A DNA stretch of 48,525 nucleotides from Lactobacillus hamsteri DSM 5661 = JCM 6256 (lineage in GTDB: Bacteria > Bacillota > Bacilli > Lactobacillales > Lactobacillaceae), in NCBI RefSeq assembly GCF_000615445.1, contig NZ_BALY01000011.1:1-48525 (forward strand). The letters are read 5' to 3'. The translations under genes and the position numbers were made by a program. The first letter of the stretch is position 1. Each line of letters begins with the position of its first letter. The notes beneath the pieces are model-generated. The model was not told the origin of the DNA. It did no database searches and saw only the letters and a program-made list of their open reading frames with translations. This document shows, piece by piece, positions 1 to 48,525 of the stretch.

Positions 1-31
1 TTTAATAATATGCTATTATTTAGCTTTTATA

Positions 32-559
32 TTAAGCACCATGGTACTTAACAAGTGAGTAAATATCAGTATCAGGGAATTGTTCACGGCCCTTTAAGTC
101 AACCAATTCAATGTAAAATGCCGCACCAACAACAACGCCGCCAAGCTTTTCAATTAATTGCTTAGTAGCATGAAGAGTACCAGCAGTAGCCATCAAATCA
201 TCACAGATAACTACCTTTTGGCCTGGCTTAATTGCATCTTTATGCATTTCCAAAACATTTGAGCCGTATTCCAAATCGTAAGAAGCACTTTCAACTTCTC
301 TTGGCAATTTATGAGGCTTACGAGCAGGAACAAAGCCGAGGCCAAGTTCAGTAGCAACAGGGCAACCTACGATAAATCCTCTGGCTTCTGGTCCCACAAT
401 AACTTCAGCACCACGACTCTTAGCATATTCTGCTAAGTCGTGAGTTGCTGCTCTGTATAAATCGCCATCTTGCAAAATTGGCGTAATATCTCTGAAGATA
501 ATGCCTTTATTAGGAAAATCCTTAACATTTGCAATATGCTTACTAAAATCAATTGCCAT
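32..559 (-). CDS. apt: Adenine phosphoribosyltransferase
   Basis: Purine salvage enzyme of the cytoplasm that makes AMP from adenine and PRPP. About 175 residues, the usual family length. The PRPP-binding loop is visible as [13 protein letters not shown] near residue 120, and EARGF near residue 60 is typical of Apt. An ATG 18 bp further upstream is possible, but it lies inside the Shine-Dalgarno GGAGG, so I choose the start giving MAIDFSK. The gene follows recJ on the same strand, a common recJ-apt pairing. Family assignment is from sequence; nothing odd is seen. Confidence 0.95.
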
Positions 560-657
560 AAGAAGAAAAACCTCCATAAATATTGTGTGTCTATATATCG
601 AACACTTGACTTGTCTATTTTAACAAAGTTTCGCTTCAAAAAACAGACATTTTACTT

Positions 658-2927
658 CTATTTCATGAGATTATTAACATATGTCAATAGTTTTTGAGAT
701 GACATATGACGCAATTGACTAACAAAGTCAATTTGAGATTTTGTCGCCATCAAGTACTTAGACGCCGATAATGGTTGCTTTTTAGGATTCTTTTCACCAA
801 CTAATTTTCCATTATCTAATTTTATAAAACCAAGCTCAAAGAAAACTCTCAAAATGAATAGTACACTATCATAATCCAGTCCTAAATATGGTGCAACCGT
901 ACGATAATCGTCAGGCGTTAAAGTTGGATGTTTATAGATATACTTTAATACATTGCTAAAATAATTTTTATTAGGCAAACTTTCAACTGGTAATTGATCA
1001 ATCAAAAAACGTAAATAAAGTTGTTGATAATTGTTTTCTAAGGCTTGATCAAGTTCAATTTGGTTATGTGGTACATCCAATAAAACAGCAGTTTCGCCAC
1101 TTTCTTGATAATCACTAACCAAACTTAATTTATCTTCATCAATTCCTAAACTATTTTTCGCATAAGCCATATTTTTAGGATCGAATAACAAATATCTGTC
1201 CGCAAAGCCCATCACATAATTTTCAGCTCGCAAATCAATTACAGGGGTAGGCACCGCAAGTTTTGGTGCAGCAAAATCCAACCCCTCCATAATTCCTTGT
1301 AAGGTTGTTTTATTACGGAAATTATTAACCGATAATTGCACAAATATTTTTGTAATAAATGGCAAAAGATTGTTATTCAAAAATTCCTTGTTGAACCCAA
1401 CTACCGGAAGTGAACCACCATCTTTATTCACTGTAAATTTAACATGATTCTTTTCCTTACCCATTTTAAAGAAATGAGTAATATTCCCATTAGAAATACT
1501 AAAAATTGGCAATGGATCACCTGTGCCAAATGGTCCCACCTGATTAATTTCGGCCATAGTTTGCGGATTTAACTTATTAAGCTGTAATTCCATATCATAA
1601 TCTTTACTTTCAAGACTGCCTTCAACATGGAAATCTTTTTCAAAGGTATTCCGCAATTCGTTTATTTTATTTTCTTCAAGCGATAATCCGCAGGCAAAAT
1701 CATGTCCGCCAAATTTAGTTAAAAGCTGATCTTTAAGAGGACTTAAAGCATCAAATAAATTGAAGCCAGAAATGGAACGACCTGAACCTTTAATCTCTCC
1801 TGCAGCATTTTTGGTTAAAACGATTGTTGGTTTATGCGTTTTTTCAACCACTTTATTAGCAACTAAACCAAGCACGCCTTCATGAAATTCAGGATCATAA
1901 ATGACTAATGTATTTGCTTTTTGCCAACTATTTTCTTTAATTTGGCGCATGCATTTTTCATAAACTTCACTGGTTAATTCTTTACGTTCATCATTTAATT
2001 CTTCAATTCTATCAGCAATCTTCTGCGCTTCAATGTCGTCATCGCTAAGAAGAAGTTCAACCGCCATATTCGCATTATCTAAACGGCCTACAGCATTAAG
2101 ACGTGGCGCAATATTGAAGCTACATCGCCTTCATTGATATCACCAAGATTGAGACCAGCATTTTTAATCAACGCGCGCAAACCAGGACGTTCAGTTTGAT
2201 TAAGCATTTCTAATCCGCGCTTAACAATAATATGTCCTTCACCGGTTACCTTAACCATATCGCCAATAGTGCCGATCATTGCCAAATCAAGCAATTCGGG
2301 CATTGTATCCTGCATCAACGAGCGGCAAATTGTATACGCAACGCCGGCCCCACAATAATCATCAAAAGGATACTTTTGGCCAGGATAATTACAATGAACT
2401 AAGGCATAGGGCTTAGGAACATTTTCTTGGAAAGTATGGTGATCAGTTAAGATGACATCAACGCCATGGTCTTGAGCATACTTAATTTCTTCAACACCAG
2501 TTACGCCATTATCAACGGTAATAATTAATTTGGTGCCATTTTCAACAATTTCTTTATAACGATCAAGGTTGGGACCATAACCATCTTTAAAGCGATCAGG
2601 TATAAAATAATGAACATCTGCACCCAAAATGCTCAACGTTTCTGTCATGATAGTTGTTGCCGTAATTCCGTCGGCATCATAATCACCATAAATAGTGATT
2701 TTTTCACCTTTATCAATCGCCTTATTAATCCGTTCAACAGCTTTATCCATATCATGCATCAAAGAAGGATCAGCTAAATTTTCTTCGCTTGCATTAAACC
2801 AAAAATCTAATTTTTCGTCAGTATTAATTCCTCTTAAAGAAAACAACTTAGCCGTAATGGGGCTAAGTTGATATTTCTCAATTAAGTCGGAATTAAGTTC
2901 TTCTGCAGTTCTTTGTTTCCATTTCAT
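658..2927 (-). pseudogene. recJ: RecJ single-strand 5'-3' exonuclease, frameshifted
   Basis: Two adjacent open frames (2088-2927 and 658-2067) together encode one RecJ of about 755 residues. The first carries the DHH-phosphoesterase motifs: DYDADG near residue 80, VTDNG-like and TDHH. The second carries the DHHA1 region (GRSISGF, FGGHDFACG) and the OB and C-terminal parts. The break is near 2118: after EGDVA the first frame runs out in ILRHVLML, while the next frame gives FNIAPRLNAVGRLDNANMAVE, the conserved RecJ motif. Adding one base in the GCTTC context restores the frame. RecJ acts in recombination and mismatch repair. The start ATG overlaps the sortase stop as TAATG. A sequencing error is a serious alternative to a real mutation. 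Confidence 0.9.
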
Positions 2928-3622
2928 TATTTTAGATTAAACACCTTTAAATTGTTTTTCGTTGCCTTTTCAGTCTTAATTAAATTACCTCTAACGGCCC
3001 AACGGTTAACTCCACCATCCGCACAAGTAATTAAAGTTACAATTGGCTTTTTAGTATTGTCAACCAAGTAAACTGCGTAAGGATTTACCTTTTTCTTCAT
3101 ATAGATTTTATATACAAAAACCTTCTTAAGATTGGTTAGGTAAACATTTTGACCCTTTTTTGTATCCTCAAGTGGTGAGAACAAAATTCCTTTTGCCGTC
3201 ATATAGTGACCAGCAAGAGGATAATTTCCCTGCCCCATCACTTGATCTTCACGCATTGTACCGCCACCTGTAGTCATGGCATCATCGGACATCCCTAAGC
3301 AAATTGGTAAACGCATATTAACGTCAGGAATTGCTAAGGCACCGATTGCATGGGCATTATTCTTACGTGCCGATTTAGCAACCTGACTAAAGTCCACTTC
3401 TTTTACTTTATTAAAGTCAAACATCCCCTTCTTTTTCTGGTTTTGTTCAACTTTCTTTTTAGTCAAAGAAGTCATGGTACTTGTTTGATTACGGCTAATC
3501 ATTTGATTTCTAATTTGTTTATTAAAAATCAAAGCCAACCCAACAAGTAACAAAATAATTGCTACAACTCGGATAACGATTGTTTTAACATCACGTTTTT
3601 TATTCTTATTTTTTTCGGCCAT
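2927..3622 (-). CDS. srtA: Class A sortase
   Basis: Membrane transpeptidase that cleaves LPxTG-type sorting signals and links surface proteins to peptidoglycan. 231 residues: a basic N-terminus, one membrane anchor at about 14-33, a charged linker, then the sortase barrel. Catalytic residues are visible as His139 (NYPLAGHYM), Cys200 (TLITC) and probably Arg211 (RWAVRG). The gene lies directly upstream of recJ with overlapping stop and start, so the two are probably co-transcribed. Its promoter would lie in the 110 bp before the start, next to the left prophage junction, so integration may have changed its upstream context. Confidence 0.95.
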   Translation of the reverse strand: MAEKNKNKKRDVKTIVIRVVAIILLLVGLALIFNKQIRNQMISRNQTSTMTSLTKKKVEQNQKKKGMFDFNKVKEVDFSQVAKSARKNNAHAIGALAIPDVNMRLPICLGMSDDAMTTGGGTMREDQVMGQGNYPLAGHYMTAKGILFSPLEDTKKGQNVYLTNLKKVFVYKIYMKKKVNPYAVYLVDNTKKPIVTLITCADGGVNRWAVRGNLIKTEKATKNNLKVFNLK

Positions 3623-3734
3623 AATTACTTGCCTTAATGTCTATATAAATTGCGTTTTTCATCATTCTTCTTAGTCCTTTATTACTAGCTTTTAGCTTTT
3701 ACAAGTTAGCATAATTAATCATAATTAGCTACTT

Positions 3735-3758
3735 TTTTACGTAAATTTTACGTAGATT
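3735..3758. repeat. Putative left prophage attachment site
   Basis: A 24-bp sequence (TTTT followed by ACGTAAATTTTACGTAGATT) recurs at 38639-38662 with one mismatch. The two copies bracket everything phage-like. The core is a near-palindrome, TACGTAAA facing TTTACGTA, as expected for a tyrosine-integrase crossover site. It lies between the terminator after the lysin and the sortase promoter region. The role is inferred from position and repetition. Confidence 0.75.
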
Positions 3759-3821
3759 GTGTTAATTATTTGTATTAGAAAGAAGGCGTAAAACTCTTCG
3801 AATAGACATTATACCACAAAC

Positions 3822-3866
3822 AAAAAAGAACCACTCCATAGGTCTTATCCTACAGAGTGGCTTTCT
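3822..3866 (-). terminator. Terminator at the end of the late lysis genes
   Basis: On the minus strand a stem of AGCCACTC with GAGTGGTT is followed by a run of T (TTCTTTTTT). It starts just past the lysin stop codon and would end the late transcript before the left attachment site. The other strand also ends in a T run, so it may work both ways. Confidence 0.8.
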
Positions 3867-3876
3867 TTTTTACAAA

Positions 3877-4739
3877 TTATTTTAGTTTACCTAGTAATTT
3901 TCCATATTTATCTTTAGCAACGATATATCCATACTTACCATTACTTCGTGGCTGTCTTAACCATAAACGAAGTGGGCCTTGCAAAGTGGCATCATACTGA
4001 ATAATACTGCCTTTTGGTAGTTTTGCAATAGCTGGTGAGTCAATATGCGGACTTTCGTGCAGCTTTAAAGCTTGACCAAGAATAAACGTACCTTGTTTCT
4101 TTTTCCAAGCGGCTTTGTTTTTTGATTTAGCTACAGGTTTCTTATTCGATCCTTTAGCTAATTTCTTCCAGCCTTCTTTAGTTGTATTGGCCACATTTCT
4201 GTCCATATTATCACCAGTAAACTGCCAAATAGTATAAGTTGACCACGGCTGGTATTTAGCTTCATATTAGGGATGCTCCAACTCTTCCAGTTCATAGAAG
4301 GATAAGATGCAATCCAAAGACCACAATCTTTACTGCAGTTTGCAACCTGATTTAAAGATGAAGCTTGCACATAAATTAGTGGCCAAACACCAGATAACTT
4401 ATAAAACGCATCTACAAACTTACGCACATAGTTGCTATCACCCCAACTAGAATTTTGGTAACTTTCCCAGTCAACAGCAGGCACGGCTTCACCAAGATAG
4501 CCTTTGATATTTTTATAGAAGTATTGCGCTTCTTTTTCAGGATTGCCGCCCCCGATATAGTGATAAACACCAAGCAACTTACCAGCTTTTTTAGCTGCTT
4601 GATAATCTTGATCACAAAACGGATTAATATAATTTGTCCCTTGGGTAGCTTTCACCATGATTACATCAACCCCACTTAGAGTTGCGTATGAGCGTGGTGA
4701 GCCAGAGTAAACATCAACCATTTTTAACATTTTGATCAT
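3877..4739 (-). pseudogene. GH25 (lysozyme-type) phage endolysin, frameshifted
   Basis: Cell-wall muramidase for host lysis, split in two frames. The N-terminal frame (to about 4265) holds the GH25 barrel: VDVYSG at the start, VKATQG, YHYIGGG, and the catalytic AVDWES near residue 85-90. The downstream frame encodes EAKYQPWSTYTIWQFTGDN, the end of the GH25 fold, then a lysine-rich linker and a C-terminal SH3-like wall-binding region ending in KYGKLLGKLK. The shift occurs at CCTAATATGAAG; one extra base there restores PN-x-EAKYQPW. The start ATG was chosen for its Shine-Dalgarno AGGAAAG; it overlaps the holin end by 26 bp. As read, the lysin would lose its binding domain and part of the fold. 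Confidence 0.88.
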
Positions 4740-5157
4740 CTTCTTTCCTATTAATAGTGTCATCTAATTTTTTATTACTGGTAGACCATTGCGCCTTTAC
4801 AAATTTAATAATTGGTTCCGGCAGCCACCAACCAACCTCAGTCCAGGTTTCAATCACCCAAACTAAGTATTGATAAATAAAAGCAATTAAAAATGCCGTT
4901 GCTGCAGTTTGTGCCCCAATTGTAAATAAATATGGGTAGCCAACCGCTACAACCGCATAAGTAACCGCGTTTCTTAATACTGATTGTGGTTTAAACCAGT
5001 TTTTTCTCTCATCCGTCTTAATCACCCAGGGCTTAATTAAATCTAAAATTAGATCTAGTAAAACCACAATCGTAAAAGCCCAAAACCACTTATCGTCAAT
5101 CAAGTGGGTGTATTGTTCTAGTAGCTCATTATGGTAGCTACTTGCAACTTCAATCAT
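4714..5157 (-). CDS. Holin
   Basis: Small membrane protein of 147 residues placed directly before the lysin, the normal position for a holin that opens the membrane to the endolysin. Three hydrophobic segments are visible: WFWAFTIVVLLDLILDLI, the region NAVTYAVVAVGYPYLFTIG, and AFLIAFIYQYLVWVI, followed by a charged tail. I place the start at MIEVASSYH because AGGAG lies 10 bases before it and the longer frame would overlap the preceding gene. The three-segment layout suits class I / toxin-secretion type holins; exact family not proven. Confidence 0.82.
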   Translation of the reverse strand: MIEVASSYHNELLEQYTHLIDDKWFWAFTIVVLLDLILDLIKPWVIKTDERKNWFKPQSVLRNAVTYAVVAVGYPYLFTIGAQTAATAFLIAFIYQYLVWVIETWTEVGWWLPEPIIKFVKAQWSTSNKKLDDTINRKEDDQNVKNG

Positions 5158-5170
5158 GTTTGCTACGCTC

Positions 5171-5737
5171 CTAATATTGTGGGTTCTTGAAGAATTGTAT
5201 ATAGCAGTTATTTTGTAAATCACTACATTGCCATTTGTTTTCACTACTAATGTAATTCATTCTAATCATTTTAAAGTGGCCATGAATATATAGAGCTGCT
5301 ATTCCTCTATTGTTTGTATTAGGATATACGATCATTCTTTTATTCAAATCATTATTGCCATTTTTAGCTGCAGTTAAAATATCTATTAATTTTGAACATG
5401 ATGCACTACCAAATTGAGTGCATTCAGGACTAACAGAAAAATAATAATCTCTATAAATCTTATCAACTTCAGTACGATCTAAATAAATTGTTTTTGCGCT
5501 GCTAACATAAAAAGGATAGCCACTTTCAGCAATAATATCTGAAGAGCGAAGCGCACTCCATTCTTCTGGAGTAATTTGGTCAGATACTGTTTTTGAGTGA
5601 TATCCATTTGGATAATATTTCAAATAAATTAATTTAGCAGAATCACTACTTCTTTTTGTTGCATAATACATAGCTGCAATTTCAGTGCTATTTGCGTATG
5701 CGCTTTTTAGCGCTTTACCATCTCTATAAATTGCCAT
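5171..5737 (-). CDS. Hypothetical phage protein downstream of the tail fibre
   Basis: 188 residues between the fibre and the holin. I do not recognise a family. It has no signal peptide or membrane segment, is rich in Tyr, Ser and Asn, and has four cysteines (PECTQFGSASCSK and WQCSDLQNNC). Being encoded right after the fibre and in the same strand, it could be a fibre tip, fibre chaperone or adsorption accessory protein, but that rests on position only. Confidence 0.7.
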   Translation of the reverse strand: MAIYRDGKALKSAYANSTEIAAMYYATKRSSDSAKLIYLKYYPNGYHSKTVSDQITPEEWSALRSSDIIAESGYPFYVSSAKTIYLDRTEVDKIYRDYYFSVSPECTQFGSASCSKLIDILTAAKNGNNDLNKRMIVYPNTNNRGIAALYIHGHFKMIRMNYISSENKWQCSDLQNNCYIQFFKNPQY

Positions 5738-5749
5738 AGAAACACCTCA

Positions 5750-7330
5750 TTATAATAAAATTCCTGTTAGTGTGTCTGGATGATTTGCACTATATTGCCT
5801 TGCATCACTATCATTGTCAAAGATCTGAATAGTTGCTACATTTCCATTGGAATCTGGGAAAGTGTTATTCACTTTTTTTACCCCAACATTTATAGTTGCA
5901 TTCCCATTACTATCAGGACTAACGCCATTAACTTTCTTGACACTATTAGTGCTTACATTTCCATTTGAATCTGGTTCGTTTCCATCAACAGTTTTAACCT
6001 TCACTGCTTTTGATAATTCTTTTTTAGTAGCTAAGCCGCTTAAATCAGGATCAGGAACTATCAAAGGCAAAGTGCCATCTTCAGTAGGCAAAATCTGGGC
6101 ACCACCATTAACAGTAGCGCTTTTGACTTTGCCTACATTTTCAAGAAGGTTATTAACGTCAGTCTTATTATAAGTTTCAGTTTTTGCATAAACTCCAGAC
6201 GCAGAAGCAAGTTGAACCCATGGTTTCCAATTGTTATCTGTTTTAAATCTATAATATGGTGCTTCGTTATTGTCAGGATAGTAAATTTGAACAAGTCTAC
6301 TATTCACCCCATTTAAAACATTCAATACGCCCCCATTACTAGTAGGATAATTTAGCTCAGCAGTTGGGGTTTCAATTCTGTAAACACCCGTAGTAGTTAA
6401 TGTATTAGCATCTATGCCTACTTTATTCTGTGATTCAGTAGTACCGCTTAAAGTATTTACTCTAGTAGTTAACGCATCGACTGTAGCTTTATCAGCTTTA
6501 CCGCCTACCGTTTTAATTAAATCTACTAATTTAATAGCAGTCCAATCATCATTAAAAATATCGATGGTATAAGTGCCGTCTGCATTCTTTTTAGCACTCC
6601 ATGTTTTATCTTCTGCTTCACTTGTACCATTAACAAACTGCTTTCTGAATTTAATTTTCGTTAAATCCGTTAATGATTCAACTTCTGATCTAGTAGGATA
6701 ATTGCTCAAATCTGGATTAGGAACCGTTAAAGCTAAATTACCTTCATCATCTGGTAAGACTTTTTCGCTACCGTTTACTGTTGCTGATTTAGCACGAGTA
6801 TTTTCTAAATCTTCCAACCTAGTATTTGATTCTTCAACATGTCGATTAAAGACATCATAAGGTACACTAGTTCCATCTAAGATTTCAACTGTAACGCTTT
6901 GCACACGACCAACAACTACATACATTTGTAAATTAAATCTGTACAAAACTTGATCAGAATAATCAGGCATAAATTCTGCCTCTTGAGCCGTAGCTAAAGC
7001 GTAAAGAAAATCATGATCTTTTCCTTCTTCTTTGACATAAAGCCCCACATTACGAATTGGATATGAATTAGTTAAATCCTTGTTAGTAAATCGTAATGAA
7101 ACACTTAAAATTGCATTATCTGTTTGGGTAGGTTCAGCATCTAAAATTGTGCCATTTTGCATAATGGATGGTAATTCTGTTAATGCTTGTAATTCAGTAA
7201 TAGTTTTTCCACTTAAATCTTCACTTGAAGTAACAGCTCTAGTAATTTGAAATTTTGCTTTACCAGCATTTGCTTTTTTTGCTAGTTCAAGCCCAGCGTC
7301 AGTTAAAATTGTTTTATTATATTTTGACAT
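5750..7330 (-). CDS. Tail fibre / receptor-binding protein
   Basis: 526 residues. The N-terminus (MSKYNKTILTDAGLELAKK and about 150 following residues) matches the tail-collar fibre N-domain of contractile phages (DUF3751 type), which attaches to the baseplate. The middle has trimer-like Gly/Ser/Thr-rich stretches and a WKPWVQLAS segment. The C-terminal third has repeated blocks: SATVNG-ILPxxxGxLxLxVPxPDLS twice, then several copies of VKxVNGxxPDSNGNV. Such repeats are common in fibre shafts and are sites for host-range recombination. It follows the DUF2313 baseplate gene, so it belongs to the adsorption apparatus. Shine-Dalgarno GGAGAAA precedes the ATG. Confidence 0.88.
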   Translation of the reverse strand: MSKYNKTILTDAGLELAKKANAGKAKFQITRAVTSSEDLSGKTITELQALTELPSIMQNGTILDAEPTQTDNAILSVSLRFTNKDLTNSYPIRNVGLYVKEEGKDHDFLYALATAQEAEFMPDYSDQVLYRFNLQMYVVVGRVQSVTVEILDGTSVPYDVFNRHVEESNTRLEDLENTRAKSATVNGSEKVLPDDEGNLALTVPNPDLSNYPTRSEVESLTDLTKIKFRKQFVNGTSEAEDKTWSAKKNADGTYTIDIFNDDWTAIKLVDLIKTVGGKADKATVDALTTRVNTLSGTTESQNKVGIDANTLTTTGVYRIETPTAELNYPTSNGGVLNVLNGVNSRLVQIYYPDNNEAPYYRFKTDNNWKPWVQLASASGVYAKTETYNKTDVNNLLENVGKVKSATVNGGAQILPTEDGTLPLIVPDPDLSGLATKKELSKAVKVKTVDGNEPDSNGNVSTNSVKKVNGVSPDSNGNATINVGVKKVNNTFPDSNGNVATIQIFDNDSDARQYSANHPDTLTGILL

Positions 7331-7342
7331 GCTCTTTTTCTC

Positions 7343-8011
7343 CTATTTTAAAAATTGATCTTTATCAGCTAAAATCTTTGCATCTGTTATGTGATAGAAG
7401 CCAACACCTTTATAAATTTCTTCACGAGTCACAATATCAAAGTTGAGTTGATCCGTATTAGCCATACTAGTAGCATCACTATCTACTGTATGAAAAATTC
7501 CATAGTTTAAGGTGTTTTCAATTTCAGCTTTCGATAAAGCAATCATGATTTCATAAATCATATTGGCCGGAATACAAATATTTAGTAAGTATTGCAATTG
7601 CCGTACATTAGATAAGTTAATATCTTCACTTTTAGCATCAACTTGAACATATCGCTTGCCATGATCAATTTTGGCTTCAGCTTTTAAATTCATGAAGTTC
7701 ATTAGATAGTTAAGATATCGGACAGTTAAAGGCTTAGGTGGCAATAGATGCATTAAAACATTGTTTTGCCTAATCTCTAAACTATCTTCAGGATCTGGTA
7801 CAATCCCAACTTGATCTTCAAAAACAGAAACACCTTGTAAATCCGTTTTAATTACAAACTGATTGAGCAAAGTTCTATTTCTTTCAAAATCAAAATCGCT
7901 TAGTGACACGCCTTGTGCTGCAAGGATCTTTTCCATTTCATATACGCCTTGATAATAATCAGGCATATATTCAAAAATAAATTTTTTATCTAAAATATGT
8001 CTTTTATCCAT
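7343..8011 (-). CDS. Baseplate protein, YmfQ/DUF2313 family (P2 gpI-like)
   Basis: 222 residues. The order baseplate J, this gene, fibre is the same as P2 J-I-H and PBSX XkdT-XkdU. The N-terminal half (MPDYYQGVYEMEKIL, LPPKPLTVRYLNYLMNFM) fits the DUF2313 wedge family, which joins the baseplate wedge to the fibres. Its start overlaps the end of the baseplate J gene by 8 bp. Assignment is by sequence character plus context. Confidence 0.85.
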   Translation of the reverse strand: MDKRHILDKKFIFEYMPDYYQGVYEMEKILAAQGVSLSDFDFERNRTLLNQFVIKTDLQGVSVFEDQVGIVPDPEDSLEIRQNNVLMHLLPPKPLTVRYLNYLMNFMNLKAEAKIDHGKRYVQVDAKSEDINLSNVRQLQYLLNICIPANMIYEIMIALSKAEIENTLNYGIFHTVDSDATSMANTDQLNFDIVTREEIYKGVGFYHITDAKILADKDQFLK

Positions 8012-9152
8012 CTAGTGTCACCTCGCCCAGCATTGGGAGTTGTGACAGATTGTTATTAAAAATCAAATTTATATCTTCATCTTCATCATTCAAATAAGGC
8101 AAGGTCGCATTTGCTACACCACTTACGTTCATAATTCGAGATAAAATTTGTGAGCGATAGATGGCTTGTGCATATCCTCGACCAAGTACGGGATCAATTT
8201 GTGCCCAATCATCACGCAATCTAGAAAAATAAGATTCTAGTGTTTTCTTGATGTTTTCCATCACACCTACTATAGAAGCTTGTGGTTCAAGTTTGACTCT
8301 AGTTCGCACATTAACAATCAAAGCTTCGGGAGCTACGACTGTTACTCTATGATCAATTGGAGCTAAACCATAGCCTTCTGTAGTTTTCTCTTCAGGATCT
8401 AGTGCTTCTTTAACTTGATGACATAAGTCTTTACTTGCCGGCTTTAAATCGTTGTTTAAAATAACCACTTTAACGGTTCCAGGGCCTGCCCATGTTGGAT
8501 AAATTTGAGCAGCACCAATAGTATCAATTTCACTACACATATCTAAATAGTCCGCAACATTACCACCGTATGCGATCCAATTTTGAGAGCCTAGCAATCT
8601 TGCTCTTAAGTGATCATCTGTTTCAGCATTTCTAGCAGGCACAGTAACTTCTATAATCTCAGCCCAGTTTACACGGTCATTAGGAGTAACTGGTAAGATT
8701 TGCCCGATATAGCTGTTAGCACCCGTACCAGAAACTTCAGCTTGCATGGTTACCGTAGAATCATCATTAAGCTTCACAACTTTGTAGAAGTTAGGAATAT
8801 CACCTATACTGGCAAAACGATCTCCTAGCGCCACATTATCAATGGGCTGATGATCAAAGCCTTCAATTACAGCTTTAACTTCGGCATAAGTAGCTGGATA
8901 GCGACTTGTACCGTGTTCAACTGCTCGATAGTCTAAAAATTCTCCTGTAGCCGTTCTGATATAAGTTTGTTTGATGATCATTGCCATGTTCAAAGACTGT
9001 TGAGCGAGTAGCATGGCTGCTGGAGCAATCGCATCATATACGATAGAGCCTTCACGCTTATCAATATCATCTGGAACTTCATCAAGCATTTCATCTTTCC
9101 AGTAATTAAAATTGCGTTCTTCAAACGTTCTAGCTAATTCTTCAGGATTCAT
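8004..9152 (-). CDS. Baseplate J-like wedge protein
   Basis: 382 residues, typical for the gpJ/XkdT family of contractile tails. Visible family features are the N-terminal helix region with DIDKREGSIVYDAIAPAA, the GTSRYPAT segment after it, and TDDHLRARLLGSQNWIAYGGNVADYLDMC in the middle. It forms the wedge of the baseplate around the hub. Start and stop overlap both neighbours by about 10 bp, showing tight translational coupling. Confidence 0.92.
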   Translation of the reverse strand: MNPEELARTFEERNFNYWKDEMLDEVPDDIDKREGSIVYDAIAPAAMLLAQQSLNMAMIIKQTYIRTATGEFLDYRAVEHGTSRYPATYAEVKAVIEGFDHQPIDNVALGDRFASIGDIPNFYKVVKLNDDSTVTMQAEVSGTGANSYIGQILPVTPNDRVNWAEIIEVTVPARNAETDDHLRARLLGSQNWIAYGGNVADYLDMCSEIDTIGAAQIYPTWAGPGTVKVVILNNDLKPASKDLCHQVKEALDPEEKTTEGYGLAPIDHRVTVVAPEALIVNVRTRVKLEPQASIVGVMENIKKTLESYFSRLRDDWAQIDPVLGRGYAQAIYRSQILSRIMNVSGVANATLPYLNDEDEDINLIFNNNLSQLPMLGEVTLDG

Positions 9153-9642
9153 TGCTTAAACCGACCTCCTCTTTTATCGGAATATCACCATACACTGTAT
9201 GGCATACACCCCTTACCATTAATGTATCTGTTTCTATCAAATCGATAGTTTGTATATCTACTTCAGTAACACGATCATCGTCTATAAGTGCTTCGATAAT
9301 CATTCTTTCGCATTCTGTTTTGGCGTAAGAAATATTTTTACCGATTAGTTCAGGCAAATCATTACCATACTGATCAGAATAGATTGGATATATAAAGCGC
9401 TCTGTTCTAAGGATTTTATCGACAGCTTGTTCCATAGCAGCTAAGCCATCAAACTTGTTTCTGATTCTGCCATGATAGACCTGAAAGGTTAGTGTAGGAT
9501 CATCTTCAACTTGACCATTATCGATTTGAGCTTCTTCTTCATCGATTTCTAGGATAGACTCTTCGCCTTCAAATCCTGTTTCGTCAAAATCAAGCTCATC
9601 ATCTTCTTCTGTAAAAAGTTCATCATTCAAAGCAAACACCAT
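9142..9642 (-). CDS. Baseplate protein, DUF2634 (XkdS-like)
   Basis: 166 residues. The first 50 residues are very acidic (FTEEDDELDFDETGFEGEE), then comes a gp25-like region (LAAMEQAVDKILRTERFIYPIYS, YGNDLPELIGK), the pattern of XkdS/DUF2634 proteins, functional equivalents of the T4 gp25 sheath-initiation wedge protein. It is located between the DUF2577 and baseplate J genes exactly as in PBSX. Confidence 0.88.
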   Translation of the reverse strand: MVFALNDELFTEEDDELDFDETGFEGEESILEIDEEEAQIDNGQVEDDPTLTFQVYHGRIRNKFDGLAAMEQAVDKILRTERFIYPIYSDQYGNDLPELIGKNISYAKTECERMIIEALIDDDRVTEVDIQTIDLIETDTLMVRGVCHTVYGDIPIKEEVGLSNES

Positions 9643-9650
9643 CCTTTCTT

Positions 9651-10055
9651 TTAAAAGCCGTATCCATCTTTATCAGTTCGTTCAAACAGATAAAATCTCT
9701 GTCCGCCATCGCATCGTACAAGAGTTACTTTGTCATCTTTTTCAAGTTCATTGTTGATTTCTAAATAAAAATCTTTTTTAGGAAAATCAATATCAGACTT
9801 AGAAAAGGAAGCACTTCCGCTATGTCCATGAAACTGAAAGCCACTTAATGAGCCTTTAGACTTAAGCTTTCCTTGAAGTTTTATCTTGCCGATATGTCTA
9901 CCTAGCTCAATAAAATCTTCAGTAATTACCATGTCATTAGCTATTTGCACTTTAAGCGGATCAGTTGATTTAACAACGCCATATACTATGTCAGCATAAT
10001 CAGATGGTTTGCCACCTCGTGATTTTAAAAGCTTTAAGATTTGCTCTCCTGCCAT
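9651..10055 (-). CDS. Baseplate-associated protein, DUF2577 (XkdR-like)
   Basis: 134 residues with an OB-like beta-rich core (VYGVVKSTDPLKVQIANDMVITEDFIELG) and ending in LVRCDGGQRFYLFERTDK. Length, core and place between hub and DUF2634 fit DUF2577/XkdR. Its start overlaps the hub gene end by 22 bp. Precise role in the baseplate is not known to me. Confidence 0.85.
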   Translation of the reverse strand: MAGEQILKLLKSRGGKPSDYADIVYGVVKSTDPLKVQIANDMVITEDFIELGRHIGKIKLQGKLKSKGSLSGFQFHGHSGSASFSKSDIDFPKKDFYLEINNELEKDDKVTLVRCDGGQRFYLFERTDKDGYGF

Positions 10056-11107
10056 TGCTTGCCTACTTTCATTTCTAACTTAACCATGTAATCCGTTCCA
10101 AATTCATGCGTAGCTTTAAGAATCGGACAATCTGAAAGCTTCTTTTTCATATCTTTCAAATAAACCGTAACTGCATTACCAGCTACTAAACTTAAATCTC
10201 CTTTAGTAGTAATACTTAGTTTTTTATTTGCCACATTTTTTTGTTTAAGCACGCTCTTAGCTTGTGCCATCATTTGAGCTTGTGTGGCTTTAGACTTTTT
10301 GGGCTTTACAATTTGCAACTTTCCCCACTGCTCAACGCTTTTTCCTTGAGCGCTAGTAGAACTGAAGCTTGTATTACTTGGAGTTTCTTTATCCGAGTTT
10401 CCTTTAGCTGTGGCACTTGAAGTTTGAGACTTTTTCTTATCCTTCTGAACAACTTTTACCACGTTGGCTGTATTTTCAATATCCACGGAATAGGTGAAAT
10501 CCGTTACTACTGTTCGAGTATCAACAACGATTTTTAACTTCTTATAAGGGGCACGCCTTAGCTCAACCTTGTCATAATTTGCAGCAACAAAATACATATG
10601 GTCAGTAGATTGATAAGTTTTATTAATTGCTGTTTTTAGCATGTCAAAGTAAGTTTTACCATCACATATTTCGGCCGCTACTTTATGAGTTGGTGCATTT
10701 TTAACGCTATGTGATAGCCCTGCTCGCTTACATACTTCATTAAATCGGTCAGCCACTGTATTTGTCTTAAATACAATGGAGTCCTCATTCTTTAAGTATC
10801 TAAGTTTGTCATAACAAGTTACGCTAATAGTTCGATCACCTGTAAACTCATACTTAAATACGTAACCATAAAAAACCTTTTCTTTATTCCATCGGAAAGT
10901 TATGATGTCTCCCGTATAAGGGATGACCAGTTGATCAAGTGGTTCAATTAAATCAAAAGTAAGTTCACCTGCACTTAGATTCATGTCAGTAGTCCAAACA
11001 ATATTCTTGACATTGTTCTTTAAATCATATCCCGTGCCTTTAGGATTTTTAGTAGAATTGCGAAAAAGATTAGAACGCCTGAAAAGATGAAAAGTAGTAA
11101 CTGTCAT
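10034..11107 (-). CDS. Tail hub protein (XkdQ/gpD-like)
   Basis: 357 residues. The N-terminal half (WTTDMNLSAGELTFDLIEP, IPYTGDIITFRW, VTCYDKLRYLKNED, RFNEVCKRAGL) resembles the gp27/late-control-D hub fold that caps the tail tube. A low-complexity Ser/Lys/Thr linker follows at about 225-260 and a C-terminal domain (LSLVAGNAVTVYLKDMKKKL) ends it. It lies between the XkdP-like and DUF2577 genes as in PBSX. The end of the XkdP-like gene overlaps the start by 4 bp. Confidence 0.88.
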   Translation of the reverse strand: MTVTTFHLFRRSNLFRNSTKNPKGTGYDLKNNVKNIVWTTDMNLSAGELTFDLIEPLDQLVIPYTGDIITFRWNKEKVFYGYVFKYEFTGDRTISVTCYDKLRYLKNEDSIVFKTNTVADRFNEVCKRAGLSHSVKNAPTHKVAAEICDGKTYFDMLKTAINKTYQSTDHMYFVAANYDKVELRRAPYKKLKIVVDTRTVVTDFTYSVDIENTANVVKVVQKDKKKSQTSSATAKGNSDKETPSNTSFSSTSAQGKSVEQWGKLQIVKPKKSKATQAQMMAQAKSVLKQKNVANKKLSITTKGDLSLVAGNAVTVYLKDMKKKLSDCPILKATHEFGTDYMVKLEMKVGKQWQESKS

Positions 11108-11793
11108 GCTCTTTTCACCTCCGACATCTTAACCCAACCTCTAGCAACTCCATTAATACCAACGCAAACTGGATATTCACGTCCTGGAGCTATATATATG
11201 ACCTCACGCTCAGCGTTCTTTTCATACATTCCTGCCCCTTGACCATAGCTGTCTGCATGAAGCCTACCAGAAACTTTCACTTTAGAACCAATGCTGATTT
11301 TTTTAGCTGGCGTTGATCTTTTCTTAGTTTTCTTTTTAGTCTTTTTTTTTAGTTTTTTTTGATTTTTTTTATAAGAAAATTTTCGATATTGTTTTAGTTC
11401 TAGAGTATAGATGTATTCAGAAGTATTTCCATTTCGCATTGAGTATGTAAACTTAGCAATTGTCATTAAAAGACTGATTTTAGTACCTGAAATCACTACT
11501 CGCACTTTATGTTGTTCTTCTTGAATGTCTTTAATATCTTCAATGTAATCTTCAGGGCTTTGCAAATCATCTGTACTGACGTAATGTCCATCAAATTCTG
11601 GGAAAAATGATTCGATAGTTAAACTTGTTAGTTTCAAATGTCCAACGGTATTAACTTCGCCCAAGTTGATAACAGTTTCGGACTTATCATCAGTTTCATA
11701 GCTCAATTCTACTTGCGCTGGATTAACTGGTAGCTCGATTTGTGTACCACTAGTTTGATCAGTTATATAAATTGCATAACCATTCATTGGCAT
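11104..11793 (-). CDS. XkdP-like tail protein
   Basis: 229 residues. The N-terminal part (PVNPAQVELSYETDDKSETV, LTSLTIESFFPEF) has the LysM-region architecture of XkdP/YqbP proteins, which sit between tape measure and hub. A strongly basic run of about 20 residues, nearly all Lys (around 143-165), separates it from a C-terminal SH3-like region (GSKVKVSGRLHADSYGQG, YPVCVGINGVARGWVKMSE). The C-terminal part may bind wall sugar or baseplate partners; that is inference. Confidence 0.82.
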   Translation of the reverse strand: MPMNGYAIYITDQTSGTQIELPVNPAQVELSYETDDKSETVINLGEVNTVGHLKLTSLTIESFFPEFDGHYVSTDDLQSPEDYIEDIKDIQEEQHKVRVVISGTKISLLMTIAKFTYSMRNGNTSEYIYTLELKQYRKFSYKKNQKKLKKKTKKKTKKRSTPAKKISIGSKVKVSGRLHADSYGQGAGMYEKNAEREVIYIAPGREYPVCVGINGVARGWVKMSEVKRA

Positions 11794-11811
11794 TTTTAAT
11801 CACCTACTTAC

Positions 11812-14811
11812 TTAAACTAAGGACTTATCATCTGCATGGATGATTTCCAATTCCAATTCTCGAAGAATTGCCTTCACGTCAGTTTTGGCATCGCCCGTGC
11901 TATTAACGACAATAGCGCCTTGAGATATGGTAACTTTCCGGTTATCGATATTACTTGTTCCATTCTGATAATTACTGGTAGTCACTGTATTAGGGGTAAT
12001 TGTATTAGATGAAATTGCATTCGAGTTTTGTCCCCAATTGTAGCCATTACCTCTATTAGCACCGATATTTGGTGTAGCTGATGCAACCAATCCTGTTCCA
12101 GCTTTAGCTAGTAAATTAGCTGTGCCATTCATACCGATGGCCATACCTTCACCCATGTAAGTACCGATTTCAGCAAAAAGCTTAGATGGTGAGTGAACTT
12201 GCGCTTTAGCTCTAGCTGCTCGGTTTGCTTGTGCTACTAAAGCATCAGCAGCTGCAGCTACTGCTCCAATTTGGGATCTAATACCTGAAGCCAAGCCTTG
12301 ACCAATTGCAGCACCTACACTGTACATCGCACTAGCTCCAGCTCTACCAGCAGCCACCGCTTGATTAATAGCACCACGCACTGCACTAGCTAAAGCAGCT
12401 CCTCCAGCTCTAGCTGCAGCTGCAGCTCTTGCCATTCCTGATCGAACCGCTGCCACAACGCCACTCATATTTGGTCTGCCAACTTTAGGTGCTGGGATCT
12501 TACCCAATTTTGGTAGCTTAGGCTTAGGAACTACCGGTCTACCAACTTTAGGTGCTGGTATTTTTTTTAGCTTTGGTGACTTTGGTGTAGGAATCTTTGG
12601 TTTGCCTACCTTTGGGGCTTTAATTGTTTTAAGTTTTGGTGATGAAGGTGTTGGAATTTTTGGCTTGCCAACTTTAGGAGCTTTAATTGTAGGAAGCTTT
12701 GGAGATTTTGGTATGTCATACTTAACAGCAACTTTTTGAATAACCTTTTGCCCTGAAAATTGCTTATTAGGGCTTGATGTATCAACTTGCATTTTAGCTT
12801 TAAAGCCTTTTTGATTGTCCAAAGCATGGATTTGTTTGTTAATGCTAGAAACATCAAATTGAGTGTCAATTTTAACTTTTTGACCTTTGCCCAAGTTTGC
12901 TAATTGTGAGTTAGCTTTAGCTATATCTACTTGTGGGCTGATCTTTGTGTTATTAACTTTGTCGGCAGCTTGTTGTGCAGAATCTCCCATTTGATAGAAC
13001 TGTTTCACCATGTTCGCAGTAACACCATTACCAACTGCATTACCAATATTGCCTACAGCATTCTTCAAATTACCGAACGCATTAGCTGCATCTTGAATAT
13101 CACGCTTTGCTCCAGAAAAATTGCCAGTCATTGCATCGCCCAAAGCGTGCATACTTTGTACAATTCCCTTTACAGCAAATCCTACCGCTGAAGCTATGGA
13201 GATAAGACTTGTAAATGCATCGACAATCACACCAATTCCCAAAGCAACGCCCATCAAAGCAGCTCCGCCTATAGTACCTAGTGCTTGGCCTATTCCTGAC
13301 AAGACAGGAGCTAACGGAGCGGCCGCAGCTTGTAATTGACTAAAGGCAGTGGCTAGTGGCTGTAATCCTTGTGAAATTGCTGAAAATACTGTTGAAACAG
13401 TAGCAGCAATATTCTCAAAGATAGGCCCAATAAGTGCGATAGCACCATCTATGAGTGTGCTTATTAACGGAGCAATTGTAGTGATGACAGTAGATATCGT
13501 ATTAATCACATTCTGGATAACTGGCATCACCATTTGGAAAGCTTGCCCTAATGCACTTCCAATAGATGAAAATACTGGCATCAATGAATTTAAAGCGTTA
13601 AAAATAGCTGATATCACTGTATCAATTACTGGCAAGATGGCGTTAAGACCATTACCAAGAGCTTGGCCAATATTTCCGAAAAGGTTCCCACCGCCTATCT
13701 CATTAAGTTGACTAAAGCTGTCTTTGATCGTTGATACTATGTTTTGAATAGTGCTTCCGATGTTACTAAAGGCACCCGTACTGGAGAAGCCTTTAAACAT
13801 CTGATCCCAACCTTTACTTACTGTTGAAAACAGTGGCGTAAGATCAGTAATTGTCTTTTTTACACCATCAAAGATTGCGTCAATGTCAATCTTTTTCATG
13901 GCACCAACTAGCTTGTCAGTAATTCCATCTAAGTTTAAATCACCTAAATGATCCGTAAGTTTAGAAACCCAGTCAATACCTACTTTTCCGACCTTATCAA
14001 AAGCTGGTTGCAATTTATTGGCTAAGGTTTCTTTCAAACCATCCATCGCTTGACCAACAGTTTTATATTGAGTGGCCATTTTACTGAAATTAGCGTTATT
14101 ACCAGTTTTAGTAATCGCATCAAAGAAATCTTGAGTCTCTACCTTGCTATCTTGAACATCTTTAATCAGTTGTTGTGTACTTTTGCCCATTGACTTAGCA
14201 ACGGCTGCTATACCAGCTGGAGTCTGCTCAAGCATCAATTTAAAGTCTTGCCATTGAACTTTAGGCTTAGCGGCCATCTGAGTAGCTTGCTCACTCAAGG
14301 TCTTCATAGCTTGTTGAGGATTAGTTGCGGCTGCAGCCAAACCACCAAAACCTTTAACTAGCTGAGCAGTATTTTTAGTACCAACTGCTTCAAGTTGACT
14401 GTAAGTGTTACTCATATCTGAAGAACTATAGATTGTTTGCTCAGCAAACCTCTGCATTGAAGTTTTAGCAGCTTGAATCTGAGCTGGGCTTTTGCCTAGT
14501 TGTCTCATGTTACCTTCAAAAGTCTGCCATGATGTTGATGATTCATTCAGTTCGCTAACCATAGACCTAATTCCGGATGCTGCTAATCCCATCCCCTTGC
14601 TAATCGCATTACCTATGAGTTGGCCACCCACTATGCTCTTCATAAGGCCTGTAGTTTTTCCAGTTAAACTACCCATATCATTGTTGGTGCCACTTAATCT
14701 GCTTTTTAATTTTGAAAAACCAGATTGTGTCTGTGACAGCCCAGATGAAAGTTTATTTAATGCACTACTAAAAGCATCGTTAATTCTAATCGTTGCACTT
14801 ATTTCAGGCAT
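11812..14811 (-). CDS. Tail tape measure protein
   Basis: 999 residues, the longest gene of the prophage. It sets tail length and passes through the tube during DNA ejection. The N-terminal region is coiled (NKLSSGLSQTQSGFSKLKSRL) and has the TMP family core (WQTFEGNMRQLGKSPAQIQAAKTSMQRFAEQTIYSSSDMS). Hydrophobic helices are seen at about 375-540. A Pro/Lys repeat hinge follows at about 700-785, and the C-terminus has an Ala-rich helix and the GMAIGMNG motif with VHSPSKLFAEIG, common at TMP ends. It lies between the tail chaperone genes and the XkdP-like gene. A strong hairpin terminator stands just upstream. Confidence 0.93.
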   Translation of the reverse strand: MPEISATIRINDAFSSALNKLSSGLSQTQSGFSKLKSRLSGTNNDMGSLTGKTTGLMKSIVGGQLIGNAISKGMGLAASGIRSMVSELNESSTSWQTFEGNMRQLGKSPAQIQAAKTSMQRFAEQTIYSSSDMSNTYSQLEAVGTKNTAQLVKGFGGLAAAATNPQQAMKTLSEQATQMAAKPKVQWQDFKLMLEQTPAGIAAVAKSMGKSTQQLIKDVQDSKVETQDFFDAITKTGNNANFSKMATQYKTVGQAMDGLKETLANKLQPAFDKVGKVGIDWVSKLTDHLGDLNLDGITDKLVGAMKKIDIDAIFDGVKKTITDLTPLFSTVSKGWDQMFKGFSSTGAFSNIGSTIQNIVSTIKDSFSQLNEIGGGNLFGNIGQALGNGLNAILPVIDTVISAIFNALNSLMPVFSSIGSALGQAFQMVMPVIQNVINTISTVITTIAPLISTLIDGAIALIGPIFENIAATVSTVFSAISQGLQPLATAFSQLQAAAAPLAPVLSGIGQALGTIGGAALMGVALGIGVIVDAFTSLISIASAVGFAVKGIVQSMHALGDAMTGNFSGAKRDIQDAANAFGNLKNAVGNIGNAVGNGVTANMVKQFYQMGDSAQQAADKVNNTKISPQVDIAKANSQLANLGKGQKVKIDTQFDVSSINKQIHALDNQKGFKAKMQVDTSSPNKQFSGQKVIQKVAVKYDIPKSPKLPTIKAPKVGKPKIPTPSSPKLKTIKAPKVGKPKIPTPKSPKLKKIPAPKVGRPVVPKPKLPKLGKIPAPKVGRPNMSGVVAAVRSGMARAAAAARAGGAALASAVRGAINQAVAAGRAGASAMYSVGAAIGQGLASGIRSQIGAVAAAADALVAQANRAARAKAQVHSPSKLFAEIGTYMGEGMAIGMNGTANLLAKAGTGLVASATPNIGANRGNGYNWGQNSNAISSNTITPNTVTTSNYQNGTSNIDNRKVTISQGAIVVNSTGDAKTDVKAILRELELEIIHADDKSLV
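12463..12715 (-). repeat. Pro/Lys repeat hinge inside the tape measure gene
   Basis: In-frame tandem repeats of about 20-23 codons encode APKVG[KR]P-x-[IV]P-x-P-x-[SL]PKLK units. Four to five units are recognisable on the minus strand, the unit at 12600-12680 being the cleanest. A rigid or extended linker within the tape measure is the likely product; unit number could vary between relatives. Confidence 0.75.
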
Positions 14812-14840
14812 ACTCTACCTCCTTCCATTCGTTTAGATAC

Positions 14841-14897
14841 AAAAAAAGAAGGCACAAGTCTTCATACTAAAAACTAGTACTGCGACTTGGCCTTCCT
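14841..14897 (-). terminator. Terminator hairpin between tail chaperone and tape measure genes
   Basis: On the minus strand GAAGGCCAAGTC pairs with GACTTGTGCCTTC, one bulged base, about 23-base loop, followed at once by seven T. It looks like a complete intrinsic terminator. It overlaps the stop codon of the frameshifted chaperone and ends 30 bp before the tape measure ATG. It probably lowers read-through into the tape measure gene. Confidence 0.75.
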
Positions 14898-15481
14898 TTC
14901 TAATTCTTTTTGTTGATGTTTTTCGTTTTTTTGTCTTACTTCTATTGAAGCTATAACTATGTCTTGCTCTCTTCGAGAAAGCTTAGCCCACTCAGCAGGT
15001 GTCCAGTGGTATTCATTTAAAACGTAATGATATATTGCAAAGTCACCTACTGAGTCTTCAATTAGTTTTTTACTGTTTCGATAACATCCTGATTGCTTTC
15101 ATCCAAACCGGATAATTTCATAACTGCATTTACTAAAGCGGCAAACTCACCAGCAGTAAGCATATGAGTTAAAGTGCCGTAAGGGTCACCAATCGTACCA
15201 TATGCTTTTTGTAATTCAGCACTGTTAAGATTTGGTGTTACTACACTTTCGGTAACATACAAGCTAGTTAATTTTTCTTGATCAAGTCTAGAATCATAAA
15301 TTCTAGTTTTTTCGTTAAAAATTTTAGTTGTAGCTTCTTTTTGTAATTCAAGAGTTTGACCAGCCATCAAAGACTTAATCTTAAATGGCGCCTTAAATCT
15401 TTTGAATTTAATCTCTTCAGTTTTAATAGCCTCTTCCGTTGTAGCAGATGGTAAAAAATCTTTAACGTTTGGTTCTTCCAT
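14874..15481 (-). CDS. Tail assembly chaperone, long form made by -1 frameshift
   Basis: The 139-residue short chaperone ends right after a classical slippery heptamer. Slipping back one base there opens a second frame that adds 63 residues (LIEDSVGDFAIYHYVLNEYH at its start, KAKSQY at its end) and stops at 14874. The total is about 202 residues. This mirrors lambda gpG/gpGT and the equivalent gene pairs upstream of tape measure genes in most long-tailed phages, where both forms wrap the tape measure during tail assembly. The extension has no start codon or Shine-Dalgarno of its own and lies in the correct position. The frameshift itself is inferred, not shown. Confidence 0.8.
15062..15481 (-). 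CDS. Tail assembly chaperone, short form (XkdN-like)
   Basis: 139 residues, gene placed between tail tube and tape measure, the slot of XkdN/gpG-type chaperones. Sequence such as FKRFKAPFKIKSLMAGQTLELQKEAT and LTSLYVTESVVTPNLNSAELQKAYG fits the XkdN family (compact helical chaperone with a minimal-core domain). The reading frame ends GTA AAA AAC TAA, which carries the slippery site used for the long form. Confidence 0.87.
   Translation of the reverse strand: MEEPNVKDFLPSATTEEAIKTEEIKFKRFKAPFKIKSLMAGQTLELQKEATTKIFNEKTRIYDSRLDQEKLTSLYVTESVVTPNLNSAELQKAYGTIGDPYGTLTHMLTAGEFAALVNAVMKLSGLDESNQDVIETVKN
15065..15071 (-). promoter_or_regulatory. -1 ribosomal frameshift slippery site
   Basis: A AAA AAC in the zero frame of the chaperone gene, one codon before its stop TAA. 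It has the X XXY YYZ form, and both tRNAs can re-pair after a -1 slip. The -1 frame downstream is open for 63 codons. I see no obvious strong pseudoknot immediately after it. Confidence 0.8.
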
Positions 15482-15498
15482 AATAAATACCTCTCAAA

Positions 15499-15999
15499 TT
15501 AGTAAGTTTGCAAGTAACTTCTGTTAATTGCATCTACACCATCAAATGGTTTGATAAGAGTTACACCTTCAAATGTAAAATCACATTCGTTAGTCATAAC
15601 ATTGTCCTTAGCTTCAATATCAGCAATTGGAATTTCATCAAGGTTCACATAATCAAGTTGGATGATTTGTTTTCCTGCTGCAGAAGTTGGATCATCCACA
15701 GTGAATGTAAGAGAGAAGTACAAATCTCCTTTTTCTTGTGTAAATGGAATACCCTTTTTAATCCACTTAGAGTCAATTGTGTATTCACCTAAAGTACCAG
15801 TACCTTCAGCACTAGTAGTCTTCTTCATAGTCCAATTATTGCCTAAAACTTGAACATCTTCCTTATGCTTTTTAATGGTAGCTTTAAACTTTTTACATTG
15901 AATAACTGGGATAATTTCTCCGTTGATATTAACTACAACTTGTGCAGATTTTGAATTAATGGTATCTCTACCAGATAAAAATTTTTCTACATTTTCCAT
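15499..15999 (-). CDS. Tail tube protein (XkdM-like)
   Basis: 166 residues, the inner tube of the contractile tail, placed right after the sheath gene as in PBSX (XkdK-XkdM). Beta-rich sequence with INGEIIPVIQCKKFKATIKKHKED, VQVLGNNWTMKKTTSAEGTGTLG and the C-terminal DAINRSYLQTY fits the phage tail tube family (DUF2001). Confidence 0.9.
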   Translation of the reverse strand: MENVEKFLSGRDTINSKSAQVVVNINGEIIPVIQCKKFKATIKKHKEDVQVLGNNWTMKKTTSAEGTGTLGEYTIDSKWIKKGIPFTQEKGDLYFSLTFTVDDPTSAAGKQIIQLDYVNLDEIPIADIEAKDNVMTNECDFTFEGVTLIKPFDGVDAINRSYLQTY

Positions 16000-16011
16000 T
16001 AATTATTCCTC

Positions 16012-17352
16012 CTAACGTACAGTAATAGTTACGTAAAGTTTTTCCATTGCATCGACAGGTTGGACAGCCAAATTCATAACTACCGCATCGCTATCATTAC
16101 CTGGTAAAATTTCCAAATCACCAGGTTCAAAGTTTTGAATGATGTTTTGGCTTTGCAATTTTTCCAAATATGATGTGCGATCAGCCTTAAATAAGCCACG
16201 GCCATTGTCATTATTAGGAACTCTACCTAAAAAACTACTTTCAAAGACTTGTTGAGTATTAATGCAAATTTCATCAAGAACTCTAATAATTTTGTTCTTA
16301 GAGAATGATTTAGGCTTATCAGCATTAAACTTAGTTAAAGTATCCAAGTCTTGTTCAATTACAACTCTATTGTGACTACGAGTAGTAAATACAATTTCGC
16401 CAGCTGTTAAAGCATTAACAGTCTCATCGTTATTAAGTCTAGGCTTTGAATCAATTGCATCATCAATGTCTTTGTACGTTAATGCTGTAGCTGCATCTGC
16501 ACTAGCAGACATACCAGCAAAGCGAGCAGTAGCAGTTGGTACATCAATTACTTCACCAGTATTTAAAACATAGCCATTTTTAACACCAGATAAGCCTTCA
16601 TAGTTGTAAGCCATATCTTTAGAATTAGGAACAACGCCACGAACCTTAATACCAATATTTTCACGCAACCGCTTAATTTGTTCTGCGAATAATTGATGAA
16701 TATTACTTTCTTCATCCCAACCAGCAGTAGTAGCAACTGTATAATATTCGCTTTCCAATGCTTCATTCATCTTATCTACTACATTATTAGTACCATCAGT
16801 ACCACCAGTTAATGTAAAAGTATTTGAGCCTACTATATCTTTCTTAGTAGCTAATTGCTTAAAAGTAACGTAGTAATTGTCTTCTACATCTTCAATGCTT
16901 GCTACTTTTTGCTGATCTACCATTTTTGTACCAAAAATAGTGGTTACGGTTAAAGAAGAGTTATCTGCTGCAGGATCAATAGAAACTTTAATGTTATTAC
17001 CTACTGTACCTTCGTATTTCGCCATAATTTCTACTGGCAATTCATCTCCAGTAGCTTTGGCTTTTACACCGCCTTGAGTAGTATTTACAAGTAAAACAGT
17101 TTCTGCGCCTTTAAGTGCTTCCTTAACTGGTGCCATGATTGGATCACTGAGTTTGTGACCTGTTTCTGCTTCAAAATCTGAATTGTTATCTAAAGTGATA
17201 ACGCCATTCTTACCCCAACCAAGAGGTTTATTTTGAAACATCAAAAGTCGACCAATAGCACTAGTGAGGGTAGGCTTACCGTTTCCTTTAACATTAATAT
17301 AAACACCAGGTCTTACTTTGTTTTGTGCTTTCCAAGTTCCACCAGCCATCAT
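16012..17352 (-). CDS. Tail sheath protein (XkdK-like)
   Basis: 446 residues. The N-terminal WKAQNKVRPGVYINVKGNG is the hallmark of contractile sheath proteins, and the C-terminal part with LDEICINTQQVFESSFLGRVPNNDNGR and a final beta strand region fits the sheath C-domain that links neighbouring subunits. It makes this a myovirus-type tail. The start overlaps the stop of the small upstream gene as TAATG; a second ATG follows directly. Confidence 0.94.
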   Translation of the reverse strand: MMAGGTWKAQNKVRPGVYINVKGNGKPTLTSAIGRLLMFQNKPLGWGKNGVITLDNNSDFEAETGHKLSDPIMAPVKEALKGAETVLLVNTTQGGVKAKATGDELPVEIMAKYEGTVGNNIKVSIDPAADNSSLTVTTIFGTKMVDQQKVASIEDVEDNYYVTFKQLATKKDIVGSNTFTLTGGTDGTNNVVDKMNEALESEYYTVATTAGWDEESNIHQLFAEQIKRLRENIGIKVRGVVPNSKDMAYNYEGLSGVKNGYVLNTGEVIDVPTATARFAGMSASADAATALTYKDIDDAIDSKPRLNNDETVNALTAGEIVFTTRSHNRVVIEQDLDTLTKFNADKPKSFSKNKIIRVLDEICINTQQVFESSFLGRVPNNDNGRGLFKADRTSYLEKLQSQNIIQNFEPGDLEILPGNDSDAVVMNLAVQPVDAMEKLYVTITVR

Positions 17353-17531
17353 TAAAATCCTTTCTTAAATTCTTCAATTGCTTTTTTAGCTTCAGGAATT
17401 GTGTATTCCTTTCCGTCTTTCAAAACAATATTCATAATGTCTTTTTCTGTTGTAGTAAAATTACCAGCCATTAAACCTACCTTAGTAAACTTAGGTTCTT
17501 TATTGCTGGTCTTGTTTCTTACTTCTCTCAT
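17352..17531 (-). CDS. Small conserved-position protein before the sheath gene
   Basis: 59-residue frame starting MREVRNKTSNKEPKFT and ending AIEEFKKGF. An AGGAG lies 11 bases before the ATG. It overlaps the preceding gene end by 32 bp and the sheath start by 1 bp, so it is translated in the operon. An internal ATG (MAGNFTTTEKD) is an alternative start. No family recognised. It occupies the place of small pre-sheath genes in related clusters. Confidence 0.6.
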   Translation of the reverse strand: MREVRNKTSNKEPKFTKVGLMAGNFTTTEKDIMNIVLKDGKEYTIPEAKKAIEEFKKGF

Positions 17532-17925
17532 TTATATCTAAGCTCCTTTGCATAGACACATCATCCACTCTGTACATGTTGAGCAATATATCAAAGCTCA
17601 CTGTCAAAGTTTCTTCTTTTTGATCCAGATTAAACTCACGATTCCGGATAGTCGCATAAGTCCCCAATCTCACGAAATTATCTGCTAGTAGATCATGAAC
17701 GTGATCCATATCAGCATTAGGACAATCGGGATTAGCAAAATAAACAACTTGATAAGATACAGTACGATCTTGAATAGCAAATAAGCGACTATTAATGCTC
17801 GTCATAGTTCTAACAATATAGAAACTAGGAACATCAAAGCCGCTAGACTGATTTTCTGTATAAATTGTTATATCCGGAAAGATTTCAGCTAATCTGTTTG
17901 CAATTCGTTCTGTTGTATTTTCCAT
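17500..17925 (-). CDS. Tail terminator / completion protein (YqbJ-like)
   Basis: 141 residues. TERIANRLAEIFPDITIYTENQSSGFDVPSFYI and the beta-rich middle (YQVVYFANPD) resemble phage tail terminator proteins (DUF6838/YqbJ type) that cap the head-proximal end of the tail. It is located between the gp10-like gene and the sheath. Start overlaps the previous stop by 1 bp. Confidence 0.78.
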   Translation of the reverse strand: MENTTERIANRLAEIFPDITIYTENQSSGFDVPSFYIVRTMTSINSRLFAIQDRTVSYQVVYFANPDCPNADMDHVHDLLADNFVRLGTYATIRNREFNLDQKEETLTVSFDILLNMYRVDDVSMQRSLDINERSKKQDQQ

Positions 17926-18326
17926 TAGCTTAAAATATCTCTAAAAGCCCACAAGCCTGGGGTAATTAGCTCTGGTAGTTGGCTATTTACCTGATCTAGT
18001 GATTCTTTCATAAAGAATTGTCCTGGCACCCATCCTGTATGTTCACAGGTTTTGTGGCCATTTTCAACATACGAAGCATACTCCGCACCGTTTGTTAACT
18101 CAATTGACCAGGAACCACCAATGAAGCCAGCATCTTGAACACGCCAGCATCGTCTTAAGTGACCAGTATCTTCTGGAGTATTTGCTTTGAACTGTCTGAT
18201 TGCTTGCTTACCTATACGTTTCACACTTCTAGTCAGTTCTTTTTTCAATTCTCCTGTGTCAATTCTTCTTTTCACACGATTAGCCCATGCTTGAAATTGC
18301 TCATCATCCACTCTACCGATGGCCAT
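17925..18326 (-). CDS. HK97 gp10-like tail-completion / joining protein (XkdI-like)
   Basis: 133 residues. NTPEDTGHLRRCW in the middle and YASYVENGHKT are the two classic segments of the HK97 gp10/XkdI family, which works at the head-tail junction. Its start overlaps the previous stop by one base. Confidence 0.88.
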   Translation of the reverse strand: MAIGRVDDEQFQAWANRVKRRIDTGELKKELTRSVKRIGKQAIRQFKANTPEDTGHLRRCWRVQDAGFIGGSWSIELTNGAEYASYVENGHKTCEHTGWVPGQFFMKESLDQVNSQLPELITPGLWAFRDILS

Positions 18327-18688
18327 TATGCTTTCTCCATTCGTTCCATTGCTAGTTCTTGATGGCTGTAATAGCCTGAGTAACTTTTGGAAGCATTTTT
18401 ATACTTAACTGAGTTGCCATTTTGATCAGTAATGTAAATAACAGCACCAGCAGGGATGCTGATACCATTTCTAATCAACAACTTAGCATCATATTTGTCT
18501 GTTCCGTAAAAATTTTGAACACTTGTTGATTGTCCCTTAAGGATAACTTTACAAGGTTCATCTTCTACGATTGTTGCAGGCTCATTATTAGTTACCGCAC
18601 CATGCTTAACAGGCTCTGTTCCCGTAATTGTAGCTTTATCTTTCCATAAAATCGGAACTACCCTTTTAAGTCTTTTAAATAGGCTCAT
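18326..18688 (-). CDS. Head-closure / joining protein (YqbH-like)
   Basis: 120 residues, beta-rich (ATITGTEPVKHG, CKVILKGQSTSVQ, LLIRNGISIPAGAVIYITDQNG), a typical small stopper-like barrel. Its position after the DUF3199-like connector matches YqbH/XkdH (DUF3599). Function is by family and context. Confidence 0.78.
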   Translation of the reverse strand: MSLFKRLKRVVPILWKDKATITGTEPVKHGAVTNNEPATIVEDEPCKVILKGQSTSVQNFYGTDKYDAKLLIRNGISIPAGAVIYITDQNGNSVKYKNASKSYSGYYSHQELAMERMEKA

Positions 18689-19089
18689 TCTGGTAACCTC
18701 CGGAAATTATTTAAGATATTAGTGTAATTGTCCGTAATGAAATTAACACTCTGCAATTCGCTATAAATACTTGTTACAGATTTAAAAGTAACTGAGGTAT
18801 CTCCTTCGGATAATGATTGAACATTACCTGTTTGATCATTATCTGGAGTTAACCAACCATGAGTATCAATTACTTGAATAGTCAAAGAAACTATTGTGTA
18901 ATCTAGCTCTTCAGGCAACTCATCGACAGGGATGTTAGTGTAATTAGCTACATCTTGAATAGCTTTCGATAGGACGTACTTCAACACTTTCGTATAATGA
19001 TCTTCATCATCACCATCCGGCATTGCTACTAATTCTGTCAGCTCCTTAAGCAAATCATCGTAGCGCTTATGCACTAGCATAGTTATCAC
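18685..19089 (-). CDS. Head-tail connector protein (YqbG/DUF3199-like)
   Basis: 134 residues, mainly helical, with LKYVLSKAIQDVANYTNIPVDELPEELDYTIVSLTIQVIDT, the helical adaptor pattern of gp6/gp15-like connectors that bind the portal. It is the first connector after the capsid genes. End overlaps the next start by 4 bp. Confidence 0.8.
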   Translation of the reverse strand: MITMLVHKRYDDLLKELTELVAMPDGDDEDHYTKVLKYVLSKAIQDVANYTNIPVDELPEELDYTIVSLTIQVIDTHGWLTPDNDQTGNVQSLSEGDTSVTFKSVTSIYSELQSVNFITDNYTNILNNFRRLPE

Positions 19090-19095
19090 CTCTTA

Positions 19096-19302
19096 TTACT
19101 TTACCAATGCTAAAAGATCATCTTTCAAGGTTTTGCCTGTATAATCAATACCTTTAGCATCTAAGTAAGCTTTGATTTCAGAAATTTTGCTATCCTTAGT
19201 TGGTTTAGGCAATTCTTCTACCTTAGAATTCTCTTCAGTAGATTCATCAGCCTTTTCTACATTAAGAGAAGTTTCTTCCTTATCCTTCGGATTTACTCGC
19301 AT
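19096..19302 (-). CDS. Small protein with C-terminal HeH/SAP-like domain (YqbF-like)
   Basis: About 68 residues. The C-terminal 35 (ISEIKAYLDAKGIDYTGKTL then KDDLLALVK) form a HeH/LEM-like helix-extension-helix, a small nucleic-acid or protein-binding fold found in YqbF and phage head-joining proteins. The N-terminal part is an acidic linker. I chose the ATG giving MRVNPKD because AGGCGG lies 8 bases before it; longer starts are open. It overlaps the major capsid gene end by 23 bp. Confidence 0.7.
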   Translation of the reverse strand: MRVNPKDKEETSLNVEKADESTEENSKVEELPKPTKDSKISEIKAYLDAKGIDYTGKTLKDDLLALVK

Positions 19303-20284
19303 CTCCATTACCGCCTGCTGGTGGATTTTCATTGGAGTCTTCTTTCTTTTTGCCAAACTTTGATGAGTCAGCTAAGTCTTTAACACCAGTAGCATCACCA
19401 ATAACTACTTCATAACCTTTAGTCTTATTGCTTAACATTAAAACGTCATCATAAGATTGTTCGTAGTACAAGTAATTACCAGAACTTGCAGCAGTAGGAG
19501 CATCGAAACCTACAAAAGAGTACTTTTCAGGAGCAATTTGAACACCGTTGTAAATCAAGAACATTTCAATTTGCTTAGCATCTGCTTTAAGAGCTGATCC
19601 TGTAGTAAAGTCAAATGCAGTTTGCATTAAATCTGAAGGAACCATCTTAACAGTTACTTCATCAAGTGAGTGAACAGTACGAGTGATGTTAGATGGATCA
19701 GAAACAACAATCGCACGGTTCATAGCATCTGCACGCTTTAAGATTGAATTTGTCTTAGGAGTTACATACAAGATACGTCCTTGAGCCGGAATACGAGCTT
19801 CATCGAAGTTGCTCATCATTTCATCAAATAACTTAAGAATATTACTTTCATCAAGTGATTCAGTATGAACACCATCGGTACCATCATATTTAACTTTTTG
19901 TTTATACAACTTAGAGAACATTTCACGATCCTTTTCAGGCATCTTAGAATCTAAGTTAAATTGACGTGTAATGTTAGCAATAGATACAACTGTATTAGTT
20001 TCATCAATATCTGATGGATCTACTAAAGTTGACCAGTAACGTTCATTAGTTAATTCATAGCTATCCCAATCATTTGAGTAGTTAGCTTCTGGAACTGTAA
20101 TAGCTCTACGAGTACGGTCTTTACGACCTGCAGTAATCGTTAAGCGTGGTACCTTAATATGCTTTGCACCATCGAATTGAACCATTGAGTTAGATGGTGA
20201 ATTCCATAAGTCCGCACTGTATAAGTTACCGTCATAAAAAGATTGTTGTACCGCTTGTTGGTACGCTTCAGCATAATTAATCAT
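19280..20284 (-). CDS. Major capsid protein (XkdG/YqbE-like)
   Basis: 334 residues, the usual size for this family, directly after the scaffold gene. INYAEAYQQAVQQSFYDGNLYSADLWNSPS at the N-terminus, ITAGRKDRTRR, and GRILYVTPKTNSILKRADAMNR in the middle fit the XkdG-type HK97-fold capsid proteins. The last 20 residues are a hydrophilic tail rich in Gly, Asn and Ser. Confidence 0.9.
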   Translation of the reverse strand: MINYAEAYQQAVQQSFYDGNLYSADLWNSPSNSMVQFDGAKHIKVPRLTITAGRKDRTRRAITVPEANYSNDWDSYELTNERYWSTLVDPSDIDETNTVVSIANITRQFNLDSKMPEKDREMFSKLYKQKVKYDGTDGVHTESLDESNILKLFDEMMSNFDEARIPAQGRILYVTPKTNSILKRADAMNRAIVVSDPSNITRTVHSLDEVTVKMVPSDLMQTAFDFTTGSALKADAKQIEMFLIYNGVQIAPEKYSFVGFDAPTAASSGNYLYYEQSYDDVLMLSNKTKGYEVVIGDATGVKDLADSSKFGKKKEDSNENPPAGGNGDASKSEG

Positions 20285-20832
20285 TAGTTGGCTCCTCCTT
20301 TAAAAACATCGACCATTTCTTGAATTTCGTTAGTACCAGAAGGCTTTCCGCTATTAGGTTCATAATCCTGTTTTTTACCTTCATCAATTAAGTAAGGTGC
20401 TTGTTCCTTAACTCGATTGAATTGATCATCAAAATTATCTAAAGAACCGTCATCTTTAAGCTTGATATTATCTAAGTTCATCAATGACTTAAAAGCGGTA
20501 TTGTTGCGAACATGGTTCTTAGTAAGAGCTTGATCAATAGCGCTATTAAGCTTAACTTTGCCTAGTTCTTCAGTAAGGTTTTCCTTGGCTTGTTTGTACT
20601 TGCCTTGAAGGTCAGCTAATTGATTAGATAGTTCTTCGCTATCCTTAGCATTTTTCTTCAATGAAGTAATATCTTTATCTCTTTCAGCTAATTGGGCCTT
20701 GAGAGATTCATTCTCCTTTACTGTTTCAGCATTATTAGACTTCGCTTTATTGATATCTTCTCCGTTAAGATTCATAACAGATTTAATCTGTTCTTCTGAT
20801 AGACCTAACTCTTTTAATTGATCTCTTTTCAT
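20284..20832 (-). CDS. Scaffold protein (phage GP20 / XkdF region)
   Basis: 182 residues, almost all coiled coil from about 25 to 110 (repeated Lys/Glu heptads), then a compact C-terminus (ALTKNHVRNNTAFKSLMNLDNIKLKDDGSLD), the pattern of minor structural GP20 scaffold proteins. It lies immediately before the major capsid gene, sharing one base. It would guide procapsid assembly and be lost from mature heads. Confidence 0.88.
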   Translation of the reverse strand: MKRDQLKELGLSEEQIKSVMNLNGEDINKAKSNNAETVKENESLKAQLAERDKDITSLKKNAKDSEELSNQLADLQGKYKQAKENLTEELGKVKLNSAIDQALTKNHVRNNTAFKSLMNLDNIKLKDDGSLDNFDDQFNRVKEQAPYLIDEGKKQDYEPNSGKPSGTNEIQEMVDVFKGGAN

Positions 20833-20935
20833 AATTCCAATATCCTCTCTGTCTCTAACGTACTTTTTACGTGCTTACACCACAACGAGACCTGCGAACA
20901 GTTTTACGTCTTAACGCATAAATTGGACAAAATAA
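20833..20935 (-). promoter_or_regulatory. Structured leader before the scaffold and capsid genes
   Basis: About 100 non-coding bases between an intrinsic terminator and the scaffold start. On the minus strand GTCTC pairs with GAGAC over a distance of about 30 bases, and ACGTA pairs with TACGT as a small inner hairpin. The Shine-Dalgarno region GAGAGGA lies inside or next to the outer stem. No convincing promoter was found. It may be a translation control or RNA stability element; this is inference. Confidence 0.35.
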
Positions 20936-20968
20936 AAGAGAATCGCAAATTTTTAACGATTCTCTTTA
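20934..20968 (-). terminator. Terminator-like hairpin between minor head and scaffold genes
   Basis: AAGAGAATCG pairs perfectly with CGATTCTCTT, 11-base loop, followed on the minus strand by TTATTTT. It overlaps the last codons of the small gene at 20953. It would partly separate transcription of the portal/minor head genes from the capsid genes. Confidence 0.7.
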
Positions 20969-21117
20969 CTATCAATATCTTTAATTAGGCTTTTACTCAG
21001 TTTTATTTTTTCTTTCAGCTCTTGATGGGATTTTGTTTTAAAACTACTAATTGGTATATTTTTTATAAGGTTATGAAGATTATCAAGATTTACTGGCACC
21101 TTTTCATTTTTCTTCAT
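20953..21117 (-). CDS. Small basic hypothetical protein
   Basis: 54 residues from MKKNEKVPVNLDNLHNLIKN to the end DIDSKENR. Mainly helical and lysine-rich. The start ATG lies inside the last codons of the minor head gene (overlap 14 bp) with GGAAGTGG upstream. No family recognised. It might be a head protein companion, or an antidote to the adjacent ADP-ribosyltransferase domain; the second idea rests only on position. Confidence 0.55.
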   Translation of the reverse strand: MKKNEKVPVNLDNLHNLIKNIPISSFKTKSHQELKEKIKLSKSLIKDIDSKENR

Positions 21118-22684
21118 CTTCGACCACTTCCAAGAAGATTTTATCATCTTTCATATAACAATTAGTAACAATAAACTTAGTGTTTCTCTTAAACAAAACT
21201 TCATTTTCACCATTAGGGCTATACTTTCCTAAATCACTACCAGAATGACTTTTGCGAATTATGATTCTAACATTGTCATCATCATTATATACGCTATGCT
21301 TGCTACTGGAAAAATAACTTTTTTCTTGGATGTATCCGTTAGTCAATGCTTGCTTAACGAAATTTTCTTCATCATCTGGGTACATAAATAATATTGATCT
21401 TTGTAACGGTTCATCATCTGAATAAGTAGGAAGTTTTTCCAAAGCACTGTCTAAGTTATTGATCAAAGTTTTTTCACGATTAGTTAATTTTAAACCTCTT
21501 CTTAAATTATCATTCAAAGCATAAGCAACAGGAGAAGTGTAGTCCCTTATTGCTCGAACCTCATTCAAATTTAGCGTGTTTGATTTAAGCAACTTTGTAA
21601 AACTTTCAAGCCTTAGTGGTTTCACATTATGAGCTTGTTTGAATTCTTTCAAAGTCATTGCGTGAGTATTATTAGCATGAGCCCACTCTTTGTAAGTTTG
21701 ATTCTTTACTAATCTTCCCTTGCCAGTAATTGGATCACGCTCCCAACGAGAAATAATATCCGGTAATGTTTCATCATAAGGAATAGTTGTGCACCTGCAA
21801 TAAGGATGAATTAGAGGATAGTTTAAGCCTTCCACTCTATCCTTAACTTTAAACACTTTTTCATCTAAATGAGCACATTGATCACAAGTATGACTCTCAA
21901 GAGTTGCTAAATACTGATATTTCTCAATTTTGCTATCTTCATAAAACTGAGCAGTAGCAGTTTCTGTCGCATGTCCCATTTCAGTAATAACGAGTCTGTG
22001 AACATTTTTTTGTTCAAAGTTCGTAAAACGATCACGAATATCTTTTTCAATTCTGGAATAAGAATATCCCATCAATGTTCCTCTAAGCAGTGTATCAGTA
22101 AGCACATCAGGCAAAACTTTTGTATAGTTATTCCAAACTCTATTACTAAAGTTACTCCCTTGCCACGGTTGATACACAATATTCTTGAGCTGCTGCTCAC
22201 TAAAGTTAGCGAAATTAATATCAAATCCACCAATTGCCAAATATCTAATGTATTGATCCATTGTATAAGTGTCTTGATACTGCTTAGCTAACCTTAGAGC
22301 AAATCTATTCTCTTCTTTATCAGCATACTTAATAGCAAATTGAGAAAACTGATCATATAATTTCTGAAGCCTTGCAATACGACTTTTATAATATGATGAA
22401 TTAAGTTCACGATCATAGCCACCGGCTCTTGCTTTGGCTTCAAATTCCTGAAGAGTCATATCCCATTTACTGGTATCGATTGACTTTAAATATTTTGCAG
22501 CATTTTCAATATTCTCATTATTCGCCTTAGCATAAAGAGATATATACTTATAAGCTTCTTTTTCAAATTCAGTTTCTAGTTGCTTAAGACGTGATCTCAT
22601 GGCCATCTCATAGTCAGCACTATACTCAATTTGTTTCTTCTTTTCATAAAGAACTCGTTGACGCCAGTACTTTTGACTATTCAT
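21104..22684 (-). CDS. Minor head protein (SPP1 gp7/Mu F-like) fused to an ADP-ribosyltransferase domain
   Basis: 526 residues. Residues 1-340 are the phage minor head family: helical N-terminus, VITEMGHATETATAQFYED, and the zinc-type cluster TCDQCAHLDEKVF then HPYCRCTTIPY. Residues about 360-526 show the three-part motif of R-S-E ADP-ribosyltransferases: an Arg in LQRSILF (about 429), a serine triplet in SYFSSSKHS (about 459-461) and an E-x-E in NGENEVLFKRNTKFIV (E493, E495), with IRDYTSPVAYALNDNLRRG before them. Such enzymes transfer ADP-ribose from NAD to a target. A few copies per head could be injected with the DNA and modify host proteins. The gene lies after the portal gene, as gp7 does. 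Confidence 0.87.
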   Translation of the reverse strand: MNSQKYWRQRVLYEKKKQIEYSADYEMAMRSRLKQLETEFEKEAYKYISLYAKANNENIENAAKYLKSIDTSKWDMTLQEFEAKARAGGYDRELNSSYYKSRIARLQKLYDQFSQFAIKYADKEENRFALRLAKQYQDTYTMDQYIRYLAIGGFDINFANFSEQQLKNIVYQPWQGSNFSNRVWNNYTKVLPDVLTDTLLRGTLMGYSYSRIEKDIRDRFTNFEQKNVHRLVITEMGHATETATAQFYEDSKIEKYQYLATLESHTCDQCAHLDEKVFKVKDRVEGLNYPLIHPYCRCTTIPYDETLPDIISRWERDPITGKGRLVKNQTYKEWAHANNTHAMTLKEFKQAHNVKPLRLESFTKLLKSNTLNLNEVRAIRDYTSPVAYALNDNLRRGLKLTNREKTLINNLDSALEKLPTYSDDEPLQRSILFMYPDDEENFVKQALTNGYIQEKSYFSSSKHSVYNDDDNVRIIIRKSHSGSDLGKYSPNGENEVLFKRNTKFIVTNCYMKDDKIFLEVVEDEEK

Positions 22685-24119
22685 TGCTTATTTCCTCAGT
22701 ATTCTCATCATCCTGCTCGTCTTTATCAGGATTAGTAGGTTTAAAGTCTGAACCGAAACCATCACTTTCTTCAGCATCTTGCTTTTGATATTCAAGTTCT
22801 TGTTGGTAATCTTCAACGATTGGATTAGCCTTAGCGATTGCTTCCCTACTTGACCAGTTAGCGACAGTTGCAACGGTTTGAGCTTGTGTTAAATCATCTT
22901 CTGTACGAGTACGAGTCCAAGTTTGAACAATGTGCCTACCTTCAGAATCAGACAGGCCATAGAATCTCATAATGGCTCTCACTAGTTCACTAACAGATCT
23001 CTTGAAGTAGGTAATCGTATTACTTGCTTTGAGTTCCAAATGAGAATAGAGCATTTTAATAGCAACTCCTGAAGCATTTGTATCAGCAAAGTTAGCTGGA
23101 TCAATACCTTGACCTTGTAAAAAGATATTACTCTTAGTTAAGGTAAGTATTTTATCTCTTGCTTCTGTTGGTATTTCAATTTGCAGCGTTTCTACACCAG
23201 ATTGATCACCGTTACCAGAATTATTGATTTTAATAGCTTTATTTTCATTAAGATCGTGCATAAACTTCTTTAAATCCGCACCACCATAGTTCTTTAAGAC
23301 AAGAACAACAGATTGGATATCATCAACATCATTGAGAAAGCCATTATATACATCATCATAAGCATCAATTAGGCCTTTAATTTTGTGTAATTCAGGTAAT
23401 CTTTGCTTATTTTTAGGAAATTCGATAAATGGAACTCTACCGAAATCGTGTTTAAAAATATTGCTCCGACCAGTTTCATAACCTGCAGTAGCATCTCTTT
23501 CAGAAATACAGTTAAAAGGCTCAAGCGTTAAAGGGTTAGTTGTAACTTCCTTAAAGAAATAGCCGAATTTATCATCCCAATACTCATGGACTCTAAAATA
23601 TTTGCCTGTATCTGGATCTAGTTGCTTGTAGGCTCTTAATACGGCTAGTAATTTATGATCCAGTGAAGTAGACCAAATAGGTGTTACTTGATCTGGTGGA
23701 ACAATTCCATAACGCAATATATTATTAGTTTTATCTTTCCAGTATGTTAACCATCCTCTACCAGCGTTAGAAGCATCAACAACTAGATCATTGATAGTTA
23801 AAGCAAAGTCATCACCTAAAGCATCTATAATCTTTTGATTGTCATTTTTATTGCCTACATCAATTTGAGGAGGATTAGTGGCAATATAACCTGCTTCTTG
23901 ATCTACCAATAACTGATAGAAATTGTGACTAATTCTATTGTCAGCATGTCTTAGCGGTTCATCTTTCCCGTGCTTATTAACCTTAGATTCGCCATTGTTT
24001 CGACTAGTTATATCATTCTTGTTGTTGTAATACTTCTTTGATTTCTCATATCTATTTATGAAATCTGATTGATTGTTATTGTATTGCTTAATCAATTCTT
24101 GCATCTGCTTTAATTCCAA
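22677..24119 (-). CDS. Portal protein (SPP1 gp6-like)
   Basis: 480 residues, usual length for this portal family. RISHNFYQLLVDQEAGYIATNPPQI, GRGWLTYWKD, RVPFIEFPKNK and GLIDAYDDVYNGFLNDVDDI are recognisable portal segments. The final 60 residues are a hydrophilic Asp/Glu-rich tail. The dodecameric portal is the DNA channel of the head. Overlaps both terL and the minor head gene by a few bases. Confidence 0.92.
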   Translation of the reverse strand: MELKQMQELIKQYNNNQSDFINRYEKSKKYYNNKNDITSRNNGESKVNKHGKDEPLRHADNRISHNFYQLLVDQEAGYIATNPPQIDVGNKNDNQKIIDALGDDFALTINDLVVDASNAGRGWLTYWKDKTNNILRYGIVPPDQVTPIWSTSLDHKLLAVLRAYKQLDPDTGKYFRVHEYWDDKFGYFFKEVTTNPLTLEPFNCISERDATAGYETGRSNIFKHDFGRVPFIEFPKNKQRLPELHKIKGLIDAYDDVYNGFLNDVDDIQSVVLVLKNYGGADLKKFMHDLNENKAIKINNSGNGDQSGVETLQIEIPTEARDKILTLTKSNIFLQGQGIDPANFADTNASGVAIKMLYSHLELKASNTITYFKRSVSELVRAIMRFYGLSDSEGRHIVQTWTRTRTEDDLTQAQTVATVANWSSREAIAKANPIVEDYQQELEYQKQDAEESDGFGSDFKPTNPDKDEQDDENTEEISNE

Positions 24120-25339
24120 GGGATGTAACCTCCTTTAGCATTACGTGAATAAATACCATAGCGAATAGCATCAAGCCGGTCGTTATGTCTTGTTTCATTT
24201 TCTTTGAGCGGCTCTCCTGTTTTTTCGTCCCAAGCATACTGATAGATTTCTTCCATTACTCCTTTAGAACAACTTTTAGCAATAAAAAAACGTCCCTGAG
24301 CCATAAGGCTTGAGACGTATTCGATACCTGGTAGAACATTCTTGTTAGCATTAAGAGCATTAATACCGTTAGACTGAAACTCATTAAGGTTATCTGGTCT
24401 GGCGCTATCGCAGTAAAACACTAGATTTCTGCCGTACTCATTCTGCAGATTCTTAGCTATGTTTACCCAGTACTTAATAAACTTATGCTTCTTAGTAAAA
24501 TCTTTGAGTATGTATGTGTTACCATCATCATCTTCGCCCATCAAAATAATTGGATTAGGGTGTTCAAACCCCCAGTCGACACCTACGAAGTAATGAAGGC
24601 CAGTTGGTATCTTGTCATCATCAATAACCATTGTGTCTTGATTAAAGTCTTGATAAACAATACCGTCACCGGTCACCCACTGACCACGGATAGCACGATC
24701 ATAGAACATCCCTTTTGGAGTAGAAGCCTTAAGAGACTTAACATACCCAGGATCTAAAAAGGTATTATCGTCAATCGTAAATGTATAAGAGACAATACCA
24801 GCTTCAGGATCTTTATTATCAATAAAGTCCGTCTTTAGCCAGTGAGTGGGAATATCCGGGTTAGTATCACAGATAATGTGTGAGTCTTCCATAGAACAGC
24901 GGTTACGAATTTCATTAAAAACTTCTTGATTAGCAAGCGTAGCTTCATTGATATAAGCACCGTATGAAGTGAACCCACGGGCACCAGCTAAACCGGCAAT
25001 TGAGCCAGTATAGACAGGTACTACATCCACACCAAACAAATGGTAATGATTGTGCTTGTCAGGTCTTAAATCAATCCCGAATTGTCTAGAAATTTCAGCG
25101 ATCACGTTGTTATAGATAGAACCAGAACTAGCTCCCGCAAGAATGAATTGAGGGTGGTTATCACCTAATTCTTTTGCTAATTTTGCTACTCTTCTTAGCT
25201 CATATAAGAATAAGTAATTGTCAATATGGGTCTTACCAGAACGAACAGCACCAGTAAGAATCATGATCTTAAATGGCTTAGTAAGATAAGTATTGAGCAC
25301 CTTAGCCTGTTTAGGAGTTAAAACATCAGTTAGAGCCAT
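24110..25339 (-). CDS. terL: Terminase large subunit
   Basis: 409 residues. Walker A is LTGAVRSGKTHIDN (about residues 30-43), the acidic Walker B region lies at YGAYINEATLA, and the nuclease half contains YFVGVDWGFEHPNPI and VFYCDSARPDN with acidic metal-binding residues. It pumps and cuts DNA during packaging. Short C-terminal part compared with 450-550 residue relatives, but all motifs are present. Its start overlaps the small subunit by 14 bp. Confidence 0.95.
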   Translation of the reverse strand: MALTDVLTPKQAKVLNTYLTKPFKIMILTGAVRSGKTHIDNYLFLYELRRVAKLAKELGDNHPQFILAGASSGSIYNNVIAEISRQFGIDLRPDKHNHYHLFGVDVVPVYTGSIAGLAGARGFTSYGAYINEATLANQEVFNEIRNRCSMEDSHIICDTNPDIPTHWLKTDFIDNKDPEAGIVSYTFTIDDNTFLDPGYVKSLKASTPKGMFYDRAIRGQWVTGDGIVYQDFNQDTMVIDDDKIPTGLHYFVGVDWGFEHPNPIILMGEDDDGNTYILKDFTKKHKFIKYWVNIAKNLQNEYGRNLVFYCDSARPDNLNEFQSNGINALNANKNVLPGIEYVSSLMAQGRFFIAKSCSKGVMEEIYQYAWDEKTGEPLKENETRHNDRLDAIRYGIYSRNAKGGYIPWN

Positions 25340-25844
25340 GTTTCAAGTCCTCCTTAGCTAATTTATCCATCATCTTATCAAGTAATAATTCAATATCCTG
25401 CCCATTGTCTTCCATCGCCTTAGCCTTTGCTTCACTAACTCGGGTATCAGCAAGCAATTTACGAAGTTTAACCTTTTCAATTGGATCAACTGAAGGATAT
25501 CTCTTAAGCAGTTCCTTACCAGCATTAACTTTATCTTTTAACGAAGGTTTTTTACTAATTTTAAAAGCTTCTTCAGCAGTTGAAACAACAACTTCTTCTT
25601 CTACTTCATCACGAATGATACGAGTATAGAACTCAAGAACTTCTTTGGCATCTGCAATTTTATGACTCTCAATTTCTTTCATTTTGTCGGTGATATAGGA
25701 TTTGATGTTAGGTTTTGTTAGGTTTTCAGCACCAGTAAATCTAGCTGTTTTGTTAGAGTATCCAGCTTTAGTTGCTGCCTCAGTTGCATTGCCCGACTTA
25801 ATATACTCGTCACAAAAAAGCTTTTGCTTTGCCGTTAACTTCAA
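25326..25844 (-). CDS. terS: Terminase small subunit
   Basis: 172 residues. The N-terminal helix-turn-helix region LTAKQKLFCDEYIKSGNATEAATKAGYSNKTA is the signature of the Terminase_2 family, followed by a coiled oligomerisation part. It recognises the packaging site and hands DNA to TerL. The region just upstream holds the 11-bp tandem repeat, a candidate recognition site. Confidence 0.93.
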   Translation of the reverse strand: MKLTAKQKLFCDEYIKSGNATEAATKAGYSNKTARFTGAENLTKPNIKSYITDKMKEIESHKIADAKEVLEFYTRIIRDEVEEEVVVSTAEEAFKISKKPSLKDKVNAGKELLKRYPSVDPIEKVKLRKLLADTRVSEAKAKAMEDNGQDIELLLDKMMDKLAKEDLKHGSN

Positions 25845-25998
25845 ATCTATCTCACCACCTACTTTTTAATGCAAAATGAAAAAGCCGGCTTATGCCAACT
25901 TAAATTCATTAATTTTCTCTTAATTGTTTAGATATTACTAATATTGCTCTTTTTGTAAGTTTATATCTATGAACTACACCGGGGCTCTAATCCGGCAA

Positions 25999-26070
25999 TT
26001 GCCGAGATGAGATTTGAACTCATACCATCAACCTTATGAGAGTTGTAAGCGACCATCGCTTTGCTCGGCG
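25999..26070 (-). tRNA. tRNA-Met-like gene (anticodon CAT)
   Basis: The 72 bases fold into a full cloverleaf on the minus strand. Acceptor CGCCGAG/CTCGGCA pairs in six of seven places; the first pair is C-A, the mismatch typical of initiator tRNA. The D-arm is AAGC-GATGGTC-GCTT. The anticodon arm is CAACT-CTCATAA-GGTTG with U33 and CAU at 34-36. Variable loop ATGGT. The T-arm is ATGAG-TTCAAAT-CTCAT. CCA is not encoded. Position 8 is C, not the usual U, and the anticodon stem lacks the three G-C pairs of initiators. It could be a phage tRNA-Met or a tRNA-Ile2 read by CAU. Confidence 0.7.
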
Positions 26071-26277
26071 ATAAAAGTACTGAGCAGTTAACAAGAACCC
26101 ATATTGAATTTAAATTTTTACGAAGTGATACTCAGTACTAATAAATGCTACTTCGCTAGGAATTTAAGCATTACTCCCTAGCGAATGATCTTTAAATTTA
26201 AAGTTGGACGACCAGCCAACTAACCCAATTAACAGAGACGACGAATTATCAATCAATCAAACAAACATACAGAATTT

Positions 26278-26283
26278 ATTATA
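26278..26283 (-). promoter_or_regulatory. Possible -10 box for late transcription
   Basis: TATAAT on the minus strand within TTGTTATAATAAATT, upstream of terS. The best -35 candidate (TTGTCA) is 20 bases away, too far for an ideal promoter, so it may need the ArpU-type activator. Weak evidence. Confidence 0.3.
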
Positions 26284-26633
26284 ACAATTGCCATCTCTGT
26301 TAATGACAAGACAGGACTTACACCTGTACCACCGTAACTATCAAGTCGGACGTGTCTTTTTACCCTTACAGGTTTTCATGTCAATTTTTTTAAGATATAT
26401 ACATTGCTCGCTCCCGACTGTACTCTTTTAAACAGTTGTCCGAACCGTGGACACACGATTTTTAACCGTGGATCATGGCAAGCGATAGCTATCGAGGGGA
26501 TCGAACCCTCAACAGCCCAAGTTACTAATATTCTTGGAGGAATTATTTAATGAACTTCCAAAATCGGTACTTTAGGTTATCGAAAATCCGCACTCCTTAA
26601 ATTTTCGACAATACCATTTTTACATGTGGGTGG

Positions 26634-26696
26634 GTCTGATGTCAGCCCGATTTAGGCTCGATTTGGGCCCGATCAAAGTCCGATGAAGGCCCGCTA
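26634..26696. repeat. 11-bp tandem repeat GYCYGATNNNN
   Basis: Five complete units in perfect 11-bp register start at 26634, 26645, 26656, 26667 and 26678 (GTCTGAT, GCCCGAT, GCTCGAT, GCCCGAT, GTCCGAT, each followed by four free bases). A sixth, GCCCGCT, begins at 26689 and runs into the stop codon of the next gene. An 11-bp step is about one helical turn, so all copies face the same side of the DNA. It lies upstream of terS. A protein-binding array such as a terminase or replication site is likely. Confidence 0.8.
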
Positions 26697-26918
26697 ATTT
26701 AAAAATGTGCTTCCTAGATACAACAGAAACCATGTAAACAATATTTCTGTTAAAACAAACATTATTAAATAGGAGTATCCTTGCCATCTCGTTTTCTTAT
26801 TTTTAAAAGTTCGAAATTTTTCAGCCTTGTTGCTGCACCAACCCGCACTAAAAATGAGAAATATAGCCCACACCAGATATACTGCTAAAAATATTACATC
26901 TGTAAGGGAATTAATCAT
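26694..26918 (-). CDS. Small membrane protein
   Basis: 74 residues with two hydrophobic segments (VIFLAVYLVWAIFLIFSAGW and IMFVLTEILFTWFLLYLG) separated by a basic loop with KNKKTRWQ. The ATG giving MINSLTDV is chosen because GAGGGAAGAG precedes it and the longer start overlaps the upstream gene more. No family recognised. Its stop codon abuts the 11-bp repeat. Confidence 0.65.
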   Translation of the reverse strand: MINSLTDVIFLAVYLVWAIFLIFSAGWCSNKAEKFRTFKNKKTRWQGYSYLIMFVLTEILFTWFLLYLGSTFLN

Positions 26919-27114
26919 TCTCTTCCCTCGGAACATACTCTATTTCTATGCGGTGCCATTTAACGCCTCTGTATTTTGACTCTGTTTTCCTGATTTGGAG
27001 TATTTCACTGTAATCCCCTTCTTCAAGAAAGCTATATACATCTTTTCTCACATTACTTAACTTAGGATCAGAAATAATATGAATGATCGTATCTACTTTT
27101 TCTTTAACTTTCAT
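26911..27114 (-). CDS. Hypothetical protein
   Basis: 67 residues, MKVKEKVDTIIHIISDPKLS to the end EIEYVPREEND. Helical N-terminal half and beta C-terminal half, no membrane segment. The Shine-Dalgarno GGAGGA lies inside the preceding small gene, which overlaps its start by 11 bp. No recognised family. Confidence 0.62.
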   Translation of the reverse strand: MKVKEKVDTIIHIISDPKLSNVRKDVYSFLEEGDYSEILQIRKTESKYRGVKWHRIEIEYVPREEND

Positions 27115-27211
27115 CCGGCCGTTCCTCCTTCCATACAGGCTCTAGGCTTCCGTCTTCATTAATGTAATACCATTTACCTTTTGAATACTTAATCGGCTTT
27201 CTGTCACTCAT
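27104..27211 (-). CDS. Very small phage protein
   Basis: 35 residues starting MSDRKPIKYSKGKWYYINED and ending KEERPDES. GAGGTGGAAG precedes the ATG. It overlaps the neighbouring genes on both sides by a few bases, as expected for a packed early operon. The aromatic KGKWYYINEDGS segment looks like a small beta motif. Function unknown. Confidence 0.55.
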   Translation of the reverse strand: MSDRKPIKYSKGKWYYINEDGSLEPVWKEERPDES

Positions 27212-27656
27212 AATTCTTCCACCTCGACTATTACACGGGGTTCTTCTCCATAAATTTTATTAGTAAAGCCCGCTACCACTTGCTTATCATCTTGATAAAA
27301 TCCAGGAACTACCACTTCTCTTTTATGAGTAGCTTTATTAGTTTTGAATAAGGATTAAGACCATCAAGGACAACTTTTTCAATATTATCTTTATCAGGCT
27401 TCTTAGTTGGGTATTCCAACCCTTCTAAGCAAGCCTTCTTTCTTTTCTTGGAGTAAGACTTCGGAACGTCAAAAACCGCCGTAATGTTAATTTTTAGGGG
27501 CTTATCCAGCATTTTCGCTTCTTTAGTCGCAATATCTCTTACAATAGCTTCATACATTTTGGTTTTTCTTGGAGTATAAAGGGATAACAGCCCTCTACTT
27601 TTTCTCGGCCTCTCTTTACCAAATGGCTTCCCTGGAATAATAAACTTATACTTCAC
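27208..27656 (-). pseudogene. RusA-family Holliday junction resolvase, frameshifted
   Basis: The first frame (27309-27656, GTG start) has the RusA core: FIIPGKPFGKERPRKSR at the N-terminus and KKPDKDNIEKVVLDGLNPYS with the catalytic aspartates. It then ends in an out-of-frame LLIKEKW. The next frame continues with TNKATHKREVVVPGF, YQDDKQVVAGFTNKIYGEE and VIVEVEEL, which is the normal RusA C-terminus (the DDKQV and K-YGEEP segments are diagnostic). Adding one A to the AAAA run at 27342-27345 joins them into about 150 residues. RusA resolves branched DNA for recombination and packaging. The ArpU-like fragment ends with overlapping GTGA at its start. Confidence 0.85.
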
Positions 27657-27901
27657 TTAAGTACTTCTTTCTCTTTGTTGCTATATACCCTCAGTTCCGG
27701 AAGTTTCGTTTTAAGCCGATAACCCCAAACTGGTAATCTATCAGCGAACTCGCAGAGTGCCTTTTGTCTTCTGATTTTATAAGGGGACTCAGAAAGATCC
27801 AATCGTTCTCTTATCTGCCAAGGCTCTAATTCTTTGATATAAAGGTCAACAAGAATACTGCGACTATAAATCCTCTTGTTTGCATTTTCACGGCAATTTA
27901 T
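27653..27901 (-). pseudogene. C-terminal half of an ArpU-type late regulator, no start codon
   Basis: Open frame of 83 codons with no ATG, GTG or TTG start near its beginning. It reads INCRENANKRIYSRSILVDL, then YIKELEPWQIRERLDLSESP and YKIRRQKALCEFADRL. This is the C-terminal helix-turn-helix half of ArpU-family activators (compare FVKRKSWQDVQAMVYSEQYK and FSYLRRRAMFDFANSF in the gene at 28108). It ends exactly where rusA starts. The tRNA-like element stands where its N-terminal half should be. I read it as a truncated second arpU copy. A non-standard start (ATA or ATT) is a less likely option. Confidence 0.65.
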
Positions 27902-27926
27902 TTAACGACGCTTGCCAACGTCACTA

Positions 27927-28011
27927 CGGCTGATACGGGACTTCAACCCGCCTGCGTGTACTGCAGTTCAGATGTGTCAATTTACAAGACGATAACCACA
28001 CGAGATCAGCC
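27927..28011 (-). tRNA. Class II tRNA-like element (degenerate)
   Basis: An 85-base minus-strand sequence with a perfect 7-bp acceptor (GGCTGAT/ATCAGCC), discriminator G, a T-arm GCGGG-TTGAAGT-CCCGT and a variable-arm-like stem CTGC/GCAG. The T-loop has G where the invariant C56 should be. An anticodon arm with a 7-base loop GTAAATT can be drawn but has one mismatch, and I find no good D-stem. CCA is not encoded. It is either a decayed tRNA or a tRNA-like RNA domain. It lies between the two arpU-like genes. Confidence 0.42.
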
Positions 28012-28107
28012 GGTTGTCTTAGGTATTTTTTCGACAATACTATAATACAATAATTATTTGTTATTGAATTACTCTAATAATGCTCATAAATTATTGTAAA
28101 GTTGCTC

Positions 28108-28551
28108 TTAGCTAAAATCCGTAAGACTAATAATTGGTTGGCAATGGTGAACTTTTTGCCAGTAATCAAACGAATTAGCAAAGTCAAACATAGCCCGTCT
28201 TCTTAAGTATGAAAATTTATATTGTTCGCTGTAAACCATCGCTTGAACATCTTGCCATGACTTTCTTTTAACAAAAAGTTCTATAAGAATTATTTGTGAG
28301 GAATGTGAGCAATGATGAATCGCATCATAAACAGCTTCTACCATAGCTTCAGCATCAATACCATTAATGAGCTTATCCTCATTTGAATTCCCAAAATTAG
28401 AGCTACCAGGAGCCGCTGATAATTTAGGAGAACTTAAATCAGTTAAATTTCTACCACTCATAAGTAACAACCTTGGTAAGTCTTTTTTGAAGAAACCAGA
28501 AACATTTTCTAGTGTTCTTTTTTTATTAACTTCAGGAAAAAGTAAACTCAT
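28108..28551 (-). CDS. ArpU-family late transcriptional regulator
   Basis: 147 residues, typical length. The N-terminal part FPEVNKKRTLENVSGFFKKDLPRLLLMSGRNLTDLSSPKLSAAPG is the ArpU signature. The C-terminal half (QIILIELFVKRKSWQDVQAMV, YSEQYKFSYLRRRAMFDFA) is a sigma-region-4-like helix-turn-helix. ArpU/RinA-type proteins switch on late genes. Its place at the end of the early operon, before rusA and terS, fits that role. Confidence 0.87.
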   Translation of the reverse strand: MSLLFPEVNKKRTLENVSGFFKKDLPRLLLMSGRNLTDLSSPKLSAAPGSSNFGNSNEDKLINGIDAEAMVEAVYDAIHHCSHSSQIILIELFVKRKSWQDVQAMVYSEQYKFSYLRRRAMFDFANSFDYWQKVHHCQPIISLTDFS

Positions 28552-28556
28552 CTATA

Positions 28557-28658
28557 TCACTCCATAAATTTTCTTAGTGCTTCAGTAGCTGCAGTCGCCA
28601 CCTTATCTATATCAATATCTTCTAACTTGTAACTCACTATGATCCCTCCAAGACTCAT
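28557..28658 (-). CDS. Small phage protein
   Basis: 33 residues, MSLGGIIVSYKLEDIDIDKV then ATAATEALRKFME. An excellent Shine-Dalgarno (GGAGG, 7 bases before ATG) supports translation. It is followed 5 bp later by the arpU start. One amphipathic helix is predicted by eye. No recognised function. Confidence 0.55.
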   Translation of the reverse strand: MSLGGIIVSYKLEDIDIDKVATAATEALRKFME

Positions 28659-28671
28659 ATAATTACCTCCG

Positions 28672-29144
28672 TTAAGCTTTAAGCAGGAATCTTAAATCTG
28701 CTAACTCTTGAGATCCTAGCGATTCCTTACTAATGCCTCCAAACTTGCTATCAAGTTTACCTAAAGCATCTCTAATCTCCTCGGATTTTTTAAGACGTGC
28801 TATTTTTTGTTCATCAGTTAATCTGCGACTATGGAGAATAAGAGGATTATTTAAATTAGATTTCTTAAAACCTAATTCTGCCCACTTGTGCTTTGAGTAA
28901 AACTTGCTTACATCTTCGTCCGTTCCATAGGGCTCGCCATTAAAAGATCTAACGATGTAGTACCGACCATTAGGGCTTTTAAGTATTTTCTTTTTCTTAC
29001 TAAGCATCCCGGAAACATAACTATCCCCTTTACACAAGAAATGTGATAGCTAACCGCCCTGCTGTAAGTTCTAGTTTTGCCTTGTGGCCCACCTGGCAGC
29101 AATCGTTCAACAACTATATCGTATCTTGCTTTATAGTTAATCAT
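28672..29144 (-). pseudogene. Hypothetical early protein, probably frameshifted
   Basis: Two overlapping frames look like one gene of about 157 residues. The first part starts MINYKARYDIVVERLLPGGP with GAGGTG upstream and reaches SYHISCVKG. Its own frame then runs into unlikely sequence. The other frame continues DSYVSGMLSKKKKILKSPNG and RYYIVRSFNGEPYGTDEDV and ends LADLRFLLKA. One extra G in the GGGG run at 29025-29028 would join them. The C-terminal part has a beta-turn-rich segment and then two charged helices. No family recognised. Two separate overlapping genes remain possible. Confidence 0.6.
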
Positions 29145-29157
29145 TACCATCACCTCG

Positions 29158-29400
29158 CTATATCCGCTTAATTCCTTGACCTGCAATGCTTAATAAGGCG
29201 GATACTTCTTTTACTTCCTTACAGTCCAAAGCTCCTCGTTGAAAGGTATAAAGAATCTGCCTTGACTTTAAATCAATATCGAATCCAAATTTACCGCTGC
29301 AACAAACAACTTTTACCGTTCTGCCGGATCTACTTGATGCTGTCACTACATCATCAAGCCCTAAAATTTCAACGCAATCTTGTATGTAATTTCTATTCAT
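29158..29400 (-). CDS. Hypothetical early protein
   Basis: 80 residues, MNRNYIQDCVEILGLDDVVT to LLSIAGQGIKRI. Three cysteines (DCVEIL, VVCCSGKFG) and a short alpha/beta pattern, no membrane segment. It starts 9 bp after the SSB stop and lies in the same operon. No recognised family. Confidence 0.65.
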   Translation of the reverse strand: MNRNYIQDCVEILGLDDVVTASSRSGRTVKVVCCSGKFGFDIDLKSRQILYTFQRGALDCKEVKEVSALLSIAGQGIKRI

Positions 29401-29409
29401 CTGTTACTC

Positions 29410-29853
29410 CTAAAACGGTAAATCATCATCACTGATATCAATACTGTCACCGGTATTTCCAGCGAATGGATCACTATTACTATTACCGCTATTACTATTT
29501 TGACCGCTGTCGGAATTACGGTTTTCTCGGTCTTTACGAGATTCAAGTAATGAGAAATTATCAACAACTACTTCAGTCACATAAACTCGCTTACCGTCTT
29601 TATCATCGTATGAACGAGTTTGAATACGTCCATCGACCCCAACCAGTGAGCCTTTATTTGTAAAATTAGCAAAGTTTTCAGCGGCTTTTCTCCAAATAAC
29701 ACAACTTATAAAGTCCGCTCCTCTTTCGCCCTGAGCATTAGTAAATTGACGATCTACAGCTAATGTAAAAGTAGCTACGCTAATTCCACTACCTGTTTTT
29801 CTTAACTCCGGATCACGTGATAAGCGTCCAGTTAATACAGTTCTATTAATCAT
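29410..29853 (-). CDS. ssb: Single-stranded DNA-binding protein
   Basis: 147 residues. The OB fold is complete ([67 protein letters not shown]), followed by an Asn/Ser/Gly-rich linker and the acidic tip DDDLPF that binds partner proteins. It coats single-stranded DNA for phage replication and for the ERF recombinase. Confidence 0.95.
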
Positions 29854-29865
29854 TAATAAGCTCCT

Positions 29866-30348
29866 TTAAGTACTTAAGGCTAGGATTGAATATCCCGCCA
29901 TATCTAATAAAGTGTCCTGTAAGCTTTCGTCATTCTCTTTAAGCTCATCCTTACCAATAAGACTGCAGATACGATTAAACTTGTCAGAAAGCCTAATAGC
30001 TATTACTGTGTTGCCGAATTGATCAACAGACTTAGTAAAGCTGTCGCCATAAGCTTCATTCTTTTCTAAAAGAACGTCAGCAAGATGATCTGTGTATCGC
30101 TTGAAAGAATTACTACTTTGAATTTTATTAGTAGCTTCATATTCTTTGACTAAATCTGATATTTGATCTTTTTTCGCTTTTATTTCATCGGGTAAAGCAC
30201 TATCGAAATGTCCAAAATAATAAACATTCCAATCAAAGTTATCTGTAGACCAATCTTTCCACATAATTTCTGTTTCATCATCAGACTTATCAATGTATAA
30301 ACGATCATCAATTTTCTTTAATCTTTTTTCTAATTCTTCAATAGTCAT
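29866..30348 (-). CDS. Phage protein with C-terminal DUF1599-like domain
   Basis: 160 residues. The C-terminal 75 (HLADVLLEKNEAYGDSFTKS, then IAIRLSDKFNRICSLIGKDE and NDESLQDTLLDMAGYSILAL) closely follow the DUF1599 pattern, a small helical domain found in many phages and linked by others to nucleotide modification systems. The N-terminal part is charged with a WKDWSTDNFDWNVYYFGHFD aromatic stretch. Substrate unknown. Confidence 0.7.
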   Translation of the reverse strand: MTIEELEKRLKKIDDRLYIDKSDDETEIMWKDWSTDNFDWNVYYFGHFDSALPDEIKAKKDQISDLVKEYEATNKIQSSNSFKRYTDHLADVLLEKNEAYGDSFTKSVDQFGNTVIAIRLSDKFNRICSLIGKDELKENDESLQDTLLDMAGYSILALST

Positions 30349-30606
30349 TTATTCGCTCTCTCCTTGTTCAAATTTTTCAATAGGTGCAATTACACTCTTG
30401 ATCAAATTCAAGCCATATTTGCCAGGAAAAGTAAGCATAGGAGCAAACTGTAAGCACCATCCAAGATCATTCTCTTCGTGTAATTGGCATAAAATTCGGT
30501 CAGCATATTCAATTACAATTCCAGCATTAAGCTTTTTAACGTTGTAATGCTTATCGATTCTTTGAAGTTCTCGCTTTAATTCAAGTTCATTCTTGTTCAT
30601 TTTCAT
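30349..30606 (-). CDS. Hypothetical early protein
   Basis: 85 residues, starting MKMNKNELELKRELQRIDKH and ending EKFEQGESE. The N-terminus is a charged helix; the middle has CQLHEENDLGWCLQFAPML. No recognised family. Start overlaps the preceding gene by 20 bp and its stop is directly followed by the next start, so translation is coupled. Confidence 0.62.
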   Translation of the reverse strand: MKMNKNELELKRELQRIDKHYNVKKLNAGIVIEYADRILCQLHEENDLGWCLQFAPMLTFPGKYGLNLIKSVIAPIEKFEQGESE

Positions 30607-30907
30607 TACTCATTTCTTTATCGTTTTTGTCATTAGATTCTTCGGTATTTACCGCCTCTGTTACATCTTCAGCAGCAGAAACACTTTCACCGTTAAAAAT
30701 CTTGTCGGCTACCTTCTCAATAGTTTTATAGGCCTTAGCTGATTGCAAAACACCTTTAACAAGAAGAGATCTAGTTCTCTTATCCATATTGAACTTTAAA
30801 TCTTCAAAATTATATTTTTTAAAAGCTAAAGCTAAGTTTTCCAAATCACACAGATATTTCTTAACTGCTTCTTCATGAATTGCTTTTTCAAATCCCGATT
30901 TTTCCAT
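30587..30907 (-). CDS. Hypothetical acidic early protein
   Basis: 106 residues. Helical N-terminal 75 residues (MEKSGFEKAIHEEAVKKYLC, LALAFKKYNFEDLKFNMDKR) and a disordered acidic tail rich in Glu, Asn and Asp. It sits directly after the DnaC-like gene, so a role near replication is possible but unproven. Confidence 0.65.
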   Translation of the reverse strand: MEKSGFEKAIHEEAVKKYLCDLENLALAFKKYNFEDLKFNMDKRTRSLLVKGVLQSAKAYKTIEKVADKIFNGESVSAAEDVTEAVNTEESNDKNDKEMSNENEQE

Positions 30908-30919
30908 ATTGCCCTCTTT

Positions 30920-31540
30920 CTAATACCTCTTGTCTTTAATTCCTGAAAAGTCTAGTTGGTGTCCCTTGCTTCCAGCTAAAAGACGGCTGATAAGCTTAGG
31001 ATTGTAAGACTTTTTCAACTGCTCCATTGTTAAATTGGTTGTAATAATGATTCTTTTTTGCCTATTAGTGATCTGATAAAGCACACGTTGAATGAAGTTA
31101 CTTGCTTCGCTCTTAGAAGCGTTCATTGCTGATTCGCTTCCTAAATCATCAATTACCAATAGATCAACTTTTGATAGCTGCCTAACAGCATATTTTTCCG
31201 TCCATTTAGCAGTTGGATCATCAAATGAATCTCTAATCGCTAAGAATAAACTGTTTACATTGATGAATAAACAAGTTTGAGGCGGATCACTATACTTATT
31301 AACAGCGTTCAACATTGCCATTGCTAAGTGAGTTTTACCCTCACCTGGAGTTCCATACATTAGCGTATTGAATTTAGTAGTTTTATCTTTGAAGTATTCA
31401 CCGGCTATGCTTCTAGCTAAAGCCTTCATTTGGGCTTCTTTTGAGCCTTCAGGCGCTTTGAAATTATCAAATGTATGACTAAACTCACTAGGATCATCAA
31501 CAAGGCTATTGCGCCTTAAATTACCTCTAACAATGTTCAT
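30920..31540 (-). CDS. DnaC/IstB-like AAA+ helicase loader
   Basis: Walker A is YGTPGEGKTHLAMAM, Walker B is VDLLVIDDLGSE, and sensor-like IITTNLTMEQLKK follows; this is the DnaC/IstB family that loads replicative helicase. The listed ATG (31540) gives 206 residues but has no Shine-Dalgarno. The open frame extends upstream to 31675 and encodes a Cys/His cluster (KCPIHHV, NCDPFCTLC) and a helix, which is the usual N-terminal zinc region of such loaders. No standard start codon exists in that extension. The frame is the same as that of the ERF gene and is separated from it only by its stop codon. Confidence 0.85.
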   Translation of the reverse strand: MNIVRGNLRRNSLVDDPSEFSHTFDNFKAPEGSKEAQMKALARSIAGEYFKDKTTKFNTLMYGTPGEGKTHLAMAMLNAVNKYSDPPQTCLFINVNSLFLAIRDSFDDPTAKWTEKYAVRQLSKVDLLVIDDLGSESAMNASKSEASNFIQRVLYQITNRQKRIIITTNLTMEQLKKSYNPKLISRLLAGSKGHQLDFSGIKDKRY

Positions 31541-31675
31541 TGTGTTAGCAATATCTAGTTGCTTTTTCTCTTGATTTACTTCCTCTCTTGTGCAAAGAGT
31601 ACAAAATGGATCACAATTGCCTATTTTTACAAGATTAACGTGATGAATTGGACATTTTTCATCAGTTTTATAGTC

Positions 31676-32062
31676 TTAATCGCTACCACTACCAACCATT
31701 TGACCAGTAAACTTTTCTTTGCCATCAGTAATGGTGAAAGTTTCTTGGATGTCGTAAGTAGTTAAGATTTGTTTGTAGTTTCGGCCTTTATAGTTCTTAT
31801 TAATTTCTTGAACATCCCTATTGAGAATGGAAGTAGATTCCGGAATGATGATTAATGAATATTTAACAAGAGCTGCTTTAACCGCTGCTTTGATTGCTGA
31901 TTCCGACTGAAACTTATAATTTTGGCTTTCATTAGTACCATCTTTTTCAATAGCCTTGATTTCGCTCATTGCTTTAGAAAGTTTTTGAGCTAAAGGCATA
32001 TCTTCTTTAGTTTCTGAAGTTTTTTCTACTTTTTTAGTTTCTTTTGCCTTTTCTTCTGCCAT
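31676..32062 (-). pseudogene. erf: ERF-family recombinase, truncated at its C-terminus
   Basis: 128 residues. The ERF core is clear: MPLAQKLSKAMSEIKAIEKD, NYKFQSESAIKAAVKAALVK, YSLIIIPESTSI and FTITDGKEKFTGQMVGSGSD. Normal ERF proteins continue after the GSGSD motif with a conserved DKA-x-YKA-x-T segment and a helical tail. Here a TAA follows directly and the same frame continues into the DnaC-like zinc region. A deletion that removed the end of erf and the start of the loader would explain this. ERF anneals single strands in homologous recombination, so the shortened form may be inactive. Confidence 0.75.
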
Positions 32063-32142
32063 ATTTAATCGTCCTCAATTCTGTAAAGTAATACTCTATT
32101 TTCGTTTAATCTTTATGTCTGCCCCGTATCATAGGAATACTC

Positions 32143-32619
32143 CTATAAAATTGAGGTTTTTCTATTAGGCTTTAAATGTGCACCGTTCACTTCAATTCCG
32201 GCTTTAAGGTCTTTATAAAGTAATTTCTTATCAATTTTTTCGATTGTCTCTTCATGCTTGTAAGACTCAGGCAATAAGCTGGAATCCTCAATAACGGTAG
32301 TAGCTTTATAATTCCGTGGTCTTAAAATATGATTTTCTGTCTTAATCTGCTTAGCACCTGAATCATCGATAGTCTGCGTTATATATTCCATAATTCGATC
32401 ATTCTGATTAGTAAGGCGTTTCTTTTCATTTTGAAGAGTCTTAATCTTATCTGTGATCCAATCGATGTTACTTGAGTTGCTATCGTACCAACCGGCTAAA
32501 CCATCCAGCTTATCGTTACGAGTTAATTCCAAACTGTCTAAAGTATCTTTTAATACTTCTGGATCGATGTCCTTATCTTTGAGTTCTTCAATTTTGCTGT
32601 TAATTTCAAATAAATTCAT
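32143..32619 (-). CDS. Gp157-like phage protein
   Basis: 158 residues, mainly coiled coil in the middle, with a typical Gp157 ending (GAKQIKTENHILRPRNYKAT, LPESYKHEETIEKIDKKLLY, NGAHLKPNRKTSIL). This family is found just before ERF/RecT and SSB genes in many Gram-positive phages; its role is unclear. A small near-palindrome ATAGGA-ATAC-TCCTAT lies just downstream. Confidence 0.85.
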   Translation of the reverse strand: MNLFEINSKIEELKDKDIDPEVLKDTLDSLELTRNDKLDGLAGWYDSNSSNIDWITDKIKTLQNEKKRLTNQNDRIMEYITQTIDDSGAKQIKTENHILRPRNYKATTVIEDSSLLPESYKHEETIEKIDKKLLYKDLKAGIEVNGAHLKPNRKTSIL

Positions 32620-32645
32620 GATAAAATACTCCTTGGATTTAATTT

Positions 32646-32849
32646 TTAATAATCATTATTCAAGTTAATCAGGTCGCAACTGATTAACTTTTTTGTTTCA
32701 TCTAGTAAACCGTCAACGAAGTTGGGCTCCCACTTAGTGTTTCTAAGATCGATACTAATGGCATTAGAACAGCTAAGAAGACTAGATTTGATTCTTTCAT
32801 ATCGATTGGTTCGTCGACTTGCCACATGGTGTTCAAAAATTTGTTCCAT
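32646..32849 (-). CDS. Hypothetical early protein
   Basis: 67 residues from MEQIFEHHVASRRTNRYERI to LINLNNDY. GGAG lies 8 bases before this ATG. A longer frame beginning with TTG would overlap the preceding small membrane gene. Helical and charged, no recognised family. Confidence 0.58.
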   Translation of the reverse strand: MEQIFEHHVASRRTNRYERIKSSLLSCSNAISIDLRNTKWEPNFVDGLLDETKKLISCDLINLNNDY

Positions 32850-32907
32850 AATTTCATCTCCAAAAACTCCTAAAATCTCCCAAAACTCGGAAAAGTCTCG
32901 GTAACTA

Positions 32908-33084
32908 CTATCCAAAAATCAATTTAATTGCCAAGTTGGAAAGGAATATTCCTATTTGAGAAACAACCGTTCCAATTCCACACGCAATAGTTATTAATAG
33001 AATTGCCATACATAGCCATTCGCTGGTTATCGTTAACTGTTTATCAAATTTGCCATAATTTAAGGCTTTCTCTAGTCGTTTCAT
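32908..33084 (-). CDS. Small membrane protein
   Basis: 58 residues: a basic N-terminal 20 (MKRLEKALNYGKFDKQLTIT) and one or two hydrophobic segments (WLCMAILLITIACGIGTVVS and the region after it, QIGIFLSNLAIKLIFG). The start overlaps the stop of the previous gene as ATGA, with GGGAGATG upstream, so it is very likely translated. Function unknown. Confidence 0.6.
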   Translation of the reverse strand: MKRLEKALNYGKFDKQLTITSEWLCMAILLITIACGIGTVVSQIGIFLSNLAIKLIFG

Positions 33085-33239
33085 TGTTCTTCATCTCCCC
33101 ACCCCGCGTTAATACACTCCTCTAAATCATCTAAATCAATGTTCCCTACTAATGCCTTAAAGAAACGATCCATCTTTTCGGCATCATCAGTATGGTAAAG
33201 CTGCCATAATTCGCTAAAAACCATATCTTCATCTAACAT
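33081..33239 (-). CDS. Small acidic early protein
   Basis: 52 residues, MLDEDMVFSELWQLYHTDDA to AGWGDEEQ. Strongly acidic and helical. It begins right after the HTH gene and overlaps the next gene by 4 bp. It could be a DNA mimic or a regulator of host enzymes, but nothing in the sequence proves this. Confidence 0.6.
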   Translation of the reverse strand: MLDEDMVFSELWQLYHTDDAEKMDRFFKALVGNIDLDDLEECINAGWGDEEQ

Positions 33240-33241
33240 TT

Positions 33242-33556
33242 CTAAACAACCTCCTTAGCAGTAATTCCTGAGTTGATAAACTCATCTAAATCTTGCTTTC
33301 TGAAATATTTAAGAGTTCCGTTCGTTGTTGTAGCTAACCTTCCAGCTTTAACAAGTCGATCTATTGTAGAAGGACTTTTTCCGATGTAAGCTGCAGCTTG
33401 ACGCCGATTAAATGCCTTTTGTTGTACAAACATCCGAATCCACTCTTGTAGCTCTCGCTTTGATACGCCAGCTTTTTTAGAATTTTCTTCCATATACACT
33501 TCACGTGCTACGGAAGCTATGTAGCTTTTAAAAACCTCTTGGTTGATGAGTTCCAT
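33242..33556 (-). CDS. Excisionase-like helix-turn-helix protein
   Basis: 104 residues. Residues about 55-100 (FNRRQAAAYIGKSPSTIDRL, VKAGRLATTTNGTLKYFRKQ, DLDEFI) are a HTH_17/MerR-like winged helix, as in excisionases and small phage regulators. The N-terminal half is helical. It is in the early operon, not next to the integrase, so it may be a general regulator instead of the directionality factor. Confidence 0.72.
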   Translation of the reverse strand: MELINQEVFKSYIASVAREVYMEENSKKAGVSKRELQEWIRMFVQQKAFNRRQAAAYIGKSPSTIDRLVKAGRLATTTNGTLKYFRKQDLDEFINSGITAKEVV

Positions 33557-33694
33557 TTAAAACATCTCTTTTCTTATAAAATTGATTTGTTCCGTACTTG
33601 GACTGGTAAAAAGAATCAATTTAAGAAGTAATTCTTTTTCATCAAGGCTTTTAGCTTTGCGATACCATTTCGTTAATGCTAAAAGACTTATTTT
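33557..33694 (-). pseudogene. Open frame behind the antirepressor without a start codon
   Basis: Forty-five codons read KISLLALTKWYRKAKSLDEK and then ELLLKLILFTSPSTEQINFI before a stop that precedes the HTH gene. The frame is that of the antirepressor, directly past its stop codon, and lacks ATG, GTG or TTG at its beginning; an ATA stands where a start would be expected. The sequence looks protein-like. It may be a start-codon mutant or the tail of a longer gene. Confidence 0.4.
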
Positions 33695-34489
33695 TTATCC
33701 TTCTTCAACTAACTCATGCTCCTTCAAGAACTTGTTGATAAAGTATTGCTGTCCTTTACCTGTCACCTTCGGTGTCTTACTAATTGAAGTAGAACCATTC
33801 GCATGATTGATTGTTGTTTCTTTAATCTTGAACAGTCCCAAGTTCATAGCTCTTTGAGTAGGCATATTCCAATCGCTGCCCTTCCGGTTGATCAGGTAGC
33901 CGTGTTCACGCATCCAACGGAATAACCGTGTTGCTCCAATATCAACACCGTTACCTCTTAAGATCTTTGCTAACTCGCCAATAAGGATTGTTGTTCTACT
34001 CGTTGTAACTGAGTCGGCAAATAATGCTTTAGGCTTCATTTCTTGGATTTTGATGTCTTTTTGTCTCAGCTGGTCTGCTGCTTGTTGAAGCAAACTTGCT
34101 AAACCATCCTTGTTGTTTACAACATCGAAAGCTTTTTCATCAGTCATGTAAGCACCGTTCTTACGAATTGATGGAAGAACTTCTGATGTAACCCAACGTT
34201 TAAACTTTTTAGCGTTTGGCATTTTGCTACTAAAGACAAGCGAGTAAACACCGGATTCAGCGATTAAATCAACACTTTTATACCCCGTCGCATTTTGCGA
34301 CAATTGTGAAGCATTCACAATCTCACTTTTTTTATCTTCTTCGTCAACGTGCTTTCTTAAAGCATCCCTTGTATTTGAATAACCGAGAATTTGAGCGACA
34401 TCCTTGCCAATGAAGTAAGGTTCACCGTTAATTCTTAAAGTTCTAACTTTTTGATCTTCAAAGTTAAAAAGTTGAATTTGATTTTCCAT
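33695..34489 (-). CDS. Phage antirepressor (BRO-N plus KilAC)
   Basis: 264 residues. The N-terminal BRO-N domain is clear (IQLFNFEDQKVRTLRINGEP, FIGKDVAQILGYSNTRDALR, KHVDEEDKK, FKRWVTSEVLPSIRKNGAYM) and the C-terminal KilAC domain follows (TTILIGELAKILRGNGVDIG, LFRWMREHGYL, QYFINKFL). Such proteins bind and inactivate phage repressors. I use the ATG giving MENQIQLF, preceded by AAAGGA; a GTG five codons upstream is less likely. It is the second early gene after cro. Confidence 0.9.
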   Translation of the reverse strand: MENQIQLFNFEDQKVRTLRINGEPYFIGKDVAQILGYSNTRDALRKHVDEEDKKSEIVNASQLSQNATGYKSVDLIAESGVYSLVFSSKMPNAKKFKRWVTSEVLPSIRKNGAYMTDEKAFDVVNNKDGLASLLQQAADQLRQKDIKIQEMKPKALFADSVTTSRTTILIGELAKILRGNGVDIGATRLFRWMREHGYLINRKGSDWNMPTQRAMNLGLFKIKETTINHANGSTSISKTPKVTGKGQQYFINKFLKEHELVEEG

Positions 34490-34578
34490 TTCTTTTCCTT
34501 TCACTGCGCGTAATCCTTCGCGTAATTTTCTTCAACTTTATAATTCATTCATTTTGTGTACTCCCCACTTTTTAATAC

Positions 34579-34803
34579 TTAAGCTGGCGTTTTATTATCA
34601 CAATTCGTGATTTTACCAGCAAAAAAAATGGACTCCACACTTTGCTTATAAAACTTAGCAATTTTTATTTTAGTTGAATCACTACCCGATCTATGCCCCT
34701 TCTCTAAAGAAGAAAGCATAGATTGACTAATTCCGATTTCTTTTGCTGCTTCCTCTTGACTCAAGCCACGATCGATACGTAACTTAATTAATATTTTGTT
34801 CAT
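34579..34803 (-). CDS. Cro-like regulator
   Basis: 74 residues. A helix-turn-helix of the XRE type covers residues 1-60 (IKLRIDRGLSQEEAAKEIGI, SQSMLSSLEKGHR). It is transcribed divergently from the repressor and is the first early gene. The ATG giving MNKILIK has GGGAGGTGGG before it; the longer frame has no such signal. A copy of the phage operator (34597-34611) overlaps its last codons. Confidence 0.85.
   Translation of the reverse strand: MNKILIKLRIDRGLSQEEAAKEIGISQSMLSSLEKGHRSGSDSTKIKIAKFYKQSVESIFFAGKITNCDNKTPA
34597..34611. promoter_or_regulatory. Operator copy inside the 3' end of cro
   Basis: ATCACAATTCGTGAT, same 15-bp pattern (ATCAC-N5-GTGAT) as the intergenic operators, about 210 bp away. 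It may act as an auxiliary site for looping or for control at a distance. Confidence 0.6.
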
Positions 34804-34818
34804 CTTCCCACCTCCCTT

Positions 34819-34929
34819 ATCACGATCTGTGATTATATAATATATCACGTTTCGTGATCTGTCAACACTATTTGTGATATTTCATTAAAATAAATTACTA
34901 TTCGTGATATGATTATTACAAATAGTGAT
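34819..34929. promoter_or_regulatory. Operator array between cro and repressor
   Basis: Five 15-bp sites with the form A[TA][CT]AC-N5-GTGAT start at 34819, 34844, 34864, 34894 and 34915. The copy at 34844 (ATCACGTTTCGTGAT) is a perfect palindrome. Spacing is 25, 20, 30 and 21 bp. Repressor and Cro probably compete here, the basic lysis-lysogeny switch. Confidence 0.85.
34837..34865 (-). promoter_or_regulatory. Early (cro) promoter
   Basis: Minus-strand TTGACA (34865-34860), 17-bp spacer, TATTAT (34842-34837), near consensus. The perfect operator at 34844-34858 fills the spacer, so repressor binding would directly block polymerase. Confidence 0.85.
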
Positions 34930-34944
34930 ACAGGAGGCGCTAAA

Positions 34945-35289
34945 ATGGCTTCATTAGGACAGAATATTTCAGAATTAAGAAAAAAGCACGGTTTATCTCA
35001 AGCGCAATTAGCTGATAAATTAGGAATAGGTACAAGTACTCTAGGGATGTATGAAACTAATAAGCGTGAACCTAGCTATCAAACTTTATTAGCTATCGCA
35101 GATTTCTTTAATAAATCTATAGATGAGCTTTTAGGTAGAGATGAAGCTAAATCCAAAGACGTACCTTTAAATTATGGTGATTTAGGTCTTCCCTATAAAG
35201 GCGCTATATCGGAGGATTTAAATGATACTTTTAGACTATTAGCTAAACAATACGCCGAAAAACATAATTTACCTAAAAGGGATGCATAA
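34945..35289 (+). CDS. Phage repressor (XRE family, short form)
   Basis: 114 residues. The helix-turn-helix is at about 4-62 (LGQNISELRKKHGLSQAQLA, DKLGIGTSTLGMYETNKREP, SIDELLGRD). The C-terminal 45 residues lack the LexA-type self-cleavage fold of CI, so RecA-driven autocleavage is not expected. It is followed by an ImmA-type peptidase, like the ImmR-ImmA pair known from integrative elements. Start ATG has AGGAGG 7 bases upstream. Confidence 0.9.
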   Translation: MASLGQNISELRKKHGLSQAQLADKLGIGTSTLGMYETNKREPSYQTLLAIADFFNKSIDELLGRDEAKSKDVPLNYGDLGLPYKGAISEDLNDTFRLLAKQYAEKHNLPKRDA

Positions 35290-35290
35290 A

Positions 35291-35713
35291 ATGTATCAAA
35301 CAGTAGAGCAGAAAATAAAAGCACGAAACAGAGTAATCAGGTGGCTAATGAATTATGGGTTAGATCATCAATTTGGTGTTACATTCTCCTACACCGCTGA
35401 AGACGATGATCCTTCTGAATCCTTTCCTGAATACAGTACTGCTGTAATTAATGCAAATTGGAAAAATATCGATGAGATACCTTTTATCATCGGTCACGAA
35501 CTTGGGCATTTAATTCTAGGTCATTCTAGAAAAGACTTTGATCAAAGTCCCGCAAAAAGAATTCGTATGGAACGTAAAGCAAACGAGTTCAGCCTTTTTC
35601 TTCTAACCGAATATTGCGATATTCATGATATTTACTTTTATAACTGGCTCACTTTTGCTCAATCTTTTGGAATTCCTAAGGATTGTTATTATTTACTAGA
35701 AGAACAGGCATAG
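35291..35713 (+). CDS. ImmA/IrrE-type metallopeptidase
   Basis: 140 residues. The zinc-binding HELGHLILGHS lies near residue 75, followed by a conserved MERKANEFSLFLL, the family pattern. Members cleave the partner repressor in response to a signal. I choose the second ATG (MYQTVEQ) because AAAAGGG stands 9 bases before it, while it would almost touch the first. The start lies next to the repressor stop, so both proteins are made together. Confidence 0.88.
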   Translation: MYQTVEQKIKARNRVIRWLMNYGLDHQFGVTFSYTAEDDDPSESFPEYSTAVINANWKNIDEIPFIIGHELGHLILGHSRKDFDQSPAKRIRMERKANEFSLFLLTEYCDIHDIYFYNWLTFAQSFGIPKDCYYLLEEQA

Positions 35714-35722
35714 GAGCTTCAC

Positions 35723-36421
35723 ATGGGATTATTAAGTAAGATATTAAACATAGTTAATAACTCAAAGCCTCTCTCTAATCAGCAGAATGATATTGAGAAC
35801 AAACAAATGTGGCAAGAATTTAATAAATTAGAAGAAATGCGTCCTGATTTTTATGAAATAATAGGTCGTCCTACTGATTTTCCTAAATATACAGACAGAT
35901 ATGAAACGAATACAAATTTCACTATGCGTGAATTATTACTGTTGGTCTGGTATGGGAAAGTTAAAAAAGGACGTCTCATTAATACAAGAATTCCAAAATA
36001 TTTCTTTTATGATTACAATTTGAATGGTGTCGCAGTAACTCATAAATTCATAAAACAAAATTTACTTATTGAGCACAATGATAGATATGTTCTATCAGAT
36101 GAAGCTAAAAGAATAGTAGATTTTTACAATGAATTATGGGAAATACATACAACAAAAGAGTTTCCCACCTGCTTAGATGAGGATTTTGAAACTTGGGAAC
36201 ATGGAAAGGCACTGATACCTTTTTATGAGAAAGAAATTATTTATTTAAAAAAAGATATTATTTATGTTCAAGCTGATATTGAGTTTTCTCAAAAATATCC
36301 AGATTTTCCTTTATCTGCGCAGAATTTAGACCAAATAATAAATTTTAAAAAAGAGGATATAGAAAGAGACAAGAAACGAATCGCTATTTGCCAAGATAGA
36401 ATTAAAGCTTTAAGCGATTAA
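35723..36421 (+). CDS. Unknown lysogeny-block cargo protein
   Basis: 232 residues, no recognised family. Residues about 65-145 (NFTMRELLLLVWYGKVKKGR, INTRIPKYFFYDYNL, THKFIKQNLLIEHNDRYVLS) look like a small winged-helix-type domain found at the start of some phage accessory proteins. The last 60 residues form a long charged helix (YEKEIIYLKKDIIYVQADIE, FKKEDIERDKKRIAICQDRI), likely coiled coil. No signal peptide. It lies 9 bp after the peptidase and is transcribed from the prophage, so it is a candidate lysogenic conversion or anti-phage gene. Confidence 0.6.
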   Translation: MGLLSKILNIVNNSKPLSNQQNDIENKQMWQEFNKLEEMRPDFYEIIGRPTDFPKYTDRYETNTNFTMRELLLLVWYGKVKKGRLINTRIPKYFFYDYNLNGVAVTHKFIKQNLLIEHNDRYVLSDEAKRIVDFYNELWEIHTTKEFPTCLDEDFETWEHGKALIPFYEKEIIYLKKDIIYVQADIEFSQKYPDFPLSAQNLDQIINFKKEDIERDKKRIAICQDRIKALSD

Positions 36422-36491
36422 TTTAGTCCAATAAATGAAGACTTAAAAAGCTGAGTTGTTCAACGGCATAATTTTAGTTAAGGAGAAAATT

Positions 36492-37298
36492 ATGGGCCTA
36501 AAAAAAGTAACGCTAACTAGTGCTATTGCGTTATTAAGCATTGGATTAGCTGGATGTAGTAGTTCTACTACTTCAAAACCTAAAAATATTAGTTTTAGTC
36601 AACTTTCTAGTAATAAATCTCGAAAGAAAGTAATAAATAATGACTTAGCTAAAAACCTTAAAAAAGAGCAAAAAAAGGCTAAGGATGGTAATGAAGACTA
36701 CAATTACTCACTATATGTTTACAAAATTCAAACTTGGCAAGATCAAACCATAGCTGTAAATGTAGATAGAGCTAATTACCTAGAGCTTTCTACTAAAGAA
36801 AAAATTGCTGTTGGTCAAAGTATTAACGATTTAGTGAAAAAAGTTTTTAAAGAAAACTATGTTAAAGCTAAGAGTAGTTTCTTTATCTCTATTTACGATG
36901 AAGACGGAAATGTTTTAATTCCTGCTTATAATTATCAAACTTTCAAATTTAAATATAAGCAGGATCAAGAAGAAGCAGATAAGCCTGATATTCCTACAGA
37001 ATATGAAAATGCTTTAGTAAAAGCTCAATCATATTCAGACAATATGTTTATGTCTAAACAAAAAATTTATCACCAATTAACTTCTCAATACGGAGAAGGA
37101 TTTTCTAAAAAAGCTGCTAAATATGCTATCGATCATGTTAAAGCTGATTGGAATAAAAATGCTTTAAAGAAAGCAGAAAGCTATCAAAAAGATCAGCATT
37201 TATCCAAAGAAAGAATAAGACATCAACTTACTTCAGCTTATGGAGAGCAATTTACTGAGGCGCAAGCTGATTATGCTATCTCGCATTTAGCAGAATAG
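36492..37298 (+). CDS. Ltp-like surface lipoprotein, candidate superinfection exclusion
   Basis: 268 residues. A lipoprotein signal peptide is plain: MGLKKVTLTSAIALLSIGLA then the lipobox LAGC, so the mature protein is anchored at the outer face of the membrane. Residues about 30-170 are a beta-rich domain not familiar to me. The C-terminal 90 residues are two Ltp repeats (ALVKAQSYSDNMFMSKQKIY, HQLTSQYGEGFSKKAAKYAI and again ALKKAESYQKDQHLSKERIR, HQLTSAYGEQFTEAQADYAI). In phage TP-J34 such a lipoprotein blocks DNA entry of incoming phages. AAGGAG precedes the chosen ATG. Confidence 0.85.
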   Translation: MGLKKVTLTSAIALLSIGLAGCSSSTTSKPKNISFSQLSSNKSRKKVINNDLAKNLKKEQKKAKDGNEDYNYSLYVYKIQTWQDQTIAVNVDRANYLELSTKEKIAVGQSINDLVKKVFKENYVKAKSSFFISIYDEDGNVLIPAYNYQTFKFKYKQDQEEADKPDIPTEYENALVKAQSYSDNMFMSKQKIYHQLTSQYGEGFSKKAAKYAIDHVKADWNKNALKKAESYQKDQHLSKERIRHQLTSAYGEQFTEAQADYAISHLAE

Positions 37299-37303
37299 TA
37301 GTT

Positions 37304-37329
37304 AGGCTACCTAGCGTAGCCTTTTGTTT
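37304..37329 (+). terminator. Terminator after the lipoprotein gene
   Basis: AGGCTAC pairs with GTAGCCT around a 5-base loop, followed by TTTTGTTT. It ends the repressor-to-lipoprotein transcript and separates it from the integrase. Confidence 0.8.
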
Positions 37330-37368
37330 AACGCTCGCTGAGAACATACGTTTAAACGAATACAAAAT

Positions 37369-37401
37369 AAAAAGGCTCGCCTGTCATTCAACAAGCGAGC
37401 T
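37369..37401 (-). terminator. Minus-strand terminator-like hairpin before the integrase
   Basis: GCTCGC pairs with GCGAGC (14-base loop); on the minus strand a CTTTTTATTTT run follows. It points opposite to all nearby genes, just before the integrase Shine-Dalgarno. It may stop antisense transcripts or be part of an integrase leader structure. Confidence 0.5.
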
Positions 37402-37429
37402 AATAAAAACTAGAAAGGAGGTGAACTAT

Positions 37430-38632
37430 ATGCCTAGAAGAAAAGATCCCGAGATCACCTCTTATACTCTGAAAGATGGAAAAACCTACTTCAGATTAAA
37501 GACTTATGTCGGAACTGATCCAGAAACAGGAAAGGCCGTTAAAGTTACTAGAAGTAAGCTTAAATCTCGTAAAGAAGCCGAAGCTTTGCGCAATCAGTTA
37601 AAAGCCCAAGGCGCTACTGCCGTTAAGAATGGTTTAGATATCAATAATAAACGAAAAACTGTAAGAGACGTTTACAAGGTTTGGATTGAAGTTGTTTCTT
37701 TAGACGTCCGCCCCTCTACGATTGGTAGATTGAAAGATACTTGGAAAAACCATACCGAACCCGAATTTGGAGATAACTTCATTGACAATATCTCCCCTGA
37801 TCACATTCAAATATATGCTAATAATTTAGCCGAAAAGTACATAACCTATAAAAACATAGTAAATCAACTCCATAGGTTGATAAGGTATGCTATTTTTCGC
37901 CACTGGTGTAATCGTGACCCTTTTGATTTCGTGCTCATTCCTAAAAAGTCTAAACAAAAAAAGAAAGATACTTCTCATAATTTTTATGAAAAAGATGAAC
38001 TAAAACACTTTTTAGAAGTTGCTAAGGACTACAATCCTATGAAGTATACTTACTTTTTAACGGTCGCTTCGCTAGGTTGCAGACGAAGTGAAGCTCTAGC
38101 CCTCAAGTGGACTGATATCGATTTTGATAATAGAGCAGTAAGAATTGAGCGCACAGTTTCTAAAGATGAACACAGACATAAACATATCGATGATGTTAAG
38201 AATGGAATCCATCATACTGTTCCGATGTCAGATAATTTATTTATGGTTCTAAAAGATTATCGAAAGCATGTTCAAGAAATTGGTGATACGTGCCAATGGG
38301 TATTCCATCAACAAGATTACAGCTACTATTGGCCCCAACAAACCGATATTTGGATTAAATACTTGTATAAGTTTGACAGAAAGCGCGTAGCTAAGTGGAA
38401 TAAAGAGCATCCAAACGAAAAGCCGAAGCAGCCTTTACGCAAAATAACCCCTCACGGTCTACGGCATACTCTAGCTACTCTTCTTTATGATGGTAACTCA
38501 AGAATTAAGCCAAAAGACGTTCAATATATTTTAGGACACCGAACGTCAAAAACTGCTATGGAAATTTACACCCACGTAACTCAGCAGCAGAAGAAAGATA
38601 TTAGAAGTTCGATCAATAATTTGGACTTTTAA
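37430..38632 (+). CDS. int: Tyrosine-family phage integrase
   Basis: 400 residues. The N-terminal arm-binding part (RKDPEITSYTLKDGKTYFRL, GTDPETGKAVKVTRSKLKSR) has the AP2-like pattern, then a core-binding SAM-like domain at about 75-165, then the catalytic domain with Arg in LGCRRSEALALKW, HGLRHTLATLL and the Tyr in TAMEIYTHVT. It cuts and rejoins the attachment sites. AAGGAGGTGA lies 6 bases before the ATG. The right attachment site begins 7 bp after the stop, a normal arrangement for integrases. Confidence 0.95.
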   Translation: MPRRKDPEITSYTLKDGKTYFRLKTYVGTDPETGKAVKVTRSKLKSRKEAEALRNQLKAQGATAVKNGLDINNKRKTVRDVYKVWIEVVSLDVRPSTIGRLKDTWKNHTEPEFGDNFIDNISPDHIQIYANNLAEKYITYKNIVNQLHRLIRYAIFRHWCNRDPFDFVLIPKKSKQKKKDTSHNFYEKDELKHFLEVAKDYNPMKYTYFLTVASLGCRRSEALALKWTDIDFDNRAVRIERTVSKDEHRHKHIDDVKNGIHHTVPMSDNLFMVLKDYRKHVQEIGDTCQWVFHQQDYSYYWPQQTDIWIKYLYKFDRKRVAKWNKEHPNEKPKQPLRKITPHGLRHTLATLLYDGNSRIKPKDVQYILGHRTSKTAMEIYTHVTQQQKKDIRSSINNLDF

Positions 38633-38638
38633 AGTGCC

Positions 38639-38662
38639 TTTTACGTTAATTTTACGTAGATT
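38639..38662. repeat. Putative right prophage attachment site
   Basis: Second copy of the 24-bp repeat at 3735-3758; TTTT then ACGTTAATTTTACGTAGATT, differing at one base (T for A). It sits between the integrase stop and the lepA terminator, so the original target was the lepA-srtA intergenic region. Exact crossover point cannot be fixed; the 15 bp AATTTTACGTAGATT are shared without mismatch. Confidence 0.75.
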
Positions 38663-38675
38663 TTTAAAATGGTAT

Positions 38676-38706
38676 AAAAAAAGCACCGACAATCGTTGGT
38701 GCTTAA
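38676..38706 (-). terminator. Terminator of lepA
   Basis: On the minus strand AAGCACC pairs with GGTGCTT, followed by seven T. It lies just after the lepA stop and next to the right attachment site. Confidence 0.88.
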
Positions 38707-38721
38707 GGTTTTTAGCCATTT

Positions 38722-40560
38722 TTATTTACCTTTAATGTCATCGTCATTCATCTTAAGGACCGCCATGAAGGCATCTTGTGGTACATCTACCTTACCAACA
38801 GCCTTCATTCTCTTCTTACCACGCTTCTGCTTTTCAAGAAGCTTAGCACGACGGTCTGGGTCACCTGTATGAATCTTCCAAGTAACATCTTTACGATATG
38901 GTTTAATAGTTGCACGAGAAATAATCTTGGCACCAATTGCACCTTGAATATCAACTTCAAAGTTTTGACGTGGAATAAGCTTCTTAAGCATTGAAGTCAT
39001 TTGACGTGCACGATCTTGGGCTTCTGATCTGTGAGCAATGAAGCTCAAAGCATCGATAGGTTCTTTATTAAGCAAGATATCGATCTTAACCAAATCAGTA
39101 GCACGATAACCTGTAATTTCGTAGTCAAGGGATGCATAACCTTTAGTTGATGATTTCAAATCGTCAAAGAAGTCAAAAATGATTTCAGCTAAAGGCATGT
39201 TGTAAATAACGTTAACTCGATATTTATCAAGGTAATCCATAGTGACAAACTCACCACGTTTTCTTTGACAAAGTTCCATTACAGGACCAACAAAATCATT
39301 TGGCACCATAATTTCTGCCTTAACGTAAGGTTCTTGAACTTCCTTATATTCACCGGCATCTGGCAAGTCAGATGGGTTATCGATAACCTTAGTTGAACCA
39401 TCATTCATAATCGCATGGTAATCAACTGATGGTGCGGTCATGATCAAATCAAGATTAAATTCTTGCTCAAGACGTTCTTGAACAACATCCATATGAAGAA
39501 GGCCAAGGAAACCACAACGGAAACCAAATCCTAATGCTGTTGAAGTTTCAGGTTCAAATTCCAAAGCAGCATCGTTTAATTGAAGTTTTTGTAATGCTTC
39601 CTTTAAATCATCATAATCACGGTTATCAACTGGATACATACCTGAGTAAACCATTGGTGGAATTTGACGATAGCCAGGAAGTGGTTCAGCCGTTGGATTT
39701 TCAGCATCAGTAATAGTATCACCAACACGAGTTTCACGAACTGACTTAATATTAGCAGTCATGTAACCTACGTCACCGGCAACCAAAATATCCTTCTTAA
39801 CTGGATGAGGACTTGAGACACCTACTTCGGTAACTTCATATTCCTTACCAGTATTCATAATTTTGATCTTATCGCCTGGCTTTACAGTTCCCTCTTCAAC
39901 TCTGACTGAAAGAACAACTCCACGATAGTCATCATATTTTGAATCAAAAATTAATGCCTTGAGTGGAGCTTCCAAATCACCATCAGGAGCTGGAATATCT
40001 TGAACAATCTTCTCAAGCATATCTTGAATACCAACACCTGTTTTACCTGAAACAAGTGCAGCTTCAGAGGCATCAAGTCCAAGCATTTCTTCGATTTCTT
40101 CTTTGGCATTATCTGGATCTGCAGATGGCAAATCAATTTTATTAATGACTGGCAAAATTTCCAAATCATCATCAATAGCCAAGTAAGTATTAGCCAAAGT
40201 TTGTGCTTGGACACCTTGAGATGCATCTACAACCAAAAGCGCACCTTCACACGCAGCAAGAGAACGTGATACTTCATAAGAAAAATCGACGTGTCCTGGT
40301 GTATCGATTAAGTGGAAAATGTAGTCTTCACCATCTTTAGCATGATATTTAACTTCAACTGAGTTCATCTTGATAGTAATTCCACGTTGTCTTTCAAGTG
40401 GCATATCATCAAGCATTTGATTCTTAAGTTGACGTTCTGAAACAGTATCTGTCAATTCAAGAATTCTATCAGCAATGGTAGATTTACCATGGTCGATGTG
40501 AGCTACGATTGAAAAATTTCGAATATGTTTTTGATAATCTTTTAATTTATTAATATCCAT
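38722..40560 (-). CDS. lepA: Elongation factor 4 (LepA) GTPase
   Basis: 612 residues, normal length. G-domain motifs are [22 protein letters not shown] and NKIDLPSA; the EF-G-like domains and the LepA-specific C-terminus ([20 protein letters not shown]) follow. It acts on ribosomes, mainly under stress or at initiation. I use the ATG giving MDINKLKDY with AAAGGGTG before it; the GTG four codons upstream lies within that signal. Complete and undisturbed by the prophage. Confidence 0.95.
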
Positions 40561-40626
40561 AAAAGTGTTCACCCTTTACTATCTTTATTATTATAGCAAA
40601 GCTAACTACTTAGATAAAATATTAGA

Positions 40627-40660
40627 ATAAAAAATCAGGACCTTATTTGTCCTGATTTCT
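40627..40660 (-). terminator. Terminator of amtB
   Basis: AATCAGGAC pairs with GTCCTGATT, 7-base loop, with T runs on both strands, directly after the amtB stop codon. Confidence 0.88.
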
Positions 40661-40663
40661 TTT

Positions 40664-41887
40664 TTAATAACTAACTTTTTCATCATGTTCTGCAAGATCC
40701 AATCCTTGCATTTCTTCTTCTGGGCTAACACGAATTGCCATGAAGAAATTAAGAATTTTAACTATTAGCAAAGTTAAAATTGTTACAAAAATAATAGTAA
40801 TTAAAGTACCTCCAGATTGTACTAAGAATAAGTGCCAGCCACCATTATAGAATAGGCCATTTTCTGGAATATCGGCATTTACTGACTTACTGGCAAATAA
40901 TCCTGTTAAAATTGATCCCATAATTCCGGAGACGCCGTGACAACCAAAAGCATCCAACGGATCATCTAATTTAATTTTGTTTTTAGCGAAATTAATAAAT
41001 AGATAACTGGCACATGTGCAGATTACCCCAATAAAGAAAGCCCCTGCGCCTGAAACATATCCAGCAGCTGGAGTAATTCCAACTAAGCCACAAAGCGTAC
41101 CTGTACAAATTCCAATTAATGAAGGTTTGCCACGAAACTTTAATTCAAGAACTAGCCAAGTTAACATTGATGCTCCAGTTGCAATCGTTGTTGTTAAAAA
41201 TGCCTGCAAGGCAACCTTGTTAATCGCAAAAGCTGAACCAACGTTAAAGCCATACCATCCAATCCATAGAATACTAGTACCTAATAAAACCCACGATAGA
41301 CTATAATGCTCAGAAGTAACGTTTTCTTTAAGACGCGGGCCAACCGCAATTGAAAGAAGCAAAGCGGTAATTCCGGCATTAATATGGACAACTGTCCCAC
41401 CAGCAAAATCAATCATTCCCATTTTAGCTAAAATACCGTCTGGGCTCCAAACCATGTGGACCATTGGATAGTAAACTAAAACTGACCAGATAACCAAAAA
41501 TGAAAGGAGATATCTAAATTTCATTCTTCCTACCACAGCTCCAACAAATAAAGCCGGAGTAATAATTGAAAACATCATTTGAAAAAGTAAATAACTCGCA
41601 TTAGTAATACCTAAGTCTTTAGAATACATTGCTGTTAAATCAACTTTAGATAGGAAAAAACTACGGTCAAAACCAAAAACTCCAAACACATTTTTTCCAA
41701 AAGCAATATTATAGCCAAATGCCGCAAATAAAATAATTGCTATTCCAGTAATCACAAAAACTGAAGCCATTGTGTTGACTACATTCTTTTTACTAACTAA
41801 TCCGCCATAAAAAAATGCTAAACCCGGCGTCATGAAAAATACTAAAATTGTTGAAATCATTAGAAAAACTGTGTTTGCTTGGTTCAT
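40664..41887 (-). CDS. amtB: Ammonium transporter
   Basis: 407 residues with eleven likely membrane helices. Family landmarks are MTPGLAFFYGGLVSKKNVVN, VYYPMVHMVW, DFAGGTVVHINAGITALLLS and DAFGCHGVSGIMGSILTGLF, which include the two pore histidines and the phenylalanine gate area. It moves ammonium or ammonia across the membrane. The usual partner glnK is not next to it here. GAGGAGG precedes the ATG, and a 25-bp inverted repeat lies just upstream. Starting and ending with its own signals, it is a single-gene unit between dnaJ and lepA. Confidence 0.94.
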   Translation of the reverse strand: MNQANTVFLMISTILVFFMTPGLAFFYGGLVSKKNVVNTMASVFVITGIAIILFAAFGYNIAFGKNVFGVFGFDRSFFLSKVDLTAMYSKDLGITNASYLLFQMMFSIITPALFVGAVVGRMKFRYLLSFLVIWSVLVYYPMVHMVWSPDGILAKMGMIDFAGGTVVHINAGITALLLSIAVGPRLKENVTSEHYSLSWVLLGTSILWIGWYGFNVGSAFAINKVALQAFLTTTIATGASMLTWLVLELKFRGKPSLIGICTGTLCGLVGITPAAGYVSGAGAFFIGVICTCASYLFINFAKNKIKLDDPLDAFGCHGVSGIMGSILTGLFASKSVNADIPENGLFYNGGWHLFLVQSGGTLITIIFVTILTLLIVKILNFFMAIRVSPEEEMQGLDLAEHDEKVSY

Positions 41888-41904
41888 GGTTTTACCTCCT
41901 CTTT

Positions 41905-41929
41905 AATTGGTATAATAACTATACCAATT
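41905..41929. promoter_or_regulatory. Perfect inverted repeat upstream of amtB
   Basis: AATTGGTATA and TATACCAATT, 10-bp perfect arms around ATAAC, 5 bp before the amtB Shine-Dalgarno. A related ATTGGTA half-site occurs near 41977. It may be an operator overlapping the -10 region or a leader hairpin. Confidence 0.6.
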
Positions 41930-42028
41930 TGATAAAAGTGTCTATTGCAGTTGAAATATAAGTCTTGTATTTGATTACCAATTATACATGCAAATAAATA
42001 TTTGTCTAGTGGTTTATTATAATTTAAT

Positions 42029-42064
42029 TAAAAAAAGCAATGCTTCAAATGAAACATTGCTTTC
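42029..42064 (-). terminator. Terminator of the dnaK operon
   Basis: On the minus strand AAGCAATG-TTTC pairs with GAAG-CATTGCTT, followed by TTTTTT. It lies 20 bp after the dnaJ stop. Confidence 0.88.
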
Positions 42065-42084
42065 TATCAATTAGAAATATCCGC

Positions 42085-43236
42085 TTATTCGCCGTTCAAT
42101 TTATCTTTAAGTCTTTCAAAGAATCCTTTACCTTGTGGAGTGATTGATTCACCACTAGCCTTAACATAGTCAACTAAAGCTTGCTTTTGCTTTTCGTTAA
42201 CTTTATTAGGAATTTTAACTTCAACAGTGGTAATTTGATCACCATTTCCGCCACCACGAAGATATGGTACACCTTCACCCTTAATAGTGAATTTCTTATT
42301 AGGCTGAGTACCTGCAGGAATCTTCAAATCCGTTTCACCATGAACGGTCTTAACTTTGATTTCGTCACCCAAAGTTGCCTGAGCAAATGAAATTGGAACA
42401 GTTGTATAAATAGTGTTGCCACGTCTTTCAAAGTCCTTAGATGGCTTGATACGATAACTAATATACAAATCACCGTAAGGTCCACCGTTCTTACCAGCTT
42501 CGCCTTGGCCTTCATAACGAAGTTGTTGGCCATTGTCAATACCAGCTGGAATATCAACTTCAATTGTATTCTTGCCTTCAACAGTTCCAGCACCATGACA
42601 GGTCTTACATGGATGTTCAATAATTACGCCTTTACCATGACATTTATCACAAACAGTTTGTCTTTGGATCACACCAAAAGCAGATTGTTGAGTAATTGTC
42701 ATATAACCTGAACCATGACACTTATCACAGGTAATTGGATGAGTACCTTTTTCAGCACCTGTTCCGTGACAAGTAGAACAAGTTTCACTACGATTATATG
42801 AAACTTGCGTCTTCTTACCAGTAATGGCATCCATAAAGTCAATCGTCAAAGTATAATCTAAATCTTGACCACGTTGTGGGGCAGTTGGATCAACTCTTTG
42901 ACGTTGACCGCCACCGCCAAAAATGTCATTAAAGATATCACCAAAATCGCTAAAGCCACCAAAACCTTGAGCTCCAGCACCACCGAAACCTTGGCCGCCA
43001 AAACCGCCTTGACCATTTACACCTGCAGCGCCGAATTGGTCATATTGTGCACGTTTTTGCTTATCATGCAAAACTTCATAAGCTTCATTAACTTGCTTAT
43101 ACTTTTCTTCAGCACCTGGCTCATGGTTTAAGTCTGGGTGGTATTTTTTGGCTAATTTACGATATGCTTTACTTATTTCTTGTTCACTAGCGTTGCGATC
43201 AACACCAAGAACCTTATAGTAGTCTTCTTGTGCCAA
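42085..43236 (-). CDS. dnaJ: DnaJ (Hsp40) co-chaperone
   Basis: 383 residues. J-domain with [20 protein letters not shown] (HPD motif), Gly/Phe-rich linker (about 75-115), four CxxCxGxG zinc repeats ([41 protein letters not shown]) and the C-terminal substrate-binding barrels. It delivers unfolded proteins to DnaK and stimulates its ATPase. Type I DnaJ, complete. Confidence 0.97.
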
Positions 43237-43257
43237 AATCTAAACTCCTCACATTCA

Positions 43258-43292
43258 AAAGAAAAGAACTACCCTTAAGCAGTTCTTTTCTT
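43258..43292 (-). terminator. Hairpin between dnaK and dnaJ
   Basis: AAAAGAACT pairs with AGTTCTTTT around a 9-base loop, with T-rich flanks. It could weaken transcription into dnaJ or protect the dnaK message end. Confidence 0.6.
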
Positions 43293-43319
43293 AATAGGTT
43301 ATTTAAATTATAAACCCTT

Positions 43320-45173
43320 TTACTTATCTGGGTCTACCTTATGGAAGCTACCATCTTGGGTACCACCATTGTTACCATTTGGATTGCCACCTTGAGGGCC
43401 AGCTTGTGGACCTGCTTGACCAGCAGCACCTTGAGCTCCACCATTCTTTTGGTAAAGCTTAACTGCTAAATCTTGAGCAGCCTTGGATAAAGCGTCCTTC
43501 TTTTCCTTCATTTCATCCAAGTTGTTATCCTTTTGAGCCTTCTTCAAGTCTTCAAGAGCATCTTCAACTGGCTTACGGTCACTGTCAGCAAGCTTATCCT
43601 TAGTTTCCTTCAAAGTCTTTTCAGTAGTAAAGATCAATTGATCAACTTCGTTGCGAAGGTCTGCTTCTTCCTTACGCTTCTTATCTTCTTCAGCGTGTTC
43701 TTCAGCATCCTTTTGCATCTTTTGGATTTCTTCGTCTGAAAGACCGGATGAACTCTTAATAGTAATCTTTTGTTCCTTACCAGTACCCATATCCTTAGCA
43801 GATACATTTACAATACCGTTCTTGTCGATATCGAAAGTAACTTGAATTTGAGGAACACCACGTGGTGCAGGTGGAATATCAGTCAATTCAAAGCGACCAA
43901 GAGTCTTATCATCTGCGGCCATTGGACGTTCACCTTGCAATACGTGAACATCTACAGCTGGTTGGTTATCAGCAGCAGTTGAGAAGATTTGACTCTTTGA
44001 AGTTGGGATAGTAGTGTTTCTATCAATTAACTTAGTGAACACACCACCCATGGTTTCAATACCAAGTGACAATGGAGTAACATCAAGCAAAACGATATCC
44101 TTAACATCACCTGAAATAACACCACCTTGGATAGCTGCACCTAAAGCAACAGCTTCGTCAGGGTTGATTGAGTGGTCAGGTTCCTTGCCAGACCATTCCT
44201 TAACAGCCTTTTGAACTGCAGGAATACGAGTTGAACCACCGTTTAAGATAACCTTGTCGATGTCGTTAACAGTTAAACCAGCATCTGATAATGCGTTGTC
44301 AAAGGCAACCTTAGTCTTTTGTACCAAATCATCAGTTAATTCATCAAACTTGGCACGAGTTAAGTCAGCTTCAAGGTGAAGTGGACCTGCTTCGCCAGCA
44401 GAAATGAATGGAAGTGAAATGTGGGTTGATGATACACCTGACAAGTCCTTCTTAGCCTTTTCTGCGGCATCCTTTAAACGTTGCATTGCCATCTTGTCTT
44501 TAGATAAGTCAACACCGTTTTCATCCTTAAAGTTCTTTACAAGCCAATCAATGATACGATTATCAAAGTCGTCACCACCAAGGTGAGTATCACCGTTAGT
44601 TGATAATACTTGGAAGACACCGTCACCTAATTGAAGTACGGAAACATCGAAAGTACCACCACCAAGGTCGTATACTAAGACTTTTTCATCATTGTCATCT
44701 TTATCCAAACCATATGCCAAAGCTGAAGCAGTTGGTTCGTTAATGATTCTTTGAACATTCAAGCCAGCAATCTTACCAGCATCCTTAGTAGCTTGACGTT
44801 GAGCATCGTTGAAGTATGCAGGAACAGTAATAACTGCATCATTAACTTCTTCACCCAAGTAATCTTCTGAGAACTTCTTGATGTATTGCAAGATAAATGC
44901 TGAAATTTCTTGAGGAGTGTATTCCTTGTCGCCAACCTTTACCTTGTAACCTTCTTCACCCATGTGACGCTTAATTGAAACAATAGTGTTAGGGTTAGTA
45001 ATAGCTTGACGCTTAGCAACAGCACCAACTTGCATTTCGCCATCTTTGAATGCAACTACTGAAGGAGTAGTTCTGTCACCTTCAGGGTTAGTAATAATCT
45101 TTGGTTCTTTACCTTCAAGAACTGCAACTGCTGAGTTAGTAGTTCCGAGGTCAATACCGATAACTTTTGACAT
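43320..45173 (-). CDS. dnaK: DnaK (Hsp70) chaperone
   Basis: 617 residues. ATPase domain with [48 protein letters not shown] and [12 protein letters not shown]; substrate domain and helical lid follow; the tail is Gly/Asn/Gln-rich. The short loop form without the extra stretch of Gram-negative DnaK is seen, as in other Firmicutes. The chosen start MSKVIGID has AGAGAGGAAG upstream; the longer frame is unlikely. Third gene of the hrcA-grpE-dnaK-dnaJ operon. Confidence 0.97.
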
Positions 45174-45198
45174 TAAGTAAACTTCCTCTCTAAAGATT

Positions 45199-45789
45199 TT
45201 ATTGTGCAACTACAACCATTGCTGGTCTAAGTGTACGATCTTTATATTTATATCCTTTTTGTAAAACCTGAGCAACGTGGTCTTTTTGATCATCATTTTC
45301 TGCTGCAACTGTTTGAACAGCTTGATGCAATGTCGGATCAAATTTTTCGCCATCAGCTTTGATTTCTTCGATGCCGTTATCTTTCAAACTCTTAACAAGT
45401 GAATCAAGGGTCATTTGAACACCTTTCTTCAATTGTTTAGAAGCATCATCATCAGCCTCAACGCTTAACGCACGTTCCAAATTGTCTAATGCAGGCAAAA
45501 TGTCTCTGGCCAAATCTTGTGATTGATACTTGATAAGTTGAGCTCGTTCTTTAGAATAGCGGTTTTGCATATTCTGAATTTCTGCTTCGCTACGCAAGTA
45601 ACGATCTTCAAGATCTTTATTTTTCTTTTGCAATTCAGCAATCTCGTCTTTCAACTTCTTGCTGTCATCTGTAACTGCTTCCGCTTTTTTATCTTCAGCT
45701 TGCTTAGGCTTTTTTTCCTTTACTTTAGCCTTAGGAGCAGTATCTTTTTCATCCAAGTTCTTTTCGCTTGGAAATTCTTCCTTACTCAC
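45199..45789 (-). CDS. grpE: GrpE nucleotide exchange factor
   Basis: 196 residues. Lys/Glu-rich disordered N-terminus (1-50), long helix ([20 protein letters not shown]), then the GrpE head ([48 protein letters not shown]). It releases ADP from DnaK. Lies 25 bp before dnaK. Confidence 0.96.
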
Positions 45790-45801
45790 GGCTATCCTCC
45801 T

Positions 45802-46848
45802 TTATTGGAATCTGCCATAGTAATCTAGCAACTTCTTGGCTAACTCATTTCTGAAATATTCTAGCAAGCCAATCATTTGCGAATATGGCATATTGGTTGG
45901 ACCTAATAAGGCAATTGTGCCTTTACCATGTTCACCAACACTATATTCCGCGGTTAATAAACTATAATTCTTGAGCAGTTCATTTGGAAGCTCTGAACCA
46001 AGTCTTACTTGAATTGGAAACTTACTATCATTAGTAGGCGAATAATTCATTAAACTTGAAATCACATCATTTTGATCAACTAATTCATACAATGAACGCA
46101 GATCTTTGACATTTTGTTCTGAGCTGTTGTTTAACAAATTGATTTGTCCATCAACATACATCTGCTCACTAGCGGCATCTTTCAATACATCTTCTACCAA
46201 GCTTAAAAGCTCAGTTGCATGATCTCCGCCAAGTTCATGAGATGATAAACTTTGAAGAAGAGTTGGCGTAATTTGCTTTAAACTCTTCCCTACCAATTTA
46301 TCATTAATCATCCGTACTGCTTTTTCAATTTCATCCCCATGAATATTATGAGGCAAAGCATATACTTGATTTTGTACGTTGCCATCACTAGTAACTAAAA
46401 TTGCCATCACCTGACGGTTAGATAAAGGAACGATTCTAAAGCCTGTTACAGTAACACTGTGGCTTTCTGGTCCCTCTGCAAAAGCAGTATAGTTAGTCAA
46501 ATCTGACAAAATCTTAGCTGCTTCTTGAACAATTTCATTTACTTGATGGAAAGGCTTATCTAATTGATAAACAATTTTGTTATAAACTGTTTCAGGCAAT
46601 TGAAGTGGCTCAACTAGATTATCAAGATAGTAACGATATCCATCTGTTGAAGGAATACGTCCACTTGATGAGTGAGTCTTTTCAATTAAGCCCTTATCTT
46701 CAAGAACTGCCATTTCGTTTCGAATTGTTGCACTCGAAACCTTTATTGGTAATTGCTTCATCACAGTCTTTGAACCAACGGGTTCTTGCGTTTGTGTGAA
46801 GTCTTTAATAATCGTTTTTAGTATTAGTTCTTGACGTTCGGTCAACAT
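45802..46848 (-). CDS. hrcA: Heat-shock repressor HrcA
   Basis: 348 residues. N-terminal winged helix ([60 protein letters not shown]), GAF-like middle domain, C-terminal dimer part ([20 protein letters not shown]). It binds CIRCE and represses the operon until stress occupies GroEL. Start ATG chosen with GAGGG upstream; the longer reading would begin inside CIRCE. Confidence 0.95.
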
Positions 46849-46865
46849 AAATATCGCCCTCACTT

Positions 46866-46892
46866 TTAGCACTCATATCTCTCAGGTGCTAA
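46866..46892. promoter_or_regulatory. CIRCE element, proximal
   Basis: TTAGCACTC, nine bases, AGGTGCTAA: the second arm differs from consensus GAGTGCTAA at two places. It lies 18 bp before the hrcA start, where bound HrcA blocks transcription. Confidence 0.85.
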
Positions 46893-46900
46893 CAAATACT

Positions 46901-46928
46901 ATTATACTAAAAATTAGCAGGATTGCAA
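46901..46928 (-). promoter_or_regulatory. hrcA-grpE-dnaK-dnaJ promoter
   Basis: Minus-strand TTGCAA (46928-46923), 16-bp spacer, TATAAT (46906-46901). Both sides are covered by CIRCE copies, the -35 lying inside the distal one. Confidence 0.8.
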
Positions 46929-46940
46929 CCTGAGTGCTAA
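46914..46940. promoter_or_regulatory. CIRCE-like element, distal
   Basis: TTAGCAGGA, nine bases, GAGTGCTAA: one arm is perfect and the other has three changes. It overlaps the -35 box. Two CIRCE copies before hrcA are known in related bacteria. Confidence 0.75.
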
Positions 46941-46963
46941 TTTATTTTCAACTTTTTTCAAGT

Positions 46964-48466
46964 TTAATTAGTTAAACTTATCCTTTGATCTGCAACTTGC
47001 TCAATAAAGTACTTATCATGCTCAACCAAAAGCATTGCTGGCTTAACATTTCTAAGTAATTTAATAAGTTGATCTTGATTAAAAACGTCTAAATAATTGG
47101 CAGGCTCATCCCACAAATATAAATCTGCTGGTTCTACTAAAGACTTGGCCAAAGCGACACGCTTTTGCTGGCCCATACTCATTTCTTCAATTTTTGTAGA
47201 AAAACTATCACGCGGAAAACCCATTTTCTTTAAATTGTTAAGAAGTTCTTCATATGAAATCTTTTGATTTTTTGCAAATTCTTTTAACGTTCCCGTATAT
47301 TCAGTGAAATCCTGTGGCAAGTAAGAAATCTGCAAGCCAGTTGTTAAAGCATATTTTCCTTGATAGCTTGCTTCTTGCGCCTGCCCTAATAATAGTTTCA
47401 AAAAGGTTGTTTTACCCGAACCGTTTTTGCCTTCAAGAGAAATTACGCCATGATTCTTAATAACTAAATTTAGGTCCTTAAAGAGTTGTTTATCTTGAAT
47501 CTTCAAATTTAAGTGCTGAGTTTCAAGCAAAGTATGATGATAATTTGGTTGGAAATTTATGCTTAGATCAGGGGCATTCTCAATGTTAGTCATCAAGCCT
47601 TTCTTATTATTGATGGCTTTATCCATTCTTCGCTCAACATTTTTTGAGCGTTTCATTATTTTGGCAGCCTTATGACCTAAAAATCCTTTATCTAAATCTG
47701 GAATAAGTTCTGTCTTTTTGTGATTTTTGGCATTTTTCTTACTTTCGGACTTATTAGAAAACCCTTGAATTCTAACGCGACTCTGATTTAAAGTGCTAAT
47801 CTCGCTTTTCAACTTAGCATTTTTCTCACGATTAAATTCATCACGTTTACTCTTTGTATCTTCATAAGCAGCGTAACTGCCCTGATATAAATGAATTTCA
47901 GTATTTTCAATTGCCAAAATATGGTCAGTTACCTGATTCAAAAAATCACGATCATGGCTGACTACAATATAACCGTTATCATGCTTTTGAAGATATTCTG
48001 CAATATGCCTACGAGCATCTTCATCTAAGTGATTAGTAGGCTCATCAATCAATGGAAAACTATCTTTATTAGTAAAAGATAAAGCAAGCAAAACTTTAGT
48101 CTGTTCACCGCCACTTAAAGTATCAAATGGCTGCCACAATAAATTAGGATCAGCATGCATCAAATTAAGTTCACGCTCAAGCTCCCATTGTTCAAAATCA
48201 ACTTGCCCTTGCAATTCATATAAAGTAATATTTTCAGGATCATTTATTTCAACTGGAAAATATGAAAAACTCAATTTAGTTTGGATTTGACCTAAACCAT
48301 GAAGCTTATTTCTCAACAAATTAAGAAAAGTGGTTTTTCCCCGACCATTCCGTCCAACTAAACCTAATTTCCATGAACTATCCAAATTTAAATTTAAGTT
48401 GTCAAAAATATTGCTGCTAGCATCATCATATCTAAAAGAAAGGTTTGTAATTTTAATATTGCTCAT
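46964..48466 (-). CDS. ABC-F ATPase, ribosome-protection type (Lsa/Vga-like)
   Basis: 500 residues with two ATPase domains and no membrane segments, so a soluble ABC-F protein. Domain 1: GLVGRNGRGKTTFLNLLRNK, TLSGGEQTKVLLALS, DEPTNHLD. Linker of about 90 charged residues (region 215-305, KNAKNHKKTELIPDLDKGFL). Domain 2: LEGKNGSGKTTFLKLLLG, MSMGQQKRVALAKSL, DEPANYLD. Short overall length and the N-terminal IKITNLSFRYDDASSNIFD resemble Lsa/Vga-type proteins that eject drugs (lincosamide, pleuromutilin, streptogramin A) from ribosomes. Whether this copy gives resistance is unknown. A terminator-like leader hairpin precedes it. Confidence 0.88.
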   Translation of the reverse strand: MSNIKITNLSFRYDDASSNIFDNLNLNLDSSWKLGLVGRNGRGKTTFLNLLRNKLHGLGQIQTKLSFSYFPVEINDPENITLYELQGQVDFEQWELERELNLMHADPNLLWQPFDTLSGGEQTKVLLALSFTNKDSFPLIDEPTNHLDEDARRHIAEYLQKHDNGYIVVSHDRDFLNQVTDHILAIENTEIHLYQGSYAAYEDTKSKRDEFNREKNAKLKSEISTLNQSRVRIQGFSNKSESKKNAKNHKKTELIPDLDKGFLGHKAAKIMKRSKNVERRMDKAINNKKGLMTNIENAPDLSINFQPNYHHTLLETQHLNLKIQDKQLFKDLNLVIKNHGVISLEGKNGSGKTTFLKLLLGQAQEASYQGKYALTTGLQISYLPQDFTEYTGTLKEFAKNQKISYEELLNNLKKMGFPRDSFSTKIEEMSMGQQKRVALAKSLVEPADLYLWDEPANYLDVFNQDQLIKLLRNVKPAMLLVEHDKYFIEQVADQRISLTN

Positions 48467-48480
48467 ACAATCACCTCACG

Positions 48481-48520
48481 AAAAAGAGCCTACACTTTTA
48501 GCAAGCATAGACTCTCTTCT
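48481..48520 (-). terminator. Terminator-like hairpin in front of the ABC-F gene
   Basis: On the minus strand AGAGTCTA pairs with TAGGCTCT (one G-U), about 15-base loop, then five T. The Shine-Dalgarno GTGAGGTGA follows within 10 bases. It could be an attenuator controlling the ABC-F gene, or the terminator of a gene beyond the window. Confidence 0.65.
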
Positions 48521-48525
48521 TTTCT

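What the first reader, a model, noticed from the sequence alone, without database searches (positions are those of the whole stretch)
21104..21610. Minor head protein carries a C-terminal ADP-ribosyltransferase domain
The last 160 residues of the gp7/Mu F-type head protein show the R-S-E triad pattern (Arg about 429, Ser triplet 459-461, E493-x-E495) of arginine-type ADP-ribosyltransferases. A virion-borne enzyme could be injected with the DNA and modify host proteins early in infection. Some phage head genes are known to have such fusions, but targets are mostly unstudied. The 54-residue gene just downstream might act with it.
Basis: partly seen in the sequence, partly recalled or inferred. 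Interest (0 to 1): 0.72.

Follow-up and report, generated by a model that had tools for sequence, protein, structure and literature searches.

The report
Phage head enzyme with probable antidote
A Lactobacillus prophage builds a protein-modifying enzyme onto one of its head proteins and carries, right behind it, a tiny gene that is probably its antidote; this is a new example of a known phage toxin family, and antidote-like genes found without their toxin in other genomes may protect cells against such phages.

Summary
ORF 21104-22684(-), 526 aa, is a MuF/gp7-type minor head protein (PF04233) with a C-terminal ADP-ribosyltransferase: PF03496 scores 31 bits against a cut-off of 23.4. The residue numbers given are exact. 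In 21 aligned domains S459, E493 and E495 are invariant and R429 is kept in 19. An AlphaFold model (pLDDT 84.8) matches ART toxins that have immunity partners best (8za7, 6dre).

It fits the described MuF polymorphic-toxin family. In Lactobacillus prophages the first ~335 residues are conserved while the C-terminus is exchanged (ART, Ntox50, Ntox24-like, others or none). Small downstream ORFs follow the toxin class: all 9 similar ORF pairs lie within one class, 0 of 90 across classes. The 54-aa gene is therefore most likely an immunity protein, binding rather than enzymatic. Delivery, target and neutralisation are inferred.

Beyond the finding: immunity-like ORFs also occur where the ART is broken or absent. 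One lies in a 7.5-kb satellite-like element, and truncated toxin-immunity cassettes lie together in some chromosomes. Main finding: new member of a known kind.

The parts
21104..22684 (-). minor head protein, MuF/SPP1 gp7 type, 526 aa, with C-terminal ADP-ribosyltransferase
   Evidence: an identical copy is in IMG/VR record 2700989155
21782..22102 (-). Phage_Mu_F domain, residues 195-301
   Evidence: PF04233 65.8 bits, E 7.1e-18; TIGR01641 E 5.7e-22
21152..21580 (-). ADP-ribosyltransferase domain, residues 369-511 (predicted fold covers about 370-526)
   Evidence: PF03496; AlphaFold pLDDT 84.8; Foldseek to 8za7, 6dre, C3, VIP2
21398..21400 (-). codon of Arg429, motif-1 arginine
   Evidence: Arg in 19 of 21 aligned domains; aligned with the Arg of 8za7, 2gwm and 6dre
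21308..21310 (-). codon of Ser459, first serine of the S-x-S motif
   Evidence: 21 of 21
21200..21208 (-). codons of Glu493-Asn494-Glu495, the E-x-E motif
   Evidence: E493 and E495 21 of 21
20953..21117 (-). 54-aa ORF overlapping the end of the toxin gene; probable cognate immunity protein
   Evidence: homologues beside ART in Lj771, jlb1 and other Lactobacillus loci; phrog_37770, unknown function, E 0.0027
20935..20967 (-). strong hairpin followed by a U-rich stretch at the end of the 54-aa ORF, terminator-like
   Evidence: MFE -17.3 kcal/mol, z -5.2; not listed by the simple terminator scan, whose loop limit is 8 nt while this loop has 9
20833..20930 (-). non-coding stretch before the scaffold gene, related to a conserved ~85-nt element at the downstream edge of the variable cassette in other phages; borders approximate
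   Evidence: no Rfam match at gathering threshold
22677..24119 (-). portal protein gene, directly upstream
   Evidence: about 50-70% identical in the Lactobacillus loci with a full-length MuF
20284..20832 (-). scaffold protein gene, conserved downstream border of the cassette
   Evidence: the name scaffold comes from annotated relatives

Best explanation
The gene makes a MuF polymorphic toxin. Residues 1 to ~335 build the protein into the virion head next to the portal; a probably flexible linker (about 339-368) joins this to an arginine-type mono-ADP-ribosyltransferase. On infection the protein, or its enzymatic end, would enter the new host with the DNA and use NAD to ADP-ribosylate host proteins. 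During late gene expression the 54-aa protein made from the overlapping downstream ORF would bind the enzyme and keep the producing cell working until particles are released. Shown here: domain identity, catalytic residues, fold, operon position, exchange of C-terminal domains, and matching of small ORF to toxin class. Inferred: catalysis, arginine target, packaging, injection, toxicity and neutralisation.
For: Profile and fold. Conserved active site. Position between portal and scaffold genes in a prophage. Polymorphism: portal, MuF 1-335 and scaffold conserved while the C-terminus is ART, Ntox50, Ntox24-like (below cut-off), other or none. Small ORF: 15 of 15 toxin-bearing loci examined have one of at least 52 aa starting within -60/+40 nt of the stop; ORF similarity follows toxin class (9 similar pairs, all within a class; 0 of 90 across; 0 of 20,000 permutations as good). 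Searches with the small ORF alone: of 8 strong relatives in 75 genus genomes 7 abut an ART or its remnant; leaving out the 4 that were seeds or copies of seeds, 3 of 4. Of 17 relatives of the wider KPYSDxRW type in 397 family genomes 13 have an ART piece at E<1e-3 directly upstream; leaving out 3 seed loci, 10 of 14. A 54-aa protein is too small for a hydrolase, and no ARH-type hydrolase (PF03747) was found in the own draft genome, which points to inhibition by binding. Literature: MuF toxins (PMC5576092, passages) and the MuF-ART toxin Bxa with the binding immunity protein Bsi (PMC11699363, abstract and passages).
Against: No biochemical or virion data. The full-length model has mean pLDDT 59.7 and is poor outside the ART part, so the head part rests on sequence. 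Within the ART class the small ORFs are not uniform: of the 6 pairs among the four Lactobacillus ART loci tested only 2 have BLAST-similar small ORFs. One MuF-ART relative (L059, G021) has no small ORF at its stop, and Streptococcus phage Javan1 has a 136-aa ORF there instead. Three of 17 KPYSDxRW-type ORFs and one of 8 strong relatives of the 54-aa protein lie beside no ART at all. The own genome has one Macro-domain gene that might reverse some ADP-ribosylation.
Confidence: 0.8

Rival explanations
1. Alt-like host-takeover enzyme: the injected ART modifies a specific host protein (for instance RNA polymerase) to favour the phage, is not a toxin in the antagonistic sense, and the small ORF is a packaging or assembly partner.
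For: T4 Alt is head-borne and injected, and PMC9503650 places Alt/VIP2-type ARTs fused to MuF among such effectors (passages). Foldseek against viral models finds RNA polymerase ADP-ribosyltransferases of T4-like phages.
Against: The closest solved folds are toxins with immunity partners (8za7, 6dre). The same MuF slot carries Ntox50 and an Ntox24-like domain, and the small ORF changes with the toxin, which a general assembly partner would not do.
Confidence: 0.25
2. Decoration without activity: the ART domain is a catalytically dead relic kept as a structural extension.
For: One truncated relative has Cys at the catalytic Arg position and another has His, so copies with an altered site exist.
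Against: In the window R429, S459, E493 and E495 are all present in an open 526-aa frame; S459, E493 and E495 are invariant in 21 rows.
Confidence: 0.05
3. The 54-aa ORF is an unrelated small phage gene that happens to lie there.
For: It is short, matches no Pfam or NCBIfam family and is unannotated in Lj771. Some MuF loci without a toxin also have a small ORF before the scaffold gene (L034, L036).
Against: Relatives found by searches with small ORFs alone lie mostly beside ARTs, and ORF families match toxin classes.
Confidence: 0.12

Closest known systems
MuF polymorphic toxins of temperate phages (PMC5576092, 2017)
   Same: MuF domain, gene directly after the portal gene, variable C-terminal toxin, small ORF downstream; [quoted passage not shown]
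   Different: Its main text has 0 occurrences of Lactobacillus, orphan or satellite; 'cassette' occurs once, about tailocins. Its supplements were not seen, so this gene may be in its tables.
Bxa of a Bacteroides stercoris prophage with immunity proteins Bsi and BAH (PMC11699363)
   Same: ART fused to the C-terminus of a MuF protein; small non-enzymatic immunity protein encoded next door
   Different: Different phylum; no ARH-type hydrolase found in this genome. Bxa has been tested in the laboratory, this one has not. The two proteins were not aligned here.
EFV toxin of an Enterococcus faecalis V583 prophage (as described in PMC5576092)
   Same: MuF1 protein of a Firmicutes prophage with ADP-ribosyltransferase activity
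   Different: Not compared directly; known here only through that paper's passage
ART toxins 6dre/6drh (Tre1, name recalled) and 8za7 (Lmo0066)
   Same: Closest solved folds (TMq 0.69-0.72, E about 1e-11) with aligned R, S-x-S and E-x-E; both solved as toxin-immunity pairs
   Different: Not fused to a phage head protein as far as I recall; Tre1 is a T6SS toxin (PMC11699363, passage); 24-29% identity
T4 Alt
   Same: Head-borne, injected phage ADP-ribosyltransferase (PMC9503650, PMC5512222, passages)
   Different: Stand-alone protein of a lytic phage (recalled); only fold-level similarity to T4-like enzymes seen

Membership tests
MuF polymorphic toxin | N-terminal MuF domain | tested here: met
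   PF04233 residues 195-301, 65.8 bits against cut-off 29.6
MuF polymorphic toxin | gene directly downstream of the portal gene in a packaging module | tested here: met
   portal 22677-24119, MuF 21104-22684, scaffold 20284-20832, all on the - strand; names from annotated relatives Lj771 and jlb1
MuF polymorphic toxin | temperate phage | tested here: met
   integrase-like ORF 37421-38632 and repressor-like ORF 34909-35289 between host-like genes (these names come from reading the sequences, not from a profile search)
MuF polymorphic toxin | conserved N-terminus with interchangeable C-terminal toxin domains | tested here: met
   22 loci: 15 with toxin-size C-termini of several unrelated classes, 7 short
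MuF polymorphic toxin | small ORF at the toxin's stop codon, specific to the toxin class | tested here: met
   exceptions are told under evidence against
MuF polymorphic toxin | toxicity and neutralisation by the immunity protein | not testable with these tools
   needs expression in a laboratory strain
R-S-E ADP-ribosyltransferase (PF03496 type) | significant profile match | tested here: met
   E 2e-7 on the whole protein, 1.1e-9 on the 168-aa piece, above cut-off
R-S-E ADP-ribosyltransferase (PF03496 type) | catalytic Arg, S-x-S and E-x-E | tested here: met
R-S-E ADP-ribosyltransferase (PF03496 type) | ART fold | tested here: met
   AlphaFold pLDDT 84.8 and pTM 0.76; 145 PDB matches with E<=0.001
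R-S-E ADP-ribosyltransferase (PF03496 type) | catalytic residues face one pocket | tested here: inconclusive
   coordinates not available; inferred from alignment to solved enzymes
R-S-E ADP-ribosyltransferase (PF03496 type) | NAD-dependent transfer to arginine | not testable with these tools
   biochemistry needed; E-x-E is only the motif usually linked to arginine (recalled)
Alt-type injected phage ADP-ribosyltransferase | carried in the virion and injected | not testable with these tools
   virion proteomics or translocation assay needed

The most novel reading that the evidence does not exclude
Immunity genes against virion-borne MuF-ART toxins have become stand-alone protection genes. They occur in Lactobacillaceae genomes where the toxin is broken or not found: in a phage-satellite-like element (G005), beside CRISPR-like arrays (G281, G120), and among truncated toxin-immunity cassettes lying together (G007, G009 and record G447, in the last on the same contig as a full-length MuF-ART gene). 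There they would blunt the injected enzyme of incoming phages, and the cassettes could also be a stock for recombination through the conserved MuF end and the conserved element before the scaffold gene.
Probability: 0.3. Interest if true: 0.75.

Novelty: new member of a known kind. Interest (0 to 1): 0.5.

Why it matters
[quoted passage not shown] This one has a clear catalytic site, a predicted 54-aa partner and relatives in named L. johnsonii and L. gasseri phages that can be worked with. If the small protein neutralises the enzyme, its toxin-free relatives, including one in a satellite-like element, would make protection against virion-delivered toxins directly testable.

Tried and rejected
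Head maturation protease: PHROG phrog_595 and the RefSeq versions of Lj771 and jlb1 call this protein a head maturation protease. The Pfam and NCBIfam scans of P0001 found no protease domain, and the C-terminal part of that PHROG (349-511 of 513) covers the ART, so the label is probably wrong.

A longer 64-aa start for the small ORF (21147) was considered. The 54-aa start (21117) aligns with the Lj771 relative's start and was preferred.

A promoter of its own for the small ORF: the scan gave 4 sites against 3.9 expected, so it is not evidence.

Full-length fold: the model was poor outside the ART part and was not used for the head domain.

The wide ART alignment A1 was too divergent for a genome-contig scan (error). 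A closer alignment A2 was used, so that collection was searched for near relatives only; 7 loci came back. A DNA alignment of the element before the scaffold gene had wrong minus-strand coordinates for several rows and was discarded; one search replaced it.

The four weak hits of the 54-aa profile (E 0.006-0.009; G030 twice, G029, G024) were taken as chance and not examined. The element before the scaffold gene gave only a weak consensus structure (-3.3 kcal/mol); its best co-varying pair (A-T in 13, C-G in 11, T-A in 1 of 25 sequences) may be few events, so no RNA claim is made.

Selections. Alignment A4 took 20 of the 24 loci L066-L089 besides the window; left out were L066 (identical to the window), L082 (same protein as L081) and L083 and L085 (broken or partial). 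The pairwise test took 22 loci; dropped were L039 (copy of L033), L037, L059, L064, L065 (other MuF types), and the truncated or partial loci L038, L056-L058 and L060-L063. Pfam was run on 10 C-terminal pieces. Seeds: profile A3 was built from four loci (window, Lj771, jlb1, G009), so 4 of its 8 strong hits (G000, G009, and the two G014 copies identical to jlb1) are not independent; profile A7 has three seeds from genomes in the searched set (G345, G086, G281).

Full report
WHAT IS THERE. The window holds a prophage (about 3.9-38.6 kb, borders by reading the ORFs) of a Lactobacillus, between host genes. On the minus strand lie the portal gene (22677-24119), a 526-aa minor head protein (21104-22684), a 54-aa ORF (20953-21117), the scaffold gene (20284-20832) and the major head gene (19280-20284) (names from annotated relatives). 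The head protein has Phage_Mu_F at residues 195-301 and ADPrib_exo_Tox at 369-511, both above Pfam's cut-off. NCBIfam gives the SPP1 gp7 domain.

THE ENZYME. An alignment of 21 ART domains (the window and 20 of 24 loci from IMG/VR and GTDB contigs) has S459, E493 and E495 invariant and Arg at 429 in 19 of 21. phmmer against PDB sequences aligns these residues with those of 8za7, 2gwm and 6dre. AlphaFold with this alignment gives pLDDT 84.8. Foldseek puts 8za7 (Listeria ART toxin with its immunity protein) and 6dre/6drh (ART toxin/immunity pair) first, then among others Certhrax, C3, Vis, XopAI and VIP2. In the viral library, MuF-like, portal and minor capsid proteins and RNA polymerase ADP-ribosyltransferases of T4-like phages are among the matches. 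Side-chain geometry could not be measured. In the full-length model the ART part is again confident and residues 339-368 are below pLDDT 50, as expected of a linker; the head part is poorly modelled.

THE SLOT IS POLYMORPHIC. Of 50,697 phage records, 391 hold a tblastn relative of the whole protein (E<=1e-5), but only 5 match it over 80% of its length, and only 6 hold a relative of the ART piece (E<=0.01). A search of 75 genus genomes finds a match in 26. There, 19 places match from the first residues of the protein, and in 16 of these the match ends by residue 373. Reading the loci shows portal, MuF N-terminus and scaffold conserved, with an exchangeable piece between. Besides ARTs (window, Lj771, phi jlb1, ESL0679) there are Ntox50 (L050), sub-cut-off matches to Ntox24 (L044) and DUF3626 (L047), C-termini without a significant Pfam family (L040, L041, L043, L053), and short proteins with little or no extension, such as KC5a. 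The ESL0679 protein (L048) has two extensions in series: a HEFCHH-containing piece without a Pfam match, then an ART.

THE SMALL ORF. Its ATG overlaps the last codons of the head gene. Relatives sit at the same place in Lj771 (not annotated there), in phi jlb1 (jlb1_030) and in other Lactobacillus loci. Over 22 loci with a full MuF N-terminus, 15 carry a toxin-size C-terminus and all 15 have an ORF of at least 52 aa starting within -60/+40 nt of the stop. Of the 7 short ones, 3 have none, 2 have a 66- or 83-aa ORF, 1 has a 39-aa ORF, and 1 has the detached remainder of a broken toxin. Of 105 pairs of toxin loci, 9 share both toxin and small-ORF similarity, 6 share the toxin only, 0 the small ORF only, 90 neither; no permutation in 20,000 did as well. 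Of the 6 toxin-only pairs, 4 are between ART loci, so the ORFs behind ARTs have diverged; the other 2 are weak toxin matches between classes.

Searching with the small ORF alone: in 75 genus genomes 12 places in 10 genomes pass E 0.01; 8 have E below 1e-4; 7 of these 8 abut an ART or its remnant and one does not (G005). Without seeds and their copies it is 3 of 4. Outside the genus, ten ART places with open frames of 416-500 aa were found in the family search; 6 of 10 are followed by an ORF of a KPYSDxRW type and the other 4 by different ORFs of 55-75 aa. The window's ORF resembles the C-terminal half of the longest of these; the 54-aa profile, built without them, reaches the G007 copy at E 6.9e-5. 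The KPYSDxRW profile finds 17 places in 12 of 397 genomes: 13 with an ART piece at E below 1e-3 directly upstream, 1 with a weak piece (E 0.022), 3 with none. The ART profile itself matches in 33 of 397 genomes, part of these in frames of about 300-360 aa without the MuF zinc-type motif.

MECHANISM. The best reading is a MuF polymorphic toxin: packaged by the MuF part, delivered with DNA, acting on host proteins by ADP-ribosylation, and held in check in the producing cell by the 54-aa protein. The size of that protein speaks against a hydrolase of the ARH kind, and none was found in the own draft genome, although it has one Macro-domain gene on another contig. Binding inhibition, as reported for Bsi with Bxa (PMC11699363) and IapK with Apk2 (PMC12226406), is the simplest mode. 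The pair ends in a strong hairpin with a U-rich tail (z -5.2), which would set it apart from the scaffold gene; the simple terminator scan did not list it.

WHAT IS KNOWN. MuF toxins, their small downstream ORFs and ARTs among them are in print: PMC5576092, PMC9503650, PMC5512222 and PMC3482391 (passages read), PMC11699363 and PMC12226406 (abstract and passages). The window's gene is a new member of that kind. PMC3482391 describes recombination of polymorphic toxins with standalone toxin cassettes in general and MuF toxins in prophage remnants, and PMC11699363 speculates that MuF loci may harbour extra immunity genes against non-cognate toxins; both bear on the orphan cassettes below. In PMC5576092, PMC11699363 and PMC12226406 the word orphan does not occur, nor satellite in the first two. 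Library searches listed no paper whose title or abstract start describes toxin-free MuF immunity genes (20 of 157 papers seen, 10 of 110, 2 of 3, 7 of 7). This is not proof of absence.

BEYOND THE FINDING. (a) In G005 a 54-aa relative stands without any ART piece (none at E<=1 in L132), in an element bounded by a 23-nt repeat at a tRNA-Gln gene (6233 and 13742 of L132), with integrase, HTH repressor and a D5/DUF5906 primase. Among the 8 proteins of L132 scanned no head, portal or tail family was found; a 112-aa HTH-like protein has a sub-cut-off match to Phage_Nu1. It looks like a satellite of about 7.5 kb. The MuF protein of the same genome has no toxin extension (L042). (b) In G007 a 16-kb stretch holds three truncated MuF pieces with different C-termini, each followed within 2 kb by a scaffold-gene fragment. 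G009 has two places with truncated MuF or ART pieces, one of them (L060) with a scaffold fragment. BLAST with the window's portal and major head proteins recognised neither in these three stretches. (c) IMG/VR record G447 has a full-length MuF-ART gene and, past an endolysin-like gene, two truncated cassettes (one ART, one like the C-terminus of L054) and a scaffold-endolysin-like fusion (names by reading). Truncated cassettes may thus be remnants of earlier prophages. In several remnants the small ORF is open while the ART is not (L135, L141, L143, L144, L148, L149; L141 and L148 are one region). Against a selection reading: small ORFs are short targets for mutation, truncation may simply have kept the 3' end, and in G007 the small ORF is itself interrupted. 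(d) Two small-ORF copies lie beside repeat arrays with 61- and 66-nt spacing that look like CRISPR arrays (L135, L163).

SCORE. The domain assignment is close to certain; the toxin-immunity reading is about 0.8. As a member of a described family the finding itself is of middling surprise; the toxin-free immunity-like genes raise the interest because they are directly testable.

Noticed in passing
L132 7481-7645(-) (G005:C1:1843000-1858000): A toxin-free relative of the 54-aa protein lies in a ~7.5-kb satellite-like element (integrase, repressor, D5-type primase, 23-nt repeat at tRNA-Gln), with no ART piece nearby.
   Followed up: partly
L058 (G007:C7:264000-280000), L056 and L060 (G009), L158 (record G447, 1-18000): Truncated MuF C-terminal toxin plus small-ORF cassettes lying together in chromosomes or past an endolysin-like gene; scaffold-gene fragments recognised in L058 and L060 and read by eye in L158, not found in L056.
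   Followed up: partly
window 20833-20930(-); 24 other sequences: A conserved ~85-nt non-coding element directly before the scaffold gene, at the downstream edge of the variable cassette; one short stem shows an A-T/C-G exchange; no Rfam match in the window. The window's copy is divergent.
   Followed up: partly
L135 (G281) and L163 (G120): A small-ORF copy with an ART remnant (L135) and one without toxin (L163) lie directly beside CRISPR-like repeat arrays.
   Followed up: partly
L070 / G447:C1:8297-8773 and G007:C7:275925-276425: Truncated ART copies with Cys at the catalytic Arg position; the small ORF behind is open in G447 and interrupted in G007.
   Followed up: partly
L048 (Lactobacillus sp. 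ESL0679), MuF protein of 848 aa: Two effector-like pieces in series on one MuF protein: a HEFCHH-containing piece (metallopeptidase-like by eye) and an ART, followed by two small ORFs.
   Followed up: no
L041, L049, L050, L052, L056: A second small gene in several cassettes looks like a YjcQ-family protein (PF09639 tested on the L041 copy only); role unknown.
   Followed up: no
window 658-2927 and 3877-4763: recJ-like and endolysin-like genes (by eye) are each split over two frames, either real decay or draft-assembly errors.
   Followed up: no
window 25998-26071(-): A tRNA-Met (CAT) gene inside the prophage, beside the small terminase gene.
   Followed up: no
PHROG phrog_595; RefSeq annotation of Lj771 and phi jlb1: The label 'head maturation protease' on MuF-ART proteins looks like a mis-annotation shared with the PHROG name.
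   Followed up: partly
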